Assembly: GCF_014645315.1 (NCBI RefSeq)
Contig: NZ_BMLQ01000002.1
Span: 248,001-312,000, forward strand
Reading direction: 5' to 3'
DNA length: 64,000 bases
From: Citricoccus zhacaiensis
Lineage (GTDB): Bacteria > Actinomycetota > Actinomycetes > Actinomycetales > Micrococcaceae
Below, one piece after another: positions 1 to 64,000 of the stretch (the first letter of the stretch is position 1; each line of letters starts with the position of its first letter). A program made the position numbers and the translations under genes. The notes under the pieces were generated by a model. It worked only from the letters and a program-made list of their open reading frames with translations, was not told the origin of the DNA and did not search any database.

Positions 1-138
1 CTGGATCACTCATGACCCCAGTATTGCCCAAGCCCGGGACAACAGACAGGGTCTTCCATGCTTGCCCGTGTCCCAGCGGTCCGGCACAGTGCAGGGACAG
101 GACCCGAAGCCGCCCGCACCCCGAAGGAACCCCCACCC

Positions 139-3117
139 ATGGACCTTGAGACGGACCTGGACCCGGACTCCCAGCCGACCACGCGCCCCGATGGCCACCA
201 CGCCACCAGGCCTGGCTCCGGACCGGGTGCCGATCTGAGCGCCGATGCCGCCGTCCGGGAGCTCGAGCAGCAATTGCGCGGCGAGGTCCACACCTCGGCA
301 CTGCGCCGGGCCCTCTACTCCTCGGACGCCTCCAACTACCGGATCGCACCACGGGTGGTGGTCTGCCCGCTGGACGAGGCCGACGTCGTGACCGCCGTCC
401 GGATCGCGGCCCGGCACGGGCTGCCCGTGACCGTGCGGGGCGGAGGCACCTCCATCGCGGGCAATGCGGTCGGCCCCGGGCTGGTCCTGGATGTGGGGAA
501 ACATCTGCATCGGATCGTACGGATCGATGCGGAGGCCCGCTCCGCCGTCGTGCAGCCGGGCGTGGTGCTGACAGACCTGCAGGCCGCGGCGGCGCCGCAC
601 GGACTGCGCTTCGGACCGGATCCGTCCTCGGCGAGCCGCTGCACGATCGGCGGGATGATCGGCAACAACGCGTGCGGCCCCCACGGGCTGGCCTACGGGC
701 GGACCGCGGACAACGTCCGCCGCCTGCGCTGGCTGCTGCCGAACGGGCGGATCCTGGACGTGGTCCCGGGGCGCGACGCGCTGGATCAAATACCCGGGCT
801 GGAATCCTTCGTCCAGCAGCACCTCGAACTGCTGCGCACCGAGTTGGGCCGGTTCAACCGCCAGATCTCCGGCTACAGCCTCGAGCACCTGTTGCCGGAG
901 AACGGCCGCAACCTGGCCGCAGCACTCGTGGGGACGGAGGGGACGTGCGGGGTGTTGCTCGAGGCCGAGGTCGAGCTGGTGCCCCGGGCGCCGGCCCCCG
1001 CACTGGCGGTGATCGGTTACCCGGACATGCCTGCGGCGGCCGACGACGTCCCCTCGCTGCTGCCCCACCGGCCGCTCGCGCTGGAGGGCCTGTCCGGCGA
1101 GATGGTCGAGGTGGTGCGGCGGTCCCCCGGCGGTGACGACGTGCCGGAGTTGCCGGCCGGCGGCGGCTGGCTGATGGTCGAGGTCGGCGGGGCGGACACG
1201 GCCGAGGCGGTGGCCGCCGCCGAGGCGATGGTCCGTGCCGCACACGGCCTGGAAGCGGTGGTGCTGCCCTCCGGTCCGGAGGCCGCCCGGCTGTGGCAGA
1301 TCCGCGCCGACGGCTCCGGGCTGGCGGTGCGGACGGCCGCGGGGGCCCACGCCTGGCCCGGCTGGGAGGACGCCGCCGTGCCACCGGAGCACCTCGGATC
1401 CTACCTGCGGGACCTGAAGGAGCTCATGGACGGCCGCGGCCTCTCCGGTCTGGCCTACGGGCACTTCGGGGACGGCTGCATCCACATGCGCATCGACTTC
1501 CCCTTCGCCTCCGGCTCCTCGGAGTTCCGGGAGTTCATGGAGTCCGCTGCGAAGCTGGTGGCCCGGTATGGCGGATCCCTGGCCGGTGAGCACGGGGACG
1601 GGCGGGCGCGCAGCGAACTGCTGCCGGCCATGTACTCACCGCAGGCCCTGGAGGCCTTTGCCCGGTTCAAGGCCCTGTTCGACCCGGCGGGGCTGATGAA
1701 TCCGGGGGTGATGGTGGACCCGGACCCGATCGACGCCGCCCTGCGCCGTCCCGCCTCCTCCGAGCAGCGGGCCGCGGACGGTTTCGCCTTCGCCGACGAC
1801 GACGGCTCGGTCGCCGATGCCGTGCACCGCTGCGTGGGCATCGGCAAGTGCCGGGCGGACCTGCGCGAGCAGGGCACCTTCATGTGCCCGTCCTACCTGG
1901 CGACCGGGGATGACAAGGACTCGACGCGCGGGCGGGCCCGGGTGCTGCAGGAGATGCTCAACGGCGGGGTGGTCACGCTCGGGTGGGAGTCCCCCGAGGT
2001 CCACGAGGCGCTGGACCTCTGCCTGTCCTGCAAGGCCTGCGCCAGCGACTGCCCCACCGGCGTGGACATGGCCACCTACAAGTCCGAGACCCTGCACCGG
2101 ACCTACCGGGGAAAGGTGCGGCCGCTGGCCCACTACACCCTGGGACGGCTGCCGTTCTGGCTGCGGCTCGCGGCACCGATGGCCCCGCTGGTCAACGCCG
2201 CCGGCCGGGTGCCGGTGCTGCGCCGGGCGATGATGACGCTGATGGGGGCGGATCCACGGCGGTCACTGCCCAGGCTGCCGAGGGCACCGTTCCGGTGGTC
2301 CGACGCCGGCCGGGTCTCGGCCGCTGCGGGGCACCGACCGGAGGGCGGGACCGGAAGCCGGACGGCCGACGTCGTTCCCCCGGCCGGTACCGGCCGCCCC
2401 GTGGTGCTGTGGGTGGACTCCTTCTCGGACGCCCTCTCGCCCGAGATCCCGGCCGATGCCCTGATGGTGCTGGCGGCGGCCGGATGCGCGGTGGAGGTGG
2501 TCGGGCAGTCGACCGGTGAGCAGGCCTGCTGCGGGCTGACGTTGATCTCGACCGGACAGCTCACGGCGGCCAAGGAGAAGCTGCGCCGGACCGTGGAGAT
2601 CCTGCTGCCGCACGTGCGGGCGGGGCGAGCCGTCGTCGGGCTGGAGCCCAGTTGCACCGCCACGCTGCGCTCCGACCTGGTGGAACTGCTGCCCGAGCAC
2701 CCCGGCGCGCGGGAGGTGGCGTCGGCCGTGCGGACGGTGGCCGAGCTGCTGACCGAACTCGACTGGGCGCCGCCCCGGGTTTCGGATGCCGACCGCCGGA
2801 TGCTGGTCCAGCCGCACTGCCACCACCACGCCGTCATGGGCTATTCGGCGGATGAAGCGATCCTGGACGCCATGGGCTGCGACGTGGAGACCTCCAACGG
2901 CTGCTGTGGCCTGGCCGGGAACTTCGGCATGGAGCAGGGGCACTACGAGGTCTCCGAGACCATCGCCCGCCAGGGCATCCTGTCCGCAGCCGAGCGATCC
3001 CCGGACCGGGCCCTGCTGGCCGACGGGTTCTCCTGCCGCACCCAGGTGAAGGACCTGGCGGGCCTCGACGGCCGGCATCTGGTGCAGGTGATCGCCGACG
3101 CCCTGAGGACCTCCTGA
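139..3117 (+). CDS. FAD-binding and Fe-S (CCG-domain) D-2-hydroxyacid dehydrogenase
   Basis: Probable D-lactate/glycolate/2-hydroxyglutarate-type dehydrogenase passing electrons from flavin to Fe-S clusters and the respiratory chain. An N-terminal FAD-binding-4 (PCMH) domain carries the glycine-rich VRGGGTSIAGNA stretch near residue 100, followed by a FAD-oxidase C-terminal domain with GHFGDGCIHMR and GEHGDGR. A ferredoxin-type part has Cys565 (CVGIGKC) and CLSCKACASDCP (Cys628, 631, 634, 638). Two cysteine-rich CCG-type segments follow (CCGL near 797 and CCGLAGNFGMEQGH near 922). At 992 aa it is a full three-part fusion. I prefer ATG 139 because AAGGA lies upstream of it; an in-frame ATG at 58 would add 27 unremarkable residues. 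The substrate cannot be read from sequence. The gene stands alone and is followed by a 61-bp repeat. Bases 1-138 hold no other gene. Confidence 0.88.
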   Translation: MDLETDLDPDSQPTTRPDGHHATRPGSGPGADLSADAAVRELEQQLRGEVHTSALRRALYSSDASNYRIAPRVVVCPLDEADVVTAVRIAARHGLPVTVRGGGTSIAGNAVGPGLVLDVGKHLHRIVRIDAEARSAVVQPGVVLTDLQAAAAPHGLRFGPDPSSASRCTIGGMIGNNACGPHGLAYGRTADNVRRLRWLLPNGRILDVVPGRDALDQIPGLESFVQQHLELLRTELGRFNRQISGYSLEHLLPENGRNLAAALVGTEGTCGVLLEAEVELVPRAPAPALAVIGYPDMPAAADDVPSLLPHRPLALEGLSGEMVEVVRRSPGGDDVPELPAGGGWLMVEVGGADTAEAVAAAEAMVRAAHGLEAVVLPSGPEAARLWQIRADGSGLAVRTAAGAHAWPGWEDAAVPPEHLGSYLRDLKELMDGRGLSGLAYGHFGDGCIHMRIDFPFASGSSEFREFMESAAKLVARYGGSLAGEHGDGRARSELLPAMYSPQALEAFARFKALFDPAGLMNPGVMVDPDPIDAALRRPASSEQRAADGFAFADDDGSVADAVHRCVGIGKCRADLREQGTFMCPSYLATGDDKDSTRGRARVLQEMLNGGVVTLGWESPEVHEALDLCLSCKACASDCPTGVDMATYKSETLHRTYRGKVRPLAHYTLGRLPFWLRLAAPMAPLVNAAGRVPVLRRAMMTLMGADPRRSLPRLPRAPFRWSDAGRVSAAAGHRPEGGTGSRTADVVPPAGTGRPVVLWVDSFSDALSPEIPADALMVLAAAGCAVEVVGQSTGEQACCGLTLISTGQLTAAKEKLRRTVEILLPHVRAGRAVVGLEPSCTATLRSDLVELLPEHPGAREVASAVRTVAELLTELDWAPPRVSDADRRMLVQPHCHHHAVMGYSADEAILDAMGCDVETSNGCCGLAGNFGMEQGHYEVSETIARQGILSAAERSPDRALLADGFSCRTQVKDLAGLDGRHLVQVIADALRTS

Positions 3118-3124
3118 CCCAGGG

Positions 3125-3185
3125 ATCACGGCCGCGCCAGAGGTCGAGACACGCCGGGCAGATCGACAGTTACCGATCTCGTGAT
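3125..3185 (+). repeat. 61-bp dispersed palindromic element, copy A
   Basis: First of three equal-length copies in the window (others at 16418-16478 and 30747-30807). It begins ATCACGGCCGCG and ends CTCGTGAT, so the termini are inverted (ATCACG/CGTGAT) and the whole unit can fold into one long imperfect hairpin. By hand alignment 53 of 61 bases match copy C. It lies between two convergent gene ends (3117 on plus, 3207 on minus), where a bidirectional terminator would be expected. Confidence 0.8.
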
Positions 3186-3206
3186 GCCAGGGGTTGGGGC
3201 GGCTGG

Positions 3207-4391
3207 TCAGGAGCCGGCGAGCATGTCCAGGACGAGCGGCTTGACCTTCGAGCCGTAGAGCTCGATCGAGTCCATCATGAACTCGTGCGGCAGGGAGCCG
3301 TTGCCGTACTTCATGCCGAAGCGGCCGGCGTCCAGGGCCCGCACGCTGGCGGCCACCTTGCGGGCCACCGTCTCCGGCGAGCCCAGGTGCAGCGCGCCAT
3401 GGGCGACCTCCTGCCGGAACTGGGCGGGCGAGGGGGCGGGCCAGCCGCGTTCGGCGCCGATCTTGCGCATGGAGGCCTCCCAGTGCGGGTAGTACCGCTC
3501 GGCGGCCTCCTCGTCCGTGGCGGCCACGAAGCCGTGCGAGTGCAGCGCCACGCGGCGGGGCTCGAAGCCGCGGGAGGCGATCTCGCGGCGGTAGAGCTCG
3601 GCGAAGGGCCGGAACCGCTCGGGAGTCCCGCCGATGATCGCCAACTCGAGCCCCATGCCATAGGTGGCTGCCCGCACCACCGAGGTCGGGGTGCCCCCGA
3701 CGGCCACCCAGGCGGGCAGGCCGGACTCGTGGGCCGTCGTCGGGAACACGGACTGGCGCTGCAGCGCGGCCCGGGTGCTGCCCTGCCAGGTCACGGGCTG
3801 CTCGGTGCGCAGCCGGGAGAAGAGGTCCAGCTTCTCCTCGTAGAGCATCTCGTAGTCGGAGAGCTCGTAGCCGAACAGCGGGAAGGACTCGATGAAGGAG
3901 CCGCGGCCCAGGGAGACCTCGGCGCGGCCGTTCGAGACGGCATCCAGAGTCGCGAAGCGCTGGTAGACGCGGACCGGGTCATCCGAGGAGAGCACGGTGA
4001 CGGCGGAGATCAGCTTGATGTGCTCGGTCTGTCCGGCGATCGCGGACAGGACTATCTCCGGCGAGGACACGGAGTAGTCGGGGCGGTGATGTTCGCCGAT
4101 GCCGATGACGTCCACGCCGACCTGGTCTGCCAGCACGGCCTCGGCCACGACATTGCGGAGCACCTGGGGGTGGTCGAGACGCTGACCGTCGAGGTCCTGG
4201 GTGACATCGCCGAAGGTATGCAGCCCGAACTCGACCGTGCCGGCGGGCACGGAGTCGGCGCGCTCGGTGGACGGGTTGGGCCGCGGGGCGGCAAGGGCGG
4301 CAGGAGTGGGAGCAGGATTGGGCGCCGGCTGTGGCTGGGGGCTGGGATTCTCGGTCACATCAGGGTGAACACTGGACCGGACCCGTTCCAT
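3207..4391 (-). CDS. LLM-class flavin-dependent oxidoreductase (luciferase-like)
   Basis: Flavin-dependent monooxygenase or oxidoreductase of the bacterial luciferase-like TIM-barrel family; the substrate is unknown. The fold begins near residue 50 (VEFGLHTFGDVT) and shows the typical ADQVGVDVIGIGEHH and RAEVSLGRGSF segments. The first ~45 residues are Pro/Ala-rich and not part of the family, so the true start may be internal. ATG 4391 has AAGGA directly abutting it, which is too close; GTG 4370 and GTG 4358 are alternatives without a good ribosome site. Length 394 aa versus about 350 for the family supports a shorter product. It is separated from the upstream FAD oxidoreductase gene by a strong hairpin (4431-4486), so it is probably transcribed independently. 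Confidence 0.85.
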   Translation of the reverse strand: MERVRSSVHPDVTENPSPQPQPAPNPAPTPAALAAPRPNPSTERADSVPAGTVEFGLHTFGDVTQDLDGQRLDHPQVLRNVVAEAVLADQVGVDVIGIGEHHRPDYSVSSPEIVLSAIAGQTEHIKLISAVTVLSSDDPVRVYQRFATLDAVSNGRAEVSLGRGSFIESFPLFGYELSDYEMLYEEKLDLFSRLRTEQPVTWQGSTRAALQRQSVFPTTAHESGLPAWVAVGGTPTSVVRAATYGMGLELAIIGGTPERFRPFAELYRREIASRGFEPRRVALHSHGFVAATDEEAAERYYPHWEASMRKIGAERGWPAPSPAQFRQEVAHGALHLGSPETVARKVAASVRALDAGRFGMKYGNGSLPHEFMMDSIELYGSKVKPLVLDMLAGS

Positions 4392-4430
4392 TCCTTGAGA
4401 TTTGTACTTCTTTCCGGGAGAACCCGCATC

Positions 4431-4486
4431 GAGTCGGCAGTTGTGGTGGCGGTCCGGGGCGGGATCGCCACCACAACTGCCGACTC
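4431..4486 (-). terminator. Perfect 21-bp stem hairpin
   Basis: Bases 4431-4451 are perfectly complementary to 4466-4486, with a 14-nt loop. It follows the stop of the FAD oxidoreductase gene (4529) and precedes the luciferase-like gene on the same strand. There is no T-run, so this would be a structure-only terminator or an mRNA stabiliser. The stem sequence differs from the 61-bp repeat family. Confidence 0.65.
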
Positions 4487-4528
4487 AGTTGGTTGCGCAC
4501 GGGCTACAGAAGGGGGGCCGGACACTGG

Positions 4529-5659
4529 CTATGGCAGCGGGAAGGAGCCGTTGCCGAAGAGGATCCGCCGCGCCAGCGCCTGGCCCGGCGGCGTCCTCAA
4601 CACAGCGAAGGCGCTCGTGGCGAGAGCCGGCGTGCGTAGCCCGTCCAGGCCCTTGCGCAGGAGCAGCCGCTTGCGGAACCGTGCTCGCAGGGCGTGGCCG
4701 TCGTAGCACTCCAGGGCATCCACCCGGCCGGCTCGGAGGGCCTCGTCCAGGACCGCGGCGGCGTGGCCGGACAGCCGCAGGCACGGGTCCAGTCCTCCGG
4801 CGGTCAACGGGGAGACCGCCCCGGCGGCATCACCCACCAGCAGCCCATCCGGGGCGGCGATCCGGGGCAGCACGCCGCCCACGGGGATCGGCCCGGCGCG
4901 CTTCTCCACCGACGCCGGCCGCGGCACGCCCTCCAGCCCCGGGGCCCGCGCGCTGAAGTCGCGCAGGGCGCTGTACAGGCCGCGGGGAAAGCGCGTGGCA
5001 TGGCCGGCGGTGCCGACGTGTACATGCTCGCCGTCCCGCAGCACCCAGGCCAGGTAGCCGGGGGCCACCCTGGGGTCCACCACGCAGTGGAAGGTGGGCT
5101 CCACGCGCGGATCTGGATCGGGGAACACCTCCTCGGCACCCATCAGCAGCCGGGTGTTGCGGCTCAGCCCGAGCTCGCGGGCGACCCTGGACCGGGCGCC
5201 GTCCGCCCCGACCACGAAGCGGGCCCGGACCGGGAGCGGGCCGGCGGCATCCTCGAGGAGATACGTACCCTCCCGCAGGCCGGTGAAGCGCGTGGCCAGC
5301 CGCAGGTCGACGCCGGCCCGCACGGCATCGCGGGCGGCCGCCACATAGAGCGGCCCCATGTCCCCGACCCGGTACTCGTCGCGATCACTGGTCAGTGCCA
5401 CCGGACCCGTCAACCCGGGCGGGTAGAGCACCATGCGACGGATGACCGGCCCCAGGTGCTCCTCGGGCAACGCGAAGTCCTCGAGGGTCCGGCGCACGAA
5501 GATGCCGGTGGTCCGGACGGTGCCCGTCAACGTGGGGCGGCGCTCCGCCAGCAGCACCTGATGACCGGCGCGTGCCAGCTGGGTGGCGCAGTGCAGTCCG
5601 GCCAGGCCCGCCCCGACCACCAGGACATCTACGTCAGCGCTCCGTTCAGTCGCCGCCAT
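4529..5659 (-). CDS. FAD-dependent oxidoreductase, geranylgeranyl-reductase-like
   Basis: Group A flavoprotein of the geranylgeranyl reductase / aromatic hydroxylase type. The 376-aa product opens with the FAD Rossmann motif VVGAGLAGLHCATQLARAG, has the middle DG motif (FVVGADGARSRVA) and the C-terminal GD motif (LLVGDAAGAVSPLTAGG). Members of this family reduce isoprenoid chains (menaquinone or lipid prenyls) or hydroxylate polyketides; which applies here is not visible. ATG 5659 is chosen because GGGAGGA lies 6 nt upstream and it begins just before the Rossmann fold. It overlaps the end of the Xre regulator gene by 14 nt, so it is translationally coupled as the third gene of the DUF2975-Xre operon. 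That arrangement suggests control by the same regulator. Confidence 0.85.
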   Translation of the reverse strand: MAATERSADVDVLVVGAGLAGLHCATQLARAGHQVLLAERRPTLTGTVRTTGIFVRRTLEDFALPEEHLGPVIRRMVLYPPGLTGPVALTSDRDEYRVGDMGPLYVAAARDAVRAGVDLRLATRFTGLREGTYLLEDAAGPLPVRARFVVGADGARSRVARELGLSRNTRLLMGAEEVFPDPDPRVEPTFHCVVDPRVAPGYLAWVLRDGEHVHVGTAGHATRFPRGLYSALRDFSARAPGLEGVPRPASVEKRAGPIPVGGVLPRIAAPDGLLVGDAAGAVSPLTAGGLDPCLRLSGHAAAVLDEALRAGRVDALECYDGHALRARFRKRLLLRKGLDGLRTPALATSAFAVLRTPPGQALARRILFGNGSFPLP

Positions 5660-5903
5660 GGCCGTCCTCCCCGCGGTCGTCCTCCGGAGCATCCCGCCCA
5701 GCAGCCTCCCAGCGCAGGAGGTCACCGGGCTGGCAGTCCAGCACGCGGCACAAGGCCGCCAATGTGGTGAACCGAACGGCCTTGGCACGCCCGTTCTTCA
5801 GCACGGCCAGGTTGGCGGGGGTGATGCCGACGGCCTCCGCCAGTTCGCCGGCCGACATCTTGCGCCGGGCCATCATGACGTCCACGTCCACGACGATCGG
5901 CAT
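5646..5903 (-). CDS. Xre-family helix-turn-helix regulator (YozG-like)
   Basis: Small 85-aa DNA-binding protein consisting almost only of a Cro/C1-type helix-turn-helix (MSAGELAEAVGITPANLAVLKNGR region, residues ~16-39) and a short acidic tail. It is typical of regulators paired with DUF2975 membrane proteins. Its ATG (5903) overlaps the TGA of the DUF2975 gene by one base (TGATG), so the two are coupled. The likely target is its own operon through the palindrome at 6447-6463. The ligand or signal is unknown; a membrane partner with adjacent regulator suggests the membrane protein modulates the regulator, which is inference. Confidence 0.9.
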   Translation of the reverse strand: MPIVVDVDVMMARRKMSAGELAEAVGITPANLAVLKNGRAKAVRFTTLAALCRVLDCQPGDLLRWEAAGRDAPEDDRGEDGHGGD

Positions 5904-6412
5904 CAGATCACGTCCGAGAGTTCGTCCTCGAGCCGCCGGGCCTGGGCGTCCCGGTCCACGGCCTGGGCCAGCAACCGGCGGGCGACGTTGACCGTCAGCG
6001 CGGCCGCGAAGGCCAGCAACGCCACCCCGCCGACCAGCAGGACGAGCCCCGGAGCGGTGGTGCCGCCGCTCAGGATGACCCCGAAGGCCACCAAGAGCAC
6101 GCCGCCGCAGGCCATCGCACCGGTGATCACGTCCACGGAGCGGAAGGCCTCGCGGGAGAAGATCCGCCCCCGCAGCACGAGGGTCAGCAGCCGCCAGATG
6201 CACACGCCGATCACCTGCAGGCTCACCACCCCGAGGGCCAGGACCACGACCAGGGACACGGCGACCTCCAACGGGGCCGGCTCGAGGTCGATCCACAGCA
6301 GCGGCAGGATCACCGCCAGCACCACCAGCGAGCCGGTGGCGGCGAGCACCAGCATGGTCCGCAGGATGACCACGAGGGATCGCGGCACAGACGTGGGAAC
6401 GGGAGCGGGCAT
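5903..6412 (-). CDS. DUF2975 membrane protein
   Basis: 169-aa integral membrane protein with four hydrophobic helices in two pairs (LVVILRTMLVLAATGSLVVL, VAVSLVVVLALGVVSLQVIG, then two after FSREAFRSVDVITG). The central RGRIFSREAFRSVD stretch is typical of DUF2975. It is first gene of the DUF2975-Xre-FAD oxidoreductase operon. ATG 6412 is preceded by GGAGGA with good spacing; an upstream in-frame ATG at 6445 lacks this. The start codon lies about 35 bp from a perfect 17-bp palindrome. The function of the family is unknown. Confidence 0.88.
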   Translation of the reverse strand: MPAPVPTSVPRSLVVILRTMLVLAATGSLVVLAVILPLLWIDLEPAPLEVAVSLVVVLALGVVSLQVIGVCIWRLLTLVLRGRIFSREAFRSVDVITGAMACGGVLLVAFGVILSGGTTAPGLVLLVGGVALLAFAAALTVNVARRLLAQAVDRDAQARRLEDELSDVI

Positions 6413-6446
6413 GACAGTCCTCCATCGATTGTCTTTCGATGCCAAA

Positions 6447-6463
6447 CTATCGTTAAACGATAG
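6447..6463 (-). promoter_or_regulatory. 17-bp palindrome, probable operator of the DUF2975-Xre operon
   Basis: CTATCGTT-A-AACGATAG, with perfect 8-bp arms and a 1-nt centre. It lies between the sensor-kinase stop codon (6464-6466) and the DUF2975 start. A 1-nt loop cannot act as a terminator hairpin, whereas the symmetry suits a dimeric regulator; the adjacent Xre protein is the obvious candidate. Confidence 0.65.
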
Positions 6464-8131
6464 CTACGGCAAGGTCGGTGACAGCTCCACGGTGAACACC
6501 GTCCGCCCCGGACCGGACTCCACCTGCACGTCGCCACCGTGGGCCCGCGCCACCGACCGCACGATCGACAGCCCCAACCCCGTGGAACCCTCGGCCCCGA
6601 CGCCGGTTCCGGTACGGGCCGCGTCTCCGCGCACGAAGCGGTTGAAGAGCGTCGGCAGCAGCCCCGCGTCGATCCCCGGCCCGTCGTCCTGGACCTCCAA
6701 CCGCGCGGATCCGGCACCAGGACCTCCGGCCCCGTTCACCACGTCGAGCCGCACGGCCACGGTGGTTCCGGCGGGCGTGTGCTTGCGCGCATTGGAGAGC
6801 AGGTTGGCCACCAGCTGGGCCAGCTGCCGCCGGTCACCGGCCACGGTCACCTCGCCCTCCGGCACATCCACGATCCAGGTGTGGTCCCGGCCGGCGGCGG
6901 TGGCATCCATGACGGCGTCCACCACGATCTCGCCCAGGTCCACGGCCTGTCGGTCCCCGGCGTCGCCGGTGCCGGTGCCCCCTTCGGCTTCCGCCGCATC
7001 CAGCCGCGCCAGCAGCAGCAGGTCCTCCACGAGCGAGCCCATCCGGTCCGCCTGCACAAGCACCCGGTCCACGGAGTCCCGCCCGGACGGGCTGAGCGGC
7101 TCGGTCATCCGTACCATCTCGGTGTAGCCGCGCACGGCGGCCAGGGGGGTACGCAGCTCGTGGGAGGCATCCGCCACGAACGTCCGCAGCTTCCGCTCCG
7201 AGCGGTTGCGCTGCTCGAAGGCTCCGTCTACCGAGTCGACCAGTCGGTTCAGCGCGTGCCCCACCTCACCGACCTCGTCACCCGGCTGCGCCAGGCCGCC
7301 CCGCACCCGGTAGCGCTCCAGCGAGACCTCGCCCGAGCCCATGGGTACCTCCGCCACGCGGGCCGCCGCGCGGGAGACCTCCGCGAGCGGGCGCAGGGAG
7401 CGCCGGATCCACCACCAACCGGCGACGCCGGCCACCACCAGCGCTGTCAACGAACCGATGACCTGGACCCAGGCCAAGGCGGCCTTGGTGCCATCCACCT
7501 CCGCCGTCGGCAGGCCCGCCACCGCCACGGCCGGGGAGACCTGTCCGGCACCGGACACCGCATCCAACGCCGCGGCCCGCACGAGGTAACCGCCCGAGTC
7601 CAGCTCCACCCTCTGCACGGTCGATCCGTCCGAGCCGTCCGTCTCCTCCGCGCCCTCGACCGCGTCCACCACCGAGGCCAGCGCCTGCACGTCGGCCGCA
7701 GACAGCTCCACGGCCTGCCCGTCCACGTCCAGCCGGGAGGCCTCCACCACGGTGTCCCCCACCTGCACCAGGGCCAGCATCCCGGCCGGCTGGCCGGGGG
7801 CCTCCAGGGGGCTGCGGTCGAGGCCGCCACCCGCGGAAGGAGCGTCCGGTGACGACACGCCCTCGGGGGCGCCGCCGTCGGGAAATCCGCCGTCCGGGCC
7901 CCCGGGGCCGCGCAGGAAGGTCAGGGAGCGCTCCCAGGCCTGTTCCACCTGGTGCTCCAACTGCGCATCCACCGCCCGGCCGCTGAGCACGAGCGAGGTC
8001 GCTGTGAGGGCGGCCAGCACCACGGCCAGCAGGACCACCACGCCCAGGGCGGTGCGCAGGGCCAGGGAGGGTCGTCGTCGGGTCCGGGCTGGGGCCTGGG
8101 TTGCGGCTGGGGCTGGGGCTTGGGCCGTCAT
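6464..8131 (-). CDS. Two-component sensor histidine kinase (HAMP-HisKA-HATPase)
   Basis: 555-aa membrane kinase. TM1 is near residues 26-50 (LGVVVLLAVVLAALTATSLV), then an extracytoplasmic sensor region of ~180 aa rich in Gly/Asp, TM2 (VIGSLTALVVAGVAGWWW), and a HAMP linker. A HisKA box follows with phospho-His324 (DASHELRTPLAAV) and an HATPase domain with N box (LLSNARKHTP), DDGPGI and GLGLSIVRS. It resembles the TcrY/CseC-like kinases of actinobacteria that pair with OmpR regulators. Its ATG overlaps the response-regulator stop by one base (TGATG), so the pair is co-translated. Its proximity to the DUF4956-VTC-DUF4353 operon hints at a shared role in the cell envelope, which is inference. 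Confidence 0.93.
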   Translation of the reverse strand: MTAQAPAPAATQAPARTRRRPSLALRTALGVVVLLAVVLAALTATSLVLSGRAVDAQLEHQVEQAWERSLTFLRGPGGPDGGFPDGGAPEGVSSPDAPSAGGGLDRSPLEAPGQPAGMLALVQVGDTVVEASRLDVDGQAVELSAADVQALASVVDAVEGAEETDGSDGSTVQRVELDSGGYLVRAAALDAVSGAGQVSPAVAVAGLPTAEVDGTKAALAWVQVIGSLTALVVAGVAGWWWIRRSLRPLAEVSRAAARVAEVPMGSGEVSLERYRVRGGLAQPGDEVGEVGHALNRLVDSVDGAFEQRNRSERKLRTFVADASHELRTPLAAVRGYTEMVRMTEPLSPSGRDSVDRVLVQADRMGSLVEDLLLLARLDAAEAEGGTGTGDAGDRQAVDLGEIVVDAVMDATAAGRDHTWIVDVPEGEVTVAGDRRQLAQLVANLLSNARKHTPAGTTVAVRLDVVNGAGGPGAGSARLEVQDDGPGIDAGLLPTLFNRFVRGDAARTGTGVGAEGSTGLGLSIVRSVARAHGGDVQVESGPGRTVFTVELSPTLP

Positions 8132-8904
8132 CAGGCCGGCCGGATGACGTAGCCGGCACCGCGGACGGTGTGGATCATGGGGGCGCGGCCGGCGTCGATC
8201 CGCTTGCGCAGGTAGGAGATGTACAGCTCCACGATGTTGGCCTGACCGCCAAAGTCGTAGTCCCAGACGTTCTCGAGGATCTGGGCCTTGGACAGCACCG
8301 CACGCGGGTTCTCCATGAGGTACTGCAGCAGGTTGAACTGGGTGGTGGTCAGCTCGATCGCCTCGCCGCCGCGGGAGACCTCGCGGGTGCGGACGTTCAG
8401 GCTCAGGTCCCCCACCACGAGCTCGTCCGCGTCCTGGGCCATCACGCCCGTGCGCTGGACCAGCCGGTGCAGGCGGATCAGCACCTCCTCGAGCGAGAAC
8501 GGCTTGGTGACATAGTCGTCGCCGCCGGCGGCCAGGCCGCGGATGCGGTCGTCCACGGAGTCCTTGGCCGTGAGCATCAGGGCGGGCACCTCCGGGCGGA
8601 AGACGCGGATCTTGGCGAGGACCTCGAGTCCGTCCAGCTCCGGCAGCATCCAGTCCAGCACCAACACGTCCGGGGCGAACTCCCGGGCGGTCTCGACGGC
8701 GGCCCGCCCCGCATGAGCCACCCGCACCTCCCAGCCGCACAGGGACAACCCCATGGAGACCAGATCGGCCAGCATCGGCTCGTCATCCACCACGAGGGCG
8801 CGCACCGGGGAGCCGTCCGGGTGGGAGAGCTGCGGTAGCACGTCGCGCAGGGCGGACAGGGACGTGGCCGAGGAGGTGGCGGGGGTCGGTTTCATAGGGG
8901 ACAT
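8131..8904 (-). CDS. OmpR/PhoB-family response regulator
   Basis: 257-aa DNA-binding partner of the kinase encoded immediately downstream. The receiver domain has the acidic pair (VVDDEP), phospho-acceptor Asp in VLVLDWMLPELDG (about residue 84) and Lys in YVTKPFS. The C-terminal winged helix ends in the usual TVRGAGYVIRP. About 35 extra residues precede the receiver. ATG 8904 is used, but ribosome-site evidence is weak, and ATG 8925 or ATG 8895 are possible. The 87-bp gap from the DUF4353 gene (ending 8992) leaves open whether it is read from the upstream operon. Confidence 0.93.
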   Translation of the reverse strand: MSPMKPTPATSSATSLSALRDVLPQLSHPDGSPVRALVVDDEPMLADLVSMGLSLCGWEVRVAHAGRAAVETAREFAPDVLVLDWMLPELDGLEVLAKIRVFRPEVPALMLTAKDSVDDRIRGLAAGGDDYVTKPFSLEEVLIRLHRLVQRTGVMAQDADELVVGDLSLNVRTREVSRGGEAIELTTTQFNLLQYLMENPRAVLSKAQILENVWDYDFGGQANIVELYISYLRKRIDAGRAPMIHTVRGAGYVIRPA

Positions 8905-8991
8905 GGTTCCAGTACAGGGCACCATCCTGTCGCAGCAACGTGCTGAAGCTGTGCTGGACCTGTGAAGGTTGTGCCACGCGCGATCACGCGA

Positions 8992-10800
8992 TCACCAGGC
9001 CGGTGCGCCGCCCGGGCCGCCGGCGGGACCGCCGCCCATGCCGCCCGCCATGCCACCGCCCATCCCGGCCGAGTACTCCCCCGCCGTCACGGTCGCCAGC
9101 TCCGTGGCGCCGTCGGTGGTTACCGAGCCGTCCAGGGTCTCCCCGGCGGCCAGCCCGGCCTCGGCCCCGGAATCCGCGGTGCTGTACACCGTGTACTCGC
9201 CGCCGTCCTCGATCCCGGCGGCCGAGAGGACCAGGTTCTCGGCGGACTTCACCGTGGTGAAGGCCGCCACCACGGCGCCCTCGGCATCCGCCACCACCAG
9301 CGTGGTCCCGGCCTCGACCGCCTCGGGCAGGGTGACCTGCAACCCGCCCTGGGTGGAGGTCTCGCCCAGGCCCTGCGCCATGCCGGCGCTGCCGGCGGCC
9401 GCCAGGGTGCCCCCGGTCACCGTGAGGTCACCGGCCACGTCGATCGAGCCGTTGCCGTTGCCTTCCGGACCGTTGACCACCACGGTGCCACCGGAGATCT
9501 CCGCGCTCCCGTTCGAGTCCAGGCCGTCGCCCTCGGCGGTGATCGTCAGGGCGCCGCCGGTGACGGTGACGCTCTGCCCGCCGGCCGCCTCCATGCCCCC
9601 GCCCGGGACGCCGCCCGCAGCCACATCCCCCGCGGAGTCCTCGGTGGTCGCGTCGGAGTCCTCGGCGGAGGCGTCAGCCGTGGAGTCCGCCGTGGCCAGC
9701 TCCCCGGAGGCGTTGAGGCCGTCGTCCGAGGAGATCACGTCGATCGCGCCGCCGGAGACCACGATCGCGTAGGCCTCCAGGCCTTCGGTCGACTCGGTCA
9801 CGGTGACCTCGCCGTCCCGGACGGTCAGGGTGGACTCGGCCTTGACGCCGTCGTCACCGGCGGAGACCTGGAGGCTGCCGCCGTAGACGGTCAGCCAGCC
9901 GCGGTCGGACTCCTCGGCGTTGGAGGACTTCACCCCGTCCTGCGCCGCCGTGACGTCCACGGTGCCGGAGATCAGGGCCACGTAGTCCTTCCCCACGATC
10001 CCGTCATCGGCCGCCTGGACGGTGACGCTCGCCCCGTCGACCACCAGGCCGTCGTTGCCGTGGATCGCGTCGAGATGGTTGCCCGCCACGACGAGGGACC
10101 CGGATCCGGCGATCGTCAGGTCCGCGCGTGAGTACAGGGCCGCGTCCGCGGCGTCCTCCGAGGTGTCCACGTAGGCCTCTGCATCGGCCAGGGAGTTCTC
10201 GCTGCCCTCGGCCAGCAGGAGGGTCACCTCGTCGGCGGAGTCGACCCGCAGCGCCGAGCCCGTGGAGGAGGTGATGGCCGCACCGTCGAGGATGACTCGC
10301 ACGGCGTCCTCCGTGCCGGAGGCCACCACCACGGTGCCCTGGAAGTCGCCGGAGAGGCGGTAGGTGCCGAAGCCGGAGATCGTCAGGACCGCTTCCCCGT
10401 CGCCCGCGGTGACGGACACGGTGTCCGCATCGGCGCCGGTCGCACTCGCCCCGGTGCCCTCCAGGGCCACCTCGGTGACCTCGTCCTCGGCATAGCTCGT
10501 GTCGTCCGCGTCGTAGTGCGTCGCCTCGGCGATCTCGTCGGTGGCCCCTTGGCTCGTCCACCCCGCGTCGGTCCAGCCGGAGGTGGTGGTGGATGTCCCC
10601 GCCGCGGTCCCGGAGCCGGCCGCATCCCTGGAGGTGCCGGCGTCGGACGCCTCGGAGTCGGCCGCGGTGCCGGTAGCCGCGCAGCCGGTGAGCATCAGGG
10701 CCGCGCTCAGGGCAACTCCGGTGGCCCTCAGCGCCGCGGGATGCCGGCGGGTACGGTGCTGGTCAGAAGGATGCTGGGGGAACGGATTACGGGGGGTCAT
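8992..10800 (-). CDS. DUF4353 carbohydrate-binding-like lipoprotein
   Basis: 602-aa exported lipoprotein. The signal peptide ends in lipobox LMLTGCAATG (Cys about residue 40), followed by a low-complexity Ser/Thr/Ala linker. A long repetitive domain of short beta turns follows, such as SDEVTLLLAEGSENSL, GIVGKDYVALISGTVDV and KSSNAEESDRG, typical of the DUF4353 parallel-beta family annotated as carbohydrate-binding. A Gly/Met/Pro-rich tail (MGGGMAGGMGG) closes the protein. Its ATG overlaps the VTC gene's TGA (ATGA), making it the third gene of the DUF4956-VTC-DUF4353 operon. It probably acts on the outer face of the membrane. No catalytic residues can be identified. Confidence 0.85.
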   Translation of the reverse strand: MTPRNPFPQHPSDQHRTRRHPAALRATGVALSAALMLTGCAATGTAADSEASDAGTSRDAAGSGTAAGTSTTTSGWTDAGWTSQGATDEIAEATHYDADDTSYAEDEVTEVALEGTGASATGADADTVSVTAGDGEAVLTISGFGTYRLSGDFQGTVVVASGTEDAVRVILDGAAITSSTGSALRVDSADEVTLLLAEGSENSLADAEAYVDTSEDAADAALYSRADLTIAGSGSLVVAGNHLDAIHGNDGLVVDGASVTVQAADDGIVGKDYVALISGTVDVTAAQDGVKSSNAEESDRGWLTVYGGSLQVSAGDDGVKAESTLTVRDGEVTVTESTEGLEAYAIVVSGGAIDVISSDDGLNASGELATADSTADASAEDSDATTEDSAGDVAAGGVPGGGMEAAGGQSVTVTGGALTITAEGDGLDSNGSAEISGGTVVVNGPEGNGNGSIDVAGDLTVTGGTLAAAGSAGMAQGLGETSTQGGLQVTLPEAVEAGTTLVVADAEGAVVAAFTTVKSAENLVLSAAGIEDGGEYTVYSTADSGAEAGLAAGETLDGSVTTDGATELATVTAGEYSAGMGGGMAGGMGGGPAGGPGGAPAW

Positions 10801-11671
10801 GGTCGTGCTCCTTGGTGCTCGAGGTCAGCGGGATGTCCGGCTGGGGTGAGGGGGTCGATCGGCGCGGCGAGCACCACCGGGAGGTCCCGGTGCAGCGTGC
10901 GGTGCCAGCGGTGGTGCGGCAGGTCCGGGTGCAGCAGGGCCTGCCCGGCGCAGTACTTGGAGACGGCCACGGGCCGGATCCCCCGGCGCCAGAGCCAGCG
11001 GTCCGCAGCGGTCGGGTGGCCGGCGGACTTGGTCTCCACGACGAGCCGTCGGGACAGCCGGAGCGGCCCCCTCACGTCCGCCGGGTGGTCCGCCGGCTGA
11101 TCCGCAGGGGCCGGCGTCCACAGCAGGTCGCGGTCCAGGGTCAGACGGGTCCCGAGGCCGGGCAGCAGCAGGGTGGTGCGCCGGTAGTAGGTGTGCATGA
11201 CCGGGCGCAGCGGACCGTCGACCGTCCGCCCGAGTCGCTCGGCCACGAAGCCGAGCCCCTCGCCGGCCAGCGTCCCGTCCTCGAGGCTCCAGGGATGCGG
11301 TGCTTGACGGTCTGCCCGGAGGCGGACTTGGTCTTGACCTCGAGGAAGCGGTCGCCGGTGTCCGGGTACCGGCGGGTGCGCACCTTGAAGCGGTGCCGGT
11401 GCCGGCGCGCGGCCATCCGGTACGCCTCCAGCGCGGGGGTGTCGTAGTAGGTCGAGTCGTAGGGGCTCGCGGCGGTGCCGGCCACCTCGAGGGCCATGGC
11501 CTGCCCGACGCCGGCCCGGCCCGTTCCGGCCCACAGCACCAGGTCTGTGGCCACCGGGACGGGGACGATGTATTTGCGGTCGTGCCGCAAGTGCAGCGCC
11601 GCCTGCCGATTCATGGACTCCAGGTCGAGGGTGGGCAGGGTGGCCACGGCGGCGGAGAACGGGTCGCTCAT
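10797..11671 (-). pseudogene. VTC-domain polyphosphate polymerase, one-base frameshift
   Basis: Encodes a CYTH/VTC-type polymerase related to the catalytic subunit of the yeast polyphosphate polymerase. The N-terminal half is read from ATG 11671 and has DRKYIVP, STYYDTPALEAY, HRHRFKVRTRRY and FLEVKTKSASGQTVKHRI, the strands that line the triphosphate tunnel. After residue ~126 that frame degenerates. The proper continuation (SLEDGTLAGEGLGFVAERLG, MHTYYRRTTLLL, RLTLDRDL, LVVETKS, VSKYC) is in the next frame and ends at 10797. Adding one base in the GGG run at 11292-11294 restores a single 291-codon frame. Both junctions to neighbours are intact ATGA overlaps. All core motifs are preserved, so a sequencing error is as likely as a real mutation. 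Confidence 0.82.
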
Positions 11672-12333
11672 CGCGTGGCCGCCGTGACCGGGCTGGGGGT
11701 GATCCCTGCCGGGGCAGGGGCGGGAGGGACCGTGGGCACCGCGGGGCCGGCGTCGGGCCTTCGGTGGGTGGGCCGTTGCCCGGCGCGCGGGACCCGGTAG
11801 GTGACGTCCACGATCGTCAGGTCCCGGATCTGGTCCGTCTCCACCACGGTCATCCGCTGGGGTACGGCTCCCAGCAGGTCCCGAAGGTGGTCCGTGAGCT
11901 CCTGTTCCCCGGTGACGGCGCGGTCCACGACGATCCGCTGGCGCCGGGCACCGCCCATGAAGCTGGGGTGGTCAACGACCGCCAGAACCAGCACGGGAAG
12001 GGCCATCAGTGAGGCGGCCAGCCAGGCCGGCTGCACGCCCAGCCCGGCGATCAGGCCGAGGGCCAGGGACGAGAAGAAGTACGCCACGTCATGCTGCTCC
12101 AGCTCGGTGGAGCGCAGCCGGATGATGGACAGCACCCCGAACAGGCCGAGGCCGACCCCGAGTGAGGCGGTGGTGGAGACCCCGGCCAGGGCGGCGGCCA
12201 CCGCGAGGACACCCACGTTGGCGCCCAGGAAGGACACCACGAGGTCCTTGCGTCCGTGGCGGCTGCGGTAGAGGCCGAGGACCAGCACGCCGATGGCCAG
12301 CAGGTCGGCTGCGACATAGAGGAGGGACGGCAT
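11668..12333 (-). CDS. DUF4956 membrane protein
   Basis: 221-aa protein with four predicted membrane helices in the first ~125 residues (LLYVAADLLAIGVLVLGLY, LVVSFLGANVGVLAVAAALA, LGVGLGLFGVLSIIRLRS, then two in SSLALGLIAGLGVQPAWLAA). A cytoplasmic domain follows with FMGGARRQRIVVDRA. The FGVLSIIRLRS..L.QHDVAYFFSSLALG segment is the DUF4956 signature. Start ATG 12333 has AAGGGAG upstream. The stop overlaps the VTC start (ATGA). DUF4956 proteins commonly neighbour VTC-domain enzymes, so this is the probable membrane anchor or channel for the polymerase, by inference. Confidence 0.88.
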   Translation of the reverse strand: MPSLLYVAADLLAIGVLVLGLYRSRHGRKDLVVSFLGANVGVLAVAAALAGVSTTASLGVGLGLFGVLSIIRLRSTELEQHDVAYFFSSLALGLIAGLGVQPAWLAASLMALPVLVLAVVDHPSFMGGARRQRIVVDRAVTGEQELTDHLRDLLGAVPQRMTVVETDQIRDLTIVDVTYRVPRAGQRPTHRRPDAGPAVPTVPPAPAPAGITPSPVTAATR

Positions 12334-12418
12334 CGCGCTCCCTTTCCGTTCAGGGGATGTTGAGGTGATGTTCACCCTGGATGCCGACTCTGTGCCGCAG
12401 CTGTGCCGGCCGCTGGTC

Positions 12419-12456
12419 CGCCCTGTGCGTTCGCCCTGTGCGTTCGCCCGTGCGTT
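12419..12456. repeat. Three tandem 13/13/12-bp direct repeats in a divergent promoter
   Basis: Unit CGCCCTGTGCGTT occurs twice exactly (12419-12431, 12432-12444) and a third time lacking one T (12445-12456). It lies in the 224-bp gap between the DUF4956 operon and the divergent HtrA-like gene. Direct repeats of this kind can bind OmpR-type regulators or be slippage products. Nothing else is apparent in this gap. Confidence 0.6.
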
Positions 12457-12557
12457 CGGCCTGCACAGTGCCGTCACAGGAAGGGCACACGTGACGCAGA
12501 GGCAGCGGTGGTGGTGTGTTGACGCATCGAGAACCGCCCGATCCCCAGGAGCACGCC

Positions 12558-14075
12558 ATGACCGGTACCGACCCGAACACCCGCGAACCGTCCGCCCGGC
12601 CCACAGGCCCTGCCGGCACAGCCCACCCGGACACGGCCCCGCTGACCGTGCCCTCGGCCGATGCCGCCGCGGACACCACCCACCGGGGCGCCCGGGAGAA
12701 ACCCCGCCGCATCCGCTGGTCCGTGGCGGGGTTGGCTGTCGCCGGACTGATGGTGGCCGGCGGCATCGGGGGCGTGGTGGCCGACTCCGTCAGCACCGGC
12801 ACTCCCCCGTCCGCCGCCTCCTCGCCGGCCAACAGCATCGGTTCCTCGGAGGAAGAGTCCGCAGCGGACGGGTTCTCGGCACAGACCGTCGCGGATCCCG
12901 CCACGCTGGCCGAGACCCTGGACCACGTCCACGAAGGCATCACGGTGCCCGATTCGGGCAGCTCCTCAGGCGATTCGGGCGGTGGCCGGGGCAGCGGTCT
13001 GGACAGCGGCATCGGCGGGGAGCGCTCCGAGAGCCCGGACGGGTACTCCTTCGGCGGCCCCGATGCCTCCTTCGGTGGCGCCCAGGGTGCCGCGGGCACC
13101 CAGGTTGACGCCGGCGTCGAGGTCCAGGACGCCCCGGGCGTGCTCCTGGTCGAGACCGAGACCTCCTTCGGTGAGGGTGCGGGAACCGGGATGGTGCTGA
13201 GCGCAGACGGACTCGCCCTGACGAACTACCACGTGGTGGACGGCTCCTCCGAGGTGGAGGTGACCGTGGCGGACACGGGTGAGACCTACACGGCCAGCGT
13301 GGTGGGCCGGGACGCCACCCATGACGTGGCGGTGCTGCAGCTGCAGGATGCCTCGGGGCTGGACACCATCAGCGTCGACTCCTCCGGGGTGGATTCCGGG
13401 GAGGGCGTGGCCGCCGTGGGCAACGGCTCCGGCCAGGGCTACCTGACCGCCGTCTCCGGCACGGTGACCGGGGTCGACCAGTCGATCTCCGCGGAGAGCC
13501 TCGGGGACACCGAGGACCTCACGGGGCTGATCGAGACGGACGCGGACGTGGTCCCCGGATACTCCGGCGGGCCGTTGGTGGACGAGGACGGCCAGGTCGT
13601 CGGCATGAGCACGGCGGCCTCCACCGGTCAGACCTCCGAGCAGGTCAACGGCTTCGCCATCGGGATCACCGAGGCCCTGGGCATCGCGGACCAGATCGTG
13701 GCCGGCACGGAGTCGGACAGCGTGCAGGTCGGCGCCTCCGGGGCGCTAGGGATCACCGTGACAGACGCCGCTGCCGCGGCACAGCAGGAGTACGCGGATC
13801 CGCGCTCGCGGGGATCACGGGACGGCGGTACCGACTCAGCAGCCTCCGGCGCGCTCGTGGTGGAGGTCGCCCCGGGATCCGCGGCCGAGTCGGCGGGTCT
13901 GGTGGCCGGTGACACCGTGACGGCACTGGACGGCACCGAGGTGGCCGATTCCTCCGAGCTCTCCGATCAGGTCAGCTCGCTGGACCCGGGCGACTCCGTG
14001 AGCCTGGTCTGGACAGACGCCGACGGCGCCGAGCACACCGCCACCGTGGACCTGGGCGAGAGCACCGTCAACTGA
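12558..14075 (+). CDS. HtrA-like membrane-anchored trypsin-type protease with PDZ domain
   Basis: 505-aa envelope protease (S1C family). It has a disordered cytoplasmic N-terminus, one membrane helix near residues 54-76 (WSVAGLAVAGLMVAGGIGGVV) and a long Ser/Gly-rich linker. The trypsin domain has a complete triad: His225 (LTNYHVVDG), Asp256 (ATHDVAVLQ) and Ser336 (VPGYSGGPLVD; usual families have GNSGGP). A C-terminal PDZ domain begins near residue 395 (GALVVEVAPGSAAESAGLVAGD). ATG 12558 has AGGAG 6 nt upstream; a start at 12516 would add 14 residues. Such proteins degrade or chaperone misfolded exported proteins. A stable hairpin follows the stop. Confidence 0.9.
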   Translation: MTGTDPNTREPSARPTGPAGTAHPDTAPLTVPSADAAADTTHRGAREKPRRIRWSVAGLAVAGLMVAGGIGGVVADSVSTGTPPSAASSPANSIGSSEEESAADGFSAQTVADPATLAETLDHVHEGITVPDSGSSSGDSGGGRGSGLDSGIGGERSESPDGYSFGGPDASFGGAQGAAGTQVDAGVEVQDAPGVLLVETETSFGEGAGTGMVLSADGLALTNYHVVDGSSEVEVTVADTGETYTASVVGRDATHDVAVLQLQDASGLDTISVDSSGVDSGEGVAAVGNGSGQGYLTAVSGTVTGVDQSISAESLGDTEDLTGLIETDADVVPGYSGGPLVDEDGQVVGMSTAASTGQTSEQVNGFAIGITEALGIADQIVAGTESDSVQVGASGALGITVTDAAAAAQQEYADPRSRGSRDGGTDSAASGALVVEVAPGSAAESAGLVAGDTVTALDGTEVADSSELSDQVSSLDPGDSVSLVWTDADGAEHTATVDLGESTVN

Positions 14076-14090
14076 GCCCAACACTCCCAC

Positions 14091-14151
14091 GTTGAGTCTG
14101 GAGGGATTCACCGGAAACCCGACCCCGGGCGTGAATCTCTCCAGACACAAC
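14091..14151 (+). terminator. Hairpin between convergent genes
   Basis: Arms 14091-14111 and 14131-14151 pair over 21 positions with two mismatches and a 19-nt loop. The structure separates the ends of the HtrA-like gene (14075) and the ABC permease gene (14161), so it can serve both strands. There is no T-tract. Confidence 0.65.
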
Positions 14152-14160
14152 GCCAACAGA

Positions 14161-15591
14161 TCAGCGCTCTGCGAGTACTCCGCGCAGGGTGGGCCGGGAG
14201 GCCGTGACGCCCAGCCGGACGAGCAGCACGCCGAGCACCAGGGCCGCAGCCACGAGCGCGATGGACGCGGGGCTGAAGAGCACTGCGGCACCGATCACGG
14301 GCAGGGTCGTCACCACGGCGGCCACGAGGGTGAAGACCAGCACGATCCACAGCGGCCCCATCACGGAGCGGCGGCGGATGGCCTCCATGGTCGGCTCGGT
14401 CATCCCGAGCCGGCCCAGCCCGCGGTACATCTGGGCGCGGTCCAGCACCTGGGCCGCCTGGGTGATACCCACGGAGCACGCCGTCAGCACGAAGGCGATG
14501 AGCATGGTCAGCAGCACCCCGGTCTGCAGGTCGCCGATGAGCACCAGGTCCTCCGGCCGCGCCCCCTCGGCCGAGACCGCGTTCGCCAGGCCCATGCCGG
14601 CCCCGCCGACCACGCCGATGTAGGTGGTCACCGCGAGGCCGCCGATCTGCCGCCAGGCCTGCTGCGGGGACTCGAGCACGTTGCGGGCCGCCACGAGCTT
14701 CTCGGCCGTCTCCGCGCGGCGCCAGGTGCGGCGGGTCACCAGCCCCACCAGCCAGGGGCCGATGAAGTGCAGGGCCAGCATCGGCAGGCCGAAGCCGACG
14801 AGCAGCATGATCAGCACGACCATCATGTCCCCGGCCCCGAAGGCGTTGAGCAGCACCTGGGCCAGCACCAGCCCCACCACGGCCAGCACCACGCGGACCC
14901 AGTGGACGGTGGCGGCCTGCTGCCGGGTCCGCACGCCCAGCGGGGTGATCTCGATGCGCCGCAGCCCGGCCATCGAGCTGGCGGCGGCCATCAGCAGCAA
15001 GGCCCCGACCACGGCGAACAGCCACCCGGTCCCCAGCCACATGCCCTCCAGGCCGATCGGCCGCCCCGCGAACGGGATCAGCCCGACCAGGGGCATGAAG
15101 ACGAGGTAGCCGACCACGCCGAGCAGCAGCCCAGCGGCGGCCAGCACCACGGACTCGACCACGGCCAGGGTCCGCACGGTGAGGGTCCCGGCGCCCAGCA
15201 GGCGCAGGGAGGACAGCCGTTCGTCCCGGCGCCGGGCCAGCAGCCTCGCGGCGGACCCCGCCAGGCCGACCAGGGGGAACACGAGGAGCATCAGCGCGAA
15301 GACGGAGAGGATCAGGTAGAAGCCGGCCAAGTCCCCCTCGATCGTCCAGAACGAGGCGGCGCCTCCGGCCACAAGCAGCGCCAGTGTGCCGACGATCGCG
15401 AACGCGGTCACGGGCAGTCCCCAGACCTGGCGGTCGGAGAACAGCTTGCCCAGGAACAGCCTCAGCACCGCGGCGGTGCCGCCTCTTCCGGTGCCCGACG
15501 GCGGCCCGTCCGGGACCGCGCCCAGGTGACCGTCCGGCGTCGGGCCGGGATGGCCGGACTGGGTCCCGGGTTGCATGGTCTCGTGGTTCAT
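14161..15591 (-). CDS. ABC transporter permease, FtsX family
   Basis: 476-aa multi-span membrane protein with FtsX-type domains, the permease partner of the ATPase encoded just upstream. Around ten hydrophobic segments are visible. ARRRDERLSSLRLLGAGTLTVRTL and GLGRLGMTEPTMEAIRRRSVMGPL are the two cytoplasmic coupling regions seen in this family. ATG 15591 is preceded by GGAGGT and overlaps the ATPase TGA (ATGA). Such pairs export peptides or lipids or act as antimicrobial-peptide resistance modules; the substrate is unknown. No sensor system adjoins it directly. Confidence 0.87.
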   Translation of the reverse strand: MNHETMQPGTQSGHPGPTPDGHLGAVPDGPPSGTGRGGTAAVLRLFLGKLFSDRQVWGLPVTAFAIVGTLALLVAGGAASFWTIEGDLAGFYLILSVFALMLLVFPLVGLAGSAARLLARRRDERLSSLRLLGAGTLTVRTLAVVESVVLAAAGLLLGVVGYLVFMPLVGLIPFAGRPIGLEGMWLGTGWLFAVVGALLLMAAASSMAGLRRIEITPLGVRTRQQAATVHWVRVVLAVVGLVLAQVLLNAFGAGDMMVVLIMLLVGFGLPMLALHFIGPWLVGLVTRRTWRRAETAEKLVAARNVLESPQQAWRQIGGLAVTTYIGVVGGAGMGLANAVSAEGARPEDLVLIGDLQTGVLLTMLIAFVLTACSVGITQAAQVLDRAQMYRGLGRLGMTEPTMEAIRRRSVMGPLWIVLVFTLVAAVVTTLPVIGAAVLFSPASIALVAAALVLGVLLVRLGVTASRPTLRGVLAER

Positions 15592-16319
15592 CGCACACCT
15601 CCGGTGGTGGCGGCCGCCGAGTCGGCGACGATCCGGCCGTCGGCCACCCGCACCAGGCGGGAGCAGCGGTCGGCGGTGGCCTGGTCGTGCGTGACCATCA
15701 CCAGGGTGCGGCCGCGGCCGACGGTGGAGTCGAGCAGGGCCCCGAGCACCGAGGCGGAGGTGGCGGAGTCCAGGGCGCCGGTGGGCTCGTCGGCGAAGAC
15801 CACGTGCGGGTCCGCCACCTGGGCGCGGGCGATGGCCACCCGCTGGGCCTGTCCGCCGGAGAGCTCGCCGAGGCGGCGGGTCTGCATCCCTTCCAATCCG
15901 AGGGCGGCGAGCCACTGGGCGGCGTGCGATTCTGCGGCCGGCCGCGGCACGCCGGAGAGCATCAGCGGCAGGGCCACGTTCTCCACGGCTGTCAGCTCCG
16001 GCAGCAGCAGTCCGTCCTGGAACACGAAGCCGAGTCGTTCGCGACGCAGTTTCGCGCGGGCCTCCTCATTCAGGGAGCTGACTTCCGTGCCACCGTTCGT
16101 GGACCCGGTGCCGGCGCCGGTGAAGTGGACCGAGCCGGCGTCGGGCGTCAGGATCCCGGAGAGGATGTGCATCAGGGTGGTCTTGCCGGAGCCGGAGGGG
16201 CCCATGATGGCCACGGACTCTCCGGCCTCGACGGTCAGGTCCACCCCGTCCAGGGCATGGGTGGTGCCGTAGGACTTCCTCAGGCCACGGGCGGTGAGTA
16301 GGGGTGCGGGTCGGTTCAT
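15588..16319 (-). CDS. ABC transporter ATP-binding protein (LolD/MacB type)
   Basis: 243-aa nucleotide-binding subunit. It has Walker A GPSGSGKTT, Q loop (VFQDGLLLPELT), signature LSGGQAQRVAIARAQ, Walker B VVFADEPTGALD and switch His in VMVTHDQ. The 'EPTGALD' sequence is typical of the LolD/MacB/BceA branch that drives FtsX-type permeases, in agreement with the overlapping downstream permease gene. Two adjacent ATGs (16322, 16319) follow GGAGG; the second has the better spacing and is used. A 61-bp repeat lies about 100 bp upstream, at the end of the MFS gene. Confidence 0.92.
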   Translation of the reverse strand: MNRPAPLLTARGLRKSYGTTHALDGVDLTVEAGESVAIMGPSGSGKTTLMHILSGILTPDAGSVHFTGAGTGSTNGGTEVSSLNEEARAKLRRERLGFVFQDGLLLPELTAVENVALPLMLSGVPRPAAESHAAQWLAALGLEGMQTRRLGELSGGQAQRVAIARAQVADPHVVFADEPTGALDSATSASVLGALLDSTVGRGRTLVMVTHDQATADRCSRLVRVADGRIVADSAAATTGGVR

Positions 16320-16417
16320 CATGCCTCCACTCTCCCGGCGGGGCCCCCGCCCCGTCATCGGCCCGGGCTCTGATCCTGCGCGGCGCGGGGTCCACCTGCA
16401 GGATGACCCCGGCACCC

Positions 16418-16478
16418 ATCACGGCCGCAGTCGACGTCGAGACTCGCCGAGGCGGTCAGCAGTTACCGCTCTCATGAT
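16418..16478 (+). repeat. 61-bp dispersed palindromic element, copy B
   Basis: Begins ATCACGGCCGCAG and ends CTCTCATGAT; 61 bp, exactly the length of copies A and C, with 48 of 61 bases matching copy C. The last 7 bases (16472-16478) lie inside the MFS gene and provide its TGA stop codon (16472-16474), so the element abuts or has replaced the original 3' end of that gene. Confidence 0.8.
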
Positions 16479-17737
16479 CGGGGGGAGGCGGTGGCATTGC
16501 GGGAGAACAGCATGGCCACGCAACCGGCGGCCAGGATCCCGAGCAGGGTCACCGCGGCCGGCACCATGGACCACAGGTCCCCGACGATCCCGAGCAGCAG
16601 CGTGAATGCCGCCAGGCAGAGGTAGGCGATCGTGAAGTAGCGGCTCATGGAGGCGGCCGCCTTCAGGGGGTGGCGGCGCTGCGACTCGCCGATCTCCTGC
16701 GTGGCGCTGAGGAACGTGAACCCATGCCCGACGCCGGCCCCCATCACCGCGATCAGCGCCCACCACATCTGCCCCGTCAGCAGCATGGCGGCAAAGCCGC
16801 AGATCCCGACGAGCAGAGCCGACAGGCCCAGCCGGCGGCCCCGCTGGACGGCCACGTTGCGAGCGGATACCTGGACGATGCCGGCCACCGCCAGCATCGC
16901 GGCCACGATCCCGCCCAGCACCGCCAGGCTCTCCACGCCGAGGGCCGAGCCGATGAGGCCGGGTCCCACTGACTGATAGAGGCCCACCATGGCCCAGCTG
17001 GCGCCGGCGGTGAGGCTGATCATCAGGTGGGGGCGGGGCACGAGAGCCGGAACCGGCTCCAGCGCCGGAGGCGGCACCGCGGACGCGTCCGGGATCCCGG
17101 TACGGGCCTCCGTCTCCCCCAGGATCAGGGGGCCGGTGGACGGACCGGTGGGGGCCGGCGTCGCCGGTAGGGCCGGGGACCGCCCGTGCACAAGCAAGAG
17201 GACCACCGCGGCCGCCACGGTGGCGGCCGCGGCCAGCATGGGCAGGGCGGTGCCGCCGGAGAGGTCCGCCAGCACGCCTGCCATCACGGGGCCGAGGCAG
17301 GCCCCGACCAGCGCGGTCAGGGTGACCAGCAGTGCGGTGAAGGAGCGGGCCCGCGGCGGGTCCGCGCCGTAGAGGGCGGCGCTGGACGCGGTCATCACCA
17401 CGCCGAGCGCCAGACCCTGGACGAACCTGGCCCCCAGCAGTGTGCCGACCCCGCCCGCCAGCGCCAGTGCCGAGGCGGCCACCACGGAGGCGGCCGCCGC
17501 CAGGACCATCAGCGTCCGGGGACCGCGCCGCCGCAGCCACCGTCCGGTGAGCAGCAGTCCGGGGATCAGCCCACCCACGTACATTGCGTAGACGAGGGTC
17601 TGGACGGTGGCGGAGAAGCCGAGATCAGCACGCCATCCGGCGTAGAGCACCGTGGGGGCGTTGACGGCGCCGAAGACGAGTACGGCGGTGGCGAAGGCGG
17701 TGATCCGCGGAACCGGCCGGGCCGTCACCGCGGTCAC
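16472..17737 (-). CDS. MFS transporter (drug-export-like)
   Basis: 421-aa major facilitator protein with 12 predicted helices in two halves separated by a Pro/Ala-rich loop near residues 185-235. The loop 2-3 region (GLLLTGRWLRRRGPRTLMVLAAA) has the MFS-like basic pattern. The start is GTG 17737, which overlaps the stop of the EEP gene (GTGA), so both are read together. A MarR/OhrR regulator is divergent from this unit and may repress it. The final residues and stop codon fall within repeat copy B. The substrate is unknown. Confidence 0.87.
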   Translation of the reverse strand: MTAVTARPVPRITAFATAVLVFGAVNAPTVLYAGWRADLGFSATVQTLVYAMYVGGLIPGLLLTGRWLRRRGPRTLMVLAAAASVVAASALALAGGVGTLLGARFVQGLALGVVMTASSAALYGADPPRARSFTALLVTLTALVGACLGPVMAGVLADLSGGTALPMLAAAATVAAAVVLLLVHGRSPALPATPAPTGPSTGPLILGETEARTGIPDASAVPPPALEPVPALVPRPHLMISLTAGASWAMVGLYQSVGPGLIGSALGVESLAVLGGIVAAMLAVAGIVQVSARNVAVQRGRRLGLSALLVGICGFAAMLLTGQMWWALIAVMGAGVGHGFTFLSATQEIGESQRRHPLKAAASMSRYFTIAYLCLAAFTLLLGIVGDLWSMVPAAVTLLGILAAGCVAMLFSRNATASPRS

Positions 17738-18816
17738 AGGGTCCCCCCGGTGACGCGTTCCCCCGCCACCGTGGTGAGGATGCCCCGGTGGTCCGTTCCG
17801 GCAAGGTCCAGCCGTTCGTAGGCGATCGGCACCAGCCCCCTCAGCAGAACATGGTCGATGGCCGTGAAGGGCGGCAACCAGGACCCCACCGGCCAGGTGG
17901 GCCCCGGGAACGGGCCGGCAGCTGATGCGGTCGGTGTGAACCCGTCAGCCAGGGCCCGGAACTGCGGGTGGGCATGGCTCGCGTTGAAGTCCCCGGCCAG
18001 GATCAGGGGCAGGTCTGCGTGGGCAGCCTGCCAGCGGTCCAGCCCGCGGAGCGTGTCATCCCAGGAGGGGACGAAGTCCTCGCCGATCGGTGGCACGGGA
18101 TGGATGCCCACCACCCGCACGGCGCCCAGGTCCGGATGTTCGACCACCGCCACGGGCTGATCGAAGTGACGGTATGCGGCGAAGCGCGGCAGGACGCCCT
18201 CGGACCGCAGTGGGTGTGCGGACAGGATCACCGCACCGCCCGCCTTGCCTCCCTGGGGTTCGTCCGGGATCGTCGCGGTGCGGTACGGCAGACGGTCCAG
18301 CACCCCTTCCTCCCGCAGGGCCGTGATCAGGTCCTCGTCGGCTTCCACGAGGACCAGTACATCCACCCCGTTGACGCCGTGGGCGCTACCGCTACCAGTC
18401 CCCCCAGCCCCGAGCGCCGCGGCCAGTGCGGCGGGGTCCACGCCGCCATACTCGGCATTGAGGCTCAGCACGGTCAACCTGCCAGCCTCGATTCCAGCGT
18501 CCGCGCCGCGCTATATGCCAGCCCCGGCGTCGGCCCCATCAAGGGGACCGACCGGCACCAACGTCGGCAGCAGCCCGAGCACCGCCCCGGTGGCCAGCAC
18601 GCCGGCAGCCCACCACTGACGGAACACCAGTACCAGGAGGGCGATCACCCCGGCCACCGCGCTCAGGACGGGCACGAGCGACTGCAGGGCCGGCATGACC
18701 CACGGCCGGGTGATCGGCGGATGGGGCAACACCGCCAGGAGGACCGCCAGCACCACGCAGATGACCAGGACCGCCCGGCGGAGGCGCCGCCGTCGGGAAC
18801 CATGCGGTCCTGCCAC
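17734..18816 (-). pseudogene. Endonuclease/exonuclease/phosphatase membrane protein with in-frame TAG
   Basis: One reading frame from GTG 18816 (AGGAG 8 nt upstream) to 17734 is interrupted only by TAG at 18511-18513. The N-terminal ~100 residues hold a basic start and three helices (AVLVICVVLAVLLAVL, LVPVLSAVAGVIALLVLVF, WAAGVLATGAVLGLLPTLV). The rest is an EEP domain with intact motifs LNAEYGG, LVEADED, GIHPVPP, LAGDFNAS, IDHVLL and TDHRG. Such proteins are typically ~350 aa and undivided, matching 360 codons here. A TTG at 18477 just before the EEP domain could restart translation and give a soluble 247-aa enzyme. All catalytic motifs survive, so the stop is recent or a sequencing error. 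The gene overlaps the MFS gene (GTGA). Confidence 0.8.
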
Positions 18817-18900
18817 CAGGAGAACTCCTCTCGCCTGCCGGATCCGCACTCGCACGGGCACCGGGCGCCCGTATCCGGACACATCAGGCATCCTAGAGGT

Positions 18901-19347
18901 ATGGATGAACCGCTTCCCGTCACGGACCCCCTGGCCCTGGAGAGCCAGATCTGTTTCGCACTGTCCGTGGCATCCCGGGGCGTGATCGCCGCTTACCGAC
19001 CCGTGCTCGAACCGTTGAAGCTGACTCATCCGCAGTACCTGGTGATGCTGGCACTCTGGCAGCACGCGCCCCTGTCCCTCAAGGATCTGGCGGGGCGACT
19101 GCACATGGAGCCGGCCACCCTGTCCCCGCTGACCAAGCGCCTGGAGGCGCTCGGCTACGTCCAACGGGCCAAGAATCCCGACGACGGCCGCGGCCTGGCC
19201 CTGTCCCTCACCGAGCAGGGCCGCACGTTGCGCCAGCGAGCCGAACAGGTGCCGGTGGAGATGATGCAGCGACTGCAGATGGACGAGGGCGAACTGAAGG
19301 ACCTGCACCGGCTCATGACAACCCTGATGCAGCGCGTCCACCCGTGA
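18901..19347 (+). CDS. MarR/OhrR-family transcriptional regulator
   Basis: 148-aa winged-helix repressor. ESQICFALSVASRGVI with Cys18 is the redox-sensing N-terminal segment of OhrR-type proteins. The HTH (LSLKDLAGRLHMEPATLSPLTKRLEALGYVQR) and wing (DDGRGLALSLTEQG) follow. No ohr gene is adjacent. The divergent neighbour is the EEP-MFS unit, only 84 bp away, so that is the likely target along with itself. ATG 18901 has GAGG almost touching it, so initiation may be weak or leaderless. Peroxide sensing is inferred from the conserved cysteine. Confidence 0.87.
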   Translation: MDEPLPVTDPLALESQICFALSVASRGVIAAYRPVLEPLKLTHPQYLVMLALWQHAPLSLKDLAGRLHMEPATLSPLTKRLEALGYVQRAKNPDDGRGLALSLTEQGRTLRQRAEQVPVEMMQRLQMDEGELKDLHRLMTTLMQRVHP

Positions 19348-19386
19348 TCATGCGCGGCCTGGATGCACGGTATGGCCGGCGGCGGA

Positions 19387-19659
19387 TCAGAGGCCAGTGA
19401 ACGCCAGCAACTCGGCGGGCGGCTGCTGACCAGTGTTCCGGTAACCCTGCAGGAGTTTCACGGCGCGCTCCTTCTGGAGCTGCTTGCGAGGGTCCAGCGT
19501 GCCCTGTCGGCTGGCCGGGCCGAACGTGCAGGAGGCGATGTAGATGAACCGCCACTGGAACCGGAACCAGGCCCCCAGGCCAGTCTTGTCCCTCACCACC
19601 GAGTAGGCCTTCTGGCGTGCGGGCTTGTTCGGCTGGTGCTGTGGGCTCTGCTCGGTCAT
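19387..19659 (-). CDS. Small protein of unknown function, paralogue of the next gene
   Basis: 90 aa, no membrane segment, no known domain recognised. The core DKTGLGAWFRFQWRFIYIA, FGPASRQGTLDPRKQL and GYRNTGQQPPAEL aligns along its whole length with the 133-aa neighbour (DKTGLSPGYRLLWRIRY, YGPASRQAGLNPREAL, AYRAQGEEPPPAI). The protein is rich in Trp/Arg/Gln and basic. An inverted repeat (19719-19734) lies upstream overlapping a TAAAAT -10-like sequence, so expression may be regulated separately from the neighbour. Conservation between the two copies argues that both are real genes. Confidence 0.75.
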   Translation of the reverse strand: MTEQSPQHQPNKPARQKAYSVVRDKTGLGAWFRFQWRFIYIASCTFGPASRQGTLDPRKQLQKERAVKLLQGYRNTGQQPPAELLAFTGL

Positions 19660-19718
19660 CAGGCTCCCCCTGGTTCGGAATCCACCACGGCTACGGTGGC
19701 CGGGGCCCAGTCTATTTT

Positions 19719-19734
19719 AGTTAGCCCACTAACT
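19719..19734 (-). promoter_or_regulatory. Inverted repeat AGTTAG-N4-CTAACT with -10-like hexamer
   Basis: Perfect 6-bp arms with a 4-nt spacer, about 60 bp upstream of the 90-aa gene start. On the minus strand it is followed immediately by TAAAAT (19719-19714), a good -10 candidate, so a bound protein would block RNA polymerase. The arrangement resembles MarR-family operators. Confidence 0.55.
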
Positions 19735-19744
19735 GAAATCTGGA

Positions 19745-20146
19745 TCAGGTCTTGTCCCCGGTCTCGTTCGGTCGCATGACGGGAGGCTCCTCGCCGTCCT
19801 TCAGCATGAAGTACCGGTAGCCCTCCTGGAAGGGTTTGGGCGGCTGACCGTGACGACCGTGGCCAGCGTCGTCCCACGACTCCGTCACACCGTCCTCACC
19901 GGCGGCTCGGCGGATGGCCGGCGGCGGTTCCTCCCCCTGGGCCCGGTAGGCGGCGGCCACGCGTTGGGCCCGCTCCACCCTCAGTGCCTCCCGTGGGTTC
20001 AGTCCCGCCTGCCGGCTCGCAGGGCCGTAGACGTCATTGGCCGCATAGCGGATCCGCCACAGCAGGCGGTATCCGGGGGACAGCCCGGTCTTGTCCTTCT
20101 CCAGCAGGTGGATCTTCTGGTTCTCGCGGATCTCTTCGTCTCGCAT
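19745..20146 (-). CDS. Small protein of unknown function, paralogue of the 90-aa neighbour
   Basis: 133 aa. Residues ~18-77 align with the 90-aa protein encoded 85 bp downstream, sharing DKTGL, W-R-x-Y, the GPASRQ core and an L-(D/N)-P-R motif. It adds a hydrophilic C-terminal half (DDAGHGRHGQPPKPFQEGYRY) not found in the partner. No transmembrane segment or catalytic signature is evident. ATG 20146 follows GGAGGAACGCC-like sequence on the minus strand. The two genes are a tandem duplication that has diverged. Function unknown; no neighbour suggests one. Confidence 0.75.
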   Translation of the reverse strand: MRDEEIRENQKIHLLEKDKTGLSPGYRLLWRIRYAANDVYGPASRQAGLNPREALRVERAQRVAAAYRAQGEEPPPAIRRAAGEDGVTESWDDAGHGRHGQPPKPFQEGYRYFMLKDGEEPPVMRPNETGDKT

Positions 20147-20294
20147 GGCGTTCCTCCAAGGGACTGCCGATGCCGGAGCACCGGCGTACTCCCAGCCTAG
20201 AACCGCCCCTGCGGAAGGTGAACGGCTGGCTTGCCGGCGCCCGCACCGGCTCGCTCGAAGGGGCCAGCTGGGAAGGGCTGCCTTGAGGAGCGGC

Positions 20295-21068
20295 TCAGAG
20301 GGGCTTGGTGGCCCAGTGGATCGCGAGCGTTCCGAACAGGTGGGTCTCGTGGCCCACGTCCTCGAAGCCGACGTCTTCCAGCAGCGCCTGGATCTGTGCG
20401 GGCGTCTTGAAGCCCCGGCTGGTGGCGGAGAGGTACTCGTAGGCGTCCGGGGTGCGAGTGATCAGCCGGGAGATCTGTGGCACCACGTATTTGATGTACG
20501 CCGTGGAGAACGGCTTGATGATGTTGTCCGGCGCGGGGGAGGTCTCCAGGGCGACCATGCGGCCGCCGGGCTTGAGCACGCGGAACTGCTCAGCCAGCGT
20601 GGTGGGGATGTCCGCCACGTTGCGCAGCAGGTAGCCATGGGTGACGGCGTCGAACGTGTTGTCCTCGAACGGCAGGTCCATGGCATCCGCCTCGACCCAG
20701 TCGATCTGCCCGCCACCCGGCCGGTTCCGGCCGACCTCCATCATCTCGGGCGCGAAGTCGGCGCCGGTGATCCGGGCACCATAGCGTGAGCGGAGGACCT
20801 CCAGGGCGATGTCCCCGGTACCGGTGGCCAGGTCCAGGACCACCGGGCTGTCCGGCAACTCGGCTCTCTCCACCGTCCGGCGCACGAACCGGGGCTCCTG
20901 CCCCCACGTCATCACGAGGTTCATCAAGTCATACCGGCCGGCGATGCCGTCGAACATCGAGGCCACCTTCGTCCCGTGGTCCGCCGGTACTCCGGCCCGC
21001 TCCGTCACATCGTCCGGCGACGCGTGGTCGGTCCGTGGGTTCTCTGAGGCTGGCTGGCTGGTGCTCAC
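20295..21068 (-). CDS. menG: Demethylmenaquinone methyltransferase
   Basis: SAM-dependent C-methyltransferase for the last step of menaquinone synthesis (MenG/UbiE family). Visible motifs are KVASMFDGIAGRYDLMN, the SAM-binding VLDLATGTGDIALE, FAPEMMEVGR, DAMDLPFEDNTFDAV and GYLLRNVADIPTTL with the VLKPGGRMVALE strand. Length 257 aa from GTG 21068 (GGAG just upstream), close to the family's 230-260 aa. A more distal ATG at 21218 would add a non-homologous 50 residues and is rejected. The product is cytoplasmic and menaquinone is the main quinone of actinobacteria. It is not clustered with other men genes here. Confidence 0.92.
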   Translation of the reverse strand: MSTSQPASENPRTDHASPDDVTERAGVPADHGTKVASMFDGIAGRYDLMNLVMTWGQEPRFVRRTVERAELPDSPVVLDLATGTGDIALEVLRSRYGARITGADFAPEMMEVGRNRPGGGQIDWVEADAMDLPFEDNTFDAVTHGYLLRNVADIPTTLAEQFRVLKPGGRMVALETSPAPDNIIKPFSTAYIKYVVPQISRLITRTPDAYEYLSATSRGFKTPAQIQALLEDVGFEDVGHETHLFGTLAIHWATKPL

Positions 21069-21105
21069 CCGCTCCACGGTAGCCGGTTCCGGGCCAGAAC
21101 CCTGA

Positions 21106-21339
21106 TCGGCAGACCGACACAGCCGGACGCCAGCGTGGGTCCTCGAGAGTGTGCCGGTCGTGCTCGTGGAGAGTGGACGTCCACTCAAGGTCGTCATGGA
21201 TCGGGAGCGGATCTCCATGGAAGATGTCCTCAGTGCCGCGCGTTCGACTCAAGGCCTGGAGTCCATGGGCCAGATCAAGTGGGCCGTACTGGAAACCTCC
21301 GGCAGCATCAGCATCGTGCCCACCCAACAGGGCCCATGA
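21106..21339 (+). pseudogene. DUF421 (YetF-like) gene remnant, 5' part missing
   Basis: The 62-aa open stretch from GTG 21151 (PVVLVESGRPLKVVMDRERI, MEDVLSAARSTQGLESMGQI, KWAVLETSGSISIVPT) matches the C-terminal cytoplasmic domain of YetF/DUF421 proteins. Similarity seems to extend upstream to about 21130, but an in-frame TGA stands at 21103. The three N-terminal membrane helices (about 80-90 aa) are absent; that space holds the menaquinone methyltransferase start on the other strand. It is therefore a truncated remnant rather than a functional gene. Confidence 0.72.
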
Positions 21340-21401
21340 GCGCTTCAATTTTCAGGGGCGCACCAGTAGGTACCGACCTGGTCAAGGCCTAGGGTGATCC
21401 C

Positions 21402-22382
21402 GTGATGCACACATCAGAAAAGCTTGGTTGGGACCTACCCCGCGAACAGCAGGAGGCATTGCGCAAGGCGGTGCGCCTGGAATGGCTCAGCCTGGGCATC
21501 ACGGCATGCACGATCACCCTCGTCGCGTTCGTGCTGGGGAACTCGCAGGCCATGAAGACCGCCTGGATCGAAGACATGCTCTCCACGATCCCGCAGATCT
21601 CCTTTCTGGTCTCTCTGCTCGCCATCCGCCGGTTCCGCCAGAATGCTCAACGCCCCTACGGTGCCCACCGCGCCGCCGGCGTCGGCCACCTCGTGGCCTC
21701 CGTGGCCCTGACCCTGGTCGGTGGGTTTCTCGCCTACGAGGCTGTCAGCGGCCTGGTGACCGCTGAACACCCCACGGTCGGCACGGTGCAGCTGTTCGGC
21801 AACACCGTCTGGCTCGGCTGGATCATGATGGGGGTGATGGCTGTCATCGCCATTCCACCCATCTTCCTGGCCCGGGCCAAGCTGAAGGTCGCACCGATCC
21901 TCAATGACAAGGTGCTCTTCGCCGACGCGAACATGAACAAGGCCGACTGGCTCACCAATGCCGCCTCGATCGTCGGTGTGGCCGGCATCGGCCTCGGATG
22001 GTGGTGGGTGGACTACGCAGCCGCCTTCGTCATCTCGATGGACATCCTCAAGGACGGCGTCCACCACTTGCGGGCAGCCGTCCTGGACCTGATCGACAGG
22101 CGAGCCACCACTCCGAACAACAAGGCCCCGCATCCGGCCATTGCCGACGCCACCCAAGCCGTGCAGGCCCTGCCGTGGGTGGAACAGGCCGGCTGCCGCG
22201 TGCGGGACCTGGGCCGGCGATTGCACATCGAGGTCTTCCTGGTACCGCTCTCCGGTCAGGTCAGCCTGGATCAGATCGAGGAGGCGGAGGAGGCCTGCCG
22301 GTCAGTGGACTGGATGGTCTGGGACGTGGTCATCATGCCCGTGATGCGGCTACCGGACATCGTCCAGTCGACCGACGACTGA
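21402..22382 (+). CDS. Cation diffusion facilitator (CDF) family transporter
   Basis: 326-aa divalent-cation/proton antiporter with about five to six helices and a C-terminal cytoplasmic ferredoxin-like domain (LPWVEQAGCRVRDLGRRLHIEVF). The paired metal-site helices read WIEDMLSTIP and FADANMNKADWLTNAA, a CDF subtype in which the classical HxxxD is replaced by D/N residues. Substrate specificity cannot be assigned; zinc, manganese or iron are possible. GTG 21402 or ATG 21405 could start it (AGGG upstream fits the GTG better). A strong hairpin follows the stop. Confidence 0.87.
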   Translation: MMHTSEKLGWDLPREQQEALRKAVRLEWLSLGITACTITLVAFVLGNSQAMKTAWIEDMLSTIPQISFLVSLLAIRRFRQNAQRPYGAHRAAGVGHLVASVALTLVGGFLAYEAVSGLVTAEHPTVGTVQLFGNTVWLGWIMMGVMAVIAIPPIFLARAKLKVAPILNDKVLFADANMNKADWLTNAASIVGVAGIGLGWWWVDYAAAFVISMDILKDGVHHLRAAVLDLIDRRATTPNNKAPHPAIADATQAVQALPWVEQAGCRVRDLGRRLHIEVFLVPLSGQVSLDQIEEAEEACRSVDWMVWDVVIMPVMRLPDIVQSTDD

Positions 22383-22412
22383 TCCTCTGCCACCACGAGG
22401 CCGTCAACGACG

Positions 22413-22476
22413 CGTGCCCAGCGACTGCACCGGAAACCTGGGAGGGTTCGCACATCCGGTACGGTCGCTGGGCACG
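22413..22476 (+). terminator. Hairpin downstream of the CDF gene
   Basis: Arms 22413-22425 and 22464-22476 are perfectly complementary (13 bp), with further pairing inside (CCGGA/TCCGG) and outside (GTCAAC 22403-22408 / GTTGAC 22483-22488). Probable terminator that isolates the CDF gene from the iron-regulated operon starting about 60 bp downstream. Confidence 0.6.
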
Positions 22477-22533
22477 TCCACCGTTGACCCAACTGCAGTG
22501 TGCTGCCACCCCGCACGGCGGCTGCACATGTTG

Positions 22534-22552
22534 TTAGGCTAGGCTAACCTCC
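22534..22552 (+). promoter_or_regulatory. DtxR/IdeR-type iron box
   Basis: TTAGGCTAGGCTAACCTCC differs at three positions from the 19-bp DtxR/IdeR consensus (TTAGGTTAGGCTAACCTAA). It is palindromic over its core and ends 48 bp before the start of the siderophore-binding lipoprotein gene. It predicts repression of the whole importer operon when Fe2+ is plentiful. Confidence 0.85.
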
Positions 22553-22600
22553 AGCAATTAGGCAACACCCTTGTTTGCCAATGACTCGAAAGGCCGCCTC

Positions 22601-23713
22601 GTGTCCCCTGCATCTCTCTCCCCCACCGCCGGCGCTCCGACCGCCCGCCGGACCACCCGCCGTCGGGCCCTGTCCCTGGGATCCCTGGCGCTCAGTGCCG
22701 CCCTGCTCGCCGGCTGTTCCACGGGCCCCGCCGGCGGCTCAGGCTCGGAGGCCTCCGGCTCCACCGATGCGTCCGCGGCCTCGGACGCCACCTTCCCCCG
22801 GACGGTGGAGCACGTCTACGGCGAGACCGAGATCCCGGCCCAGCCCGAGCGCGTGGCCACCGTGTCCTGGGTGAACCAGGACGTCGCGCTGGCCCTGGGC
22901 GTGGTGCCCGTGGGCGTGGCCGCCACCGAATACGGAGGCAACGCCCAGCAGTCCACCGACTGGTTCGATGCGGCCCTGGAGGAGGCCGGCGGCGAGGCCC
23001 CGGAGCAGTACTCCGAGGCGGACGGCATCAACTTCGAGGCCCTGGCCGCCACCGAGCCGGACGTCATTCTCGCCGCCTACTCCGGCATCACGCAGGAGGA
23101 GTATGACAAGCTCTCCGAGATCGCGCCCGTGGTGGCCTACCCGGAGGACACCGCGGCGTTCACCACGGCCTGGCAGGACTCCACCCGGCTGATCGGTGAG
23201 GCCCTCGGCAAGGAGGAGAAGGCCGAGGAGGTCATCGCGGACGTGGAGGGCCAGGTGGCCCAGGCCGCGGAGGAGTTCCCCGCCCTGGAGGGCACCACCT
23301 TCCTGACCGGCACCGTGGACCCGGCCGCCGCCGATCAGATCTACCTGTTCACGGCCGCGGACAATCGGCCGAAGTTCCTGACCTCCCTCGGCATGGAACT
23401 GGCCCCCGTGCTCGCGGACAACGAGGAGGCCCAGGACGCCTTCTACCTGACCTGGTCCCCCGAGCGGGCGGACGAGCTCGACTCGGACATCTTCGTCACC
23501 TCGGCCACCGATGAGTCCGTGGCCGAGGCCATCGCCGCCGACCCGCTGCTGTCCAAGATCCCGGCCGTGCAGGACGAGACCCTCGTGGTGCAGACCGACC
23601 AGCAGGAGGTCCTGTCCACCTCGGCCGCCTCTCCGCTGTCCATCCCGTGGGCCCTGGACAACGTGGTACCGGACATCGCCGCCGCGGCCGAGCAGGCCGA
23701 CAGCGCGGAATAG
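22601..23713 (+). CDS. Iron-siderophore ABC transporter substrate-binding lipoprotein
   Basis: 370-aa lipoprotein of the FecB/FepB type. It has a twin-Arg-like basic start, hydrophobic stretch and lipobox LLAGCSTG, a Ser/Gly linker, then the periplasmic-binding-2 fold (PRTVEHVYGETEIPAQPERVA, ALAATEPDVILAAYSGI, LSEIAPVVAYPEDT). Binds ferric siderophore outside the membrane for the permeases encoded downstream. GTG 22601 is preferred (AAAGG 8 nt upstream); a TTG at 22571 would add ten residues. First gene of the four-gene importer operon behind the iron box. Confidence 0.92.
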   Translation: MSPASLSPTAGAPTARRTTRRRALSLGSLALSAALLAGCSTGPAGGSGSEASGSTDASAASDATFPRTVEHVYGETEIPAQPERVATVSWVNQDVALALGVVPVGVAATEYGGNAQQSTDWFDAALEEAGGEAPEQYSEADGINFEALAATEPDVILAAYSGITQEEYDKLSEIAPVVAYPEDTAAFTTAWQDSTRLIGEALGKEEKAEEVIADVEGQVAQAAEEFPALEGTTFLTGTVDPAAADQIYLFTAADNRPKFLTSLGMELAPVLADNEEAQDAFYLTWSPERADELDSDIFVTSATDESVAEAIAADPLLSKIPAVQDETLVVQTDQQEVLSTSAASPLSIPWALDNVVPDIAAAAEQADSAE

Positions 23714-23760
23714 TCTGGCGAGAAGAAGCCCAGTGAACACCGTCCGATGACAGAAAGCGC

Positions 23761-24909
23761 ATGAGACCCTCCCTCCAGCGCCCCTCCACGGAGCACCCGC
23801 CGCCCGGCACCAGCACCCCTGGCCCGCCGGAGCGGCGGTCCGCGCCCCCGGCACGACGACGGCCTGTCACCGCTTCGCCTGTCCTCGCACTGCCTTTCCT
23901 CGCCCTCCCGGCACTGGTGCTGGTGTTCGCCTGCCTGGCCGCACTGGCCTTCGGGGCCCGCCACGTGGACCCGGGCACCACGCTGGAGGCCCTCGGCGCG
24001 TTCCTCACCGGCCGGGGTGACGCGGCGGCGGCGGACATCGACGCCGCGGCCGCCCTGTCCCGCATCCCGCGCACCATCACGGCGGTCCTCGTGGGCGCGG
24101 CCCTCGCGGTCTCCGGGGTGGCCCTGCAGGGAGCCACCCGCAACCCGCTCGGTGATGCGGGGCTGCTGGGCCTGACCGCCGGGGCCTCCCTGGCGGTGGC
24201 CCTGGGCCTGGGCATCGGCATCTCGGCCGGCCTGGCAGGGGTGATGGTGCTGGCGATCCTCGGGACGCTCGTGGCCGCCGCGGTGGTCTACACCGTGGCC
24301 TCGGCCGCCTCCCGGCTGGGGGGCGGCACGGGCGGCACCCCCGGGCCGCTGTCCCTCGTGCTGGCCGGGGCCGCCGTCACCGCCGGCTGCACCGCCGTCA
24401 CCAGCGCCCTGTTGATCCTCTCCCCCGCGGTGCTGGAGCGCTTCCGGTTCTGGACCGTCGGCTCCGTGGCCCGGTCCTCGCTGGAAGACGCCGCCTGGCT
24501 GGCGCCGGTGATCGCCGTGGGCATCCTGATGGTCTTCGTGGCCGCCCCCGGGCTGGATGCGCTGGCCCTCGGTGACGAGCTGGCCCACGGGCTCGGCTCC
24601 CACCCCGAACGCCTGCGCATGGTCCTGCTTGGTGCCACCGTGCTGCTGACGGCCGCCGCGACCGCCCTGGCCGGACCGGTGGTGTTCGTGGGCCTGCTGG
24701 TCCCCCATGCCCTGCGCCGGTTCCGCCCGGCCTCCACGCGCGTGCTCGTGCTGGGATGCGCCTTGTGGGGAGCCGTCCTGCTCGTTCTCGCCGACCTCGC
24801 CGGGCGGCTCGTGGTGGCTCCCCAGGAGATCCACGTGGGCGTAACGACCGTGGTCATCGGCGTGCCCGTGTTGCTGCTGTTGCTGCGCCGGAAGGCGGTC
24901 TCCCTGTGA
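23761..24909 (+). CDS. FecCD-family iron-siderophore permease (first)
   Basis: 382-aa permease with about ten membrane helices after a ~45-aa Pro-rich cytoplasmic N-terminus. Family signatures include the LSRIPRTITAVLVGAALAVSG and RNPLGDAGLLGLTAGAS segments, the coupling region DELAHGLGSHPERLRM, and a closing VAPQEIHVGVTTVVIGVP. Forms the transmembrane channel with the next gene product. It begins 47 bp after the binding-protein gene and its TGA overlaps the next GTG (GTGA). Confidence 0.92.
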   Translation: MRPSLQRPSTEHPPPGTSTPGPPERRSAPPARRRPVTASPVLALPFLALPALVLVFACLAALAFGARHVDPGTTLEALGAFLTGRGDAAAADIDAAAALSRIPRTITAVLVGAALAVSGVALQGATRNPLGDAGLLGLTAGASLAVALGLGIGISAGLAGVMVLAILGTLVAAAVVYTVASAASRLGGGTGGTPGPLSLVLAGAAVTAGCTAVTSALLILSPAVLERFRFWTVGSVARSSLEDAAWLAPVIAVGILMVFVAAPGLDALALGDELAHGLGSHPERLRMVLLGATVLLTAAATALAGPVVFVGLLVPHALRRFRPASTRVLVLGCALWGAVLLVLADLAGRLVVAPQEIHVGVTTVVIGVPVLLLLLRRKAVSL

Positions 24910-26030
24910 GCGCGCCATCCCTCGAGACCACGGCCGCTGCTCCCGCACCTGAGGCGGCGGCCGGGCCCTCCCCGGCTGCGGTGGCCGCCGTGCGGTCCCT
25001 GCACTCCCGAGCCCGACGCCGGCTGCTCACCGCCACGCTCTGCCTCGCCGCTGCCTTGGCGCTGGCCATGGGGGTGCGGGTGCTGCTGGGCCATTACACC
25101 GTCACCATCCCCGACTTCTTCGCCATCCTCGGCGGGGAGACCATCCCCGGCGCCTCGTTCATCGTGATGCAGGAGAAGCTGCCCCGGGCCGTGGCCGGAG
25201 CCCTGGCCGGGGCGGCGTTCGGCGCCGCCGGCGCCTTGTTCCGGCGCACGCTGCGCAACCCCCTGGCCAGCCCGGACATCATCGGCGTGACCCAGGGTGC
25301 CGCCGTCGCCGCCGTGACCGTGCTCGCCTTCGGCGGGGTGCGGGGGACGGGCATGGCCGCCGCCGCCCTGATCGGCGGCCTGGTGGCGATCGCCATCGTC
25401 CTCGGGTTCTCGATGGCCGGACGGTCCTCGGCGGGAGCCGGCTCCGGCGGGCTGGCCGGCGCCCTGGGTGGGGCCACCTTCATCGTGGCCGGGATCGCCG
25501 TGGCGTCCCTGTGCCAGGCCATCCTGTCCGGGGCGATGCTGGCCCTGTCCCAGCACGACCTGCAGGCCGCGGCCGTGTGGACCGCGGGTTCTCTCAACGC
25601 GGTGACGTGGGAGCGGATCATCCTGCTGGCTCTCATCATGATCGTGCTGGTGCCCTTCGCCGGGCTCCTGCACGCCCGGTTGGCCCCAGCCGACCTGGGC
25701 GGCGAGCTGGCTCACGGCGTGGGCTCCCGGCCCGGCAGGACGGGCCTCTGGTCCCTCGTGGTCGGCGCTCTGCTGGCGGCGGCGGCGACGGCGGCCACCG
25801 GCCCACTGGCGTTCGTCGCCCTGCTCTCCACTCCCCTGGCCCGGGGCCTCACCGGCGGACGGCCCTCGCTGCCGGCGGCGGCCCTGTGCGGCGCGGTCAT
25901 CGTGGTGATCGCGGACTTCGCGGCCGCCGAGGCCTTCGGCGGGGTCCGGCTGCCCACCGGCGTGCTCACCGGGGCGGCCGGGGCACCGCTGATGCTGTGG
26001 CTGTTGATTCGAAGCGGACGGAAGGCATGA
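24906..26030 (+). CDS. FecCD-family iron-siderophore permease (second)
   Basis: 374-aa partner permease. It has an Ala/Pro-rich cytoplasmic N-terminus of ~40 residues, then about ten helices. Signatures include EKLPRAVAGALAGAAFGAAG, RNPLASPDIIGVTQGAA, AVWTAGSLNAVTWER, GELAHGVGSRPGRTG and GVRLPTGVLTGAAGAPL. Together with the preceding gene it forms a heterodimeric channel. The start GTG 24906 is fixed by the GTGA overlap with the previous stop, and the next gene starts one base after its TGA. Confidence 0.92.
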   Translation: MSAPSLETTAAAPAPEAAAGPSPAAVAAVRSLHSRARRRLLTATLCLAAALALAMGVRVLLGHYTVTIPDFFAILGGETIPGASFIVMQEKLPRAVAGALAGAAFGAAGALFRRTLRNPLASPDIIGVTQGAAVAAVTVLAFGGVRGTGMAAAALIGGLVAIAIVLGFSMAGRSSAGAGSGGLAGALGGATFIVAGIAVASLCQAILSGAMLALSQHDLQAAAVWTAGSLNAVTWERIILLALIMIVLVPFAGLLHARLAPADLGGELAHGVGSRPGRTGLWSLVVGALLAAAATAATGPLAFVALLSTPLARGLTGGRPSLPAAALCGAVIVVIADFAAAEAFGGVRLPTGVLTGAAGAPLMLWLLIRSGRKA

Positions 26031-26031
26031 G

Positions 26032-26904
26032 ATGACAGCAGAACCGGCGATCCGCCTGCGCGGCGCGACCCTGGCCTACGGCCCGCACACCGTCGTGGGG
26101 CCGGAGAGGCCCGTGGACCTGGACGTGCCGGCCGGCCAGACCACGGCCATCATCGGCGCCAACGGCTGCGGCAAGTCGACCCTCTTGAAGGGGTTGACCC
26201 GTCAGTTGCCCCTCGTGAGTGGATCCCTCGAGGTCCTCGGCCGGGACGTGGAGGGGTGGAACCCTCGCAGCTACGCCCGCACCGTGGCGTTGCTGCCCCA
26301 GTCCCCCGTGGTGCCGGAGGGCATGACCGTGGAGCAACTCGTGGACCGTGGACGCCACCCGCACCGCGGCTGGTTCGGGGCCCGGACGGCCCAGGACACC
26401 GCGGCGATCGCCCAGGCCCTCGAGCTGGCCGACCTGGTGGGCCTGGCCGGCCGGGACGTGGCCGAGCTCTCCGGCGGTCAGCGCCAGCGGGCCTGGCTGG
26501 CCCTGGTGCTGGCCCAGCAGACTCCCGTGGTGCTCCTCGATGAACCCACCTCCTACCTGGACCTGTCCCATCAGGTCGAGTTGCTGGACCTGGTACGGGA
26601 CCTGCCGGACCCCCGGTCAGCCGGTGCAGGCGAGCGGCCCCGGGCCACCGTGGTCGCCGTGCTGCATGAGCTGAACCTCGCCGCCCGGTCCGCGGACCAC
26701 ATCATCGCCATGGCCCGCGGCCAGGTCGTGGCCGAGGGGACACCGGAGGAAGTCCTGACCCCGGCGAACCTGGCGGGCATCTACGGACTGGACGCCGACG
26801 TCGTGAAGGATCCGTTGCTGGGCCACCCGGTGGTGCTGCCGCGGACGGCGGCGAACCGGGCCGCGGCCGAGAAGTTGGGGACCGGAACAGCGCAACTGCC
26901 GTAA
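26032..26904 (+). CDS. Iron-siderophore ABC transporter ATPase (FecE/FepC type)
   Basis: 290-aa ATPase driving the importer. It has Walker A GANGCGKST, Q loop (VALLPQSPVVPEGMTV), signature LSGGQRQRAWLALVLAQQ, Walker B VVLLDEPTSYLD and switch His in VLHELNLAARSADHI. The GRHPHRGWFG stretch after the Q loop is typical of FepC-like proteins. An insertion of about 10 residues (PDPRSAGAGERPR) precedes the last strand. ATG 26032 has GAAGG 8 nt upstream. It ends the operon; no siderophore biosynthesis genes are adjacent, suggesting uptake of imported siderophores or a biosynthetic locus elsewhere. Confidence 0.93.
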   Translation: MTAEPAIRLRGATLAYGPHTVVGPERPVDLDVPAGQTTAIIGANGCGKSTLLKGLTRQLPLVSGSLEVLGRDVEGWNPRSYARTVALLPQSPVVPEGMTVEQLVDRGRHPHRGWFGARTAQDTAAIAQALELADLVGLAGRDVAELSGGQRQRAWLALVLAQQTPVVLLDEPTSYLDLSHQVELLDLVRDLPDPRSAGAGERPRATVVAVLHELNLAARSADHIIAMARGQVVAEGTPEEVLTPANLAGIYGLDADVVKDPLLGHPVVLPRTAANRAAAEKLGTGTAQLP

Positions 26905-26982
26905 CCGCCCTCCCGGCAGCAGTCCGCAGGCCGCCAGCGACCGCCATGACCGGAGTCCCGTCAGCGCTGACATGATGGTGCC

Positions 26983-27657
26983 GTGGCTCCGATACCCGAC
27001 TTCTCCCACAAGCAGGCACAGGCCGGCCAACTGGTGCGGCTGGTTCCGGCCCGGCGGGAGCATGCCGCGGTGCTCCACCCGCTGCTGGCGGATGCCGAGG
27101 TGTCCCGGCTGACCGGGGCGGTGCACGCCTCCACCGGGCCGGCGCACCCGGGGTCAGAAGGTGGCGGAGCTCCGGCGGACTCCGGAGGGCAGGTGCCCTG
27201 GTCGGTGGGCGAACTCGCCGAGATCTACGCGCGCTGGTCCCGGGCGGAGGACCGGATCGTGTGGGTCATCGAGGAGGTGGCCACCGGCCGGATCGTCGGG
27301 GAGTCCGTGCTCAACGACCTCGATGAGGACAACCTCTCCTGCGGCTTCCGGATCTGGATCGCCGGTGCCCGGGACCGTGGCCTCGGCAGCGAGGCGGTGG
27401 AGCTGACCCTGCGGCATGCCTTCGAGGACCAGGGGCTGCACCGGGTCTCGCTGGAGGTCTACGCCTTCAATCCGCGGGCTCGCCATGTCTACGAGAAGGC
27501 CGGCTTCCGCCTGGAGGGCACCCTGCGCGAGGCGCTGCTCTTCGACGGCGGTTGGGTGGACGCCCACGTGATGGGGATCCTGGCTGAGGAATGGCGGTCT
27601 CGCACGAGCGACCGGCCGGGAGGGATTCCCACGGACCCGCCTCCTGCCGGACCATAG
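26983..27657 (+). CDS. GNAT-family N-acetyltransferase (RimJ/RimL-like)
   Basis: 224-aa acetyl-CoA-dependent acetyltransferase. VRLVPARREHAAVL begins the fold. The acetyl-CoA site is in ARDRGLGSEAVELTLRHAF (R/Q-x-x-G-x-G/A type), followed by LHRVSLEVYAFNPRARHVYEKAGFRLEGTLREALLFDGGWVD, characteristic of RimJ/RimL enzymes acting on protein N-termini or small amines. A Gly/Pro-rich insertion interrupts strand 2 (residues ~45-70). Starts with GTG 26983. It ends 4 bp before a VOC gene, so the two may be cotranscribed. Confidence 0.87.
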   Translation: MAPIPDFSHKQAQAGQLVRLVPARREHAAVLHPLLADAEVSRLTGAVHASTGPAHPGSEGGGAPADSGGQVPWSVGELAEIYARWSRAEDRIVWVIEEVATGRIVGESVLNDLDEDNLSCGFRIWIAGARDRGLGSEAVELTLRHAFEDQGLHRVSLEVYAFNPRARHVYEKAGFRLEGTLREALLFDGGWVDAHVMGILAEEWRSRTSDRPGGIPTDPPPAGP

Positions 27658-27661
27658 CTCC

Positions 27662-28033
27662 ATGGCACACGGAGACATCACCCACGTCGACATCCCGGTC
27701 ACCGACCAGCAGCGCGCCACCGAGTTCTACAGCTCGGTCTTCGGCTGGAAGATCGAGACCTACCCCGGCTTCGAGGACTATCCCATGTGGCGGGCCCCCA
27801 ACGAGGTCAGCGGCGGCGGCCTGGCCCCGCGCAGCGAGGGCTTCACCCAGCCCCGCTCCACCGTGGAGGTCGACTCGATCGACGAGACCCTGGCCACCGT
27901 CACGGCCCTGGGCGGTACCGTGATCGCCCCGAGGTCCCCGATCACCGAGACCAGCTGGTGGGCCGTGTTCCGGGACCTCGATGGCAACGAGATCGGACTC
28001 TACGAGGGCGTCACCGACACGTCAGCCACCTGA
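27662..28033 (+). CDS. VOC-family (glyoxalase/bleomycin-resistance-like) protein
   Basis: 123-aa single VOC module pair: GDITHVDIPVTDQQRATEFYSSVFGW and VFRDLDGNEIGLYEG carry the beta-alpha-beta-beta-beta repeats and the usual metal or ligand-binding His/Glu positions. Such stand-alone proteins are typically metal-dependent isomerases or dioxygenases, or bind small toxic molecules; no substrate is inferred. It follows the GNAT gene after four bases and shares no further context. ATG 27662 immediately follows that gene's end. Confidence 0.85.
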   Translation: MAHGDITHVDIPVTDQQRATEFYSSVFGWKIETYPGFEDYPMWRAPNEVSGGGLAPRSEGFTQPRSTVEVDSIDETLATVTALGGTVIAPRSPITETSWWAVFRDLDGNEIGLYEGVTDTSAT

Positions 28034-28167
28034 GCCACGGAGACACGGAGACACCCGAGTTTCCCGGCGGAACGATTGCGCCGCCAGCCGAACGCGCTGG
28101 CGCGCCCTCCGGGTGCAGTGGAACAGTGGCTCACGGAAGCACTGACCCGAACGGAAGGACCAGATCC

Positions 28168-28827
28168 ATGGCGAACTACCTGATCATCGGCGGACACGGC
28201 AAGGTGGGCCTGCGCACCGCTCCCCTGCTGGCGCAGGAGGGGCACACGGTCACCTCGGTCATCCGCAGCCCGGAGCAGACGGCGGAGATTGAGGCCGCCG
28301 GCGCGAAGGCCCTGGTGCTGGACATCGAGACCGCCTCACAGGACGAACTCGCCCGGGCCTTCGAGGGCCAGGACGCCATCGTCTGGTCCGCCGGCGCCGG
28401 TGGCGGCAATCCGGAGCGCACCTATGCCGTGGACCGGGACGCCGCGATCCGCTCCATGGACGCCGCCCTCCAGGCCGGCGTGAAGCGCTACGTCATGGTG
28501 TCCTACATGGGTGCCACCACCCAGCACGGCATCGCCGAGGACAACCCGTTCTTCCCCTACGCGGAGTCCAAGGCCGCCGCAGACGAGTACCTGCGCAACT
28601 CCGGGCTCGACTGGACCATCCTCGGCCCGGGAAAGCTCACCCTGGACGAGCCGACCGGCATGATCTCCGTGGGCAGCGGCACCGCGGACGGCGCCAATCG
28701 GGACACCTCGCGCGGCAACGTGGCCCAGGCGATCCGCATCGCCCTGGACACCCAGGTCTCCATCGGCCAGCAGATCGACTTCGTGGACGGCGAGGAGCCC
28801 ATCGTGGCTGCGTTCTCCCAGCTCTGA
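28168..28827 (+). CDS. NAD(P)-binding atypical SDR / NmrA-like protein
   Basis: 219-aa Rossmann-fold protein. The N-terminal dinucleotide motif is YLIIGGHGKVGLRTAPLL (GxxGxxG), followed by SVIRSPEQ, LVLDIETAS and IVWSAGAGGG. The YAESKAAADEYLRNSGLDWTILGPGKLT segment is typical of the YwnB/YhfK-like atypical SDR proteins (SDR_a5). It probably senses or uses NAD(P)H; the substrate is unknown. ATG 28168 is preceded by GGAAGG. A very strong hairpin lies after the stop, between this gene and the convergent transporter gene. Confidence 0.88.
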   Translation: MANYLIIGGHGKVGLRTAPLLAQEGHTVTSVIRSPEQTAEIEAAGAKALVLDIETASQDELARAFEGQDAIVWSAGAGGGNPERTYAVDRDAAIRSMDAALQAGVKRYVMVSYMGATTQHGIAEDNPFFPYAESKAAADEYLRNSGLDWTILGPGKLTLDEPTGMISVGSGTADGANRDTSRGNVAQAIRIALDTQVSIGQQIDFVDGEEPIVAAFSQL

Positions 28828-28865
28828 GCACTTGACCCCTGCTGGGGAAACCCTCTCGAACCCGG

Positions 28866-28918
28866 GCACGACGCGCGGGCCGGCGCCTGCCAGCGCAGGT
28901 CCGGCCCGCGCGTCGTGC
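28866..28918. terminator. 18-bp perfect stem, bidirectional terminator candidate
   Basis: Bases 28866-28883 and 28901-28918 are perfectly complementary. The 17-nt loop holds an inner CCTGC/GCAGG stem. It lies between convergent gene ends (28827 on plus, 28957 on minus). Confidence 0.75.
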
Positions 28919-28956
28919 TGGGGGAAACCGGGCGGCCGGAAGCCGAAACCGGGAGA

Positions 28957-30222
28957 CTAGCGGAACAGACTGATGAGGATGCCACCCACGGCCACCACGC
29001 CAGCGATGACCACGAAGACGTTCGAGGCCTTGCCGCGGAACCGCGCGAGGGCGGGCACCTTGTGGATGGCGTACATCGGCATGAGGTAGAGCACGGCGGC
29101 GATGACGGGGCCGGCCAGTGACTCGATCAGTGCCAGGATGCTCGGGTTGAGCACACCGGCCAGCCACGTGGTGACGATCAGGAAGACGCTCACGCCGATC
29201 GTGATGCCGCGGTCGCTCAGGCGCTTCTGCTGCGGGTCCACCATGGTGCGAACGATCGCTGTGGCCCCCTCGGCGGCACCGAGCCAGTGGCCGAAGAAGG
29301 ACGAGGCGATCGCCGTGATGGCCACGGCGGGGCCGAGCCAGGCGATCAGCGGCAGGCCCATCACGTTGGCGAGGTGGGAGAGCACCGGCAGGTTGGCCTC
29401 CTTGGCCTCCTGCAGCCCCTCGGGGCCGAGGGCGAGCACACAGGACCAGACGAAGCCCATGGTGAAGACGACCAGCAGGACAGCGGTGATCCGGAGGATG
29501 GAGGACGCCTTCTGCACGGATCCGGCCCCGTAGCGTTCGCGCAGGGACACGGAGAACTGGGAGATGGCCGGGGAGTGGTTGAACGCGAAGACCAGCACCG
29601 GGATCATCAGCCAGAGGGACATCGCGAAGTCGCCGGGAGCGGGCAGCGCGCCGAAGCCGTCGAAGGACCACTGCGGGATCAGCAGCAGCGTGACCGCGAA
29701 GAGCACGGCGATCAACGGGTAGACCAGCCACTGGGTGACCACGAGCATGACCTTCTTGCCTGCGACCATGACGGCTGACATCGCCAGGACCAGCACCCCG
29801 GACAGCAGCCACCGCGGCCAGGGGTCCAGGCCCAGCTGGTTCACCATGAGGCTCTCCACCGTGTTGGTGATGCCCACCCCGTAGATCAGCACGATCGGGT
29901 AGATCGCCAGGAAGTACAGGACGGTGACCACGCGGCCGGCGGTCTCCCCGAAGTACTCGCGGACCACGCCGGTGATGTCCTGGTTCGGGTTCGGCGAGGC
30001 GCAGACCATGCGGGACAGCGCCCGGTGGGAGAAGTAGGTCATCGGCCAGATCAGCACGGTGGCGATGAGCAGCGGCCACAGCCCTCCCAGTCCGGCGTTG
30101 ATCGGCAGGAACAGGATGCCGGCGCCCACGGCCGTGCCGAACAGGCCGATCGTCCAGCTCGTGTCGAACCGGTTCCACCGGGGCGCGGCGCTCGTCTCGA
30201 CGGGGATTTCGGTGGACTGCAC
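28957..30222 (-). CDS. Serine/threonine-type amino-acid:H+ symporter (HAAAP, SdaC/TdcC-like)
   Basis: 421-aa permease with 11 predicted helices. FDTSWTIGLFGTAVGAGILFLPINAGLGG is the N-terminal HAAAP signature. FAFNHSPAISQFSVSLRERYG and ALIESLAGPVIAAVLYLMPMYA are also typical of SdaC/TdcC-like carriers. It imports serine or threonine together with protons or sodium. Start GTG 30222 is chosen because AGGAG lies 9 nt upstream and the family's N-terminus begins ~20 residues later; ATG 30375 would add 51 unrelated residues. It is convergent with the SDR gene, and a bidirectional hairpin separates them. Confidence 0.88.
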   Translation of the reverse strand: MQSTEIPVETSAAPRWNRFDTSWTIGLFGTAVGAGILFLPINAGLGGLWPLLIATVLIWPMTYFSHRALSRMVCASPNPNQDITGVVREYFGETAGRVVTVLYFLAIYPIVLIYGVGITNTVESLMVNQLGLDPWPRWLLSGVLVLAMSAVMVAGKKVMLVVTQWLVYPLIAVLFAVTLLLIPQWSFDGFGALPAPGDFAMSLWLMIPVLVFAFNHSPAISQFSVSLRERYGAGSVQKASSILRITAVLLVVFTMGFVWSCVLALGPEGLQEAKEANLPVLSHLANVMGLPLIAWLGPAVAITAIASSFFGHWLGAAEGATAIVRTMVDPQQKRLSDRGITIGVSVFLIVTTWLAGVLNPSILALIESLAGPVIAAVLYLMPMYAIHKVPALARFRGKASNVFVVIAGVVAVGGILISLFR

Positions 30223-30373
30223 GGGGAATGCTCCTCGATGGACGTGGAACGATCGGTTCCGCGTGATGGATGCCCGGGGGTCTGGCACTTCTCTGGCTGG
30301 GTCCGGCCACCACGGGGTGCCATGGCGGAAAGAGCCCCGTAGAGTGTAACCCCGCTCACCCCAGGAGGCCGGC

Positions 30374-30739
30374 ATGCCCGAGTACCTGATTTCCGTGTGG
30401 CACTCTCCCGGCGTCCAGCACCGGGAGACAGGACCCTATGCGTCCGAAGAGCAGATGCAAGCAGCGTTCCAGGCCGTCGGCGAGTTCAATGAGGCGCTCC
30501 GGGCCAAGGGCGCGTGGGTGTACGCCGGTGGCCTCGTTGCCCCGGAGGAGTCCGTGGTGGTGGACGGCACCCGCGGTGCTGAACCGGTTATCACCGACGG
30601 CCCGTTCACCCAGGCCCAGCAGCACATGGGTGGGTTCTGGGTGGTGGACGCCGCCGGACCGGAACAGGCCGAGGACCTGGCCGCCCGCGCGTCGAAGGCC
30701 TGCGGCAACAAGGTGGAGCTCAGGCCGTTCCAGACCTGA
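30374..30739 (+). CDS. YCII-domain (DGPF) protein
   Basis: 121-aa single-domain protein: MPEYLISVWHSPG opens the ferredoxin-like fold, VITDGPFTQAQQHMGGFWVVD is the DGPF motif, and AARASKACGNKVELRPF the C-terminal strand. YCII-like proteins have been linked to dehydration, decarboxylation or dechlorination chemistry and sit beside extracytoplasmic sigma factors in many actinobacteria, but no sigma factor is adjacent here. AGGAGG precedes ATG 30374 well. Its 3' end abuts 61-bp repeat copy C. Confidence 0.88.
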   Translation: MPEYLISVWHSPGVQHRETGPYASEEQMQAAFQAVGEFNEALRAKGAWVYAGGLVAPEESVVVDGTRGAEPVITDGPFTQAQQHMGGFWVVDAAGPEQAEDLAARASKACGNKVELRPFQT

Positions 30740-30746
30740 CACCACC

Positions 30747-30807
30747 ATCACGAGAGCGGCAACTGTCGATCCGCCCGGCGATTCCCGACCTCTACCGCGG
30801 CCGTGAT
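30747..30807 (-). repeat. 61-bp dispersed palindromic element, copy C
   Basis: Read on the minus strand it starts ATCACGGCCGCGG and ends GCTCTCGTGAT, exactly 61 bp. The first and last six bases are perfect inverted repeats, and a hairpin spanning most of the unit can be drawn with a few internal mismatches. It fills the gap between the YCII gene (ends 30739) and the convergent Pr6Pr gene, whose TAG stop (30792-30794) and last few codons lie inside the element. Confidence 0.8.
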
Positions 30808-31520
30808 CCAGGGATCCGGAACATCCGGAGCAGCAGCCGGTCGATGGCCCACATCAGCGCGGCCACCACGAAGAAGAAGGCCAGGATCGCCACCACGTAG
30901 ACCGCCACCCCGTCATAGCCCATGCGTGGCACGTCCAGGATGCTGTAGGGATACCAGTCGAGCACTGGCCCCCGCGCCAGCGTGAACGCCAGCCAAGCGA
31001 GCGGGATGATGGCGGCCAGGCCGATCCGCCTCCACGTAACGTGCCCGCGGGGGTCGAAGAGCAGCCACACCAGTGGCGTCAGGATCGGCGTGATGATGTG
31101 CTGGATCGTGTCGTTCAGATGTTCCACCGGAGTCCCCGGCGGCGCGTCCCGCAGCAGCACGTTGAAGACCACGCCGGTGATGACGATGCAGACCACCGCC
31201 GCGATCCGCAGGGCGTGGAACAGGGTGGACGTCCGGTGCGGGCGGAGGGCCAGCAGCAGCGAGGTCAGTCCGACGAGGAAGTTGGCCAGGAACGTGAAAT
31301 ACGTCGGCTGGTTGAGCATGTGCTCCCAACCACCGGCGAAGCCACCCGAGAATCCGGCGTCGACCGGCAGATCGGAGTCCTTCCACGAGCCGATGTAGAA
31401 CGAGAGCCCGTTGCCCGTGAAGGACAGCAGCGCCGCCAGGGCGAACACCACGCGCCCGACGCCGGCCCACCGGCCGGGTGCCCCGGCCGCCTTCCCGGGC
31501 GCCAGGGTGCGGAGCGCCAC
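30792..31520 (-). CDS. Pr6Pr-family membrane protein
   Basis: 242-aa protein with six to seven hydrophobic segments (VGRVVFALAALLSFTGNGLSFY, FTFLANFLVGLTSLLLAL, IAAVVCIVITGVVFNVLL and others). IQHIITPILTPLVWLLFDPRG and LDWYPYSILDV are the sequences that identify the Pr6Pr (FAR-17a/AIG1-like) family, of which some eukaryotic members are hydrolases of lipid esters. No function is known for bacterial members. Start GTG 31520. Its final GSRPR and stop come from repeat copy C. The next gene upstream ends 5 bp before its start. Confidence 0.85.
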   Translation of the reverse strand: MALRTLAPGKAAGAPGRWAGVGRVVFALAALLSFTGNGLSFYIGSWKDSDLPVDAGFSGGFAGGWEHMLNQPTYFTFLANFLVGLTSLLLALRPHRTSTLFHALRIAAVVCIVITGVVFNVLLRDAPPGTPVEHLNDTIQHIITPILTPLVWLLFDPRGHVTWRRIGLAAIIPLAWLAFTLARGPVLDWYPYSILDVPRMGYDGVAVYVVAILAFFFVVAALMWAIDRLLLRMFRIPGSRPR

Positions 31521-31525
31521 GGCCG

Positions 31526-31909
31526 TCAGTCCTGATGCAGGCAGATGATGTTGCCCACCGTGTCATTGATCAGCGCGTCCGTGCCACCGTACTCCTGCCG
31601 CTGCGGCTCGGAGATCACCTCGGCTCCCCGGGCGCGGATCTGCTCGAACTCCTCTTGGCCACCGGTCAGGGTCAGGACGAAGGCGGGCATCCCGGCCAGC
31701 CGGGTCTCGTTCTGGAAGGCCACCGCCGCACCCTCGGCACGGCCGAGCACCAGGGCTGCGCCGCCGTCCGGCCCCGGGGCGCGCAGGGCGAGCCAGCGGA
31801 AGTCCCCGCTGGCGAAGTCCGTCTCCACCTCGAAACCGAGGACCTCGGTATAGAACGCCTTGGCGGCATCCTGATCATTGACGAGCACATGGGCCTGGTC
31901 GATCTTCAT
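31526..31909 (-). CDS. VOC-family protein
   Basis: 127-aa VOC protein: MKIDQAHVLVNDQDAAKAFYTEVLGFEVETD opens it and NDTVGNIICLHQ closes the second module. The internal EEFEQIRARGAEVISEP segment is typical of glyoxalase-superfamily proteins of the PhnB-like branch. It probably binds or isomerises a small molecule. ATG 31909 has AAAGG 9 nt upstream. It lies 5 bp upstream of the Pr6Pr gene on the same strand, so they are likely one transcript, and it is divergent from the flavin reductase gene across 192 bp with no motif recognised. Confidence 0.87.
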   Translation of the reverse strand: MKIDQAHVLVNDQDAAKAFYTEVLGFEVETDFASGDFRWLALRAPGPDGGAALVLGRAEGAAVAFQNETRLAGMPAFVLTLTGGQEEFEQIRARGAEVISEPQRQEYGGTDALINDTVGNIICLHQD

Positions 31910-32101
31910 GGCGGGTGCCTTTCGGGAGACGGTGAGGTGAAAGGGGTGAGGTGAGAAGTGGTGTCTGGTCTGAGGTGTGCCAAGCGTGTGGGACGGCATA
32001 TGACCGTCCCCTGCCCAGTATGACGTGGCCCGCCTACGCTGGGGAGGGCCGCGGCCACTTCGCCGCACCAGCCACTTACACGCAACACTGGAGGGCACCA
32101 C

Positions 32102-32680
32102 ATGAAGATCGGCATCGTCATCGGATCTGTTCGCGAGGGCCGCCTCGGCGAGTCCATCGGCGCCTGGGTGGCCGAGCGGGCCCGGTCCCAGGTCGATGCC
32201 ACAGATGTGGAGTGGGAGGTCCTGGACGTCAAGGCGTTCAACCTGCCGATCATGGCCGACGAGAACTGGGCCCAGGCTGAGGATGGGCCTGCCGAGGTGC
32301 ACCGGTGGCGGGACGCCGTGGCCGAGTGCGATGGCTTCGTCTTCGTCACCCCCGAGTACAACCGCAACATCCCCGGCGCCTTCAAGAACGCCTTCGATCT
32401 CCTGAGCCGGCAGTGGAGGGACAAGACCCTGGCGATCGTGGCCTACGGCGGCCTCGGCGGGGTCCGGGCGAACGAGGCCTGGAGGTTCACCGTGGCCTCC
32501 TACAACATGCACGTGGTCGGCGACTCGGTGAACCTGATCCGCCGCGTGGACTTCCCCGGCGGGACGCTGGCGCTGACGGACCACCACGACGCCTCCTTGG
32601 TCAAGGTCCTGACCCGCCTGGTGTCCCTCACCCGAGCGGTCACCACCGAGCGGGAGCGGACGGCAGCCGCCTCGGGCTGA
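32102..32680 (+). CDS. NADPH-dependent FMN reductase-like protein
   Basis: 192-aa flavodoxin-fold protein. KIGIVIGSVREGRLGESIGAWV is the phosphate-binding loop, and FVFVTPEYNRNIPGAFKNAFDLL is the classic signature (PEYN) of the NADPH-dependent FMN/chromate/quinone reductase family; VAYGGLGGVRANE follows. It reduces free FMN, quinones or azo compounds in the cytoplasm. ATG 32102 follows CTGGAGGGCACCAC. It is divergent from the VOC gene. Confidence 0.9.
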   Translation: MKIGIVIGSVREGRLGESIGAWVAERARSQVDATDVEWEVLDVKAFNLPIMADENWAQAEDGPAEVHRWRDAVAECDGFVFVTPEYNRNIPGAFKNAFDLLSRQWRDKTLAIVAYGGLGGVRANEAWRFTVASYNMHVVGDSVNLIRRVDFPGGTLALTDHHDASLVKVLTRLVSLTRAVTTERERTAAASG

Positions 32681-32739
32681 GGGACTCTGCCCAGGTCAGC
32701 CAGGGCCGGTCTGAGTCGAGCGCGGCAGGTTCGGAGGGG

Positions 32740-34698
32740 TCACGTCCGGTCCGGTGGCTCGAGGTCCAGGGTCTGCCCCTTCCATCCGGCGCGGAGCCAG
32801 CGGTCATGGCTGGCCACGACGACGGCGCCCGGGTACCCCGGGATGGACGCCTCCAGCTGCGTGGAGAGCAGCAGGGAGAAGTGATTGGTCGGCTCGTCCA
32901 GCAACAGCACGTCTGGCGGGTCGGCCAACAGCACGGCCAGGTCCAGCCGACGCCGCTGCCCCACCGAGAGGTCCCGGACACGGCGCTGTTCGTCCCGCCC
33001 GGCGATCAGGCCGAAGGTTCCCAACGGCACCTTCTGGGCGGTGGCGTTACCCACGGCCTGTCGATACGACTCCGCGACGGTAGCATCCTCGACTCTCCGT
33101 TCGGCCTCGGTCAGATGCTCCGCGTCCTGACCCAGCAGGCCGACCGTGAGCCGGCCGGTGGTGGTGACCGAGCCGGCGTCGGGCAGCAGATCCTCGGCCA
33201 GGATGCGCAGCAGCGTGGACTTCCCGGCCCCGTTGGGTCCCGTGATGAGCAGGCGTGAGCGCGCGCCGAGGTGCACCGAGACCGGGGCCAACCGGCCGGC
33301 CAGGGCCACCTCGGTGACCACCAGGACCGGCCCCATGTCCGACGCCGGCCGTCCAGCTCCCTGCCCGCGTGCCGCTGCCGCTGAGCGGTGGTCGCCGCCC
33401 GAGACGCCACTGGCGACACCACTGAAGGCACCGTTGCCGGCGACACGGGAGGGCGCTGCCGCGGCCAGTCCCCCGAAGCTCACGACGGCGGGAGGCCTGC
33501 GGACCTGGGATTCCTCCAACCGGCCCAGCGCCGTGTCCGCCTCGTTGACGCGCCGGGAGACCACTTTGGCGTTGCGGTCCGCATAGAACTTCTGGGCCAT
33601 CTTGCCCTCCGTGGGAGGCGGGCGGTCCGCGTTGCCCACGGTGTGGTTGTCCTTGACCTGTCTCCGCAGCCGCTTCAGCTCGGCCTGCTCGTCCCGGTAC
33701 CGGCACTCCCACCGTTCCCGCTCGCCGATCCGGTGCAGCAGGTAGTCCGTGTAGCGCCCGCCGTAGCGGGTGAGCCCGAAACCGGAGCCCGTACCGCCGG
33801 CGTCTGAGTCTCCGGGAACGTCGCGGTGGAGCTGCGGGGCGGGGTCGAGGTCGAGCAGGGTGGTGGCCACGTCGTCGAGGAACGCCCGGTCATGGCTGGC
33901 GATCAGCACGGGCCCGGTCCAGCCCTGCAGCAGGTCCACGAGCAGCGCAGTGCCGCGGGCGTCGAGGTGGTTGGTGGGCTCGTCCAGCAGCAGGGTGTCC
34001 GGGCGGCGCAGCAGCAGCCAGGCCAGGGCGAGCCGGGACAGCTGACCACCGGAGAGGGACGAGGCCGGCCGGGTGCGCGGGATGCGTGCCAGGTCGAGTC
34101 CGTCCACGAGGCGGTCCACCAGCTGGTCCACCTCCCACGCCTGGGTACGGACGGCCTCGGCGAGGGCGCGGTCGTAGGCGGTGGCGACGTCGGCCGTCGC
34201 CGCGTCCGACCGCACAGCGGAAGTGCGGCGGGCACCCGGGGCCGGGGCCGGCGTCGTGCCCGGGCTGGCGCTGTCGGCGAGCGCCTCCGCGAGCCGGGCC
34301 ACCTCCTCCGCGATCGCGCGGACCGGGGCCGTGGCCTCGTCCAGCACCTCCTGCACGGTGAGGTCCAGGGCGAAGGGCGGCTGCTGGTGGAACAGCCCGA
34401 CGCTTCCGGGGACGGTGACGTGGCCGCCGTGGTCGTCGTCCAGGCCGGCGATGATGCGCAGCAGGGTGGACTTACCGGTGCCGTTCTCGCCGATGAGGCA
34501 GGCACGTTCGCCGGAGGCCACCGTGCAGGAGACATCGGTCAGCACGCGCCGGTCCGGGAAGGACTTGGAGACACCGTCGAGGGTGAGGTGGTCCGCACCG
34601 CCGAGGGCGGAGGCGACGGGGGTGAGGGCTCGGCGCCGGTCTGATGGCAGGGCGGAGGAACGCAGATCAGCGGAGGGCAAGGAGTGGGGATGGGTCAT
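32740..34698 (-). CDS. ABC-F family ATPase (ribosome-protection type)
   Basis: 652-aa protein with two ABC domains and no membrane segment. The first has Walker A GENGTGKST, signature SLSGGQLSRLALA and Walker B LLLDEPTNHLD. The second has GPNGAGKST, RDLSVGQRRRLDLA and LLLDEPTNHFS. The interdomain linker (~residues 330-450) is long and charged (YRDEQAELKRLRRQVKDN, MAQKFYADRNAKVV), the segment that reaches the ribosome in resistance ABC-F proteins. An atypical Gly/Ala/Ser insertion (~25 aa) follows. It resembles OleB/TlrC-like self-resistance proteins of actinobacteria, suggesting macrolide or lincosamide tolerance by inference. ATG 34698 is favoured over 34815 (AGGA 8 nt upstream). An inverted repeat lies 70-90 bp upstream. 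Confidence 0.88.
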   Translation of the reverse strand: MTHPHSLPSADLRSSALPSDRRRALTPVASALGGADHLTLDGVSKSFPDRRVLTDVSCTVASGERACLIGENGTGKSTLLRIIAGLDDDHGGHVTVPGSVGLFHQQPPFALDLTVQEVLDEATAPVRAIAEEVARLAEALADSASPGTTPAPAPGARRTSAVRSDAATADVATAYDRALAEAVRTQAWEVDQLVDRLVDGLDLARIPRTRPASSLSGGQLSRLALAWLLLRRPDTLLLDEPTNHLDARGTALLVDLLQGWTGPVLIASHDRAFLDDVATTLLDLDPAPQLHRDVPGDSDAGGTGSGFGLTRYGGRYTDYLLHRIGERERWECRYRDEQAELKRLRRQVKDNHTVGNADRPPPTEGKMAQKFYADRNAKVVSRRVNEADTALGRLEESQVRRPPAVVSFGGLAAAAPSRVAGNGAFSGVASGVSGGDHRSAAAARGQGAGRPASDMGPVLVVTEVALAGRLAPVSVHLGARSRLLITGPNGAGKSTLLRILAEDLLPDAGSVTTTGRLTVGLLGQDAEHLTEAERRVEDATVAESYRQAVGNATAQKVPLGTFGLIAGRDEQRRVRDLSVGQRRRLDLAVLLADPPDVLLLDEPTNHFSLLLSTQLEASIPGYPGAVVVASHDRWLRAGWKGQTLDLEPPDRT

Positions 34699-34769
34699 GA
34701 GGGGAGTCCTGGTATGCACCGGCAGGATCCCGCCGGGCGATGCCTCGGGCGCGGGAGGGGCTGGACTCA

Positions 34770-34790
34770 ACGCTTCATGGATTGAAGCGT
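34770..34790. promoter_or_regulatory. Inverted repeat ACGCTTCA-N5-TGAAGCGT in a divergent promoter
   Basis: Perfect 8-bp arms (34770-34777, 34783-34790) with a 5-nt spacer, between the divergent ABC-F and NAD(P)H-flavodoxin oxidoreductase genes. It could bind a dimeric repressor or form an mRNA stem in the ABC-F leader. No regulator gene is adjacent. Confidence 0.6.
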
Positions 34791-34858
34791 AGCCGACGCG
34801 CCGGTTGGATGTCACTGGACCCTGGCCAGAACACGGCGACGGTCACCATGCTGGACCC

Positions 34859-35506
34859 ATGACTGATTCCACTGCTGAAACCACGTCCGCATCCACCCGG
34901 GACCTGAAGGCCGTCGCCCTGGTCTGCACCCTGACCCCGTCCCCGAAGCCCTCCAGCAGCGAGCTGATGGCCCGGCACGTCCTGGGCGAGCTGGAGAAGA
35001 ACGGCGTGGCCACCTCCTCCGTCCGGGTGGTGGACCATGACGTGAAGCCGGGTGTGCAGGTGGACATGGGCGACGGGGACGAATGGCCGGCCTTGCGCCA
35101 ACAGATCCTGGACGCGGACATCCTCGTGCTCGCCACCCCCATCTGGATGGGCCATCCCTGCAGCATCGCCCAGCGCGTGATCGAGCGGCTCGACGCCGAC
35201 CTGGCCGAGACCGACGATCAGGGGCGGCCGATCATGTACGACAAGACGGCGATCGTGGCCGTGGTCGGCAATGAGGACGGCGCCCACAAGACGATCGCCG
35301 ACATGACCCAGGCGCTGAGCGACATTGGCTTTAGCATCCCGGCGCAGGCCGGGACCTACTGGGTGGGCGAGGCCATGCAGACCGTGGACTACCAGGACCT
35401 GGACGAGGTGCCCAAGAACGTCGCCTCCACCACGGCCGGGGCGGCCCGCAATGCGGCGCATCTGGCGCGGCTGCTGCGGGCGGAGCCGTATCCGGCGGGT
35501 TCCTAG
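34859..35506 (+). CDS. Flavodoxin-fold NAD(P)H-dependent oxidoreductase
   Basis: 215-aa flavodoxin-like protein. VALVCTLTPSPKPSSSELMARHV is the FMN phosphate loop; VLATPIWMGHPCSIAQRVIERLDA and IVAVVGNEDGAHKTIADMTQAL are typical of NADPH-dependent FMN reductase/NAD(P)H dehydrogenase proteins in actinobacteria. An ~18-aa flexible N-terminus precedes the fold. Likely a soluble quinone or flavin reductase. ATG 34859 is chosen as it starts the native N-terminus; GTG/ATG upstream lack a ribosome site. Divergent from the ABC-F gene across a palindrome. Confidence 0.86.
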   Translation: MTDSTAETTSASTRDLKAVALVCTLTPSPKPSSSELMARHVLGELEKNGVATSSVRVVDHDVKPGVQVDMGDGDEWPALRQQILDADILVLATPIWMGHPCSIAQRVIERLDADLAETDDQGRPIMYDKTAIVAVVGNEDGAHKTIADMTQALSDIGFSIPAQAGTYWVGEAMQTVDYQDLDEVPKNVASTTAGAARNAAHLARLLRAEPYPAGS

Positions 35507-35598
35507 TCTGCTCCGGCGGGGCGCGAGCGTCGGCACGAACCAGACCACCATCACCACGGCCGCGGTGGGGAGTGTGACGGACACCTGTCCGTCCTGGC

Positions 35599-36354
35599 TC
35601 AGCCGCCGAGCCAACTGATGGCGGCCGCCAGGAGGAAGCCGGCAGAGGTGATCAAGCCGGTCCAGGCGTGGGTGATCTCGAAGGCCTCGGGGATCATGGT
35701 GTCGGCGATCATGGTGAGGATCGCACCGCCTGCGATGGCGGTGATCGCGGCGATCACCGCGGGCGGGGCCGGCCCGAGGAGCAGGTAGCCAGCTGCTGCG
35801 GACAGGGCGCTGACGAGCGCGATGCTGCCCCAGACTCCGAACACGTATCCAGGGCCGCGGCCGGCCTTTTTCATCCCTGCAGCGCTGGAGAGGCCTTCGG
35901 GGAGGTTGGAGATGAACACGGCTGCTACAACCGCGGCACTGACCCCGCCACCGCTGAGCAGGCCGACGCCGAGGACCACGGATTCGGGTACTCCGTCCAG
36001 AAGTGCTCCGATCGCGATGGCCATCCCGCTACCACTCTGATCCTCTTTCGAGGGCTGTTGACGCTGGGAGCGCTTGCGATGCCGGGCGCCGAAGTGGGCC
36101 AGGGCCAGGTTGGCGAGCATGTACACCACCGCACCGAAGGCGAAGCCGATCACGGCTGGCCACAGCCCACCAGTGTGCGCTGCTTCGTCGAACAGTTCGA
36201 AGGCCACCGCGGAAATCAACACGCCCGAGCCAAACGCCATCACGGAACCCACGACCTTGGCCGGAACGTCGACGAACCAGGCGATCGCGGCGCCGATGAC
36301 CAGGGCGGCCCCGGCAAACAGTCCCCACCCGGCAGCGGCCAGCGCGCTGGTCAC
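35599..36354 (-). CDS. ZIP-family metal transporter
   Basis: 251-aa integral membrane protein with seven to eight helices. Where classical ZIPs have HNxPEG in TM4 and HxxPE in TM5, this protein has GALLDGVPESVVLG and FISNLPEGLSSAAG: the histidines are replaced by Asp and Ser while the Pro-Glu core is kept, as in one bacterial ZIP branch. It moves divalent metals (Zn, Mn or Fe) into or out of the cytoplasm. GTG 36354 with AGGA upstream is used. Alone in its orientation; divergent from azlC across 296 bp in which I see no gene. Confidence 0.87.
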   Translation of the reverse strand: MTSALAAAGWGLFAGAALVIGAAIAWFVDVPAKVVGSVMAFGSGVLISAVAFELFDEAAHTGGLWPAVIGFAFGAVVYMLANLALAHFGARHRKRSQRQQPSKEDQSGSGMAIAIGALLDGVPESVVLGVGLLSGGGVSAAVVAAVFISNLPEGLSSAAGMKKAGRGPGYVFGVWGSIALVSALSAAAGYLLLGPAPPAVIAAITAIAGGAILTMIADTMIPEAFEITHAWTGLITSAGFLLAAAISWLGG

Positions 36355-36650
36355 CGGATGTCCTGCAGGTGCGCGAGGACGCCATAGTCCTTGGTCTGTT
36401 GCCCCATCAGTTCCTCCAGTCTGTGAGCCGGCACCTCGCGGTTCCTCTCGGGGGCCCGCCGTGCGCGATTTCGCCGTGGCCTTGTTCGGGGCGGTTCACA
36501 CCACGCCACGGGCACCGCCTCCTTCCGGGCGTGATTATCCTCGTCAGCCCCGTGCCCGTCGACCCTGCCTGGACGCCCGCCAGACACCTCCGTGCCGGCC
36601 CAGATGTCACGCACCACCAGAGTGCACCAGCAACGGGGGATCATGGATCC

Positions 36651-37382
36651 ATGACCAGTCAGGCGATCGAGGAACCGCGCGGCCGCCGCGCCGAGATCGC
36701 CTTCGGCATCCGGTTGTCCCTGCCCGCCGGACTCGGAATGTTCCCGCTGGGCGTGGCCTTCGGCATCCTGGTGATCCAGTACGGACTGCCGTGGTGGATG
36801 GCCCCAGCCCTGTCCATCGCGGTCTACGCCGGTTCGGTGGAGCTGCTGCTGGTGGGGCTGATCGCCGCGGCCACCCCGCTGGCCACGATCGCCCTGACCA
36901 CCCTGCTGGTGAACTTCCGGCACGTGTTCTACGCCTTCACCTTCCCGCTGCACGTGGTGCGGAATCCGGTGGCGAAGGCGTACTCCGTCTATGCCCTCAC
37001 GGATGAGTCCTACGCCATCACGGCCGTCAATCCTCGAGGCTGGACGGCCCCGCGGCTGCTCGCGACCCAGCTCGCCTTCCAGTGCTACTGGGTGTTCGGC
37101 GGGCTGGCCGGAGTGCTGTTCGCCTCGGCCCTTCCCGGTCCGATCGAGGGCCTCGAGTTCGCCCTCGTGGCCCTGTTCATCACCCTGACCCTGGACGCCT
37201 GCCGGACACGGAGTCAGGTCCCCTCCCTCGTCATGGCGCTGGCGTGCTTCGCGGCCGCCCACCTCCTCCTGCCGGAGCAGTCACTGTTCGTGGCGATGAT
37301 GCTGTTCGTGGTGGCCCTGGCCGTGCGGTACGCGCTCTCCCGGCAGCGCGGCCAGCCTGAGAAGGAGACCACCGTTGCCTGA
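36651..37382 (+). CDS. azlC: AzlC-family branched-chain amino acid exporter subunit
   Basis: 243-aa membrane protein, large subunit of a two-component exporter for leucine/isoleucine/valine (AzlC/BrnF). FGIRLSLPAGLGMFPLGVAFGILV opens it, and LSIAVYAGSVELLLVGLI, TLLVNFRHVFYAF and YALTDESYAI are the family signatures. Length is normal. ATG 36651 is preferred over an upstream ATG at 36369 whose extra 94 residues are not AzlC-like. The small subunit AzlD is encoded in the next gene, which overlaps the end by 8 nt. Confidence 0.9.
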   Translation: MTSQAIEEPRGRRAEIAFGIRLSLPAGLGMFPLGVAFGILVIQYGLPWWMAPALSIAVYAGSVELLLVGLIAAATPLATIALTTLLVNFRHVFYAFTFPLHVVRNPVAKAYSVYALTDESYAITAVNPRGWTAPRLLATQLAFQCYWVFGGLAGVLFASALPGPIEGLEFALVALFITLTLDACRTRSQVPSLVMALACFAAAHLLLPEQSLFVAMMLFVVALAVRYALSRQRGQPEKETTVA

Positions 37383-37713
37383 CCTCGGCTACGTCATTGC
37401 CGCCCTCGTGATCGCCGGCGCCATCACGGTGGCGCTGCGGGCCGTGCCCTTCGCCGTCCTCAAACCCCTGCGCGAGTCGAGGCTGGTGCTGGCCCTCGGG
37501 TTGTGGATGCCGGTGGGGATCCTCGGCATCCTGGCGGCCTCCACCTGGACCGGCACCTTCACCGGTGACGCCGGGATCAACTGGACGACGGCGACGCACG
37601 CGGCCCTCGCGGCCGCAGTCACCATCGCGGTGCACCTGCTTTTCGGCCGGCGGACCCTGCTGAGCATCGGCCTGGGCACCCTGACCTTCGTGCTGCTCGT
37701 CAACCTGCTGTAA
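37375..37713 (+). CDS. azlD: AzlD-family small subunit
   Basis: 112-aa protein with four helices, the partner of AzlC (AzlD/BrnE). LRAVPFAVLKPLRESRLVLALGLWMPVGILGILA and TLLSIGLGTLTFVLLVNLL are typical. It starts with TTG 37375 (AGGAG 7 nt upstream) inside the last codons of azlC, giving an 8-nt overlap and coupled translation. Together they would export branched-chain amino acids when internal levels rise; no Lrp-type regulator is adjacent. Confidence 0.88.
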   Translation: MPDLGYVIAALVIAGAITVALRAVPFAVLKPLRESRLVLALGLWMPVGILGILAASTWTGTFTGDAGINWTTATHAALAAAVTIAVHLLFGRRTLLSIGLGTLTFVLLVNLL

Positions 37714-37724
37714 CGGCCGGCTCC

Positions 37725-38294
37725 TCAGTCCCGGACTGTCACCACCCGGTGCCGCACCGCCACCGCACCGCAGGCGAAGCGGCGCTCAGCCTCGAGTTCG
37801 AGACCCAGCCGGACGCCGTCGGGAAAGACGGGGAGCCCGCCGCCGATCACGATGGGCAGCAGGACCTGGTCCACCACATCCACGAGGCCGGCGCGCAGGG
37901 CTGCCGCGGCCAGGGTTGGTCCGCCGATCATGATCCCGCCGCCGGTGGAATCCTTCAGCTCACGCACGGCGTCCGGCTCGAAGGCGCGCTCCAGCCGGGT
38001 GCGCCGGGTGGACACCTCGCCGAGCGTGGTGGAGTAGACCACCTTGTCCGCGTCCATCCACCGCTGGGCGAACTCGGCGTAGACGCGCGACGCCGAGGCG
38101 AAGTCCGGGTCCGTCTCCCACACGGTCATCAGGTCATAGGTGGTCCGGCCATAGAGGTGCAGGTCCACGCCGAGCAGCATGTCGTTGGCGTACTGGTGGA
38201 CCTCTTCGTCCGGTTCGGCCCAGGAGAAGTCGCCGTCCGGGTCGGCGATGTAGCCGTCCAGGGATCCGATGGCGGAGTAGATCAGCTGTCCCAT
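37725..38294 (-). CDS. Dihydrofolate reductase-like (RibD C-domain) protein
   Basis: 189-aa stand-alone RibD_C/DHFR-fold protein. IYSAIGSLDGYIADPDGDFSW is the N-terminal signature, LYGRTTYDLMTVWE follows, and GGPTLAAAALRAGLVDVVDQVLLPIVIGGGLPVF is the NADPH-binding portion. Such proteins are NADPH-dependent reductases of unknown substrate, not housekeeping DHFR. A second member of the same family is encoded 28 bp upstream, suggesting tandem duplication and common transcription. Confidence 0.88.
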   Translation of the reverse strand: MGQLIYSAIGSLDGYIADPDGDFSWAEPDEEVHQYANDMLLGVDLHLYGRTTYDLMTVWETDPDFASASRVYAEFAQRWMDADKVVYSTTLGEVSTRRTRLERAFEPDAVRELKDSTGGGIMIGGPTLAAAALRAGLVDVVDQVLLPIVIGGGLPVFPDGVRLGLELEAERRFACGAVAVRHRVVTVRD

Positions 38295-38322
38295 TCCGAG
38301 TCCTTCAGTCGTCTCAGTCAGC

Positions 38323-38895
38323 TCAGTCGTCCTGCTCGGAGCCGAGGCCCGCGAGCGGCACGTAGGCCGCGTAGGTCACCCCGCCGGAGAAGACCCGGGC
38401 CTCCACCCGGTGCAGGCCCGTCCCGGGGTGTCCGTCCGGGAAGAAGGACCGGCCCCGGCCCTGCCAGTACGGGTAGACGAACATCCGGTACAGGTCCACC
38501 AGTCCGGCGCTGATCAGGGCGTGGCACAACTGGATGCTGCCGGTGATGATGACATCCTTCCCCGGTTCCTCCCGCAGCGCGCGCACGGCCTCCAACGGGT
38601 CACCGGAGATGATCGTGGTGTTGGCCCAGCCGGGCTCGGTGAGGGTGGAGGAGACCACGCGCTTGTCCGCCGCGTCCAGGCTGGCGGCCACGCCGGTGGT
38701 GTCCTCGGTCTGCTGCGGCCAGTAGCCGCGGAAGTCCTCGAAGGTCTGCCGCCCGAGCAGCAGCACCTCCTCCCGCTCGGTCTGCCGCATCACCTCCGCG
38801 GCCATCTCCTCGTCCTGGTCGGCCGGGTCGAACCAGTCGTCCAACATCTCGACCCTGCCGTCCAGGGTGGTGTTCTGGGTGATGACGATCCGCAT
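38323..38895 (-). CDS. Dihydrofolate reductase-like (RibD C-domain) protein, tandem partner
   Basis: 190-aa paralogue of the preceding entry, though well diverged. ITQNTTLDGRVEMLDDWF, LLLGRQTFEDFRGYWPQQ and IITGSIQLCHALISAGLVDLYRMFVYPYWQGRG define the RibD_C fold. ATG 38895 has GGGAGGA 4-5 nt upstream, better than the in-frame ATG 38925. It may be cotranscribed with the downstream copy. The TetR gene further upstream has the same orientation after a 90-bp gap. Confidence 0.88.
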   Translation of the reverse strand: MRIVITQNTTLDGRVEMLDDWFDPADQDEEMAAEVMRQTEREEVLLLGRQTFEDFRGYWPQQTEDTTGVAASLDAADKRVVSSTLTEPGWANTTIISGDPLEAVRALREEPGKDVIITGSIQLCHALISAGLVDLYRMFVYPYWQGRGRSFFPDGHPGTGLHRVEARVFSGGVTYAAYVPLAGLGSEQDD

Positions 38896-38985
38896 GGGTC
38901 CTCCCGTTTCGGTTGGTCCTCCCACGCTAGGGGCGCAGCCTGGCCTGCGCGTCTCCGATCCTGCCGGATTCCCGCACTCGCCAGA

Positions 38986-39633
38986 TCAGTCCGTATGGAC
39001 CGCGCGGTCCACCGCGTCCCGGATCAGGGCGTCGGCCTCATCCGCCGCCAGGGCACCGGCCAGTACCCGGGTGTTGAGGCCCTCGGACAGTGAGACCAAA
39101 GCCAGGGCGGTGGACCGCACCCTCGCCGTCTCTGGTGCCACCTCCACCTCGGGGACCGGTTGTTCATCGCCCCGCGCTTCCTGCACCTCCTGCGTTCCTC
39201 GGGCCGCGGCGAGCAGTGTGGCCGTGGCCTCTACGCGGCCCTGCATGGCCTCCGCCACCACCGCGGCGATGCCCGGATGGGACACGGACTTGGCGAGATA
39301 GGTTGCCCACACCGAGGAGCCGACCCGCAATCCCTCGGTGCGCGGGAGGGGGGCGCAGAGGAAGTCCGCCAACGCGTCGCGGGCCAGCGTGGCCTCCCGG
39401 GGGGATGGATCCGGGCCATGGTCCTGCTCGGCCGCAGACACCATGGCACGGCAACCGAACACCACCAGTTCGTCCTTGCTCGTGAAATAGTGCTGCACCC
39501 GGCCGATGGACACCCCGGCGGCCTCTGCCACCGCACGGAAGGACACCCCGTCGATCCCGCGTTCGTGGATGACCTCCCACAAGGCCAGGACGATCTCCCC
39601 GCGGCGTTGCTCATGGTCGACGATCCTCGGCAT
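38986..39633 (-). CDS. TetR-family transcriptional regulator
   Basis: 215-aa repressor. The N-terminal HTH is clear (DGVSFRAVAEAAGVSIGRVQHYFTSKDELV), with a ligand-binding C-terminal domain of no assigned specificity. A Glu/Pro-rich loop (EARGDEQPVPEVEVAPE) inserts before the last helices. It is divergent from the alpha/beta-hydrolase gene (43 bp apart), so it probably controls that gene and itself; near-repeated TACAGTACGGACA / TGCAGTATGGGCA sequences lie in the gap. Confidence 0.88.
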   Translation of the reverse strand: MPRIVDHEQRRGEIVLALWEVIHERGIDGVSFRAVAEAAGVSIGRVQHYFTSKDELVVFGCRAMVSAAEQDHGPDPSPREATLARDALADFLCAPLPRTEGLRVGSSVWATYLAKSVSHPGIAAVVAEAMQGRVEATATLLAAARGTQEVQEARGDEQPVPEVEVAPETARVRSTALALVSLSEGLNTRVLAGALAADEADALIRDAVDRAVHTD

Positions 39634-39643
39634 GCCGCCACTT

Positions 39644-39683
39644 TACAGTACGGACAACTTGCATCACCATTGCAGTATGGGCA
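39644..39683. promoter_or_regulatory. Imperfect direct repeat between TetR and hydrolase genes
   Basis: Two 13-bp units, 39644-39656 and 39671-39683, match at 10 of 13 positions, 27 bp apart start to start. They cover the short divergent promoter and overlap the hydrolase start codon region; candidate TetR operator half-sites. Confidence 0.4.
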
Positions 39684-40795
39684 TATTGGTAAAGCGCCAA
39701 CGCGCACCGTCGGACGGTGATTCCGTTCCACCTACCCGTTCCGCCGACTCCGCCAGCAGCACCGCCACCCCCTCAACCGCACGACGCCGGCCCCGGCACC
39801 CCGGTCGCGGGCGCCGGATCCTCCGGTGGCTGGGCACCGGCCTGCTCGTGGTCTTGGCGGGGATCGGGCTGGTCGCCACCTGGACCTTCTTTGCCGGCCC
39901 TCCCGGCGTCGGCCACTTCCGCAGTGCCGAGGGTCGCAGCGACTACCTGTCGGCCTACCGGGACTCCATGGATCGGTTGCCGGAGCCCACGGACACCCAT
40001 GACCTCCGCACCAGCCACGGCACGATCCGCGTCTACGAGTGGGCCACGGACCAGAACCGCGGCAAGACCCCCATCCTGCTGGTGCCCGGCCGGGCCTCCG
40101 GCGTGCCCATGTGGATGGACAACCTCGAGAACCTCGCGGGGGAACGCCGGGTGCTGGCCTTCGACGCCCTCGGTGACTCTGGCCTGTCCGAGCAGGCGGT
40201 CCCCTTCGAGGAATTCGCGGACCAGGCTCGCCCGGTCGACGACGTGGTGTCCGCGCTCGCCCCGGAGGGCGTCCACCTGGTGGGCCATTCGTTCGGCGGC
40301 GCCGTGGCCTCTGCCTATGCGCACCAGTACCCGGACCGCACCGTCACGCTCACGCTTCTGGACCCGGTCTTCACGCTGGCCAACCCCTCACCGGAGATGC
40401 TGTGGTGGAGCGTGGTCGCCTCACTGCCGGGCCTGCCGGAGGCCTGGCGCGAGGCAGCCCTGGAGCGCATCGGCGGCGCGGAGATCGACTCGGAAGAGGA
40501 TCGCGGCGACCCGATGACCCGCATGATCACCGCGGCCACCGCCCACTATCAGGCGGCCCTCCCGCAACCCTCGCCCCTGACCGATGACCAGCTGGAACGG
40601 CTCGATATGCCGGCCTACGTGGCCCTGGCCTCACGCGATTCCCTGGCCGGTGGTCAGGCCGCGGTGGAGCGGGCAGAGTCACTGCCCGATTCCACGGTGA
40701 AAGTCTGGCCGGACACCACCCATTCGCTGCCCATGCAAGCCGCGGGTGAACTCGAACCGGAGCTGCTGAGGTTCTTCGCGGATCAGGACCGCTGA
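39677..40795 (+). CDS. Membrane-anchored alpha/beta hydrolase
   Basis: 372-aa hydrolase. A basic N-terminus is followed by one helix (residues ~51-73: LGTGLLVVLAGIGLVATWTFFAGP), so the catalytic domain is probably outside. The fold shows ILLVPGRASGVPMWMDNL, VLAFDALGDSGLS and the nucleophile elbow VHLVGHSFGGAVA, later Asp and His (KVWPDTTHSLPMQ). The substrate is unknown. ATG 39677 lacks a good ribosome site, so the start is uncertain. Divergently paired with a TetR regulator. Confidence 0.82.
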   Translation: MGILVKRQRAPSDGDSVPPTRSADSASSTATPSTARRRPRHPGRGRRILRWLGTGLLVVLAGIGLVATWTFFAGPPGVGHFRSAEGRSDYLSAYRDSMDRLPEPTDTHDLRTSHGTIRVYEWATDQNRGKTPILLVPGRASGVPMWMDNLENLAGERRVLAFDALGDSGLSEQAVPFEEFADQARPVDDVVSALAPEGVHLVGHSFGGAVASAYAHQYPDRTVTLTLLDPVFTLANPSPEMLWWSVVASLPGLPEAWREAALERIGGAEIDSEEDRGDPMTRMITAATAHYQAALPQPSPLTDDQLERLDMPAYVALASRDSLAGGQAAVERAESLPDSTVKVWPDTTHSLPMQAAGELEPELLRFFADQDR

Positions 40796-41487
40796 AGGAT
40801 CGCCACCACGTGCTCATCCTCCACGGCGGTGAAGTCCGCGTAGTGCTCGCCGACCGACCGGAAGAACCGGGGCGTGGCCACCACGACCACCTCGTCGGCC
40901 ACTCCCTCCTCCTGAATCCGGCTGACCGTGTCCCGCGCGGCGACCGGCACGGCCAGCACCACGTGCACGGCACCGAGGTGGCGGGCCACGGTGCAGGCCA
41001 CCCGGGCCGTGGCGCCGGTGGCCATACCGTCATCCACGATCACGGCCGCGGCGCCGTGGAGGTCCAGCGGTGCCCTGCCCGCCCGGAACAGCGCCCCGCG
41101 GCGCTGCAGGGTCCCCTGCTCGCGCTGTTCCACCTCGGCGATCTGGTCCTCCGTGACGGCGAAGTGCCGCACGATTGAGGCATCCAGCACCCGGGCGCCC
41201 TGCTCGCCGATGGCCCCCATCGCGAGTTCCGGGTGGGCGGGCACCCCGAGCTTGCGCACCATGATGACGTCCAGGGGCGCGCCCAGTTCCCGGGCGACCA
41301 CCTCGGCCACCGGTACGCCGCCGCGTGGCAGGCCGAGCACCACGGTGGTTCCGGAGGAGGGCCCGACGCCGGCGCTCACCTCCGGCGCCCGGGTTCCACC
41401 GACGCTCCGGTTCGGCGGCCACCCGCGGGAGGCGAGGTGGTCGGCCAGCTGCCGGCCGGCGTCGTACCGGTCTGTGAATTCCGCCAT
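40783..41487 (-). CDS. Phosphoribosyltransferase-family protein
   Basis: 234-aa type I PRTase fold. PRPP-binding loop VIVDDGMATGATARVA is clear, after GLPRGGVPVAEVVARELGAPLDVIMVRKLGVPAHPELAMGAIGE. Such proteins are often fused to or neighbours of erythromycin esterase or dienelactone hydrolase domains, but here it stands alone; the N-terminus before TVVLGLPRGG contains a variable Gly/Ala stretch. Base specificity cannot be told. Its stop overlaps the convergent hydrolase gene by 13 nt. Confidence 0.88.
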   Translation of the reverse strand: MAEFTDRYDAGRQLADHLASRGWPPNRSVGGTRAPEVSAGVGPSSGTTVVLGLPRGGVPVAEVVARELGAPLDVIMVRKLGVPAHPELAMGAIGEQGARVLDASIVRHFAVTEDQIAEVEQREQGTLQRRGALFRAGRAPLDLHGAAAVIVDDGMATGATARVACTVARHLGAVHVVLAVPVAARDTVSRIQEEGVADEVVVVATPRFFRSVGEHYADFTAVEDEHVVAILQRS

Positions 41488-41503
41488 GGGTCTCCTCGGG
41501 TGC

Positions 41504-41947
41504 CTACGGGTTCCCGCCTGCCGGTCGGTTCAATTCTTCGCGCCAGCCCGACTCCTTCTGGATGTACTCGTTGTCCGCGAAGTCGGCGAAGTCCTCCTCC
41601 GTCTGCACGCGCCGAACCTCCAGCTTGGACCCCGGCCCCAATGGGCACTTGCTGGCCCACTTGACCGCATCCTCCCGGGTGGGGACCTCGAGCATCCAGA
41701 ACCCGTTGAACAGGGCCTCGGTCTCGCCATAGGGGGCATCCGAGACGGTCGGCGGGTCCTGGGCGAAGTCGAGCACGAAGTTCGCCCGGTCCTCCGGGTA
41801 GGCCAGTCCCTCGCCGCCGACCATCACTCCGGCACCCATCAGTTCCTCGTTGTAGGCACCCATCTGGTTGAGCATCTCCTCCATCGGCATACTCTTGGCA
41901 GCCTCCACCGCAGCGTCGGTGGCCCGCATGATCAGCATGTATTTCAT
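41504..41947 (-). CDS. YCII-domain (DGPF-like) protein
   Basis: 147-aa YCII protein: KYMLIMRATDAAVEAAKSM opens, GETEALFNGFWMLEVPTREDAVKWASKCPLGPGSKLEVRRV is the core. It has an ~12-residue extension at the C-terminus versus the family. It lies 16 bp upstream of the PRTase gene in the same orientation, and is divergent from a VOC gene across 197 bp in which nothing else is seen. Distinct from the YCII gene at 30374. Confidence 0.88.
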   Translation of the reverse strand: MKYMLIMRATDAAVEAAKSMPMEEMLNQMGAYNEELMGAGVMVGGEGLAYPEDRANFVLDFAQDPPTVSDAPYGETEALFNGFWMLEVPTREDAVKWASKCPLGPGSKLEVRRVQTEEDFADFADNEYIQKESGWREELNRPAGGNP

Positions 41948-42144
41948 CGTGCAATCCTCTGATCCGGGCGGCATGGTGCACGTGATGATGCACTTCGGAC
42001 GTGCTCGCCCGAGCCGAGGTTAAGCCCCGCTCGGTCCCCGGTTCCAGAGTTCGCTGCCCGGCACTCGCCACGACACCGTGAGCAGGCCTCCGTCCTGTTG
42101 CCTGACCCTTGCCGTGCCGACGAGAGCCTTGGTAGACCGGAGGG

Positions 42145-42855
42145 ATGCGCCTGGAGAACCTGAACTTCGATGCCCGTGACCCGCGCCGGTTGGCGGACTT
42201 CTGGGCGGCCGCCCTGGGAGCGGAGCCCCTCACGGACAATGAGGCCGGCGTGGAGGTCCGGTTGCCCCTGGCAGGCGGCCGCTTCCTCGACCTCTGCTTC
42301 GAGCGCGTCACGGACCCCTCGCCGGCGAAGTCCCGGCTGCACCCGGACCTGACCGGCGGGAACGGACAGCGGCAACAGGACGTCGTCGAACGACTGCTCG
42401 GCCTCGGCGCCACACCAGCGGACATCGGTCAGAGAGACGTCCCCTGGGTGGTGCTGGCGGACCCGGAGGGCAACGCCTTCTGCGTCATGGATGAGCGGCC
42501 GGCGTACCGTGACAGCGGCACGATCGCCGCCCTGGCCCTGGAGAGTGCCGATCCCGAGCGGGACGCCGACTTCTGGGCGGTGGCCACCGAATGGGTCCGG
42601 GTGGAGGGGGAGGCACCGGCCTCGTTGCGCCACCCCTCCGGCACCGGTCCCGTCCTGGAGTTCCTCCGTGAATCCGGTCCGAAGCGTGGGAAGAACCGGC
42701 TCCACGTGGACGTCAGGCCCGGGCCCGACGACGGCGCCGTGACCGACCGGCTCCAGGCGGCGGGAGCGCGGCTGCTCGTCGACAACCCGGAGTGGCCGTG
42801 GTCAACGTGGTCCGACCCGTCCGGAAACGAGTTCTGCGTCCTCGACGCGTCTTAG
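42145..42855 (+). CDS. Two-module VOC (glyoxalase-like) protein
   Basis: 236-aa protein with two consecutive glyoxalase-like domains: residues ~1-120 (LENLNFDARDPRRLADFWAAALG, LADPEGNAFCVMDE) and ~125-236 (LALESADPERDADFWAVATEW, WSDPSGNEFCVLDAS). Each ends with the same D-P-x-G-N-x-F-C-V signature, showing internal duplication. Such tandem proteins are frequent in Streptomyces and Micrococcales, with no proven substrate. It is convergent with the DUF899 gene, the two stop codons overlapping by four bases (42852-42855). Confidence 0.88.
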   Translation: MRLENLNFDARDPRRLADFWAAALGAEPLTDNEAGVEVRLPLAGGRFLDLCFERVTDPSPAKSRLHPDLTGGNGQRQQDVVERLLGLGATPADIGQRDVPWVVLADPEGNAFCVMDERPAYRDSGTIAALALESADPERDADFWAVATEWVRVEGEAPASLRHPSGTGPVLEFLRESGPKRGKNRLHVDVRPGPDDGAVTDRLQAAGARLLVDNPEWPWSTWSDPSGNEFCVLDAS

Positions 42856-43571
42856 GCGCCTGCGGAGTTTCCGTACCAACCGGCCACGTCCTGGGGCTCG
42901 GGCCAGCCGTGGCATGCCTCCCCGCCCGGCCATCCCTCCGGAGACTGCTGCCAGGACTCCCGGCGGCCGTAGGGCAGGACGTCCATCAGTCCGAAGACGT
43001 GGGACACCGTCTCGAGGCCGCGGCCGTCGGTGTGCCAGGTCCGGTAGACGTCCTCGCCGTCACGCAGGAACACGTTGAAGGCGTATCCGGCGTGCGGCGG
43101 GGCGCCCACGTCTGCCCCGAAGGTGCTGTTCGCGGTGGAGTACCAGCTCATCCGGTCCCCGACCCGACTGCGGTAGGCGAGCGCCTCGTCGATGGTTCCC
43201 TGGGTGACGATGACGAAGCGCGCGTCGTAGTTCTCCAGGAACTCCAGGCGGGGGAACTGTGAGGAGAAGAAGGTGCAGCCGCCGCACTGGTACTCGGCGC
43301 CGTCATGCCACATGTGGCTGTAGACGATCAGCTGGTGCTTGCCGTCGAAGAGGTCCACCAGCCGGACGGGGCCGAAGGCGCCCTCGAGCGTGTAGTCGGG
43401 CATCTTCACCATGGGCATCCGGCGGCGCTGGGCGGCGATGGCGTCGAGTTCACGGGTGGCGGCCTTCTCGCGGCGGCGCAGGGCGTCGAGTTCGGCCTGC
43501 CACGTCGCCTGGTCGACGACGGGCGGAGTGGCCGGGGCCGGATCGTAGTGGGAGAGGTCGGTGGTGGTCAT
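42852..43571 (-). CDS. DUF899 thioredoxin-like protein
   Basis: 239-aa soluble protein of the DUF899 family. The thioredoxin-like core has MPMVKMPDYTLEGAFGPVRLVDLFDGKHQLIVY and a CxxC-like site in EYQCGGCTFFSSQFPRLEFL, followed by FGADVGAPPHAGYAFNVFLRDGE and VYRTWHTDGRG. A thiol-redox role is plausible. The first 50 residues form a coiled-coil-like helix rich in Ala/Arg/Glu (WQAELDALRRREKAA). No operon partner on its strand. Confidence 0.88.
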   Translation of the reverse strand: MTTTDLSHYDPAPATPPVVDQATWQAELDALRRREKAATRELDAIAAQRRRMPMVKMPDYTLEGAFGPVRLVDLFDGKHQLIVYSHMWHDGAEYQCGGCTFFSSQFPRLEFLENYDARFVIVTQGTIDEALAYRSRVGDRMSWYSTANSTFGADVGAPPHAGYAFNVFLRDGEDVYRTWHTDGRGLETVSHVFGLMDVLPYGRRESWQQSPEGWPGGEACHGWPEPQDVAGWYGNSAGA

Positions 43572-43762
43572 GGCAATCCTTCGGAAGGGGCAGACCGGGC
43601 AGGCAGGGGATCTGCGCGCGTGCCCCCACGGTAGGCCGCCCCGGTCCGCCGCGTCCCCTCCAGATCTGCGGTGATCACATCCGCTGCAGAACCAGCGGGT
43701 GTCCAGCCGGCACCCAGCTGAGGCACGGATTCGTGACAGGCGGATCCGCGAGACTGGAGAAC

Positions 43763-44494
43763 ATGGATGACTCCCCCGGACCGACGGCGCCCTCCACCGA
43801 CCTGGAACGGCTCGGCGCCGGGACCGGGATGGACCTGAGCACCATGCCGCCGGACCTCGCGCGGCGGCTGACCACCATCGGCGCCGACTTCCGGCAACTC
43901 AGCCTCGAGTATGAGTTCGCGCTGCGCGAGGTGGAGACGAAGATGCACATCCTGCAGGACGAGTTCCTGCACCTGCACGACTACAACCCCATCGAGCACG
44001 TCTCCACCCGCCTGAAGACCCTGGACTCCCTCGTGGCCAAGGCCAACCGGCGCGAGCTGCCCATGGACCTGGACGTCTGGCGGCGGGAGATCCTGGACAT
44101 CGCCGGGACCCGGGTGACCTGCAGCTTCCGCCGGGACGTGTACCGCGTCTTCGACCTGTTCACCGAGCGCCAGGACGTGGAGGTGATCTCGGTGAAGGAC
44201 TACATCGCCCAGCCCAAGGCCAACGGCTACTCCTCCCTGCACGCCACCGTCCGCGTGCCCGTCTACCTCTCCACCGGGGTCATCCTGATCCCGGTGGAGA
44301 TCCAGTTCCGCACCATCGCCATGGACTTCTGGGCCTCACTGGACCACAAGATCAAGTACAAGTACGACGGCGAGGTGCCGGCCGACGTCGCGGATGAACT
44401 GCAGGAGGCGGCGCAGGCCGCCGACGACCTGGACCGACGGATGGAGAACCTGCACGACCGCGTCCACGGCAGCGGCCCCACACTGTTCGTGTAG
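43763..44494 (+). CDS. Small alarmone synthetase (RelA/SpoT synthetase domain only)
   Basis: 243-aa GTP pyrophosphokinase of the RelQ/SAS type, producing (p)ppGpp. The synthetase domain has LEYEFALREVETKMHIL, DIAGTRVTCSF, SVKDYIAQPKANGYSSLHATV, IPVEIQFRTIAMDFWASLDHKIKYKYDG; the hydrolase and regulatory domains of Rel are absent. A 45-residue Pro-rich N-terminus precedes it. ATG 43763 follows CTGGAGAAC. The synthetase probably responds at transcript level to envelope or nutrient stress. It stands alone, convergent with an aldehyde dehydrogenase gene. Confidence 0.92.
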   Translation: MDDSPGPTAPSTDLERLGAGTGMDLSTMPPDLARRLTTIGADFRQLSLEYEFALREVETKMHILQDEFLHLHDYNPIEHVSTRLKTLDSLVAKANRRELPMDLDVWRREILDIAGTRVTCSFRRDVYRVFDLFTERQDVEVISVKDYIAQPKANGYSSLHATVRVPVYLSTGVILIPVEIQFRTIAMDFWASLDHKIKYKYDGEVPADVADELQEAAQAADDLDRRMENLHDRVHGSGPTLFV

Positions 44495-44516
44495 GGCCGC
44501 CTGCGCCAGTGCGGGC

Positions 44517-45971
44517 TTAGAACGGGTAGGGCGCAATCTCCGGGCGCATGGTGAGCCACTGGACCTCGGTGAAGGCCTCGATGTTCGCGGTGTAACCGCC
44601 GAATCGCGCCCCGTTGCCGGAGGCCTTCATCCCGCCCATCGGCGCGTTGGACTCGTCCGCCACGGTCTGCTCGTTGATGTGGACCTTGCCGGCATCCACC
44701 AGGTCGGCGAGCTTCATCGCCTGGCCCACATCCCCGAGGATGCCGAGGGAGAGGCCGTACTCGTTGGCGTTGATGACCTCTGCGGCCTCCTCGATGCTGG
44801 AGAAGGACATCACCGGAGCCACGGGCCCGAAGATCTCCTCCGCCCATGCCGGATTCGCCGCGTCCACGCCGGAGAGCACCGTGGGGGCGTAGAACAGGTT
44901 CTCGTAGGTGCCGCCGGCCTCAATGCTGGCCCCGGCGTCCTTGGCGCCGCGTACGATCCGGTCGACATTGTCCCGCTGCTTCTGGTCGATGATCGGCCCG
45001 AGCGCCACGTCCCCGGTGGGGTCACCCACCGGCAGGTGCTCGGCCTTCTCCTTGAGAGCCGCCACGTATTCGTCCTTGATCGACTCGTGCACGAGGTGCC
45101 GGCCACTGGTCATGCAGACCTGCCCCTGGTGCATGAATGCCCCGAAGGCCCCGGCGGAGGCGGCCGCAGCCACATCAGCCCCCGGCAGCACCACGAGGGC
45201 ATTGTTGCCGCCCAGTTCCAGGTGGGCTCGCTTCAGGTTGCGGCCGCAGGCCTCCCCGACCTTCCGGCCGGCCGCCGTGGAGCCGGTGAAGGACACCACG
45301 CGGATCTCCGGGGCCTCGGACAGCGCGGCGCCGGCATCCGCCCCGCCGGTCAGCAACTGCAGCACTCCCGCCGGCAGCCCGGCCTCCTCGAAGGCGCGCA
45401 TGATCATCACCCCTCCGGAGACGGGGGTGCGCGGGTCCGGCTTGAGGATCACGGCGTTACCCAGCGCGAGCGCGGGGGCCACCGAGCGGATGGAGAGGAT
45501 CAGCGGGAAGTTGAACGGGGAGATCACGCCCACCACGCCGGCCGGCACCCGGCGGGCGAAGGACCAGTGCGCCTCGTCCGAGGTGAGCACCTCTCCGGCC
45601 GGGTGGTGCGGCAGCCCGGCGGAGTCGAAGCACTCGTTGGCGGCCACGTGGGTCTCCATCGCGGCCTTGCCCCCGATTGCTCCGGTCTCGCGCTGGATCC
45701 ACGTGTTGAGTTCTTGGACGTGGTCCTCGAAGACCTGACCTGCCCGGCGCAGCACCGCGGCCCGCTCCTCGGGCTTGGTGGCGGCCCAGGCCTTCTGGGC
45801 CTTCGCGGCGCGGGTGGCGGCGGCGAACACGTCCTCGCCCGAGGCCATCCCGGCCCGGCCCAGGACCGCTCCGGTGGCCGGCTCCACCACATCTACCGTG
45901 CCGGCCGAACCCTCGGTCCAGCCGTCGGTGTAGATCTTGCCGTCCCAGACGGATGGATCGAGAAAACTCAT
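44517..45971 (-). CDS. NAD(P)-dependent aldehyde dehydrogenase (benzaldehyde/vanillin-type)
   Basis: 484-aa aldehyde dehydrogenase oxidising aldehydes to acids. Cofactor loop FTGSTAAGRKVGE, general-base Glu in AHLELGGNNALVV and nucleophile Cys in HQGQVCMTSGR are all present; FGPVAPVMSFSSIEEA is typical. The PFNFPLILSIRSVAPALALGNAV segment places it near the benzaldehyde/vanillin dehydrogenases. ATG 45971 has AGGAG 5 nt upstream. A second ALDH gene lies 600 bp upstream in the same orientation, separated by a small gene on the other strand, so they are not one operon. Confidence 0.92.
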   Translation of the reverse strand: MSFLDPSVWDGKIYTDGWTEGSAGTVDVVEPATGAVLGRAGMASGEDVFAAATRAAKAQKAWAATKPEERAAVLRRAGQVFEDHVQELNTWIQRETGAIGGKAAMETHVAANECFDSAGLPHHPAGEVLTSDEAHWSFARRVPAGVVGVISPFNFPLILSIRSVAPALALGNAVILKPDPRTPVSGGVMIMRAFEEAGLPAGVLQLLTGGADAGAALSEAPEIRVVSFTGSTAAGRKVGEACGRNLKRAHLELGGNNALVVLPGADVAAAASAGAFGAFMHQGQVCMTSGRHLVHESIKDEYVAALKEKAEHLPVGDPTGDVALGPIIDQKQRDNVDRIVRGAKDAGASIEAGGTYENLFYAPTVLSGVDAANPAWAEEIFGPVAPVMSFSSIEEAAEVINANEYGLSLGILGDVGQAMKLADLVDAGKVHINEQTVADESNAPMGGMKASGNGARFGGYTANIEAFTEVQWLTMRPEIAPYPF

Positions 45972-46045
45972 GACGCTCCTGACGTTGGTGGGGATAGCAC
46001 CGAGCCTACCCACGCCGCCCGGCTCCGGCACGGAAGAATGGCCGC

Positions 46046-46462
46046 ATGGAGACCACCCTGACGCTCGTCGTGGACGCCGCCAACGTGGTCGGCTCCGTCC
46101 CAGACGGCTGGTGGAGAGACCGGTTGGGTGCCACCTCCCGGCTCCGGGACCACCTCGCCGTCCTGGCCCGGGACGGCCTCGAGGTGCCCGACGCCGGCCC
46201 CGAGACACCGCGGGTCCGTCCCGCGATCGTCCTGGTCGCCGAGAGCAAGGCCCGCGGCCTCGAGTCCGTGGAGGGGGTCCAGGTGATCGACGCCCCGGGC
46301 GAGGGCGACGACGAGGTGGTGGCCGTCGTCGGGCGTCTGTTCGCCGCCGACCCCGGGCGCACGGTGGTGGTGGCCACTGCGGACCGGGGACTGCAGGACC
46401 GGGTCCGCGACCTGGGGGCGGGCGTCATGTCCGCACGCGCCGTGCGCCATCGGCGCCGGTGA
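46046..46462 (+). CDS. NYN/PIN-like domain protein
   Basis: 138-aa small protein with a PIN-like Rossmann core: LTLVVDAANVVGSVPDGWW (first acidic site), VIDAPGEGDDEVVAVV (second) and GRTVVVATADRGLQDRVRDLGA (third). These are the arrangements of NYN-domain ribonucleases, although members of this subgroup are often annotated as NTP pyrophosphohydrolases. Probable RNase or nucleotide-acting enzyme; activity unproven. It lies alone between two aldehyde dehydrogenase genes on the opposite strand. Confidence 0.82.
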   Translation: METTLTLVVDAANVVGSVPDGWWRDRLGATSRLRDHLAVLARDGLEVPDAGPETPRVRPAIVLVAESKARGLESVEGVQVIDAPGEGDDEVVAVVGRLFAADPGRTVVVATADRGLQDRVRDLGAGVMSARAVRHRRR

Positions 46463-46526
46463 GCCCGTCCGGCAGCCTCCACCTCCTCCGCGGCGTGCTG
46501 TGGCCCTGACGTGAGTTGGCCCGGCG

Positions 46527-47903
46527 TCAGGACCGCGCGGTCCGGCGCAGCCGGGTGTTGACGAACTCGCCCACGCCCCAGCGCCCGAGCTCGCGGCCGA
46601 AGCCGGAGCGCTTCACACCACCGAAGGGCAGCCCGGGCAGGGTGGTGCCGTGCTCGTTGACGTAGGCCATGCCCACAGCCAGCCGATCGGCGACCGCCTG
46701 GGCCCGGCCGACGTCGTTGCCCCACACCGATCCGCTGAGTCCGAAGCCCACGTCATTGGCCAACTGGACGGCCTCCTCCTCCGAGTCGACGCCGTAGACC
46801 ATGGCCACCGGGCCGAAGATCTCCTCGGAGTAGGCGTCCATCTCCGGGGTGATCCCGGTCAGCACCGCCGGACGCATGAAGGCACCGTCACCCTCGAGGG
46901 CCTCACCGCCGGTGTGCAGGGTGGCACCCTGCTCCACGGCCCGCTTGACCTGCTCCACCACGGTGTCCCGCGCCTTCACCGAGGACAGCGGGCCCACCCG
47001 GACCCCCTTCTCCAGGGGGTCGCCGATGGTCGCCTCGGAGAAGACCGAGGTCACGGTGGCCACGAAGTCCTCGAGCTGGGAGTTCAGCACGATCATCCGC
47101 TTGGGAGAGTTGCATGCCTGCCCGGCATTGGACAGCCGGGCCTTGGCGGCAGTGCGGGCCACCCGCTCGACGTCGGCATCCTCCAGCAGAATGAAGGCAT
47201 CCGATCCACCGAGCTCCAGCACGGCCTTCTTGAGGTTCTTCCCGGCCGTCTCCGCCACGGCGACGCCGGCCCGCTCGCTGCCCGTCAGGGACACCCCGTG
47301 GACGCGGGGGTCGGCGATCATGGTGGCGACCTGCTCGTGACCGGCGAAGACGTTGATGTACACGTCCTCGGGCACGCCGGCAGCATGGAGGATCTCCTCC
47401 ATGACCTGGGCGGAGGCGGCACAGATCTCGGCATGCTTCAGGATGACCGTGTTGCCCGCCATCAGGTTCGGCGCGGCGAACCGGGCCACCTGGTAGTAGG
47501 GATAGTTCCACGGCATCACGCCGACGAGCGGCCCGACCGGTTCCGTGGTGACCAGCGATTCCTCGGCACCCTGCGGGTCCAGTGCCTCCGGCTCCAGCAG
47601 GTCCGGCCCGTGCTCGGCGTACCAGCGGTAGATCTCACCGGCCAGCTCGGCCTCACCGATGGCCTCGCGCAGCGGCTTGCCCATCTCGGTGGCGATGAGC
47701 CGGCCCAGCTCCTCCTTGCGGTCCGCGTAGGCGTCGGCCACCCTGGTCAGGATCTCGGCACGCTCCCGGACCGCGGTCGAGCGCCAGCCGGGGAAGGCGG
47801 CGTCAGAGCGGTGCAGCACGTCCTGCACCTCGGCCTCGTCCAGCTTCGGGAACTCTCGTTCGATCGCTCCGGTGGTCGGATTCGTCGTGGTGTAAGTAGC
47901 CAT
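46527..47903 (-). CDS. NAD(P)-dependent succinate-semialdehyde dehydrogenase family protein
   Basis: 458-aa aldehyde dehydrogenase. PWNYPYYQVARFAAPNLMAGNTVILKHA, LTGSERAGVAVAE, Glu in VLELGGSDAFILLEDAD and Cys in NAGQACNSPKRMIV are the key sites; GMAYVNEHGTTLPGLPFGGVKRSGFGRELG is the succinate-semialdehyde type ending. It converts succinate semialdehyde or a related short aldehyde to acid. ATG 47903 follows GGGTGGGGGT. GABA aminotransferase is not encoded nearby. Confidence 0.9.
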   Translation of the reverse strand: MATYTTTNPTTGAIEREFPKLDEAEVQDVLHRSDAAFPGWRSTAVRERAEILTRVADAYADRKEELGRLIATEMGKPLREAIGEAELAGEIYRWYAEHGPDLLEPEALDPQGAEESLVTTEPVGPLVGVMPWNYPYYQVARFAAPNLMAGNTVILKHAEICAASAQVMEEILHAAGVPEDVYINVFAGHEQVATMIADPRVHGVSLTGSERAGVAVAETAGKNLKKAVLELGGSDAFILLEDADVERVARTAAKARLSNAGQACNSPKRMIVLNSQLEDFVATVTSVFSEATIGDPLEKGVRVGPLSSVKARDTVVEQVKRAVEQGATLHTGGEALEGDGAFMRPAVLTGITPEMDAYSEEIFGPVAMVYGVDSEEEAVQLANDVGFGLSGSVWGNDVGRAQAVADRLAVGMAYVNEHGTTLPGLPFGGVKRSGFGRELGRWGVGEFVNTRLRRTARS

Positions 47904-48098
47904 ACCCCCACCCTGTCGGAATGGTGGAGTGCTGCCAACCCATTCCGAGCACATCCGAGTATTCCTTCGCGCCTGGCGAATCCGCGGGAGCGTCACTCGG
48001 GTGGGCTGGACGGGAGACCTGTACGGCCGGCGTCGGGCGCTCCTACGCTGGACGGACCGCACACCTCCACCCGACTCCACCCGATGAAAGGGGTCACC

Positions 48099-48332
48099 AT
48101 GGCCGTCTGCGACACCTGCGGCAACGACTACGACAAGGCGTTCACCATCACCATGGGCGAACGCCAGGGCACCTTCGACAGCTTCGAATGCGCCATCCAC
48201 ACCATGGCACCGGCGTGCGCCCACTGCGGATGCCGCATCCTCGGGCACGGCGCCGAGGTCTCCGGCATCATGTACTGCTGTGCGCACTGCGCCGAACACT
48301 CCGGGGCCACCGCCATCACCGACCGCGCCTGA
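48099..48332 (+). CDS. Cys-rich mini-protein with two CxxC knuckles
   Basis: 77 aa with nine cysteines in patterned pairs: AVCDTCGNDYDKAF at the start, then APACAHCGCRILGHG and MYCCAHCAEHSG at the end, with several histidines among them. It resembles zinc-ribbon or bacterial metallothionein-like knuckles and is likely to bind Zn2+ or Fe. ATG 48099 has AAAGGGG just upstream; an ATG at 48084 would place that sequence inside the gene. The central FECAIHTM segment is well conserved in similar actinobacterial small proteins I recall, but none has a function I can name. Confidence 0.75.
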   Translation: MAVCDTCGNDYDKAFTITMGERQGTFDSFECAIHTMAPACAHCGCRILGHGAEVSGIMYCCAHCAEHSGATAITDRA

Positions 48333-48432
48333 GCGGGCGCGGCAGGGGCCGACCGGGGCTGACGGCTGACCGCGCCTTACCGCTGACTGCGGCCGTATTC
48401 CCACTATGCGTCTTCTCACGTAGACGCGGTTT

Positions 48433-48450
48433 TAGTTGACGCCTCAACTA
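48433..48450. promoter_or_regulatory. Inverted repeat TAGTTGA-N4-TCAACTA upstream of DoxX gene
   Basis: Perfect 7-bp arms with a 4-nt spacer, 69 bp before the DoxX start codon. Shape and spacing match MarR-family operators. No MarR gene lies next to it; the only one in the window is at 18901. Confidence 0.6.
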
Positions 48451-48518
48451 TTAATCCGTCAGGGTGGATCAGTGCCGCCAACCGGCGCGCACCGATCCAT
48501 GCTGAGAGGACGCCGTCC

Positions 48519-48977
48519 ATGACGACCGCCACCGATACCCGCCTGCTGCCCCTGCCCACCCCCGTTCGCGACTGGGGCCTTCTCCTCACCCGCGTGATCC
48601 TCGGCGTCGTGCTGGTAGCCCACGGCTGGCAGAAGTTCACCGAATGGGGCATCGCGGGCACCACGGCGAGCTTCCAGGAGATGGGGGTTCCCGCCCCGCC
48701 GGTCTCGGCCCTGATCGCCTCCATCGTGGAACTCGGCGGCGGCATCCTACTGATCCTCGGACTGTTCACCACCGTGGCCGGCATCCTGGCGGCTCTCACC
48801 ATGCTCGGCGCCGTGCTGTTCGTGCACGCCCCGCACGGGGTCTTCGTGGCCGGCAACGGCTGGGAGCTCGTGGCCGTCATCGGCCTGGCGTCCCTGGTCT
48901 TCGCGCTCGTGGGCCCGGGCCGCCTCAGCCTCGACGCCCTCATCGCCGGCCGACGGACCCGCTCGATCCAGGCCTGA
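48519..48977 (+). CDS. DoxX-family membrane protein
   Basis: 152-aa protein with four helices (LLLTRVILGVVLVAHGWQKF, VSALIASIVELGGGILLILGLF, TVAGILAALTMLGAVLFVHA, AVIGLASLVFALVGPGRLSLDALI). LVAHGWQKFTEWGI and ELGGGILLILGLFT are DoxX hallmarks. Mycobacterial members act with superoxide dismutase and thiol oxidoreductases in oxidative stress; the role here is unknown. It probably forms a single-gene transcript regulated through the upstream inverted repeat. Confidence 0.9.
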   Translation: MTTATDTRLLPLPTPVRDWGLLLTRVILGVVLVAHGWQKFTEWGIAGTTASFQEMGVPAPPVSALIASIVELGGGILLILGLFTTVAGILAALTMLGAVLFVHAPHGVFVAGNGWELVAVIGLASLVFALVGPGRLSLDALIAGRRTRSIQA

Positions 48978-49065
48978 CTCAGGCACCGACGTCGCGCAGG
49001 TGGTGTTCCATCGAACAACGGCATCGGCGCATCTCCGCCCGGTCCCGAACCGCTACGCTGGCGCC

Positions 49066-49578
49066 GTGAACAACCAGCCCCACTCCAGCGAGCCCGCATC
49101 CGATCAACCCGATTCCGACCAGCCTGCGGGCCTGCCGGCCATCATGGATTCCGGCCTGGAGTACACCCTGACGCAGCACGGCCCGGTCTCCTCCCTGGCC
49201 GAGGTGGCTGCGGCGCGCGGGGTCGATCCGGGCCGGCTGATCAAGTCGCTGGTGGTGCGCCGCGGCGAGAACGACTTCCTGTTCGTCCTCGTGCCGGGCG
49301 GCCGCAGCATCTCCTGGCCCAAGCTGCGGGCACTGTTGGGGGTGAACCGTCTGTCCATGCCCTCCGCGGCCGAGGCCCTGGAGGTCACCGGGTACCCGCG
49401 CGGTTCCATCACACCCTTCGGCGCGACGACGGCCTGGCCCGTCATCGCCGACGTCGCCCTCTCGGGGGTGCAGGTCTCCATCGGCGCGGGAGCTCCGGGG
49501 GCCGCCGTGACGGTCGACGCCGACCGGCTGGTCGAGGCGCTCGGCGCGAGGCTCGCGGACGTGACCGACCCGGAGTAG
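49066..49578 (+). CDS. YbaK/ProX-family aminoacyl-tRNA deacylase
   Basis: 170-aa protein of the YbaK/EbsC family that hydrolyses mischarged tRNA (for example Cys- or Ala-tRNA-Pro). GRLIKSLVVRRGENDFLFVLVPGGRSISWPKLRALLG and VTGYPRGSITPFGATTAWPVI are diagnostic (Lys in IKSL is the catalytic residue of the family). A disordered N-terminus of about 25 residues precedes the fold. Start GTG 49066. Cytoplasmic; no operon partner. Confidence 0.88.
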   Translation: MNNQPHSSEPASDQPDSDQPAGLPAIMDSGLEYTLTQHGPVSSLAEVAAARGVDPGRLIKSLVVRRGENDFLFVLVPGGRSISWPKLRALLGVNRLSMPSAAEALEVTGYPRGSITPFGATTAWPVIADVALSGVQVSIGAGAPGAAVTVDADRLVEALGARLADVTDPE

Positions 49579-49754
49579 GACCCGGAGTAGCCGGTGTCTC
49601 CCCGGAACTCCCCGGCAGATGTTCACGCCGATGACACTCAGATGTCCCTTGTCTTCGCCCGGCCGGACCACCATCGTGGATGTCACGGAGGACGGGCCCG
49701 GGATCGCCACATCTGCGTCGGGCCCCAGATTGCAGACAGAAGGGTGCACGAGGC

Positions 49755-50894
49755 ATGGGCACAGAGATCGACTTCGGCTGGTTCATCCCCACGATGGGAG
49801 ACACGGCGCGGATCGGGGACCCCACCAGCTCCACGCCGCCGAGCCTGGATCTCTTCACCCACATCGCGCAGACCGCCGAGGACGCCGGCTTCACCTACCT
49901 CCTCGTCCCCGTGATGCCCGAGTGCTACGAGGCGTACATCTCCTGTGCCATGGTCTCGGCGCGGACGCAGAGGATCGACATGCTTGTGGCCGCCCGGGCC
50001 GGGTTCATCGCCCCTCCCGTCATGGCCAAGATGCTCTCCACCTTCGACCAGCTCTCCGGAGGGCGGCTACGCGTCAACCTCATCACCGGTGGCGACTCCG
50101 CCGAGATGGCCGCGGACGGGCTGTTCTATGACCACGACGAGCGCTACGACGTGCTGACGGAGACGGTCGAGATCCTCAAGGACGCCTGGACCCGGGACGA
50201 GCCCTTCGATGTGGACGGACGGTACTTCACCGCCCGCGGCGTCCACGTCCAGCCCCGGCCGGTCCAGGCACCGCATCCGCCGCTCTACCTCGGCGGGATG
50301 TCCGAGTCGGCTCGTGAGCTGTGCGCCAGCCATGCCGACGTGCACCTGTTCTGGGGCGACACCCCCGCGAACATCGCGAAGAACGTCCAGGACATGACCG
50401 CCCGCGCCGCCGCCAAGGGCCGCACCCTGGACTTCGGCATGCGCCTGCAGGTGATCGTCCGCGAGACCGAGGAACAGGCCTGGGCCGCCGCCGAGGACCT
50501 GATCTCGGCTGCCAGCGCGGAGCACCGGGAGTCAGTCCAGGGGCGCTGGAGCGAATCGAAGGCCAACGACCGCATGAAGGAGCTCGCCCAGGCCGAGGGG
50601 CATCTGGTGGGCGAGCACCTGTGGAGCGGCATCGCGACGGTGCGCCACGGCGCGGGCATCGCGATCGTCGGCAACCCGGAGCAGGTGGCGGACACCATCG
50701 CCGAGTTCGTGGACGCCGGCTGCTCCAGCTTCTGCCTCTCCGGCTACCCGCACGCCGACGAGGCCGCACGTTTCGGTCACCTCGTCATGCCGCTGCTCCG
50801 AGAGCGCTTCGCCGTGAAGGGCGCCCGTCCCGGCGGACGGGACAGTGCGGAAGACACGACGCCGGCCGCGGCCCTGGTGGGATCAGACGGCTGA
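49755..50894 (+). CDS. LLM-class flavin-dependent monooxygenase (SsuD-like)
   Basis: 379-aa FMNH2-dependent monooxygenase of the alkanesulfonate/nitrilotriacetate group. DFGWFIPTMGDT opens the barrel; RVNLITGGDSAEMAADGLFYDHDERYDVLTE is the SsuD signature region, and PHPPLYLGGMSES and TVRHGAGIAIVGNPEQVADTI close it. Needs a separate flavin reductase. ATG 49755 is preceded by AGGGTGCACGAGG, an imperfect ribosome site. Its final 12 bases overlap the convergent GyrI-like gene. No sulfonate transporter is adjacent, so the substrate is open. Confidence 0.88.
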   Translation: MGTEIDFGWFIPTMGDTARIGDPTSSTPPSLDLFTHIAQTAEDAGFTYLLVPVMPECYEAYISCAMVSARTQRIDMLVAARAGFIAPPVMAKMLSTFDQLSGGRLRVNLITGGDSAEMAADGLFYDHDERYDVLTETVEILKDAWTRDEPFDVDGRYFTARGVHVQPRPVQAPHPPLYLGGMSESARELCASHADVHLFWGDTPANIAKNVQDMTARAAAKGRTLDFGMRLQVIVRETEEQAWAAAEDLISAASAEHRESVQGRWSESKANDRMKELAQAEGHLVGEHLWSGIATVRHGAGIAIVGNPEQVADTIAEFVDAGCSSFCLSGYPHADEAARFGHLVMPLLRERFAVKGARPGGRDSAEDTTPAAALVGSDG

Positions 50895-51521
50895 CTGGAG
50901 AACGGGTTGCCGCAGTAGGGTGCGCAGCTTCTCCGGTGCGGTCTTGCGGGGATCGCTGAAGTAGACCTCGTGGTGGGTGCCCGTCAGGTACAGCCTGTTG
51001 TCGGGGATGAAGCCGTGGTGCATCTCCTCCAGGACCGGTGCCTCGTCGTCGAAGGAGCCGACGTGCAGGGTCTGCACGCAGAGGCCCTCCTCAAGGGTGG
51101 CCAGACGGACGTCGTCGAGACGCGCCGGCGGGCCGGCGGCGGTCTTGGCCCCCTTGATCCGCACGGCCTCGATCGCCGCCTCCACCATCTCATCGCCGAT
51201 CCAGTCCGGGACGAGGAGCATCATGGCCCACTCCCACTGCGACTTGTCCCTGGCCGAGGTGAACACCTCCATGTCCCCAGCCCACCACAGCCCTTCCAGC
51301 GGCGGCACCACGTAGTCACGCTGGAGTTCCTGCTTGGACGCGAACTTCAGCGTGTAGGCCACCGGGTACAGGGCCTGCAGTGTGGCGGCGTATCTCGGGT
51401 CGGAGTTGGGGTCCCCCTGGCCGTCCAGCACGAGGTACCGCAGTGCCGGGACCTGAAGGAGGCGGAACTCACCGACGCGGGCTCGGTACGAGTCGAGCGA
51501 CTTCTTGAGGTCGATCTTCAT
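50883..51521 (-). CDS. GyrI-like small-molecule-binding protein
   Basis: 212-aa protein with a GyrI-like (SHS2-type) fold: LLQVPALRYLVLDGQGDPNSDPRY, LYPVAYTLKF, VVPPLEGLWWAGD and LEEMHHGFIPDNRLYLTGTHHEVYFSDPRKTAPEKLRTLLRQPV. The pattern matches the actinobacterial family often annotated GyrI-like domain-containing protein, which binds cationic amphipathic compounds. No DNA-binding domain is attached. ATG 51521 starts it. It lies in opposite orientation between the monooxygenase and CstA genes. Confidence 0.85.
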   Translation of the reverse strand: MKIDLKKSLDSYRARVGEFRLLQVPALRYLVLDGQGDPNSDPRYAATLQALYPVAYTLKFASKQELQRDYVVPPLEGLWWAGDMEVFTSARDKSQWEWAMMLLVPDWIGDEMVEAAIEAVRIKGAKTAAGPPARLDDVRLATLEEGLCVQTLHVGSFDDEAPVLEEMHHGFIPDNRLYLTGTHHEVYFSDPRKTAPEKLRTLLRQPVLQSAV

Positions 51522-51632
51522 CGTCTGGCAGCCCGGTTCGCAGTATCGATGGTTCCGTGCAGGTGGGTCCTGATGGCAGGATGTGCGGCAACGCACCATG
51601 TCATTCGCACCGACACCGCAGATGAGGTCACT

Positions 51633-53342
51633 ATGAACTCCCTTGTGCTCGCCGTGGTCGGGGTCGCCATGATCCTGCTCGGCTATTTCCTCTACTCGAA
51701 GTACCTCTCCAAAAAGGTGTACAGGCTGGACCCGGAGTACACCACCCCCGCGCACCGCTTCGAGGACGGGGTGGACTACGTTCCCACCAACAAGTTCGTG
51801 CTCTGGGGCCACCACTTCACCTCGGTCGCCGGTGCCGCGCCCATCGTCGGACCCGCCGTTGCCGTGATCTGGGGCTGGGCCCCGGCCTTCCTGTGGGTCA
51901 CCCTGGGGACGGTCTTCTTCGCGGGCATGCACGACCTCGGGGCGATGTGGGCCTCGAACCGCAACAAGGCGCGGTCCGTGGGCACCCTGTCCGGCCGGTA
52001 TATCGGGCGTCATGGACGCAATCTGTTCCTGATCGTCATCTTCCTGCTGCTCCTCATGGTCAACGCGGCCTTCGCCGTGGTGATCTCCAACCTGCTCGTC
52101 TCCACCCCCACGTCGGTGATCCCCACTTGGGGAGCGATCGTGGTGGCCCTGCTGATCGGCCAGGCGATCTACCGGCTGAAGTGGAACCTGCCGATCGTCT
52201 CGATCGTGGGCGTGATAGCCCTCTACGGCCTGATGATCCTGGGCGACATGTTCCCGATCGTGCTCCCGGAGACCATCCTCGGCCTGAGTGCAAACGCGTT
52301 CTGGATCGTCGTGCTGTTCCTCTACGCCGGGGTGGCCTCCCTGTTGCCGGTGTGGATGCTGTTGCAGCCACGCGACTACATCAACGGCCTGCAGCTGTTC
52401 ATCGGCCTCGGGATCCTCTACCTGGCCATCGCCATCTCCTCCCCCACCGTGGTGGCGCCCGCCGTCAACCAGAACGTCCCGGAGGGGACTCCGGGAATCT
52501 TCCCGCTTCTGTTCGTGACCATCGCCTGCGGCGCGATCTCCGGATTCCACGGGATCGTCGCCTCCGGCACCAGCGCCAAACAGCTGGACAAGGAGACCGA
52601 CGCCCGCTTCGTGGGCTACTTCGGAGCCGTCGGGGAGGGACTGCTCGCGCTGGGCACCATCATCGCCACCACCGCAGGATTCCAGACCGTGGCCCAGTGG
52701 GAAGAGGTCTATGCGGCCTTCAATGACGGCGGCGTGGAGGCCTTCGTGAACGCCGGCGGCGGCATCCTCAATGCCGGGCTGGGCATCCCCACGTCACTGT
52801 CCGCCACCATCCTGGCCACCATGGCGGTGCTCTTCGCGGCCACCACCATGGACACCGGCGTGCGCCTGCAGCGGTTCGTGGTCACGGAGATCGGCGAGAT
52901 CATGGGCGTCAAGCTCAACATCTGGGTCTCCACGCTGGTCGTGCTGGCCGTCACCATGGGCCTGTCCTTCGGGGCCGGCGCGGACGGTTCGGGTGGCATG
53001 GTCATCTGGCCGCTGTTCGGCACCACCAACCAGCTGCTGGCGGCCCTGACGCTGGCCATCATCGCGGTCATGCTCATTCAGTTGCGCCGCCCGGTCTGGC
53101 CGGTGCTCATCCCCCTGGTCTTCGTGGCGATCGTCAGCGTGTACGCGCTGATCATCCAGCTCGGGACGTTCTTCAGCACGCAGAACTGGCTGCTGCTCGT
53201 GCTGGACGTGATCATCCTGATCTGCGCCCTGTGGGTCATCGTCGAGGCCGTGGCGGCGATGAACCGCGCCCGCCGGGAGCCGCCGGTGGAGTTCGCCGAG
53301 GCAGAGGACGACGAGCTGGACCCCTCCAGCTCGGAACTGTGA
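51633..53342 (+). CDS. cstA: CstA-family carbon starvation transporter
   Basis: 569-aa transporter with about 16 helices; CstA proteins import peptides or pyruvate when carbon is limiting. Signatures: HRFEDGVDYVPTNKFVLWGHHFTSVAGAAPIVGPAVAVIWG, AGMHDLGAMWASNRNKARSVG, CGAISGFHGIVASGTSAKQLDKETDARFVGYFG and FGTTNQLLAALTLAII. Shorter than the E. coli CstA (about 700 aa), as in Gram-positives. ATG 51633 has GAGGTC upstream. The last base overlaps the GTG of the CC-star gene (GTGA), so the two are coupled; E. coli instead has YbdD next to CstA. Confidence 0.92.
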   Translation: MNSLVLAVVGVAMILLGYFLYSKYLSKKVYRLDPEYTTPAHRFEDGVDYVPTNKFVLWGHHFTSVAGAAPIVGPAVAVIWGWAPAFLWVTLGTVFFAGMHDLGAMWASNRNKARSVGTLSGRYIGRHGRNLFLIVIFLLLLMVNAAFAVVISNLLVSTPTSVIPTWGAIVVALLIGQAIYRLKWNLPIVSIVGVIALYGLMILGDMFPIVLPETILGLSANAFWIVVLFLYAGVASLLPVWMLLQPRDYINGLQLFIGLGILYLAIAISSPTVVAPAVNQNVPEGTPGIFPLLFVTIACGAISGFHGIVASGTSAKQLDKETDARFVGYFGAVGEGLLALGTIIATTAGFQTVAQWEEVYAAFNDGGVEAFVNAGGGILNAGLGIPTSLSATILATMAVLFAATTMDTGVRLQRFVVTEIGEIMGVKLNIWVSTLVVLAVTMGLSFGAGADGSGGMVIWPLFGTTNQLLAALTLAIIAVMLIQLRRPVWPVLIPLVFVAIVSVYALIIQLGTFFSTQNWLLLVLDVIILICALWVIVEAVAAMNRARREPPVEFAEAEDDELDPSSSEL

Positions 53343-53632
53343 CCGAGACCGTGACCGAGACCGGGGTGCCGGGCTGGCGCCGGCGACTGGCCGGCGTCGG
53401 GCGTGGCCTGCAGGACTACTACGCGGGACCCTACCGGTCGACGTTCGCGCGGGCCCGGCGGGACGAGGAGGACCTGTTCATGATGATGGTGTTCTCGGAC
53501 GCGCTGGGCGTGCCGAACCCGGCTTCCTACTACACTGTCGAGCTGCTTCCGGTGGTGTACGAGCGCTTCCACGAGTGGCACCGTCGGATGGGTATGGAGC
53601 GGTCCCCCCTTGATTCACTCTCCTGTTGCTGA
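53339..53632 (+). CDS. Cory-CC-star-type small protein ending in CysCys
   Basis: 97-aa cytoplasmic protein: RRLAGVGRGLQDYYAGPYRS, ARRDEEDLFMMMVFSDALGVPNPASYYTVELLPVVYERFHEW, ending in DSLSCC followed directly by the stop. A family with a terminal Cys-Cys and neighbourhood with CstA and an ArsA-like ATPase is known to me as 'cory-CC-star'. The start GTG 53339 overlaps the CstA stop (GTGA). No membrane segment. Role unknown, but tight coupling to CstA and to the ATPase gene 52 bp downstream indicates a three-part system. Confidence 0.8.
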   Translation: MTETVTETGVPGWRRRLAGVGRGLQDYYAGPYRSTFARARRDEEDLFMMMVFSDALGVPNPASYYTVELLPVVYERFHEWHRRMGMERSPLDSLSCC

Positions 53633-53684
53633 CCCTGGACCCCGGCCGGACAGACCGAACAGACCGAAGACTGGAGGGTGCGGG

Positions 53685-54674
53685 ATGATGCCGCTGACGG
53701 AGATTCTCCGCGACCGCCGGGTGGTGTTCTTCGGGGGCAAGGGGGGCGTCGGCAAGACCACCCTGTCCTCTGCCACCGCTCTCGCCCTGGCCCGGGCCGG
53801 GCAGCGCGTCCTGCTGGTCTCCACCGATCCCGCGCACAATCTCGGCCACCTCTGGGAGCGGGCCGTCGGCGACGCCGAGGTGATGCTGTGGGAGGGGGCG
53901 GGGACCGGACGGGTGAGTGGCACGGAACTGGACCCCGACCGCGTGGCGCGGGAACACCTGGAGGCGGTGGGTCGCACGGTCAAGGGGTTGATGCCGGAAC
54001 ACCTGCACCGGGAAGTGGATCGCTACTTCCAGCTCGCCCGGCAGTCACCGGGCACCCAGGAGGCGGCGCTGCTGGAGAAGATGTCCACCACCGTGCTGGA
54101 GGCGTCGGAGCGGTTCGACGTGGTGGTCCTGGACACCGCGCCCACCGGCCACACCGCCCGACTGTTGGAACTGCCCACACTCATGTCCGCCTGGACGGAC
54201 GGACTGCTGAGCCGGCGGGAGAAGACCGAACGGTTCTCGGATGCCCTGCGAGGTCTCGACGGTCCCCGCCGCCGCGGCCGCGGACGCAGCGCCCAGGAGG
54301 TGCGCGACGGTGAGATCCGCCGGGTGCTGGAGCAGCGTCAACGGCTCTTCGGAGACATGCGGCGACTGCTGGCCGATGCCGCCACCACCGCCTTCGTCAT
54401 GGTGCTGACCGCCGAGCGTATGCCCGTGCAGGAGACACTCGCCCTCCACGGCCAACTGCGTGCCACCGGGGTGGACCCGGCGGCACTGGTGGTGAACCGG
54501 CGCTCCCCCCAGGACGCCGGCGAGTTCCTGGCACGCCGGCATGAGGCTGAGGGCGGCCACCTTCGCGTGCTGACGGCCGGGCTGCCGGAGGTCCCCCTGG
54601 TGGAGCTCCCACTGCTGTCCGGTGAGGTCACCGGGCTCGAGGCCATCGGGCGGTTCGCAGACCTGCTCGCGTAG
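53685..54674 (+). CDS. ArsA/Get3-related ATPase
   Basis: 329-aa P-loop ATPase. Deviant Walker A FFGGKGGVGKTTLS, switch I LVSTDPAHNLGHLW and switch II VVLDTAPTGHTARLLELP identify the ArsA/Get3 branch. The sequence contains no cysteine at all, so arsenite binding as in ArsA can be excluded; Get3-type metal dimerisation is also unlikely. It has only one ATPase domain. ATG 53685 (GGAGG 7 nt upstream) starts it. It is cotranscribed with cstA and the CC-star gene; it may insert or chaperone a membrane partner, which is inference. Confidence 0.88.
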   Translation: MMPLTEILRDRRVVFFGGKGGVGKTTLSSATALALARAGQRVLLVSTDPAHNLGHLWERAVGDAEVMLWEGAGTGRVSGTELDPDRVAREHLEAVGRTVKGLMPEHLHREVDRYFQLARQSPGTQEAALLEKMSTTVLEASERFDVVVLDTAPTGHTARLLELPTLMSAWTDGLLSRREKTERFSDALRGLDGPRRRGRGRSAQEVRDGEIRRVLEQRQRLFGDMRRLLADAATTAFVMVLTAERMPVQETLALHGQLRATGVDPAALVVNRRSPQDAGEFLARRHEAEGGHLRVLTAGLPEVPLVELPLLSGEVTGLEAIGRFADLLA

Positions 54675-54838
54675 GCAGGCCACCCGGACGGGGGCGAGCG
54701 GGCACCAGGGCCGCCGCACGGCGACTCTCGCCAAGTCGGGCCCGGTGTGGGCATGCTGGCACGGTGGCGCCGGCCGTCCGCGACTACCAGGACTCGTCGC
54801 CGTAGCGTACCGAGAACCGGAGCAGAGAGGCGCACAGC

Positions 54839-56344
54839 GTGCATTCACTATGGCTGGACACCCACCCCGTCCCCGCCCCCGGGACCGATCAGTTCGTCCC
54901 CGGGGCCGACTATGACACGGTGGTGGCCGGTGCCGGCCTGACCGGCCTGACCACGGCGGTGCTCCTGGCACGTGCGGGCCAGCGGGTCGCCGTGCTGGAG
55001 GCACGCTCCGTCGGCGCGGCAACCACCGGCAACACCACGGCCAAGCTGTCCCTGTTGCAGGGCACCACCCTCTCCCAGATCAGCCGGCACCAGTCGGACG
55101 CGGTCCTGCGGGCCTACGTGGAGGGCAACCGCGAGGGCCAGTCATGGCTGCTGCGCTACCTTGAGGAGCGCGGCGTCCCGTTTCAACGGCGCCGGGCCTA
55201 CACCTACGCCACCAGCCCTCAGGGCACCGAGGCCCTGAGACGGGAACAGCGGGCCGCCGAGGCCGCCGGCCTCCCGGTCACGTGGACGGAGGAGACCGAG
55301 CTCCCGTTTGCCATGGCCGGCGCGATCGCCCTCGAGGACCAGGCCCAGTTCCATCCGATGGAGGTCCTGGACGCCCTGGCCACCGAGTTGCGCGAGCGCG
55401 GCGGGACCCTGGTCCAGGGTGTCCGCGTCACCGGAGCGGGCATCGGATCCCCCCTCACCGTGGAGACCAGCCACGGAAAGGTGCAGGCCGACCACCTCGT
55501 GCTCGCCACGGGGGCGCCGGTCCTGGACCGCGGCGGCTACTTCGCCAAACTCCTGCCCCAGCGGTCCTATGCCCAGGCCTACCGCGTCCCCGGATCACTC
55601 GAAGGCCTGCCGCAGGGGATGTACCTCAGCGCCGACGCCCCCTCCCGCTCGCTGCGCACCGCGCCCCTCGGCGACGAGGAGTTGCTGCTGGTGGGCGGCA
55701 ACGGTCACGTGGTCGGCCGGCAGGATTCGCCGCAGGCCGCAGTGGACGACCTCGAGGCCTGGACCGCCGAGCACTTCCCCGGCGCCCAGCGCACCCACTC
55801 CTGGGCCGCCCAGGACTACCGCTCGGCCAACCTCATCCCCTTCGTGGGCACGCTGCCGCGCGGGGGTGGCGGTATCTACCTGGCCACCGGCTACAACAAG
55901 TGGGGCATGACCAACGCCGTGGCGGCGGCACTGGCCATCACCGCCGAGCTGCTCGGCGGCCAGATCCCCTGGGCCGCCACCCTCGGCCGGCGTCTCACCA
56001 CCCCGTCCGACCTGCTGACCGGGCTGAAGGACGCCCTCGGCGTCGGCAGGGAGGCGACCACCGGCTGGGCCTCGGCCGAGCTGCACTCGCTGCCGGAGGA
56101 CCCCCCGGCCGAGGGCGAGGGGATCGTCGGACGTCAGGGCGCCACGCCCGTGGGGGTGTCCACGGTGGACGGCACCACCAGAAAGGTCTCGGCGGTGTGC
56201 CCGCACCTAGGCGGCATCCTGCGGTGGAACGATGCGGAGTGCTCCTGGGACTGCCCGCTGCACGGCTCCCGGTTCAGTGCCGACGGGGCTCAGCTGGAGG
56301 GTCCAGCCGTCCGGGACCTGCCCACCGTCACCCGCTCGGAATGA
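54839..56344 (+). CDS. FAD-dependent oxidoreductase with C-terminal Rieske domain
   Basis: 501-aa fusion. Residues ~22-400 form a DAO-type FAD domain (VVAGAGLTGLTTAVLLARAGQRVAVLEA, GNTTAKLSLLQGTT, YRSANLIPFVGTLPRGGGGIYLATGYNKWGMTNAVA). Residues ~420-501 carry a Rieske [2Fe-2S] cluster with CPHLGG and CPLHGSRF ligands (Cys-x-His and Cys-x-x-His). Similar proteins are common in actinobacteria and bacilli; they may oxidise an amine or D-amino-acid-like substrate with electrons routed through the iron-sulphur centre. GTG 54839 has GAGAGG 8 nt upstream. No operon partner. Confidence 0.88.
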   Translation: MHSLWLDTHPVPAPGTDQFVPGADYDTVVAGAGLTGLTTAVLLARAGQRVAVLEARSVGAATTGNTTAKLSLLQGTTLSQISRHQSDAVLRAYVEGNREGQSWLLRYLEERGVPFQRRRAYTYATSPQGTEALRREQRAAEAAGLPVTWTEETELPFAMAGAIALEDQAQFHPMEVLDALATELRERGGTLVQGVRVTGAGIGSPLTVETSHGKVQADHLVLATGAPVLDRGGYFAKLLPQRSYAQAYRVPGSLEGLPQGMYLSADAPSRSLRTAPLGDEELLLVGGNGHVVGRQDSPQAAVDDLEAWTAEHFPGAQRTHSWAAQDYRSANLIPFVGTLPRGGGGIYLATGYNKWGMTNAVAAALAITAELLGGQIPWAATLGRRLTTPSDLLTGLKDALGVGREATTGWASAELHSLPEDPPAEGEGIVGRQGATPVGVSTVDGTTRKVSAVCPHLGGILRWNDAECSWDCPLHGSRFSADGAQLEGPAVRDLPTVTRSE

Positions 56345-56398
56345 CCGGCTGACGGACAGGCTGCACCACGAGAGAGACGGATCCCGGGCGATCCGGCG

Positions 56399-56905
56399 TC
56401 AGCCCTGCGCGGCCGCCCACTCGGCGACCCGCCGTCCACTCTCCGCCTCGGTCAGGTCCTCCACACGGGACATCAGCGACCACCGGACACCGAAGGGATC
56501 CCGGATGGAGGCGAAGCGGTCCCCGGAGACGAAGGTGCTCAGCGGCTTACGGATGGTCGCCCCTGCCCGCTGTGCCCGGGCCACCAGCCCATCCACGTCC
56601 GCGCAGTACAGCCCCATCGAGTAACAGTCCTCGTCACCGGCGGGGGCCGGCACCAGCCCAAAGTCCGGGTGGGGTTCGCCCAGCTGCAACCGGCCCTGCC
56701 CGAAGTCCAGCTCGGCATGCACCACCACGCCGCCCATCTCGGTGACGCCCAGGACGCGGGCGCCGAAGACCTCACGGTAGAACTCGATGGCCTCCTTCGC
56801 CCCGGCCACCGCCAGGAACGGAGTCAGGCTCGTGTATCCCGCCGGCACGCCGGCAGTCGTATGCTCTCCAGTGACCCCGAGCCGGGGCATGTCCTGTTCA
56901 TTCAT
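56399..56905 (-). CDS. VOC-family protein (PhnB-like)
   Basis: 168-aa VOC protein: SLTPFLAVAGAKEAIEFYREVFGARVLGVTEMGG, HAELDFGQGRLQLGEPHPDFG, YCADVDGLVARAQRAGATIRKPL and FGVRWSLMSRVEDLTEAE show the PhnB-type glyoxalase fold. ATG 56905 is preceded by a suitable gap but no strong ribosome site. It is divergent from the AraC regulator gene (147 bp away), which may control it. Its C-terminal AEWAAAQG tail is hydrophilic. Confidence 0.88.
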   Translation of the reverse strand: MNEQDMPRLGVTGEHTTAGVPAGYTSLTPFLAVAGAKEAIEFYREVFGARVLGVTEMGGVVVHAELDFGQGRLQLGEPHPDFGLVPAPAGDEDCYSMGLYCADVDGLVARAQRAGATIRKPLSTFVSGDRFASIRDPFGVRWSLMSRVEDLTEAESGRRVAEWAAAQG

Positions 56906-57052
56906 GGACTCACCGTAGGCCCGGGTTCCGCCCCAAAGCTTGCAGATTCGCGACACGTGCGGGATCGCCCCTCCGCCGGCCACGCAGCTTTCCCCCTTGG
57001 CCACCCCGTAGCCACCCACACAGCCGCCCCCAGTCCGAGAGGAGCGCCACCC

Positions 57053-57838
57053 GTGACCACGCCGGATGATGCCCGCGGCATCCTCTACCCGACCCGGCTC
57101 CCCACCTTCCACCGCATCTCGGCCCCGCCCGGGCTCGAACCACTCCTGCGCTGGTTCTGGATCCCGCAGTGGAACCTGGCCCCGGGCCGGACGTCGCGCC
57201 AGGAGATCCTGCCGTTCCCCGCCGCCAACCTCGTCGTCCAGCCGGGCGCGGTGTCCCTCACGGGCCCGTCCACCCGGGTCTCGTTCCGCGACCTGACGGG
57301 CACCGGCTGGGCGGTGGGCGCGTTGCTGCGCCCGGCCGGCGTCGTGCAATGTCACCCGGAGCCGGGCCGGCTCCGGGACACCGAGGTGCCCTTCGAGGCT
57401 CCTGACCTACTGGCCTCGGTGGAGGCCGCCATGGCGCACGACGCCGGCGCGACCGCCCGCGGTGAGGCCGCCTCGGCCTTCGTCCGGTGGGCGGAGGACC
57501 GGATGGTCCCGCCGGACGCCGCAGGCCGGCTCGCCAACGCGATGGAGGAGATGATCGCGACGGATCGGTCGATCGTGCGGGTGGAGCAGGTCGCCGATCG
57601 GCTGGGCGTCTCGGTCCGCGGTGTCCAGCGGCTCGCCCGCAGCCATGTGGGCGTGCCCCCGCTGGCGATCATCCGCCGGTACCGGCTGCAGGAGGCGGCG
57701 GTCCGGCTGCGCGAGGAGCCGGCGGTCACGATCGCGGACATCGCCGCCGAGCTCGGCTACGCCGACCACGCCCATCTGAGCCGGGACTTCCGCACAGTGC
57801 TGGGACTGACGCCACGCACCTACCGGGGTGGTCAGTAG
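57053..57838 (+). CDS. AraC-family transcriptional regulator
   Basis: 261-aa regulator: an N-terminal ligand-binding-like part (LPFPAANLVVQPGAVSLTGPS, GTGWAVGALLRPAGV) then the AraC double HTH in the last ~100 residues (RVEQVADRLGVSVRGVQRLARSHVGVPPLAIIRRYRLQEAAVRL, ADIAAELGYADHAHLSRDFRTVLGLTPRTYRGG). GTG 57053 with AGGAG 9 nt upstream. Divergent VOC gene is the probable target. Its last 7 bases overlap the convergent amidohydrolase gene. Confidence 0.9.
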   Translation: MTTPDDARGILYPTRLPTFHRISAPPGLEPLLRWFWIPQWNLAPGRTSRQEILPFPAANLVVQPGAVSLTGPSTRVSFRDLTGTGWAVGALLRPAGVVQCHPEPGRLRDTEVPFEAPDLLASVEAAMAHDAGATARGEAASAFVRWAEDRMVPPDAAGRLANAMEEMIATDRSIVRVEQVADRLGVSVRGVQRLARSHVGVPPLAIIRRYRLQEAAVRLREEPAVTIADIAAELGYADHAHLSRDFRTVLGLTPRTYRGGQ

Positions 57839-58731
57839 CCGAGCAGCCGGCGCGGGATGTTCCACAGGACGTTGCGCATCCACTCGTCCCCGAGTCCCCA
57901 GCCCACGAGGGCCTCGATCTGGTGGCTGTAGGGGTAGGGGATCGAGGGGAAGTCCGAGCCGAAGACCACTTTGCCGTCGAGACCGGCCATGATCGCCGGA
58001 TAGTCCGCCGGGATCGGGGCGCGCTGCTCCATCGCGGTGGTGCCGACCATGGTGGTGTCGAGGTAGACGTTCGGGTGCTCGGCCGCCAGCCCGGCGAAGG
58101 CCCGGTAGTCGGGCAGGCCGGCGTGCGCGATCACCAGCACGAGGCCGGGGTGACGGTCGGCGAGCGCCCGGATGGGGCCGATCCCGGTGAACTCGCCCCG
58201 GTGGGGGCCGTTGCCGCAGTGGATGACCACCGGCGTCCCCGCCTGCTCCAGGAGTACCCAAGCCTCTTCCAGGGCGGGGTCCAGCGGGGAGAACCCGCCG
58301 ACCTGGACGTGCACCTTGAAGGCGCGCGCTCCGGCTTCCAGGGCGTCCGCGACCTGCCGTCCCGCTGACGTCCCGTCCGGCTCCGGGTAGAACGTGGCCG
58401 AGTGGATGGCGTGAGGATGGGAGGCCGCGAAGGCGGTGGAGAACTCATTGAGCCAGGAAGCCATGCCGGGCCGGTGCGCGTAGTTGAGGGTGGTGTAGGC
58501 GGTGACGCCCAGTGTTTCCAGGCGGCGGACGCGCTCCTCGATCCCCGCGCGGTAGGCGATGGGCCACGGCAGTCCACCGTCCTCTCCCTGCCGGTCGAAG
58601 AAGGCCCAGACCTTCTCCTGGACGGTGTCCGGCATGAAGTGCACGTGCAGGTCCACCAGGCCCGGCAGTCCCAGCGACTGCAGGTAGGGACGGACCTCCT
58701 CGTCCGTGCGGGGCGCCGGGGTGTGGGTCAC
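57832..58731 (-). CDS. Amidohydrolase-family (amidohydro_2) protein
   Basis: 299-aa TIM-barrel metal hydrolase. LVDLHVHFMP is the first HxH metal site; FKVHVQVGGFSPLDPALEEAW, VVIHCGNGPHRGEF, LVIAHAGLPDYRAF and VVFGSDFPSIPYPYSHQIEAL (Asp ligand) complete the amidohydrolase-2 pattern. Related to the 2-pyrone-4,6-dicarboxylate lactonase / ACMSD group acting on carboxylic or cyclic substrates. GTG 58731 follows GAGGAG 8 nt upstream. No neighbouring catabolic genes. Confidence 0.85.
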   Translation of the reverse strand: MTHTPAPRTDEEVRPYLQSLGLPGLVDLHVHFMPDTVQEKVWAFFDRQGEDGGLPWPIAYRAGIEERVRRLETLGVTAYTTLNYAHRPGMASWLNEFSTAFAASHPHAIHSATFYPEPDGTSAGRQVADALEAGARAFKVHVQVGGFSPLDPALEEAWVLLEQAGTPVVIHCGNGPHRGEFTGIGPIRALADRHPGLVLVIAHAGLPDYRAFAGLAAEHPNVYLDTTMVGTTAMEQRAPIPADYPAIMAGLDGKVVFGSDFPSIPYPYSHQIEALVGWGLGDEWMRNVLWNIPRRLLGY

Positions 58732-58864
58732 GGGATGGCTCCTCAGGGAGGGGATCGATGGATGGGGTGAGTGAATCGGGTCCGCGGAACCGGCTCTCAC
58801 CTGTTGGCATCCTACGGGTCACGGTCCTGGAACCAACCGCGCCCAGGCCATCCGAGCCCCTAGA

Positions 58865-61621
58865 ATGGCGCCCGTGCCCGGCCCCTCGCAGCGACCCCCC
58901 GGCCGTCCGCTGCGCCGGCGGCCCCCTTCACGTTTCCCGTTCCTGGCCGTGTCCCTCGCCGGAGTGTCCGTGGTGCTCGGTGCCATCGGTCTCCAGCAGG
59001 TCACCGCCCAGCCCACGGAACGCATCACCTTCGTGGTGGAGGAGGGCCTGCCCCATGGCATCACGCAGGAATCGGTGGAGGCCGCCGCCGAGGGGATCGC
59101 GCTGAGCCACGAGCCGTTCACCCTGCACGTGGTCGAGCGCGAACTGGAGTGGGACGAGTACAGCAACGGCGAGACCGGTGATGCGGACATCATGCTCTCC
59201 ATCGGGAACGATCCTGAGGATCCAGACCTCGCGTTGCATGACGCCACCCGTGTGGCCTTCGCCGGGGAGGACTACGGCGACGACTACTCGACCGCCGCCA
59301 CCATCCGCGAGACCTTCGTCAACAACCGGACCCTCGGCCACGGACCCCACGCGATCATCGGTGCCGCACTGACGGCCGCAGACCTGAAGTTCGACCCCGG
59401 CGTCCGCACCCCGCTGCTGTGGGCTCCCCTGGCCGCGCTGCCGATGTTCGCCGCCATCCTGGTCATGTACCGCTGGATGGGCCGGCGGCGTGACGAGCGC
59501 GCGAGGTACCGTGCCTTCGGTGAGGCCCAACTGCGGCTGGCCCGGGCCGTCCTCGAACTGGAGACCCTGCAGCTGCGGGTAGAGGTGGCCGGTGCCCAGC
59601 TCGATCGGACCCTGCAGGCGAGGCTGCAGAACGATGGGAAGCGGGTCCGCGGGCTCACCCGCGACCTGGCCCGCACGGAACAGTCCCTGGTGGCGGACCT
59701 CGATCGCACCTCCCCGCCCCTGAAGGCCCGGAGCGCGGAACAGCTCGAAGCCGACCTCCAACAGTTCGCGGCGGACACCCTCGACCTGCAGCGCCGGGCC
59801 GACGTCCTGGCCCAGGCCGCCGAGGTCCGCTCCGGTCACGCCGGGTCCCGGTCCATCCTGGACCGGCTCGCGCTGCCGCTGCTCCAGTCCATCGACGAGG
59901 TGCTCGCGCATCATGACCGCTATCCGGCCGAGGCGCGCGCCCTCGTGGCACACCGGGCGCGCCTGTTGGCCATCGCCCAGGAGGTCGCGGCCGGCGTCGT
60001 GACCGGCACGTCCCCAGACCGGGAGCACGACGACGGCGCGCACCCGGGTGCCCCCGGCGCCACCTCCGGGGGTCCGGACGCGGACGCGCAGGCAGCAGGG
60101 TTGGTCACCAACCACGGCCGGCTCCTGGAACGGTGGAACGCGGTGGAGAAGGACATCCGCGCCACCGCCGCCCGCATGTCCCGGCGGGTGGCCTCACCAA
60201 AAACCGTCCCCAACGCCACCCACGTGCGGACCATGAACGAGGCGGTCGACAAGCGTTCGCGTGCCAGGGTCTCCGCCGCCACGGCTGGGGCCACCGACTC
60301 CTTCACGGGCCTGCGGGCAGCCCTGGGCCTGGGCCATGGGATCGACCTCGGTCCCCTGCAGGCCACCGAGCGGGTGCTGGAGCTGATCGACCGCCGCGAG
60401 ACGGACGGCCAGCCAGCACCTCTGCCTCCGGTCACGGGCTCCATGCCCGCCATCCCCTCCGGTCTGGTGGTCCTCGTCCTGCCGTTGATGTTCTCCCTCG
60501 GGGCCGGATTCGTGGTCTCAGCGCAGATCGAGGACAGTCACATCCAGTACGGTCGGACCCTCACCGGTGACCGACCCCTGGCGGATCTACAGGTCTACGG
60601 CGATCCGGCAGCGGTGGCCGGACCGGTGGAGCCTCGGGAAGCTGATCCGCAGACCCAGGCGGACAGCCTTGACCTGGAGTACATTCGCGAGCGCATGGCG
60701 AAGTCCCTCGAATTCAACGAGGAGGGCGCACTGCTGCCGGCCGACGTCGAGCTGACGGTGGCCATCCTCCCCGCCGAGCAATACATCGACTACGGACCGG
60801 ATCCGGAATATGACCATCGCATCGCCATCGATTACTGGGACCTGCTCGAGGCGCAGCAAGAGGTGAAGCAGGACGTGGCGGCTGAATTCCCGGAGGTGCT
60901 GGATCCGCGGACGGGTGACGTGGCCCTGGGCCAGGCCATCCTGCCCGTGTGGATCCTCGAGGACGGCACGTACGCGTTCGACAATTTCCTCACCGGGGAG
61001 TTCAGCGTGGGCGTCAGCAGCCGCATGGGTGCATACTCCTTCACCGGCACGAAACCCACAGTGCACGGGGCGGGTGACATGGCTGATGTCTCCCTCGGCT
61101 GGCGGGTCGCCTACGAGTTGGAGGACCTGGGACGGGCCATGGAGTACAACCGCCTCACCGTGGACAACGTGAGCCCAGCAGCGGTGTTCTGGGCGGTCTT
61201 CCTCAGTGCGTGGACTGGGATCCTGACCGTCATCATGCTCGGCTTGGCCGTGATTGAGGCCGGCCGGCGCCGGGTCGGCACCGCCACGGTCCGCCGCCAA
61301 CTGTCCGGGCTGCGCACAGACCTCGAGCAACTCGCCCTGGGCCTGGACCTGTCCCGGTTGGACATGGTCGCAGTGTTGGGCCTGGACTCAGCGACCGGCG
61401 GCCGGGCCGAGCAGGCTGATCAGCGGCTCTACGAGTCCGCACTGGTCACCGCCTGGCGCGAGGTGGATGCCTTGGAACGGCTGCCACGCCGGGAACAGCG
61501 CGGCGAGGCCTGGGAGGCCCGGGTCAACCACGTGCGGCGCCTGGTGACGACCCTGGCCACCCAGCAGGCCGATGTGGCCCGCCGCGCCGACGAGCTGCTG
61601 CGCAGTCAGCGGTTCGGCTGA
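58865..61621 (+). CDS. Large four-helix membrane protein of unknown function (DUF5129-like)
   Basis: 918 aa. Four membrane helices sit near residues 24-43, 183-205, 531-553 and 773-799, dividing it into an outside domain (44-182), a cytoplasmic region (206-530), a second outside domain (554-772) and a cytoplasmic tail (800-918). The cytoplasmic region starts with a probable coiled coil (about 215-320; AVLELETLQLRVEVAG). The second outside domain is acidic and contains YIDYGPDPEYDHRIAIDYWDLLEAQQ and repeated Asp/Glu-Tyr pairs; the tail is again helical and charged. No enzymatic motif is seen. It resembles DUF5129 proteins of Micrococcales from memory, which I could not confirm. GTG or ATG upstream does not alter the fold; ATG 58865 is used. 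Confidence 0.7.
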   Translation: MAPVPGPSQRPPGRPLRRRPPSRFPFLAVSLAGVSVVLGAIGLQQVTAQPTERITFVVEEGLPHGITQESVEAAAEGIALSHEPFTLHVVERELEWDEYSNGETGDADIMLSIGNDPEDPDLALHDATRVAFAGEDYGDDYSTAATIRETFVNNRTLGHGPHAIIGAALTAADLKFDPGVRTPLLWAPLAALPMFAAILVMYRWMGRRRDERARYRAFGEAQLRLARAVLELETLQLRVEVAGAQLDRTLQARLQNDGKRVRGLTRDLARTEQSLVADLDRTSPPLKARSAEQLEADLQQFAADTLDLQRRADVLAQAAEVRSGHAGSRSILDRLALPLLQSIDEVLAHHDRYPAEARALVAHRARLLAIAQEVAAGVVTGTSPDREHDDGAHPGAPGATSGGPDADAQAAGLVTNHGRLLERWNAVEKDIRATAARMSRRVASPKTVPNATHVRTMNEAVDKRSRARVSAATAGATDSFTGLRAALGLGHGIDLGPLQATERVLELIDRRETDGQPAPLPPVTGSMPAIPSGLVVLVLPLMFSLGAGFVVSAQIEDSHIQYGRTLTGDRPLADLQVYGDPAAVAGPVEPREADPQTQADSLDLEYIRERMAKSLEFNEEGALLPADVELTVAILPAEQYIDYGPDPEYDHRIAIDYWDLLEAQQEVKQDVAAEFPEVLDPRTGDVALGQAILPVWILEDGTYAFDNFLTGEFSVGVSSRMGAYSFTGTKPTVHGAGDMADVSLGWRVAYELEDLGRAMEYNRLTVDNVSPAAVFWAVFLSAWTGILTVIMLGLAVIEAGRRRVGTATVRRQLSGLRTDLEQLALGLDLSRLDMVAVLGLDSATGGRAEQADQRLYESALVTAWREVDALERLPRREQRGEAWEARVNHVRRLVTTLATQQADVARRADELLRSQRFG

Positions 61622-61668
61622 CCACTTTCCGGGCAATCTCCGGGCCAAAGGTTCAGTCCAGTCACACC

Positions 61669-61713
61669 CATCGTGCCGGGCCACAGTGATGATCACTGTG
61701 GCCCGGCACGATG
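61669..61713. terminator. Perfect 21-bp stem with 3-nt loop
   Basis: Bases 61669-61689 and 61693-61713 are perfectly complementary, with outer GTCAC/GTGAC also able to pair. It lies between convergent gene ends (61621 on plus, 61734 on minus) and is the tightest hairpin of the window; a bidirectional terminator is likely although there is no T-tract. Confidence 0.75.
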
Positions 61714-61733
61714 AGAGTGACGGCGGAAGGGGG

Positions 61734-62435
61734 TCAGTACCGGGCGGCGGTGCCCATCATGTTCCAGGGGCTGTAGTCCACGTCGGTGACGGAGACACCC
61801 TCGGTGTAGTTGCGGGCGTGGGCGATCTTTCCGTCACCCACGTACACAGCCACGTGGTAGATGCCGGAGGCCGACCCGTTGTTGGACCAGAACACCAGGT
61901 CACCGACCTGCAGCTCGTCCAACCCCACATATTGGTTAGCCCCGGAGTACTGCGCGCCGGAGGTCCGCGGGATGTCCACGCCGGCCTGAGCGAAGGCGCT
62001 CTGGGTGAATCCGGAGCAGTCATAGGCGGACGGCCCGTTGCCGCCGTAGGTGTAGCCCACAGAGGAGTCATCGGCGGTGGATACGGCCCAGTCCGCCGCT
62101 GCTCCGTAAGAGCCGGATGTCGAGGTGTAAGAGGCCAGCTGGTAGGTGGCACCCTCGCTCGAAGATACGGCCGAGGCGCTGGAGTAGTCCGAGGCAGAGC
62201 TGGGCGATGAGTAGGTGGAGGAGGCCGAGCCGGTCGACTCACCCTGATAGCTCCAGTCCTGGTAGGACGAGGCCTGCTGCGAACCATCGTTGGCAGAGGC
62301 CGGCGCCACTCCAGCCAGCAGGGCACCGGCAGCGGTGGTCACACCGAGGGCGCCGACGGTCAGGGAGCGGCGACGGCGGGACCGGCGGGCCTGCAGCTCG
62401 GCGGCGAGGCGGTCACGGCGGGTGGGGTAGTTCAT
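61734..62435 (-). CDS. Secreted NlpC/P60-family peptidoglycan hydrolase
   Basis: 233 aa. A Sec signal peptide (RRRRSLTVGALGVTTAAGALLAGVAPASAND, cleavage after ASA) is followed by a low-complexity Ser/Tyr/Gln spacer and an NlpC/P60 domain with nucleophile Cys in SAYDCSGFTQSAFAQAG, GDLVFWSNNGSASG and the catalytic His in YHVAVYVGDGKIAHARN. It cleaves cell-wall peptides (D-Glu-DAP/Lys linkages) during growth. ATG 62435 starts it. The 239-bp upstream region has an MtrA-like direct repeat and a long untranslated leader. Confidence 0.9.
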   Translation of the reverse strand: MNYPTRRDRLAAELQARRSRRRRSLTVGALGVTTAAGALLAGVAPASANDGSQQASSYQDWSYQGESTGSASSTYSSPSSASDYSSASAVSSSEGATYQLASYTSTSGSYGAAADWAVSTADDSSVGYTYGGNGPSAYDCSGFTQSAFAQAGVDIPRTSGAQYSGANQYVGLDELQVGDLVFWSNNGSASGIYHVAVYVGDGKIAHARNYTEGVSVTDVDYSPWNMMGTAARY

Positions 62436-62547
62436 GGATTCATACCTTGATTGACGACGGTGTACACACGGCGGTCCCGGGATCCGGACAGCGCCCACCC
62501 CGTGGCCTTCACAGGCTGGAATGGGTCACCGTCCGGCGTCCGCTGGG

Positions 62548-62563
62548 GTTATCGGACCGTTAC
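62548..62563 (-). promoter_or_regulatory. MtrA-box-like direct repeat upstream of the NlpC/P60 gene
   Basis: On the minus strand GTAAC-GGTCCG-ATAAC, two TAAC-type half-sites separated by 6 bp. Actinobacterial MtrA binds direct GTAAC-like repeats with this spacing in front of cell-wall hydrolase genes. It lies about 115 bp from the start codon, consistent with a long leader. Single match, so moderate support. Confidence 0.45.
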
Positions 62564-62674
62564 TTAAAGGTACACACTCGTTATTAAATCGCAACCTTGC
62601 GGCGAGCTGAGTCGGACCTGACCGCCATCCGGGTCGAATCGCCCCGCATCAGCACACTCTCGCGGCTCACGTCG

Positions 62675-63670
62675 TTATCCTGACGTGACCAGGCGTTCCG
62701 ACATGCCCAGGGTCCGCCAGTACTTCACACAGACATACAGGTCCCAGAGGACGACTCCCCAGATGACCACCAGATAGAGCACGTCCACCCAGTCCATGGC
62801 CCTGGAGGCCTGGAGGATGCCGGAGTCGATCGCGGGGTCGATGACCTGCTGCGTCAGGACCAGCACGGTGAAGAACACGCCGGCCACCACATCGAGAGCG
62901 ACCCTGGCCGCCAGTCGAGGCCGAGTGGTGCGGCCCCGCACGATCGTCCAGATACCCAGCATCGCCTCCACGCCGAGGAGGACGTAGTAGGCCGGGAGCC
63001 AGAAGGTCCACAGGTCCTGGTTGACGAACGGTCCGCCGTCGTTCAAGTGGCCCACATAGAAGAACGTGGTCGGGATCAGCGGCACCAGGGCCAGGAGTAC
63101 CAGCATGACCAGACCAACGATGGCCTCGGAGCGGGCCTCCCGTGCATGGGCCACCTCGATCTCCAGGTCATCAACGCTCCAGCGCCGGGCTCCGTCCCGC
63201 GCCACGGCGGCCTTGTCCCGAGGCTGGGCGACGCGTTCGAAGACCCAGAAGAACAGGGTCACGGATCCCAGGAGCCAGAACAGCGCACTGATCACCGGCC
63301 CGACGATCTGACCGATCATGGCCCCGATGTTGGCCTCGGCCTCCGTGGTGAAATACACCACGATGTTGACGATCAAGGCGATCCCCAAGACCATCGGCAT
63401 CAGCCACTGCAGTGAGCGGACGTAGACCGGGTACAGCTCTGGCCCGATCAGGTAGTTCGGGGCGTTGCGGTAGCGGGCGGCCAGCCGGGCCGGGTCTCCG
63501 AGCTCTTCGAGGGCGTCCCTTTCCGCGGCGGCCTCGCCGGCGCCGGTGGCGAGCCGCTCCTCCTGCATGTCCGAGATGAGGGCGGCCAGCTCACGCGAGA
63601 TGTCTTCGCGCTGTCCTTCGGGCAGATGCGCGACGACCTGGTCAATGTAGCGACGGGTCAAAGCGGTCAT
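62675..63670 (-). CDS. HAAS-domain membrane protein
   Basis: 331-aa protein with an N-terminal HAAS-type helical signalling domain (RRYIDQVVAHLPEGQREDISRELAALISDMQEER and LEELGDPARLAARYRNAP) followed by eight or so helices. HAAS proteins work with the adjacent PadR regulator as a membrane-bound switch. ATG 63670 overlaps the PadR stop (ATGA), so it is translated from the PadR transcript. The cytoplasmic loop (RDKAAVARDGARRWSVDDLEIEVAHARE) lies midway. No catalytic motif. Confidence 0.85.
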   Translation of the reverse strand: MTALTRRYIDQVVAHLPEGQREDISRELAALISDMQEERLATGAGEAAAERDALEELGDPARLAARYRNAPNYLIGPELYPVYVRSLQWLMPMVLGIALIVNIVVYFTTEAEANIGAMIGQIVGPVISALFWLLGSVTLFFWVFERVAQPRDKAAVARDGARRWSVDDLEIEVAHAREARSEAIVGLVMLVLLALVPLIPTTFFYVGHLNDGGPFVNQDLWTFWLPAYYVLLGVEAMLGIWTIVRGRTTRPRLAARVALDVVAGVFFTVLVLTQQVIDPAIDSGILQASRAMDWVDVLYLVVIWGVVLWDLYVCVKYWRTLGMSERLVTSG

Positions 63671-64000
63671 CGTGGTGATTCCTTCCAGAGGGTGGCCATG
63701 CTGGCCGTCAGTCGTGTCCATTCATCCCGGAGCTCGCCTGCCATCTCGGCTCCGTTCTCAGTGAGGCTGTAGTACTTCCGCGGACGGGGCTCCTCCGTGT
63801 TCCACTCCGCCTTCAGGAGCCCCTGGCCCTCAAGCCGGCGCAGCAGCGGATAGAGCGTGTTGGCCTCCGCATCCAACCCCGCGGACGCGAGGTACTCCAG
63901 CAGGGCGTACCCGTAGCGCGGGGTTCGGCAGGCCAGCAGGCAGGCGACCACGAGGGTGCCACGCCGCAATTCCTGCCGGTGGGTGGCGAGGGTAGAAGCC
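63667..64000 (-). CDS. PadR-family transcriptional regulator (5' end beyond the window)
   Basis: The frame continues to the window edge: after ELRRGTLVVACLLACRTPRYGYALLEYLASAGLDAEANTLYPLLRRLEGQGLLKAEWNTEEPRPRKYYSLTENG is the PadR winged helix. Codons before TTG 63969 (…TLATHRQE) match the usual PadR N-terminus, so the true start is upstream of 64000 and about 10-15 codons are missing. It regulates the following HAAS gene with which it overlaps by ATGA. Confidence 0.87.
   Translation of the reverse strand, partial: ASTLATHRQELRRGTLVVACLLACRTPRYGYALLEYLASAGLDAEANTLYPLLRRLEGQGLLKAEWNTEEPRPRKYYSLTENGAEMAGELRDEWTRLTASMATLWKESPR

Follow-up and report, generated by a model that had tools for sequence, protein, structure and literature searches.

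The closest described relatives of the genes considered here are the cotH, polyphosphate polymerase and DUF4956 genes that serve as accessories of Gram-positive pelDEADAFG loci (PMC7112168), and the corresponding CotH/VTC/DUF4956 set of S. intermedius (SIR_1594/1593/1592), each gene of which has been deleted (PMC12345266). The S. intermedius DUF4956 and CotH mutants showed less aggregation and altered Pel, and the VTC mutant retained both aggregation and Pel production (PMC12345266), so that the polymerase is dispensable there for those traits. The same 2025 paper reports not finding the CotH-VTC-DUF4956 arrangement outside pel. The polyphosphate of bacteria is commonly ascribed to PPK1 and PPK2 (PMC10657179). 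Besides PMC7112168, the accessible portion of the open-licence literature names DUF4956 only in lists of regulated genes, and it yielded neither a bacterial VTC enzyme with a tested product nor a bacterial member for which polyphosphate, its export or its display at the surface had been measured. The original prediction regarded the module described below as uncharacterised, which holds in part only, since homologues are partly known as Pel accessories (PMC7112168) and from the S. intermedius deletions (PMC12345266).

The window, i.e. the whole 64,000-nucleotide stretch of Citricoccus zhacaiensis DNA that was analysed, carries this module on its minus strand (Table 1). The predicted DUF4956-VTC-DUF4353 operon with ATGA overlaps proved to be real, with agreement between Pfam matches and coordinates; the overlaps lie at 11671-11668 (DUF4956/VTC) and 10800-10797 (VTC/Cthe_2159). 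Pfam matches likewise bore out an OmpR regulator and a HAMP/HisKA kinase adjoining the module in the same direction. The gap of 87 bp given for the regulator is correct if its start is the ATG at 8904, but becomes 66 bp if the longest open reading frame (start 8925) is taken. In contrast, the intact polymerase expected as the second gene was not confirmed: the VTC gene lies in two frames, separated by a one-base frameshift. NCBIfam holds no name for any of the three module proteins. A 13-bp repeat upstream of the module is present in three copies in the window, compared to two in the same-genus genome G034.

Table 1. Features of the module and its flanks in the C. zhacaiensis window.
Feature	Position	Strand	Basis or remark
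DUF4956 membrane protein gene (221 aa)	11668..12333	-	PF16316, E 2.8e-52, 169/169 profile positions
VTC-type tunnel enzyme gene (polyphosphate polymerase family)	10797..11671	-	PF09359 matches, two frames
VTC frameshift site, short C run	11292..11294	-	alignment to the intact same-genus G034 gene
Cthe_2159 (PF14262, old DUF4353) beta-helix lipoprotein (602 aa)	8992..10800	-	PF14262, E 2e-66
OmpR-type response regulator	8131..8925	-	profile match; linked to module, outside cassette
Sensor histidine kinase (HAMP, HisKA, HATPase)	6464..8131	-	start inferred: overlaps regulator stop
Cassette extent	8979..12461	n/a	stretch missing in G102, blastn of window vs L101

The proposed module presupposes that its families occur together, and such co-occurrence was found, because DUF4956 and VTC share genomes across the phylum. 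In profile surveys both were present in identical genomes, 36 of 120 in the family and 25 of 246 in the phylum (the two surveys share at least two genomes), and 24 of the 25 phylum genomes carrying the pair also have a third protein of secreted type, either Cthe_2159 or CotH. On the same strand, DUF4956 adjoins VTC at 38 of 38 family places and at 27 of 28 phylum places (the latter counted from survey coordinates), and one phylum VTC (G322, L077) is without an adjoining DUF4956. The pairing is complete at the genome level in the 120- and 246-genome surveys, and DUF4956 is accordingly a direct candidate for the membrane partner that was missing. The grouping of the module genes is far above chance, and in a control search VTC, DUF4956 and CotH were all matched in Corynebacterium glutamicum, a species used in the laboratory. 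Among 80 named loci (the best-scoring 80 of at least 576, rich in Arthrobacter relatives) VTC was found in 76; it was not seen in L126 and L152, nor in L136 and L174, which end soon after DUF4956. Judged by its sequence, the three-gene unit behaves as a clean cassette: the same-genus genome G102 is colinear with the window on both sides, lacks exactly the cassette genes and keeps the two-component system.

The two-component system was also considered as part of the unit and rejected, as the regulator is kept in cassette-less genomes, including the colinear G102. Four same-genus genomes that lack the cassette retain it with 81-90% identity; G060, which is also without the cassette, lacks the regulator. 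A regulator orthologue (at least 59% identity) is present in 30 of the 36 module genomes and was located within 10 kb at 7 of the 12 Cthe_2159-type family places versus 0 of 26 others (Fisher P 6e-5, a value that rests on related, non-independent genomes, the seven places representing five genera and two of them being more than 7 kb away). At other places the module has neighbours from different OmpR lineages (33-47% identity). The proposed control by envelope signals is supported at the level of linkage because an OmpR system recurs beside the module, but this system does not belong to the cassette.

The intact VTC relative of G034 (291 aa; PF09359 E 9.9e-22) gave a predicted structure with a pLDDT of 88.6, and a structure search with this model returned Vtc4 as the top match (3g3r_B; Z 17.4, rmsd 3.6, 223 aligned), followed by Vtc3 (Z 16.6) and Vtc2 (Z 16.4), with the best non-VTC enzyme at Z 14.1. 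Eleven residues (R29, K33, R98, R100, K113, K123, R165, R176, E213, K215 and K239) occur in every one of 41 hand-chosen VTC relatives (alignment A2, drawn from 64 gathered ORFs) and, when recounted, across all 64 except for the broken G115 fragment and one stop-cut fragment. By profile alignment, on which the Vtc4 numbers were counted by hand, these are the counterparts of Vtc4 R196, K200, R264, R266, K281, K294, R361, R373, E426, K428 and K458. At position 31, which aligns with T198 of yeast Vtc4, 40 of the 41 chosen relatives and 62 of the 63 gathered ORFs with a letter there have D or E, and we take this acid to be reminiscent of tripolyphosphatases. R264A/R266A/E426N is the mutation set that inactivates yeast VTC (PMC9911596). 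PPK1 (PF02503) was matched in 0 of 7 genomes of this genus versus 28 of 41 of all those searched.

The AlphaFold2 model of DUF4956 (mean pLDDT 79.8) displays five long helices, which we interpret as membrane-spanning, and a C-terminal E-H-E-E domain. Y22, R72 and R74 are invariant (42/42 aligned, 61/61 relatives), while other arginines near the inner face vary more, with R25 in 51 and R28 in 45 of the 61; the alignment (A1) comprised 41 of the 61 gathered ORFs plus that of the window, and residues were recounted on all. In a profile-profile comparison, for which 12 of 30 fetched loci were aligned (some of those reading in the right orientation), DUF4956 matched the MgtC profile with a probability of 96.2% (E 2.1e-9), compared to at most 0.6% for seven unrelated control profiles; a narrower DUF4956 alignment reached 37.8% only. 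The MgtC Pfam model PF02308 gave 0 matches in the window genome. A structure search of the PDB with DUF4956 found no match at E 0.001, and VIA-align returned middling, mixed matches (best Z 6.6), with MgtC not among the matches listed; neither outcome is evidence for a new fold. As far as profile comparison indicates, DUF4956 is a remote relative of MgtC.

The third protein of the window carries a lipobox (LTGC, read by eye from the ORF), and its family profile matches PDB 4peu/4phb at E 1.2e-68. PF14262 is named as a carbohydrate-binding family, and Ca2+ is needed for ligand recognition by Cthe_2159 (PMC8746771). CotH, which has no match in the window genome, is found mostly in genomes with VTC (17/18 in the phylum, 8/9 in the family); that of L036, the one CotH protein inspected in full length, has a lipobox-like export signal, and that of S. 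intermedius is termed secreted (PMC12345266). Neither Cthe_2159 nor CotH was matched anywhere in 16 of the 36 family module genomes. Cthe_2159 genes were additionally observed at a contig edge without the module (G087) and, in three further family cases, away from the module (G020, G023 and G051).

The Pel accessory set shares with the window module the VTC-DUF4956 pair and a secreted protein, the window having Cthe_2159 where the accessory set has CotH. A scan of 15 proteins from the window module and its surroundings showed no pel-type family, nor was one present among 45 neighbour proteins scanned at the CotH loci L036, L066, L089 and L093, a check that covered ORFs of 150 residues or more, apart from a 187-residue ORF beside DUF4956 in L066. 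In L089 and L093, CotH is divergent from DUF4956-VTC, an order unlike that of the Pel accessory set. One GGDEF-EAL protein was encountered in L093. While CotH-VTC-DUF4956 is already in print as a Pel accessory, the Cthe_2159 module and the four CotH loci lie outside pel within the range of the scans, which suggests a trio that is not bound to Pel; such independence would change what the S. intermedius accessory genes are tested for.

The gene trio, kept together in many Gram-positive bacteria, probably makes polyphosphate at the inner membrane and holds or uses it at the surface. Our preferred reading, to which we assign a probability of about 0.5, is that the module is a compact bacterial counterpart of the VTC machine, coupled to the membrane, with a product (polyphosphate from ATP) and an export step that we both infer, and with retention or use of the polymer at the surface. 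Going by the conserved chemistry, cytosolic VTC would build polyphosphate from ATP in its tunnel. It would do so on the cytosolic face of DUF4956, an MgtC-like, multi-helix protein that has invariant arginines as well as an alpha/beta domain in the cytosol. DUF4956 would anchor or gate VTC, and it may also carry the chain across the membrane. The Cthe_2159 lipoprotein, as a relative of a Ca2+-dependent polysaccharide binder, could then bind the exported polyanion or an admixed glycan, CotH presumably filling its place in other loci, and the neighbouring OmpR two-component system may, on the grounds of linkage, adjust expression. Counted for the polyphosphate reading were the inseparable pair, the Vtc4 residues, the VTC fold, the likeness to MgtC, Cthe_2159 and the absence of PPK1 in the genus. 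Counted against it were the phenotype of the S. intermedius VTC mutant, the acid at position 31, the lack of SPX and of a Vtc1-like subunit, the 37.8% MgtC score, the lack of a PDB match for DUF4956, the varying R25 and R28, the lone VTC of G322, the 16 of 36 family module genomes without a third protein, and the frameshifted VTC of the window.

With respect to the last of these points, the polymer-making VTC gene in this genome reads as broken by one missing base: relative to the intact G034 gene it is one base short in the C run, and it is readable as ORFs 11671-11141 and 11534-10797, each with a PF09359 match (42.6 and 35.5 bits, above the curated cut-off of 23). The conserved catalytic residues are split over the two frames, counterparts of Vtc4 R264 and R266 being present and those of E426 and K458 absent in the part before the break. 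Because the gene reads as frameshifted, the polymerase step may be lost in this genome, and it is a real possibility, if somewhat short of an even chance, that the operon is decaying in this strain, with a genuine frameshift, a dead polymerase and other genes that persist for now. Such decay would be compatible with the other readings, whose subject is this type of module in general. It fits the observations that this single frameshift is the sole clear one among 27 window-matching ORFs called in the same-genus L033 and L101, that a second family genome (G115) has a VTC more damaged than the window copy, and that the cassette is missing from five of seven same-genus genomes. However, the two VTC halves still have 90% and 85% protein identity to the intact relative, the operon stretch has 91.6% DNA identity to G034, and the genome is a 23-contig draft, short C runs being frequent sites of assembly error. 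A generally poor assembly as the cause of the frameshift was not upheld when two other double matches in the window were checked; at the one with a clear outcome G102 equals the window and G034 differs, the second lying near position 130.

For this type of module in general, DUF4956 and the third protein might instead modulate how an exopolysaccharide or wall glycan is made, anchored or modified; the VTC product would then act as a signal or donor, minor or intracellular, and not as a polymer on display. We regard this as rather unlikely. The changed Pel amount and aggregation of the S. intermedius DUF4956 and CotH mutants, both traits being kept in the VTC mutant (PMC12345266), would agree with it, as would the naming of the Cthe_2159 family and the presence of both PF09992 phosphodiester glycosidase and GT2-GtrA relatives in 36 of the 80 named loci (best 80 of at least 576), 35 of these with Cthe_2159. 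Conversely, a scan of 15 proteins at the window module, its own included, showed no glycan-synthesis family, DUF4956-VTC lacks both third partners in 16 of 36 family genomes, and VTC has retained its ATP and metal residues throughout, a conservation which argues that the product matters. It appears improbable that polyphosphate exported by VTC-DUF4956 donates phosphoryl groups to surface reactions that take place away from the ATP of the cytosol, e.g. those of CotH kinases, even though CotH genomes fall nearly all within VTC genomes and CotH bears signs of export. CotH was not matched in the window genome, and for Cthe_2159, a beta-helix with a binding role, we know of no kinase activity; furthermore, the accessible open-licence literature yielded no donor role.

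The preferred reading of a bacterial VTC-machine counterpart can be drawn more sharply, in a form that we consider unlikely as a whole: VTC-DUF4956 would be a prokaryotic polyphosphate polymerase-translocase with an MgtC-like path rather than a Vtc1-type ring, its chain being held through Ca2+ by Cthe_2159 or used by CotH, under linked two-component control. If true, the module would represent an anionic surface polymer system in its own right, and the Pel accessory genes would be one form of it that has been borrowed. The pairing with VTC gives MgtC-like proteins a concrete biochemical setting.

Among known systems, PPK1 polyphosphate kinase would share the product polyphosphate with the module but is an unrelated enzyme. 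Homology to Cthe_2159 of Clostridium thermocellum (PDB 4peu, 4phb) spans the beta-helix, whereas the window protein is a longer lipoprotein in an operon with VTC-DUF4956. DUF4956 has in common with MgtC/SapB (PF02308) the layout of membrane helices followed by a cytosolic alpha/beta domain; unlike MgtC/SapB, it is a VTC partner and is missed by the MgtC Pfam model in the window genome. With the yeast VTC complex (Vtc1/Vtc3/Vtc4; PDB 8i6v, 7ytj, 3g3q) the module shares the tunnel fold and the Vtc4 catalytic residues, and it likewise pairs the polymerase with a membrane protein. The eukaryotic polymerase, however, has an SPX domain, whereas in the intact bacterial relative the VTC domain alone was matched; the bacterial proteins, with few exceptions, have an acid where Vtc4 has T198. 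No DUF202/Vtc1-like membrane subunit occurs among the proteins scanned around the window module, the membrane partner being the MgtC-like DUF4956 in place of the Vtc1-type helices of the eukaryotic complex, to which the bacterial module adds a secreted lipoprotein.

The families and gene borders of the original prediction proved correct on the minus strand of the window, where the layout is as follows.

Cassette genes and their flanks in the window
Feature	Position	Strand	Remark
DUF4956	12333-11668	minus	first of three genes, ATGA overlap with VTC
VTC	11671-10797	minus	ATGA overlaps with neighbours
Cthe_2159-family lipoprotein	10800-8992	minus	ATGA overlap with VTC
OmpR-type regulator	8925-8131	minus	downstream of Cthe_2159 lipoprotein gene
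Histidine kinase	8131-6464	minus	downstream of OmpR-type regulator
DegP/HtrA-like trypsin-PDZ protease	12516-14075	divergent, upstream of cassette	best NCBIfam match under its cut-off

The DNA of G102, a genome of the same genus, is colinear with positions 1-8978 and 12462-20809 of the window, with approximately 36 bases separating the two blocks; exactly the DUF4956, VTC and Cthe_2159 genes are absent, while the protease and the two-component system are kept. Since G102 lacks only these three genes, they constitute the cassette, and the two-component system is its neighbour. The module, carried by two of the seven searched genomes of the genus, is conserved and behaves as a single unit of gain or loss. 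Three copies of a 13-bp direct repeat separate the protease and DUF4956 genes in the window (12420-12460), against two in G034, a further genome of the genus.

The predicted association was upheld for DUF4956 and VTC, which share identical genome sets in both surveys. VTC was detected in 36 of the 120 family genomes and DUF4956 in those same 36, the two lying side by side on the same strand at all 38 VTC places with domain matches no more than 405 bp apart. Among 246 phylum genomes both were detected in the same 25 (hypergeometric P = 9e-35, kinship of the genomes being ignored), including G342, whose DUF4956 match falls below the curated cut-off, and DUF4956 adjoins VTC at 27 of the 28 phylum VTC places. 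DUF4956 is accordingly regarded as a near-obligate membrane partner of VTC. At one locus (L077) of G322, a genome with three VTC and two DUF4956 genes, VTC has a CotH match nearby and no adjacent DUF4956.

Regarding third partners, Cthe_2159 was found in 12 phylum genomes (11 VTC-positive) and CotH, the secreted-type protein replacing it elsewhere, in 18 (17 VTC-positive); one or the other occurs in 24 of the 25 VTC genomes, the exception being G342, where VTC lies on a 5.9 kb contig. Within the family, 20 of the 36 module genomes encode either protein anywhere in the genome, with Cthe_2159 adjacent at 12 of the 38 VTC places, CotH within 3.5 kb at five, and both at one place. A DUF4956 profile search yielded 80 named loci (the best of at least 576, mutually dependent and abundant in Arthrobacter relatives), where partners counted with local profiles, and given Pfam names from one representative each, comprised VTC in 76, Cthe_2159 in 49 and CotH in 17. 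Phosphodiester glycosidase (NAGPA, PF09992) and GT2-GtrA glycosyltransferase relatives occur together in 36 of these 80 loci (L110-L189), 35 of them among the 49 with Cthe_2159 (e.g. L115, L116 and L130), company that hints at a sugar-phosphate surface polymer.

A profile of 41 intact VTC relatives matched yeast Vtc4 best (E = 2.8e-22), with Vtc2 and Vtc3 lower, and all 41 are invariant at eleven tunnel positions equivalent to Vtc4 R196, K200, R264, R266, K281, K294, R361, R373, E426, K428 and K458; the yeast complex is reported to be inactivated by R264A/R266A/E426N (PMC9911596). When all 64 VTC ORFs gathered were aligned, these positions differed only in the broken G115 fragment (L034) and in L087, whose frame is interrupted by a stop. 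The model of the intact G034 protein (pLDDT 88.6) aligned best with Vtc4 with AppNHp-Mn (Z 17.4), closely followed by Vtc3 and Vtc2 (Z 16.6 and 16.4), against 14.1 at most for cyclase-like and tripolyphosphatase structures. The polymerase signature is well supported. One tripolyphosphatase is described as having glutamates in place of four basic Vtc4 residues (PMC4641920); by our own motif-register mapping, two of these positions fall on R29 and K215 and are basic throughout, but another falls on position 31, which carries an acidic residue in 40 of the 41 relatives. Synthesis rather than hydrolysis is the likely, if not certain, reaction. PPK1 (PF02503), present in 28 of 41 genomes searched, had no match in any of the seven searched genomes of the genus, leaving the module as the sole polyphosphate-polymerase candidate, of those looked for, in the two carriers. 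PPK1 was also unmatched in four genomes of genus g21, in G001 and in G066.

The single open VTC frame of the original prediction did not hold, as the Pfam VTC model matches two frames. Compared with the intact gene of G034, a single-contig genome, the window has one base fewer within a short stretch of C at 11292-11294; the segment preceding the break stops short of the counterparts of Vtc4 R361, R373, E426 and K458, and the two halves are 90% and 85% identical to the G034 protein. Comparison of 27 ORFs revealed no other clear frameshift, and the window assembly is a draft of 23 contigs; the break may represent a real mutation or an assembly error, both being compatible with the sequence. The left-edge gene (1-134) shows a single-base difference from its G102 counterpart within a stretch of C near 130, which may reflect a frameshift or an alternative start. 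VTC is also broken in G115, from another genus of the family, with several indels relative to a locus of its own genus (L068).

The AlphaFold2 model of the window DUF4956 protein (pLDDT 79.8) displays five long helices, which we take from their composition to be membrane-spanning, and an E-H-E-E domain; a Streptococcus intermedius homologue is described as MgtC-like, with four membrane segments and an ACT domain (PMC12345266). The DUF4956 profile matched MgtC proteins over 133 columns (probability 96.2%, E = 2.1e-9). Seven unrelated profiles reached 0.6% at most, and a narrower DUF4956 alignment gave MgtC 37.8%. R72 and R74 are kept in all 61 relatives, R25 in 51 and R28 in 45, and these arginines might help to steer a polyanion on the inner side of the membrane. 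The Cthe_2159 profile matches the solved structures 4peu and 4phb (E = 1.2e-68), named uncharacterized by their depositors, which we take to be Cthe_2159 itself. Ligand recognition by Cthe_2159 is reported to need Ca2+ (PMC8746771), and the surface lipoprotein would fit a binder of polyphosphate or an acidic glycan. We infer the product, export and surface role of the module, originally proposed as an envelope polyphosphate synthesis and export machine.

The best counterpart of the window regulator (at least 59% identity) was found in 30 of the 36 family module genomes, lying within 10 kb of the module at seven of the 12 Cthe_2159-type places versus none of the 26 others; the seven span five genera and varied arrangements. 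Further linkage was observed in named loci L110, L132, L134, L137 and L149, and in other groups the module has OmpR systems of different lineages next to it. It is plausible that linked two-component systems control the module. At L047, L050, L053, L055, L057, L059, L060, L061 and L067, from Arthrobacter-like genera with neither Cthe_2159 nor CotH adjacent, VTC is directly followed by a convergent pair of kinase and OmpR regulator, the latter distinct from that of the window.

In streptococci, clostridia and bifidobacteria, cotH, a polyphosphate polymerase gene and DUF4956 are reported to adjoin pel (PMC7112168). According to PMC12345266, which states that the CotH-VTC-DUF4956 arrangement was not found outside pel, deletion in S. 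intermedius of DUF4956 lowers aggregation and raises Pel, deletion of CotH lowers both, and aggregation and Pel production persist without VTC. The neighbours of four DUF4956-VTC-CotH loci surveyed here (L036, L066, L089 and L093) serve transport, metabolism and regulation. None of the 45 neighbour proteins scanned at these loci belongs to glycosyltransferase, polysaccharide deacetylase or pel-named families, and one is a GGDEF-EAL protein. Gene order also departs from that of the Pel accessory set: CotH comes after VTC at L036 and L066, and at L089 and L093 it is divergent. The NELoc-2 locus of Clostridium perfringens is described as encoding two polyphosphate polymerase-domain proteins and one CotH (PMC11677781). 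A VTC-DUF4956 pair with a secreted partner was already known; the present comparison adds that, as far as scanned, such a module also occurs apart from pel, and that the window copy reads as broken.
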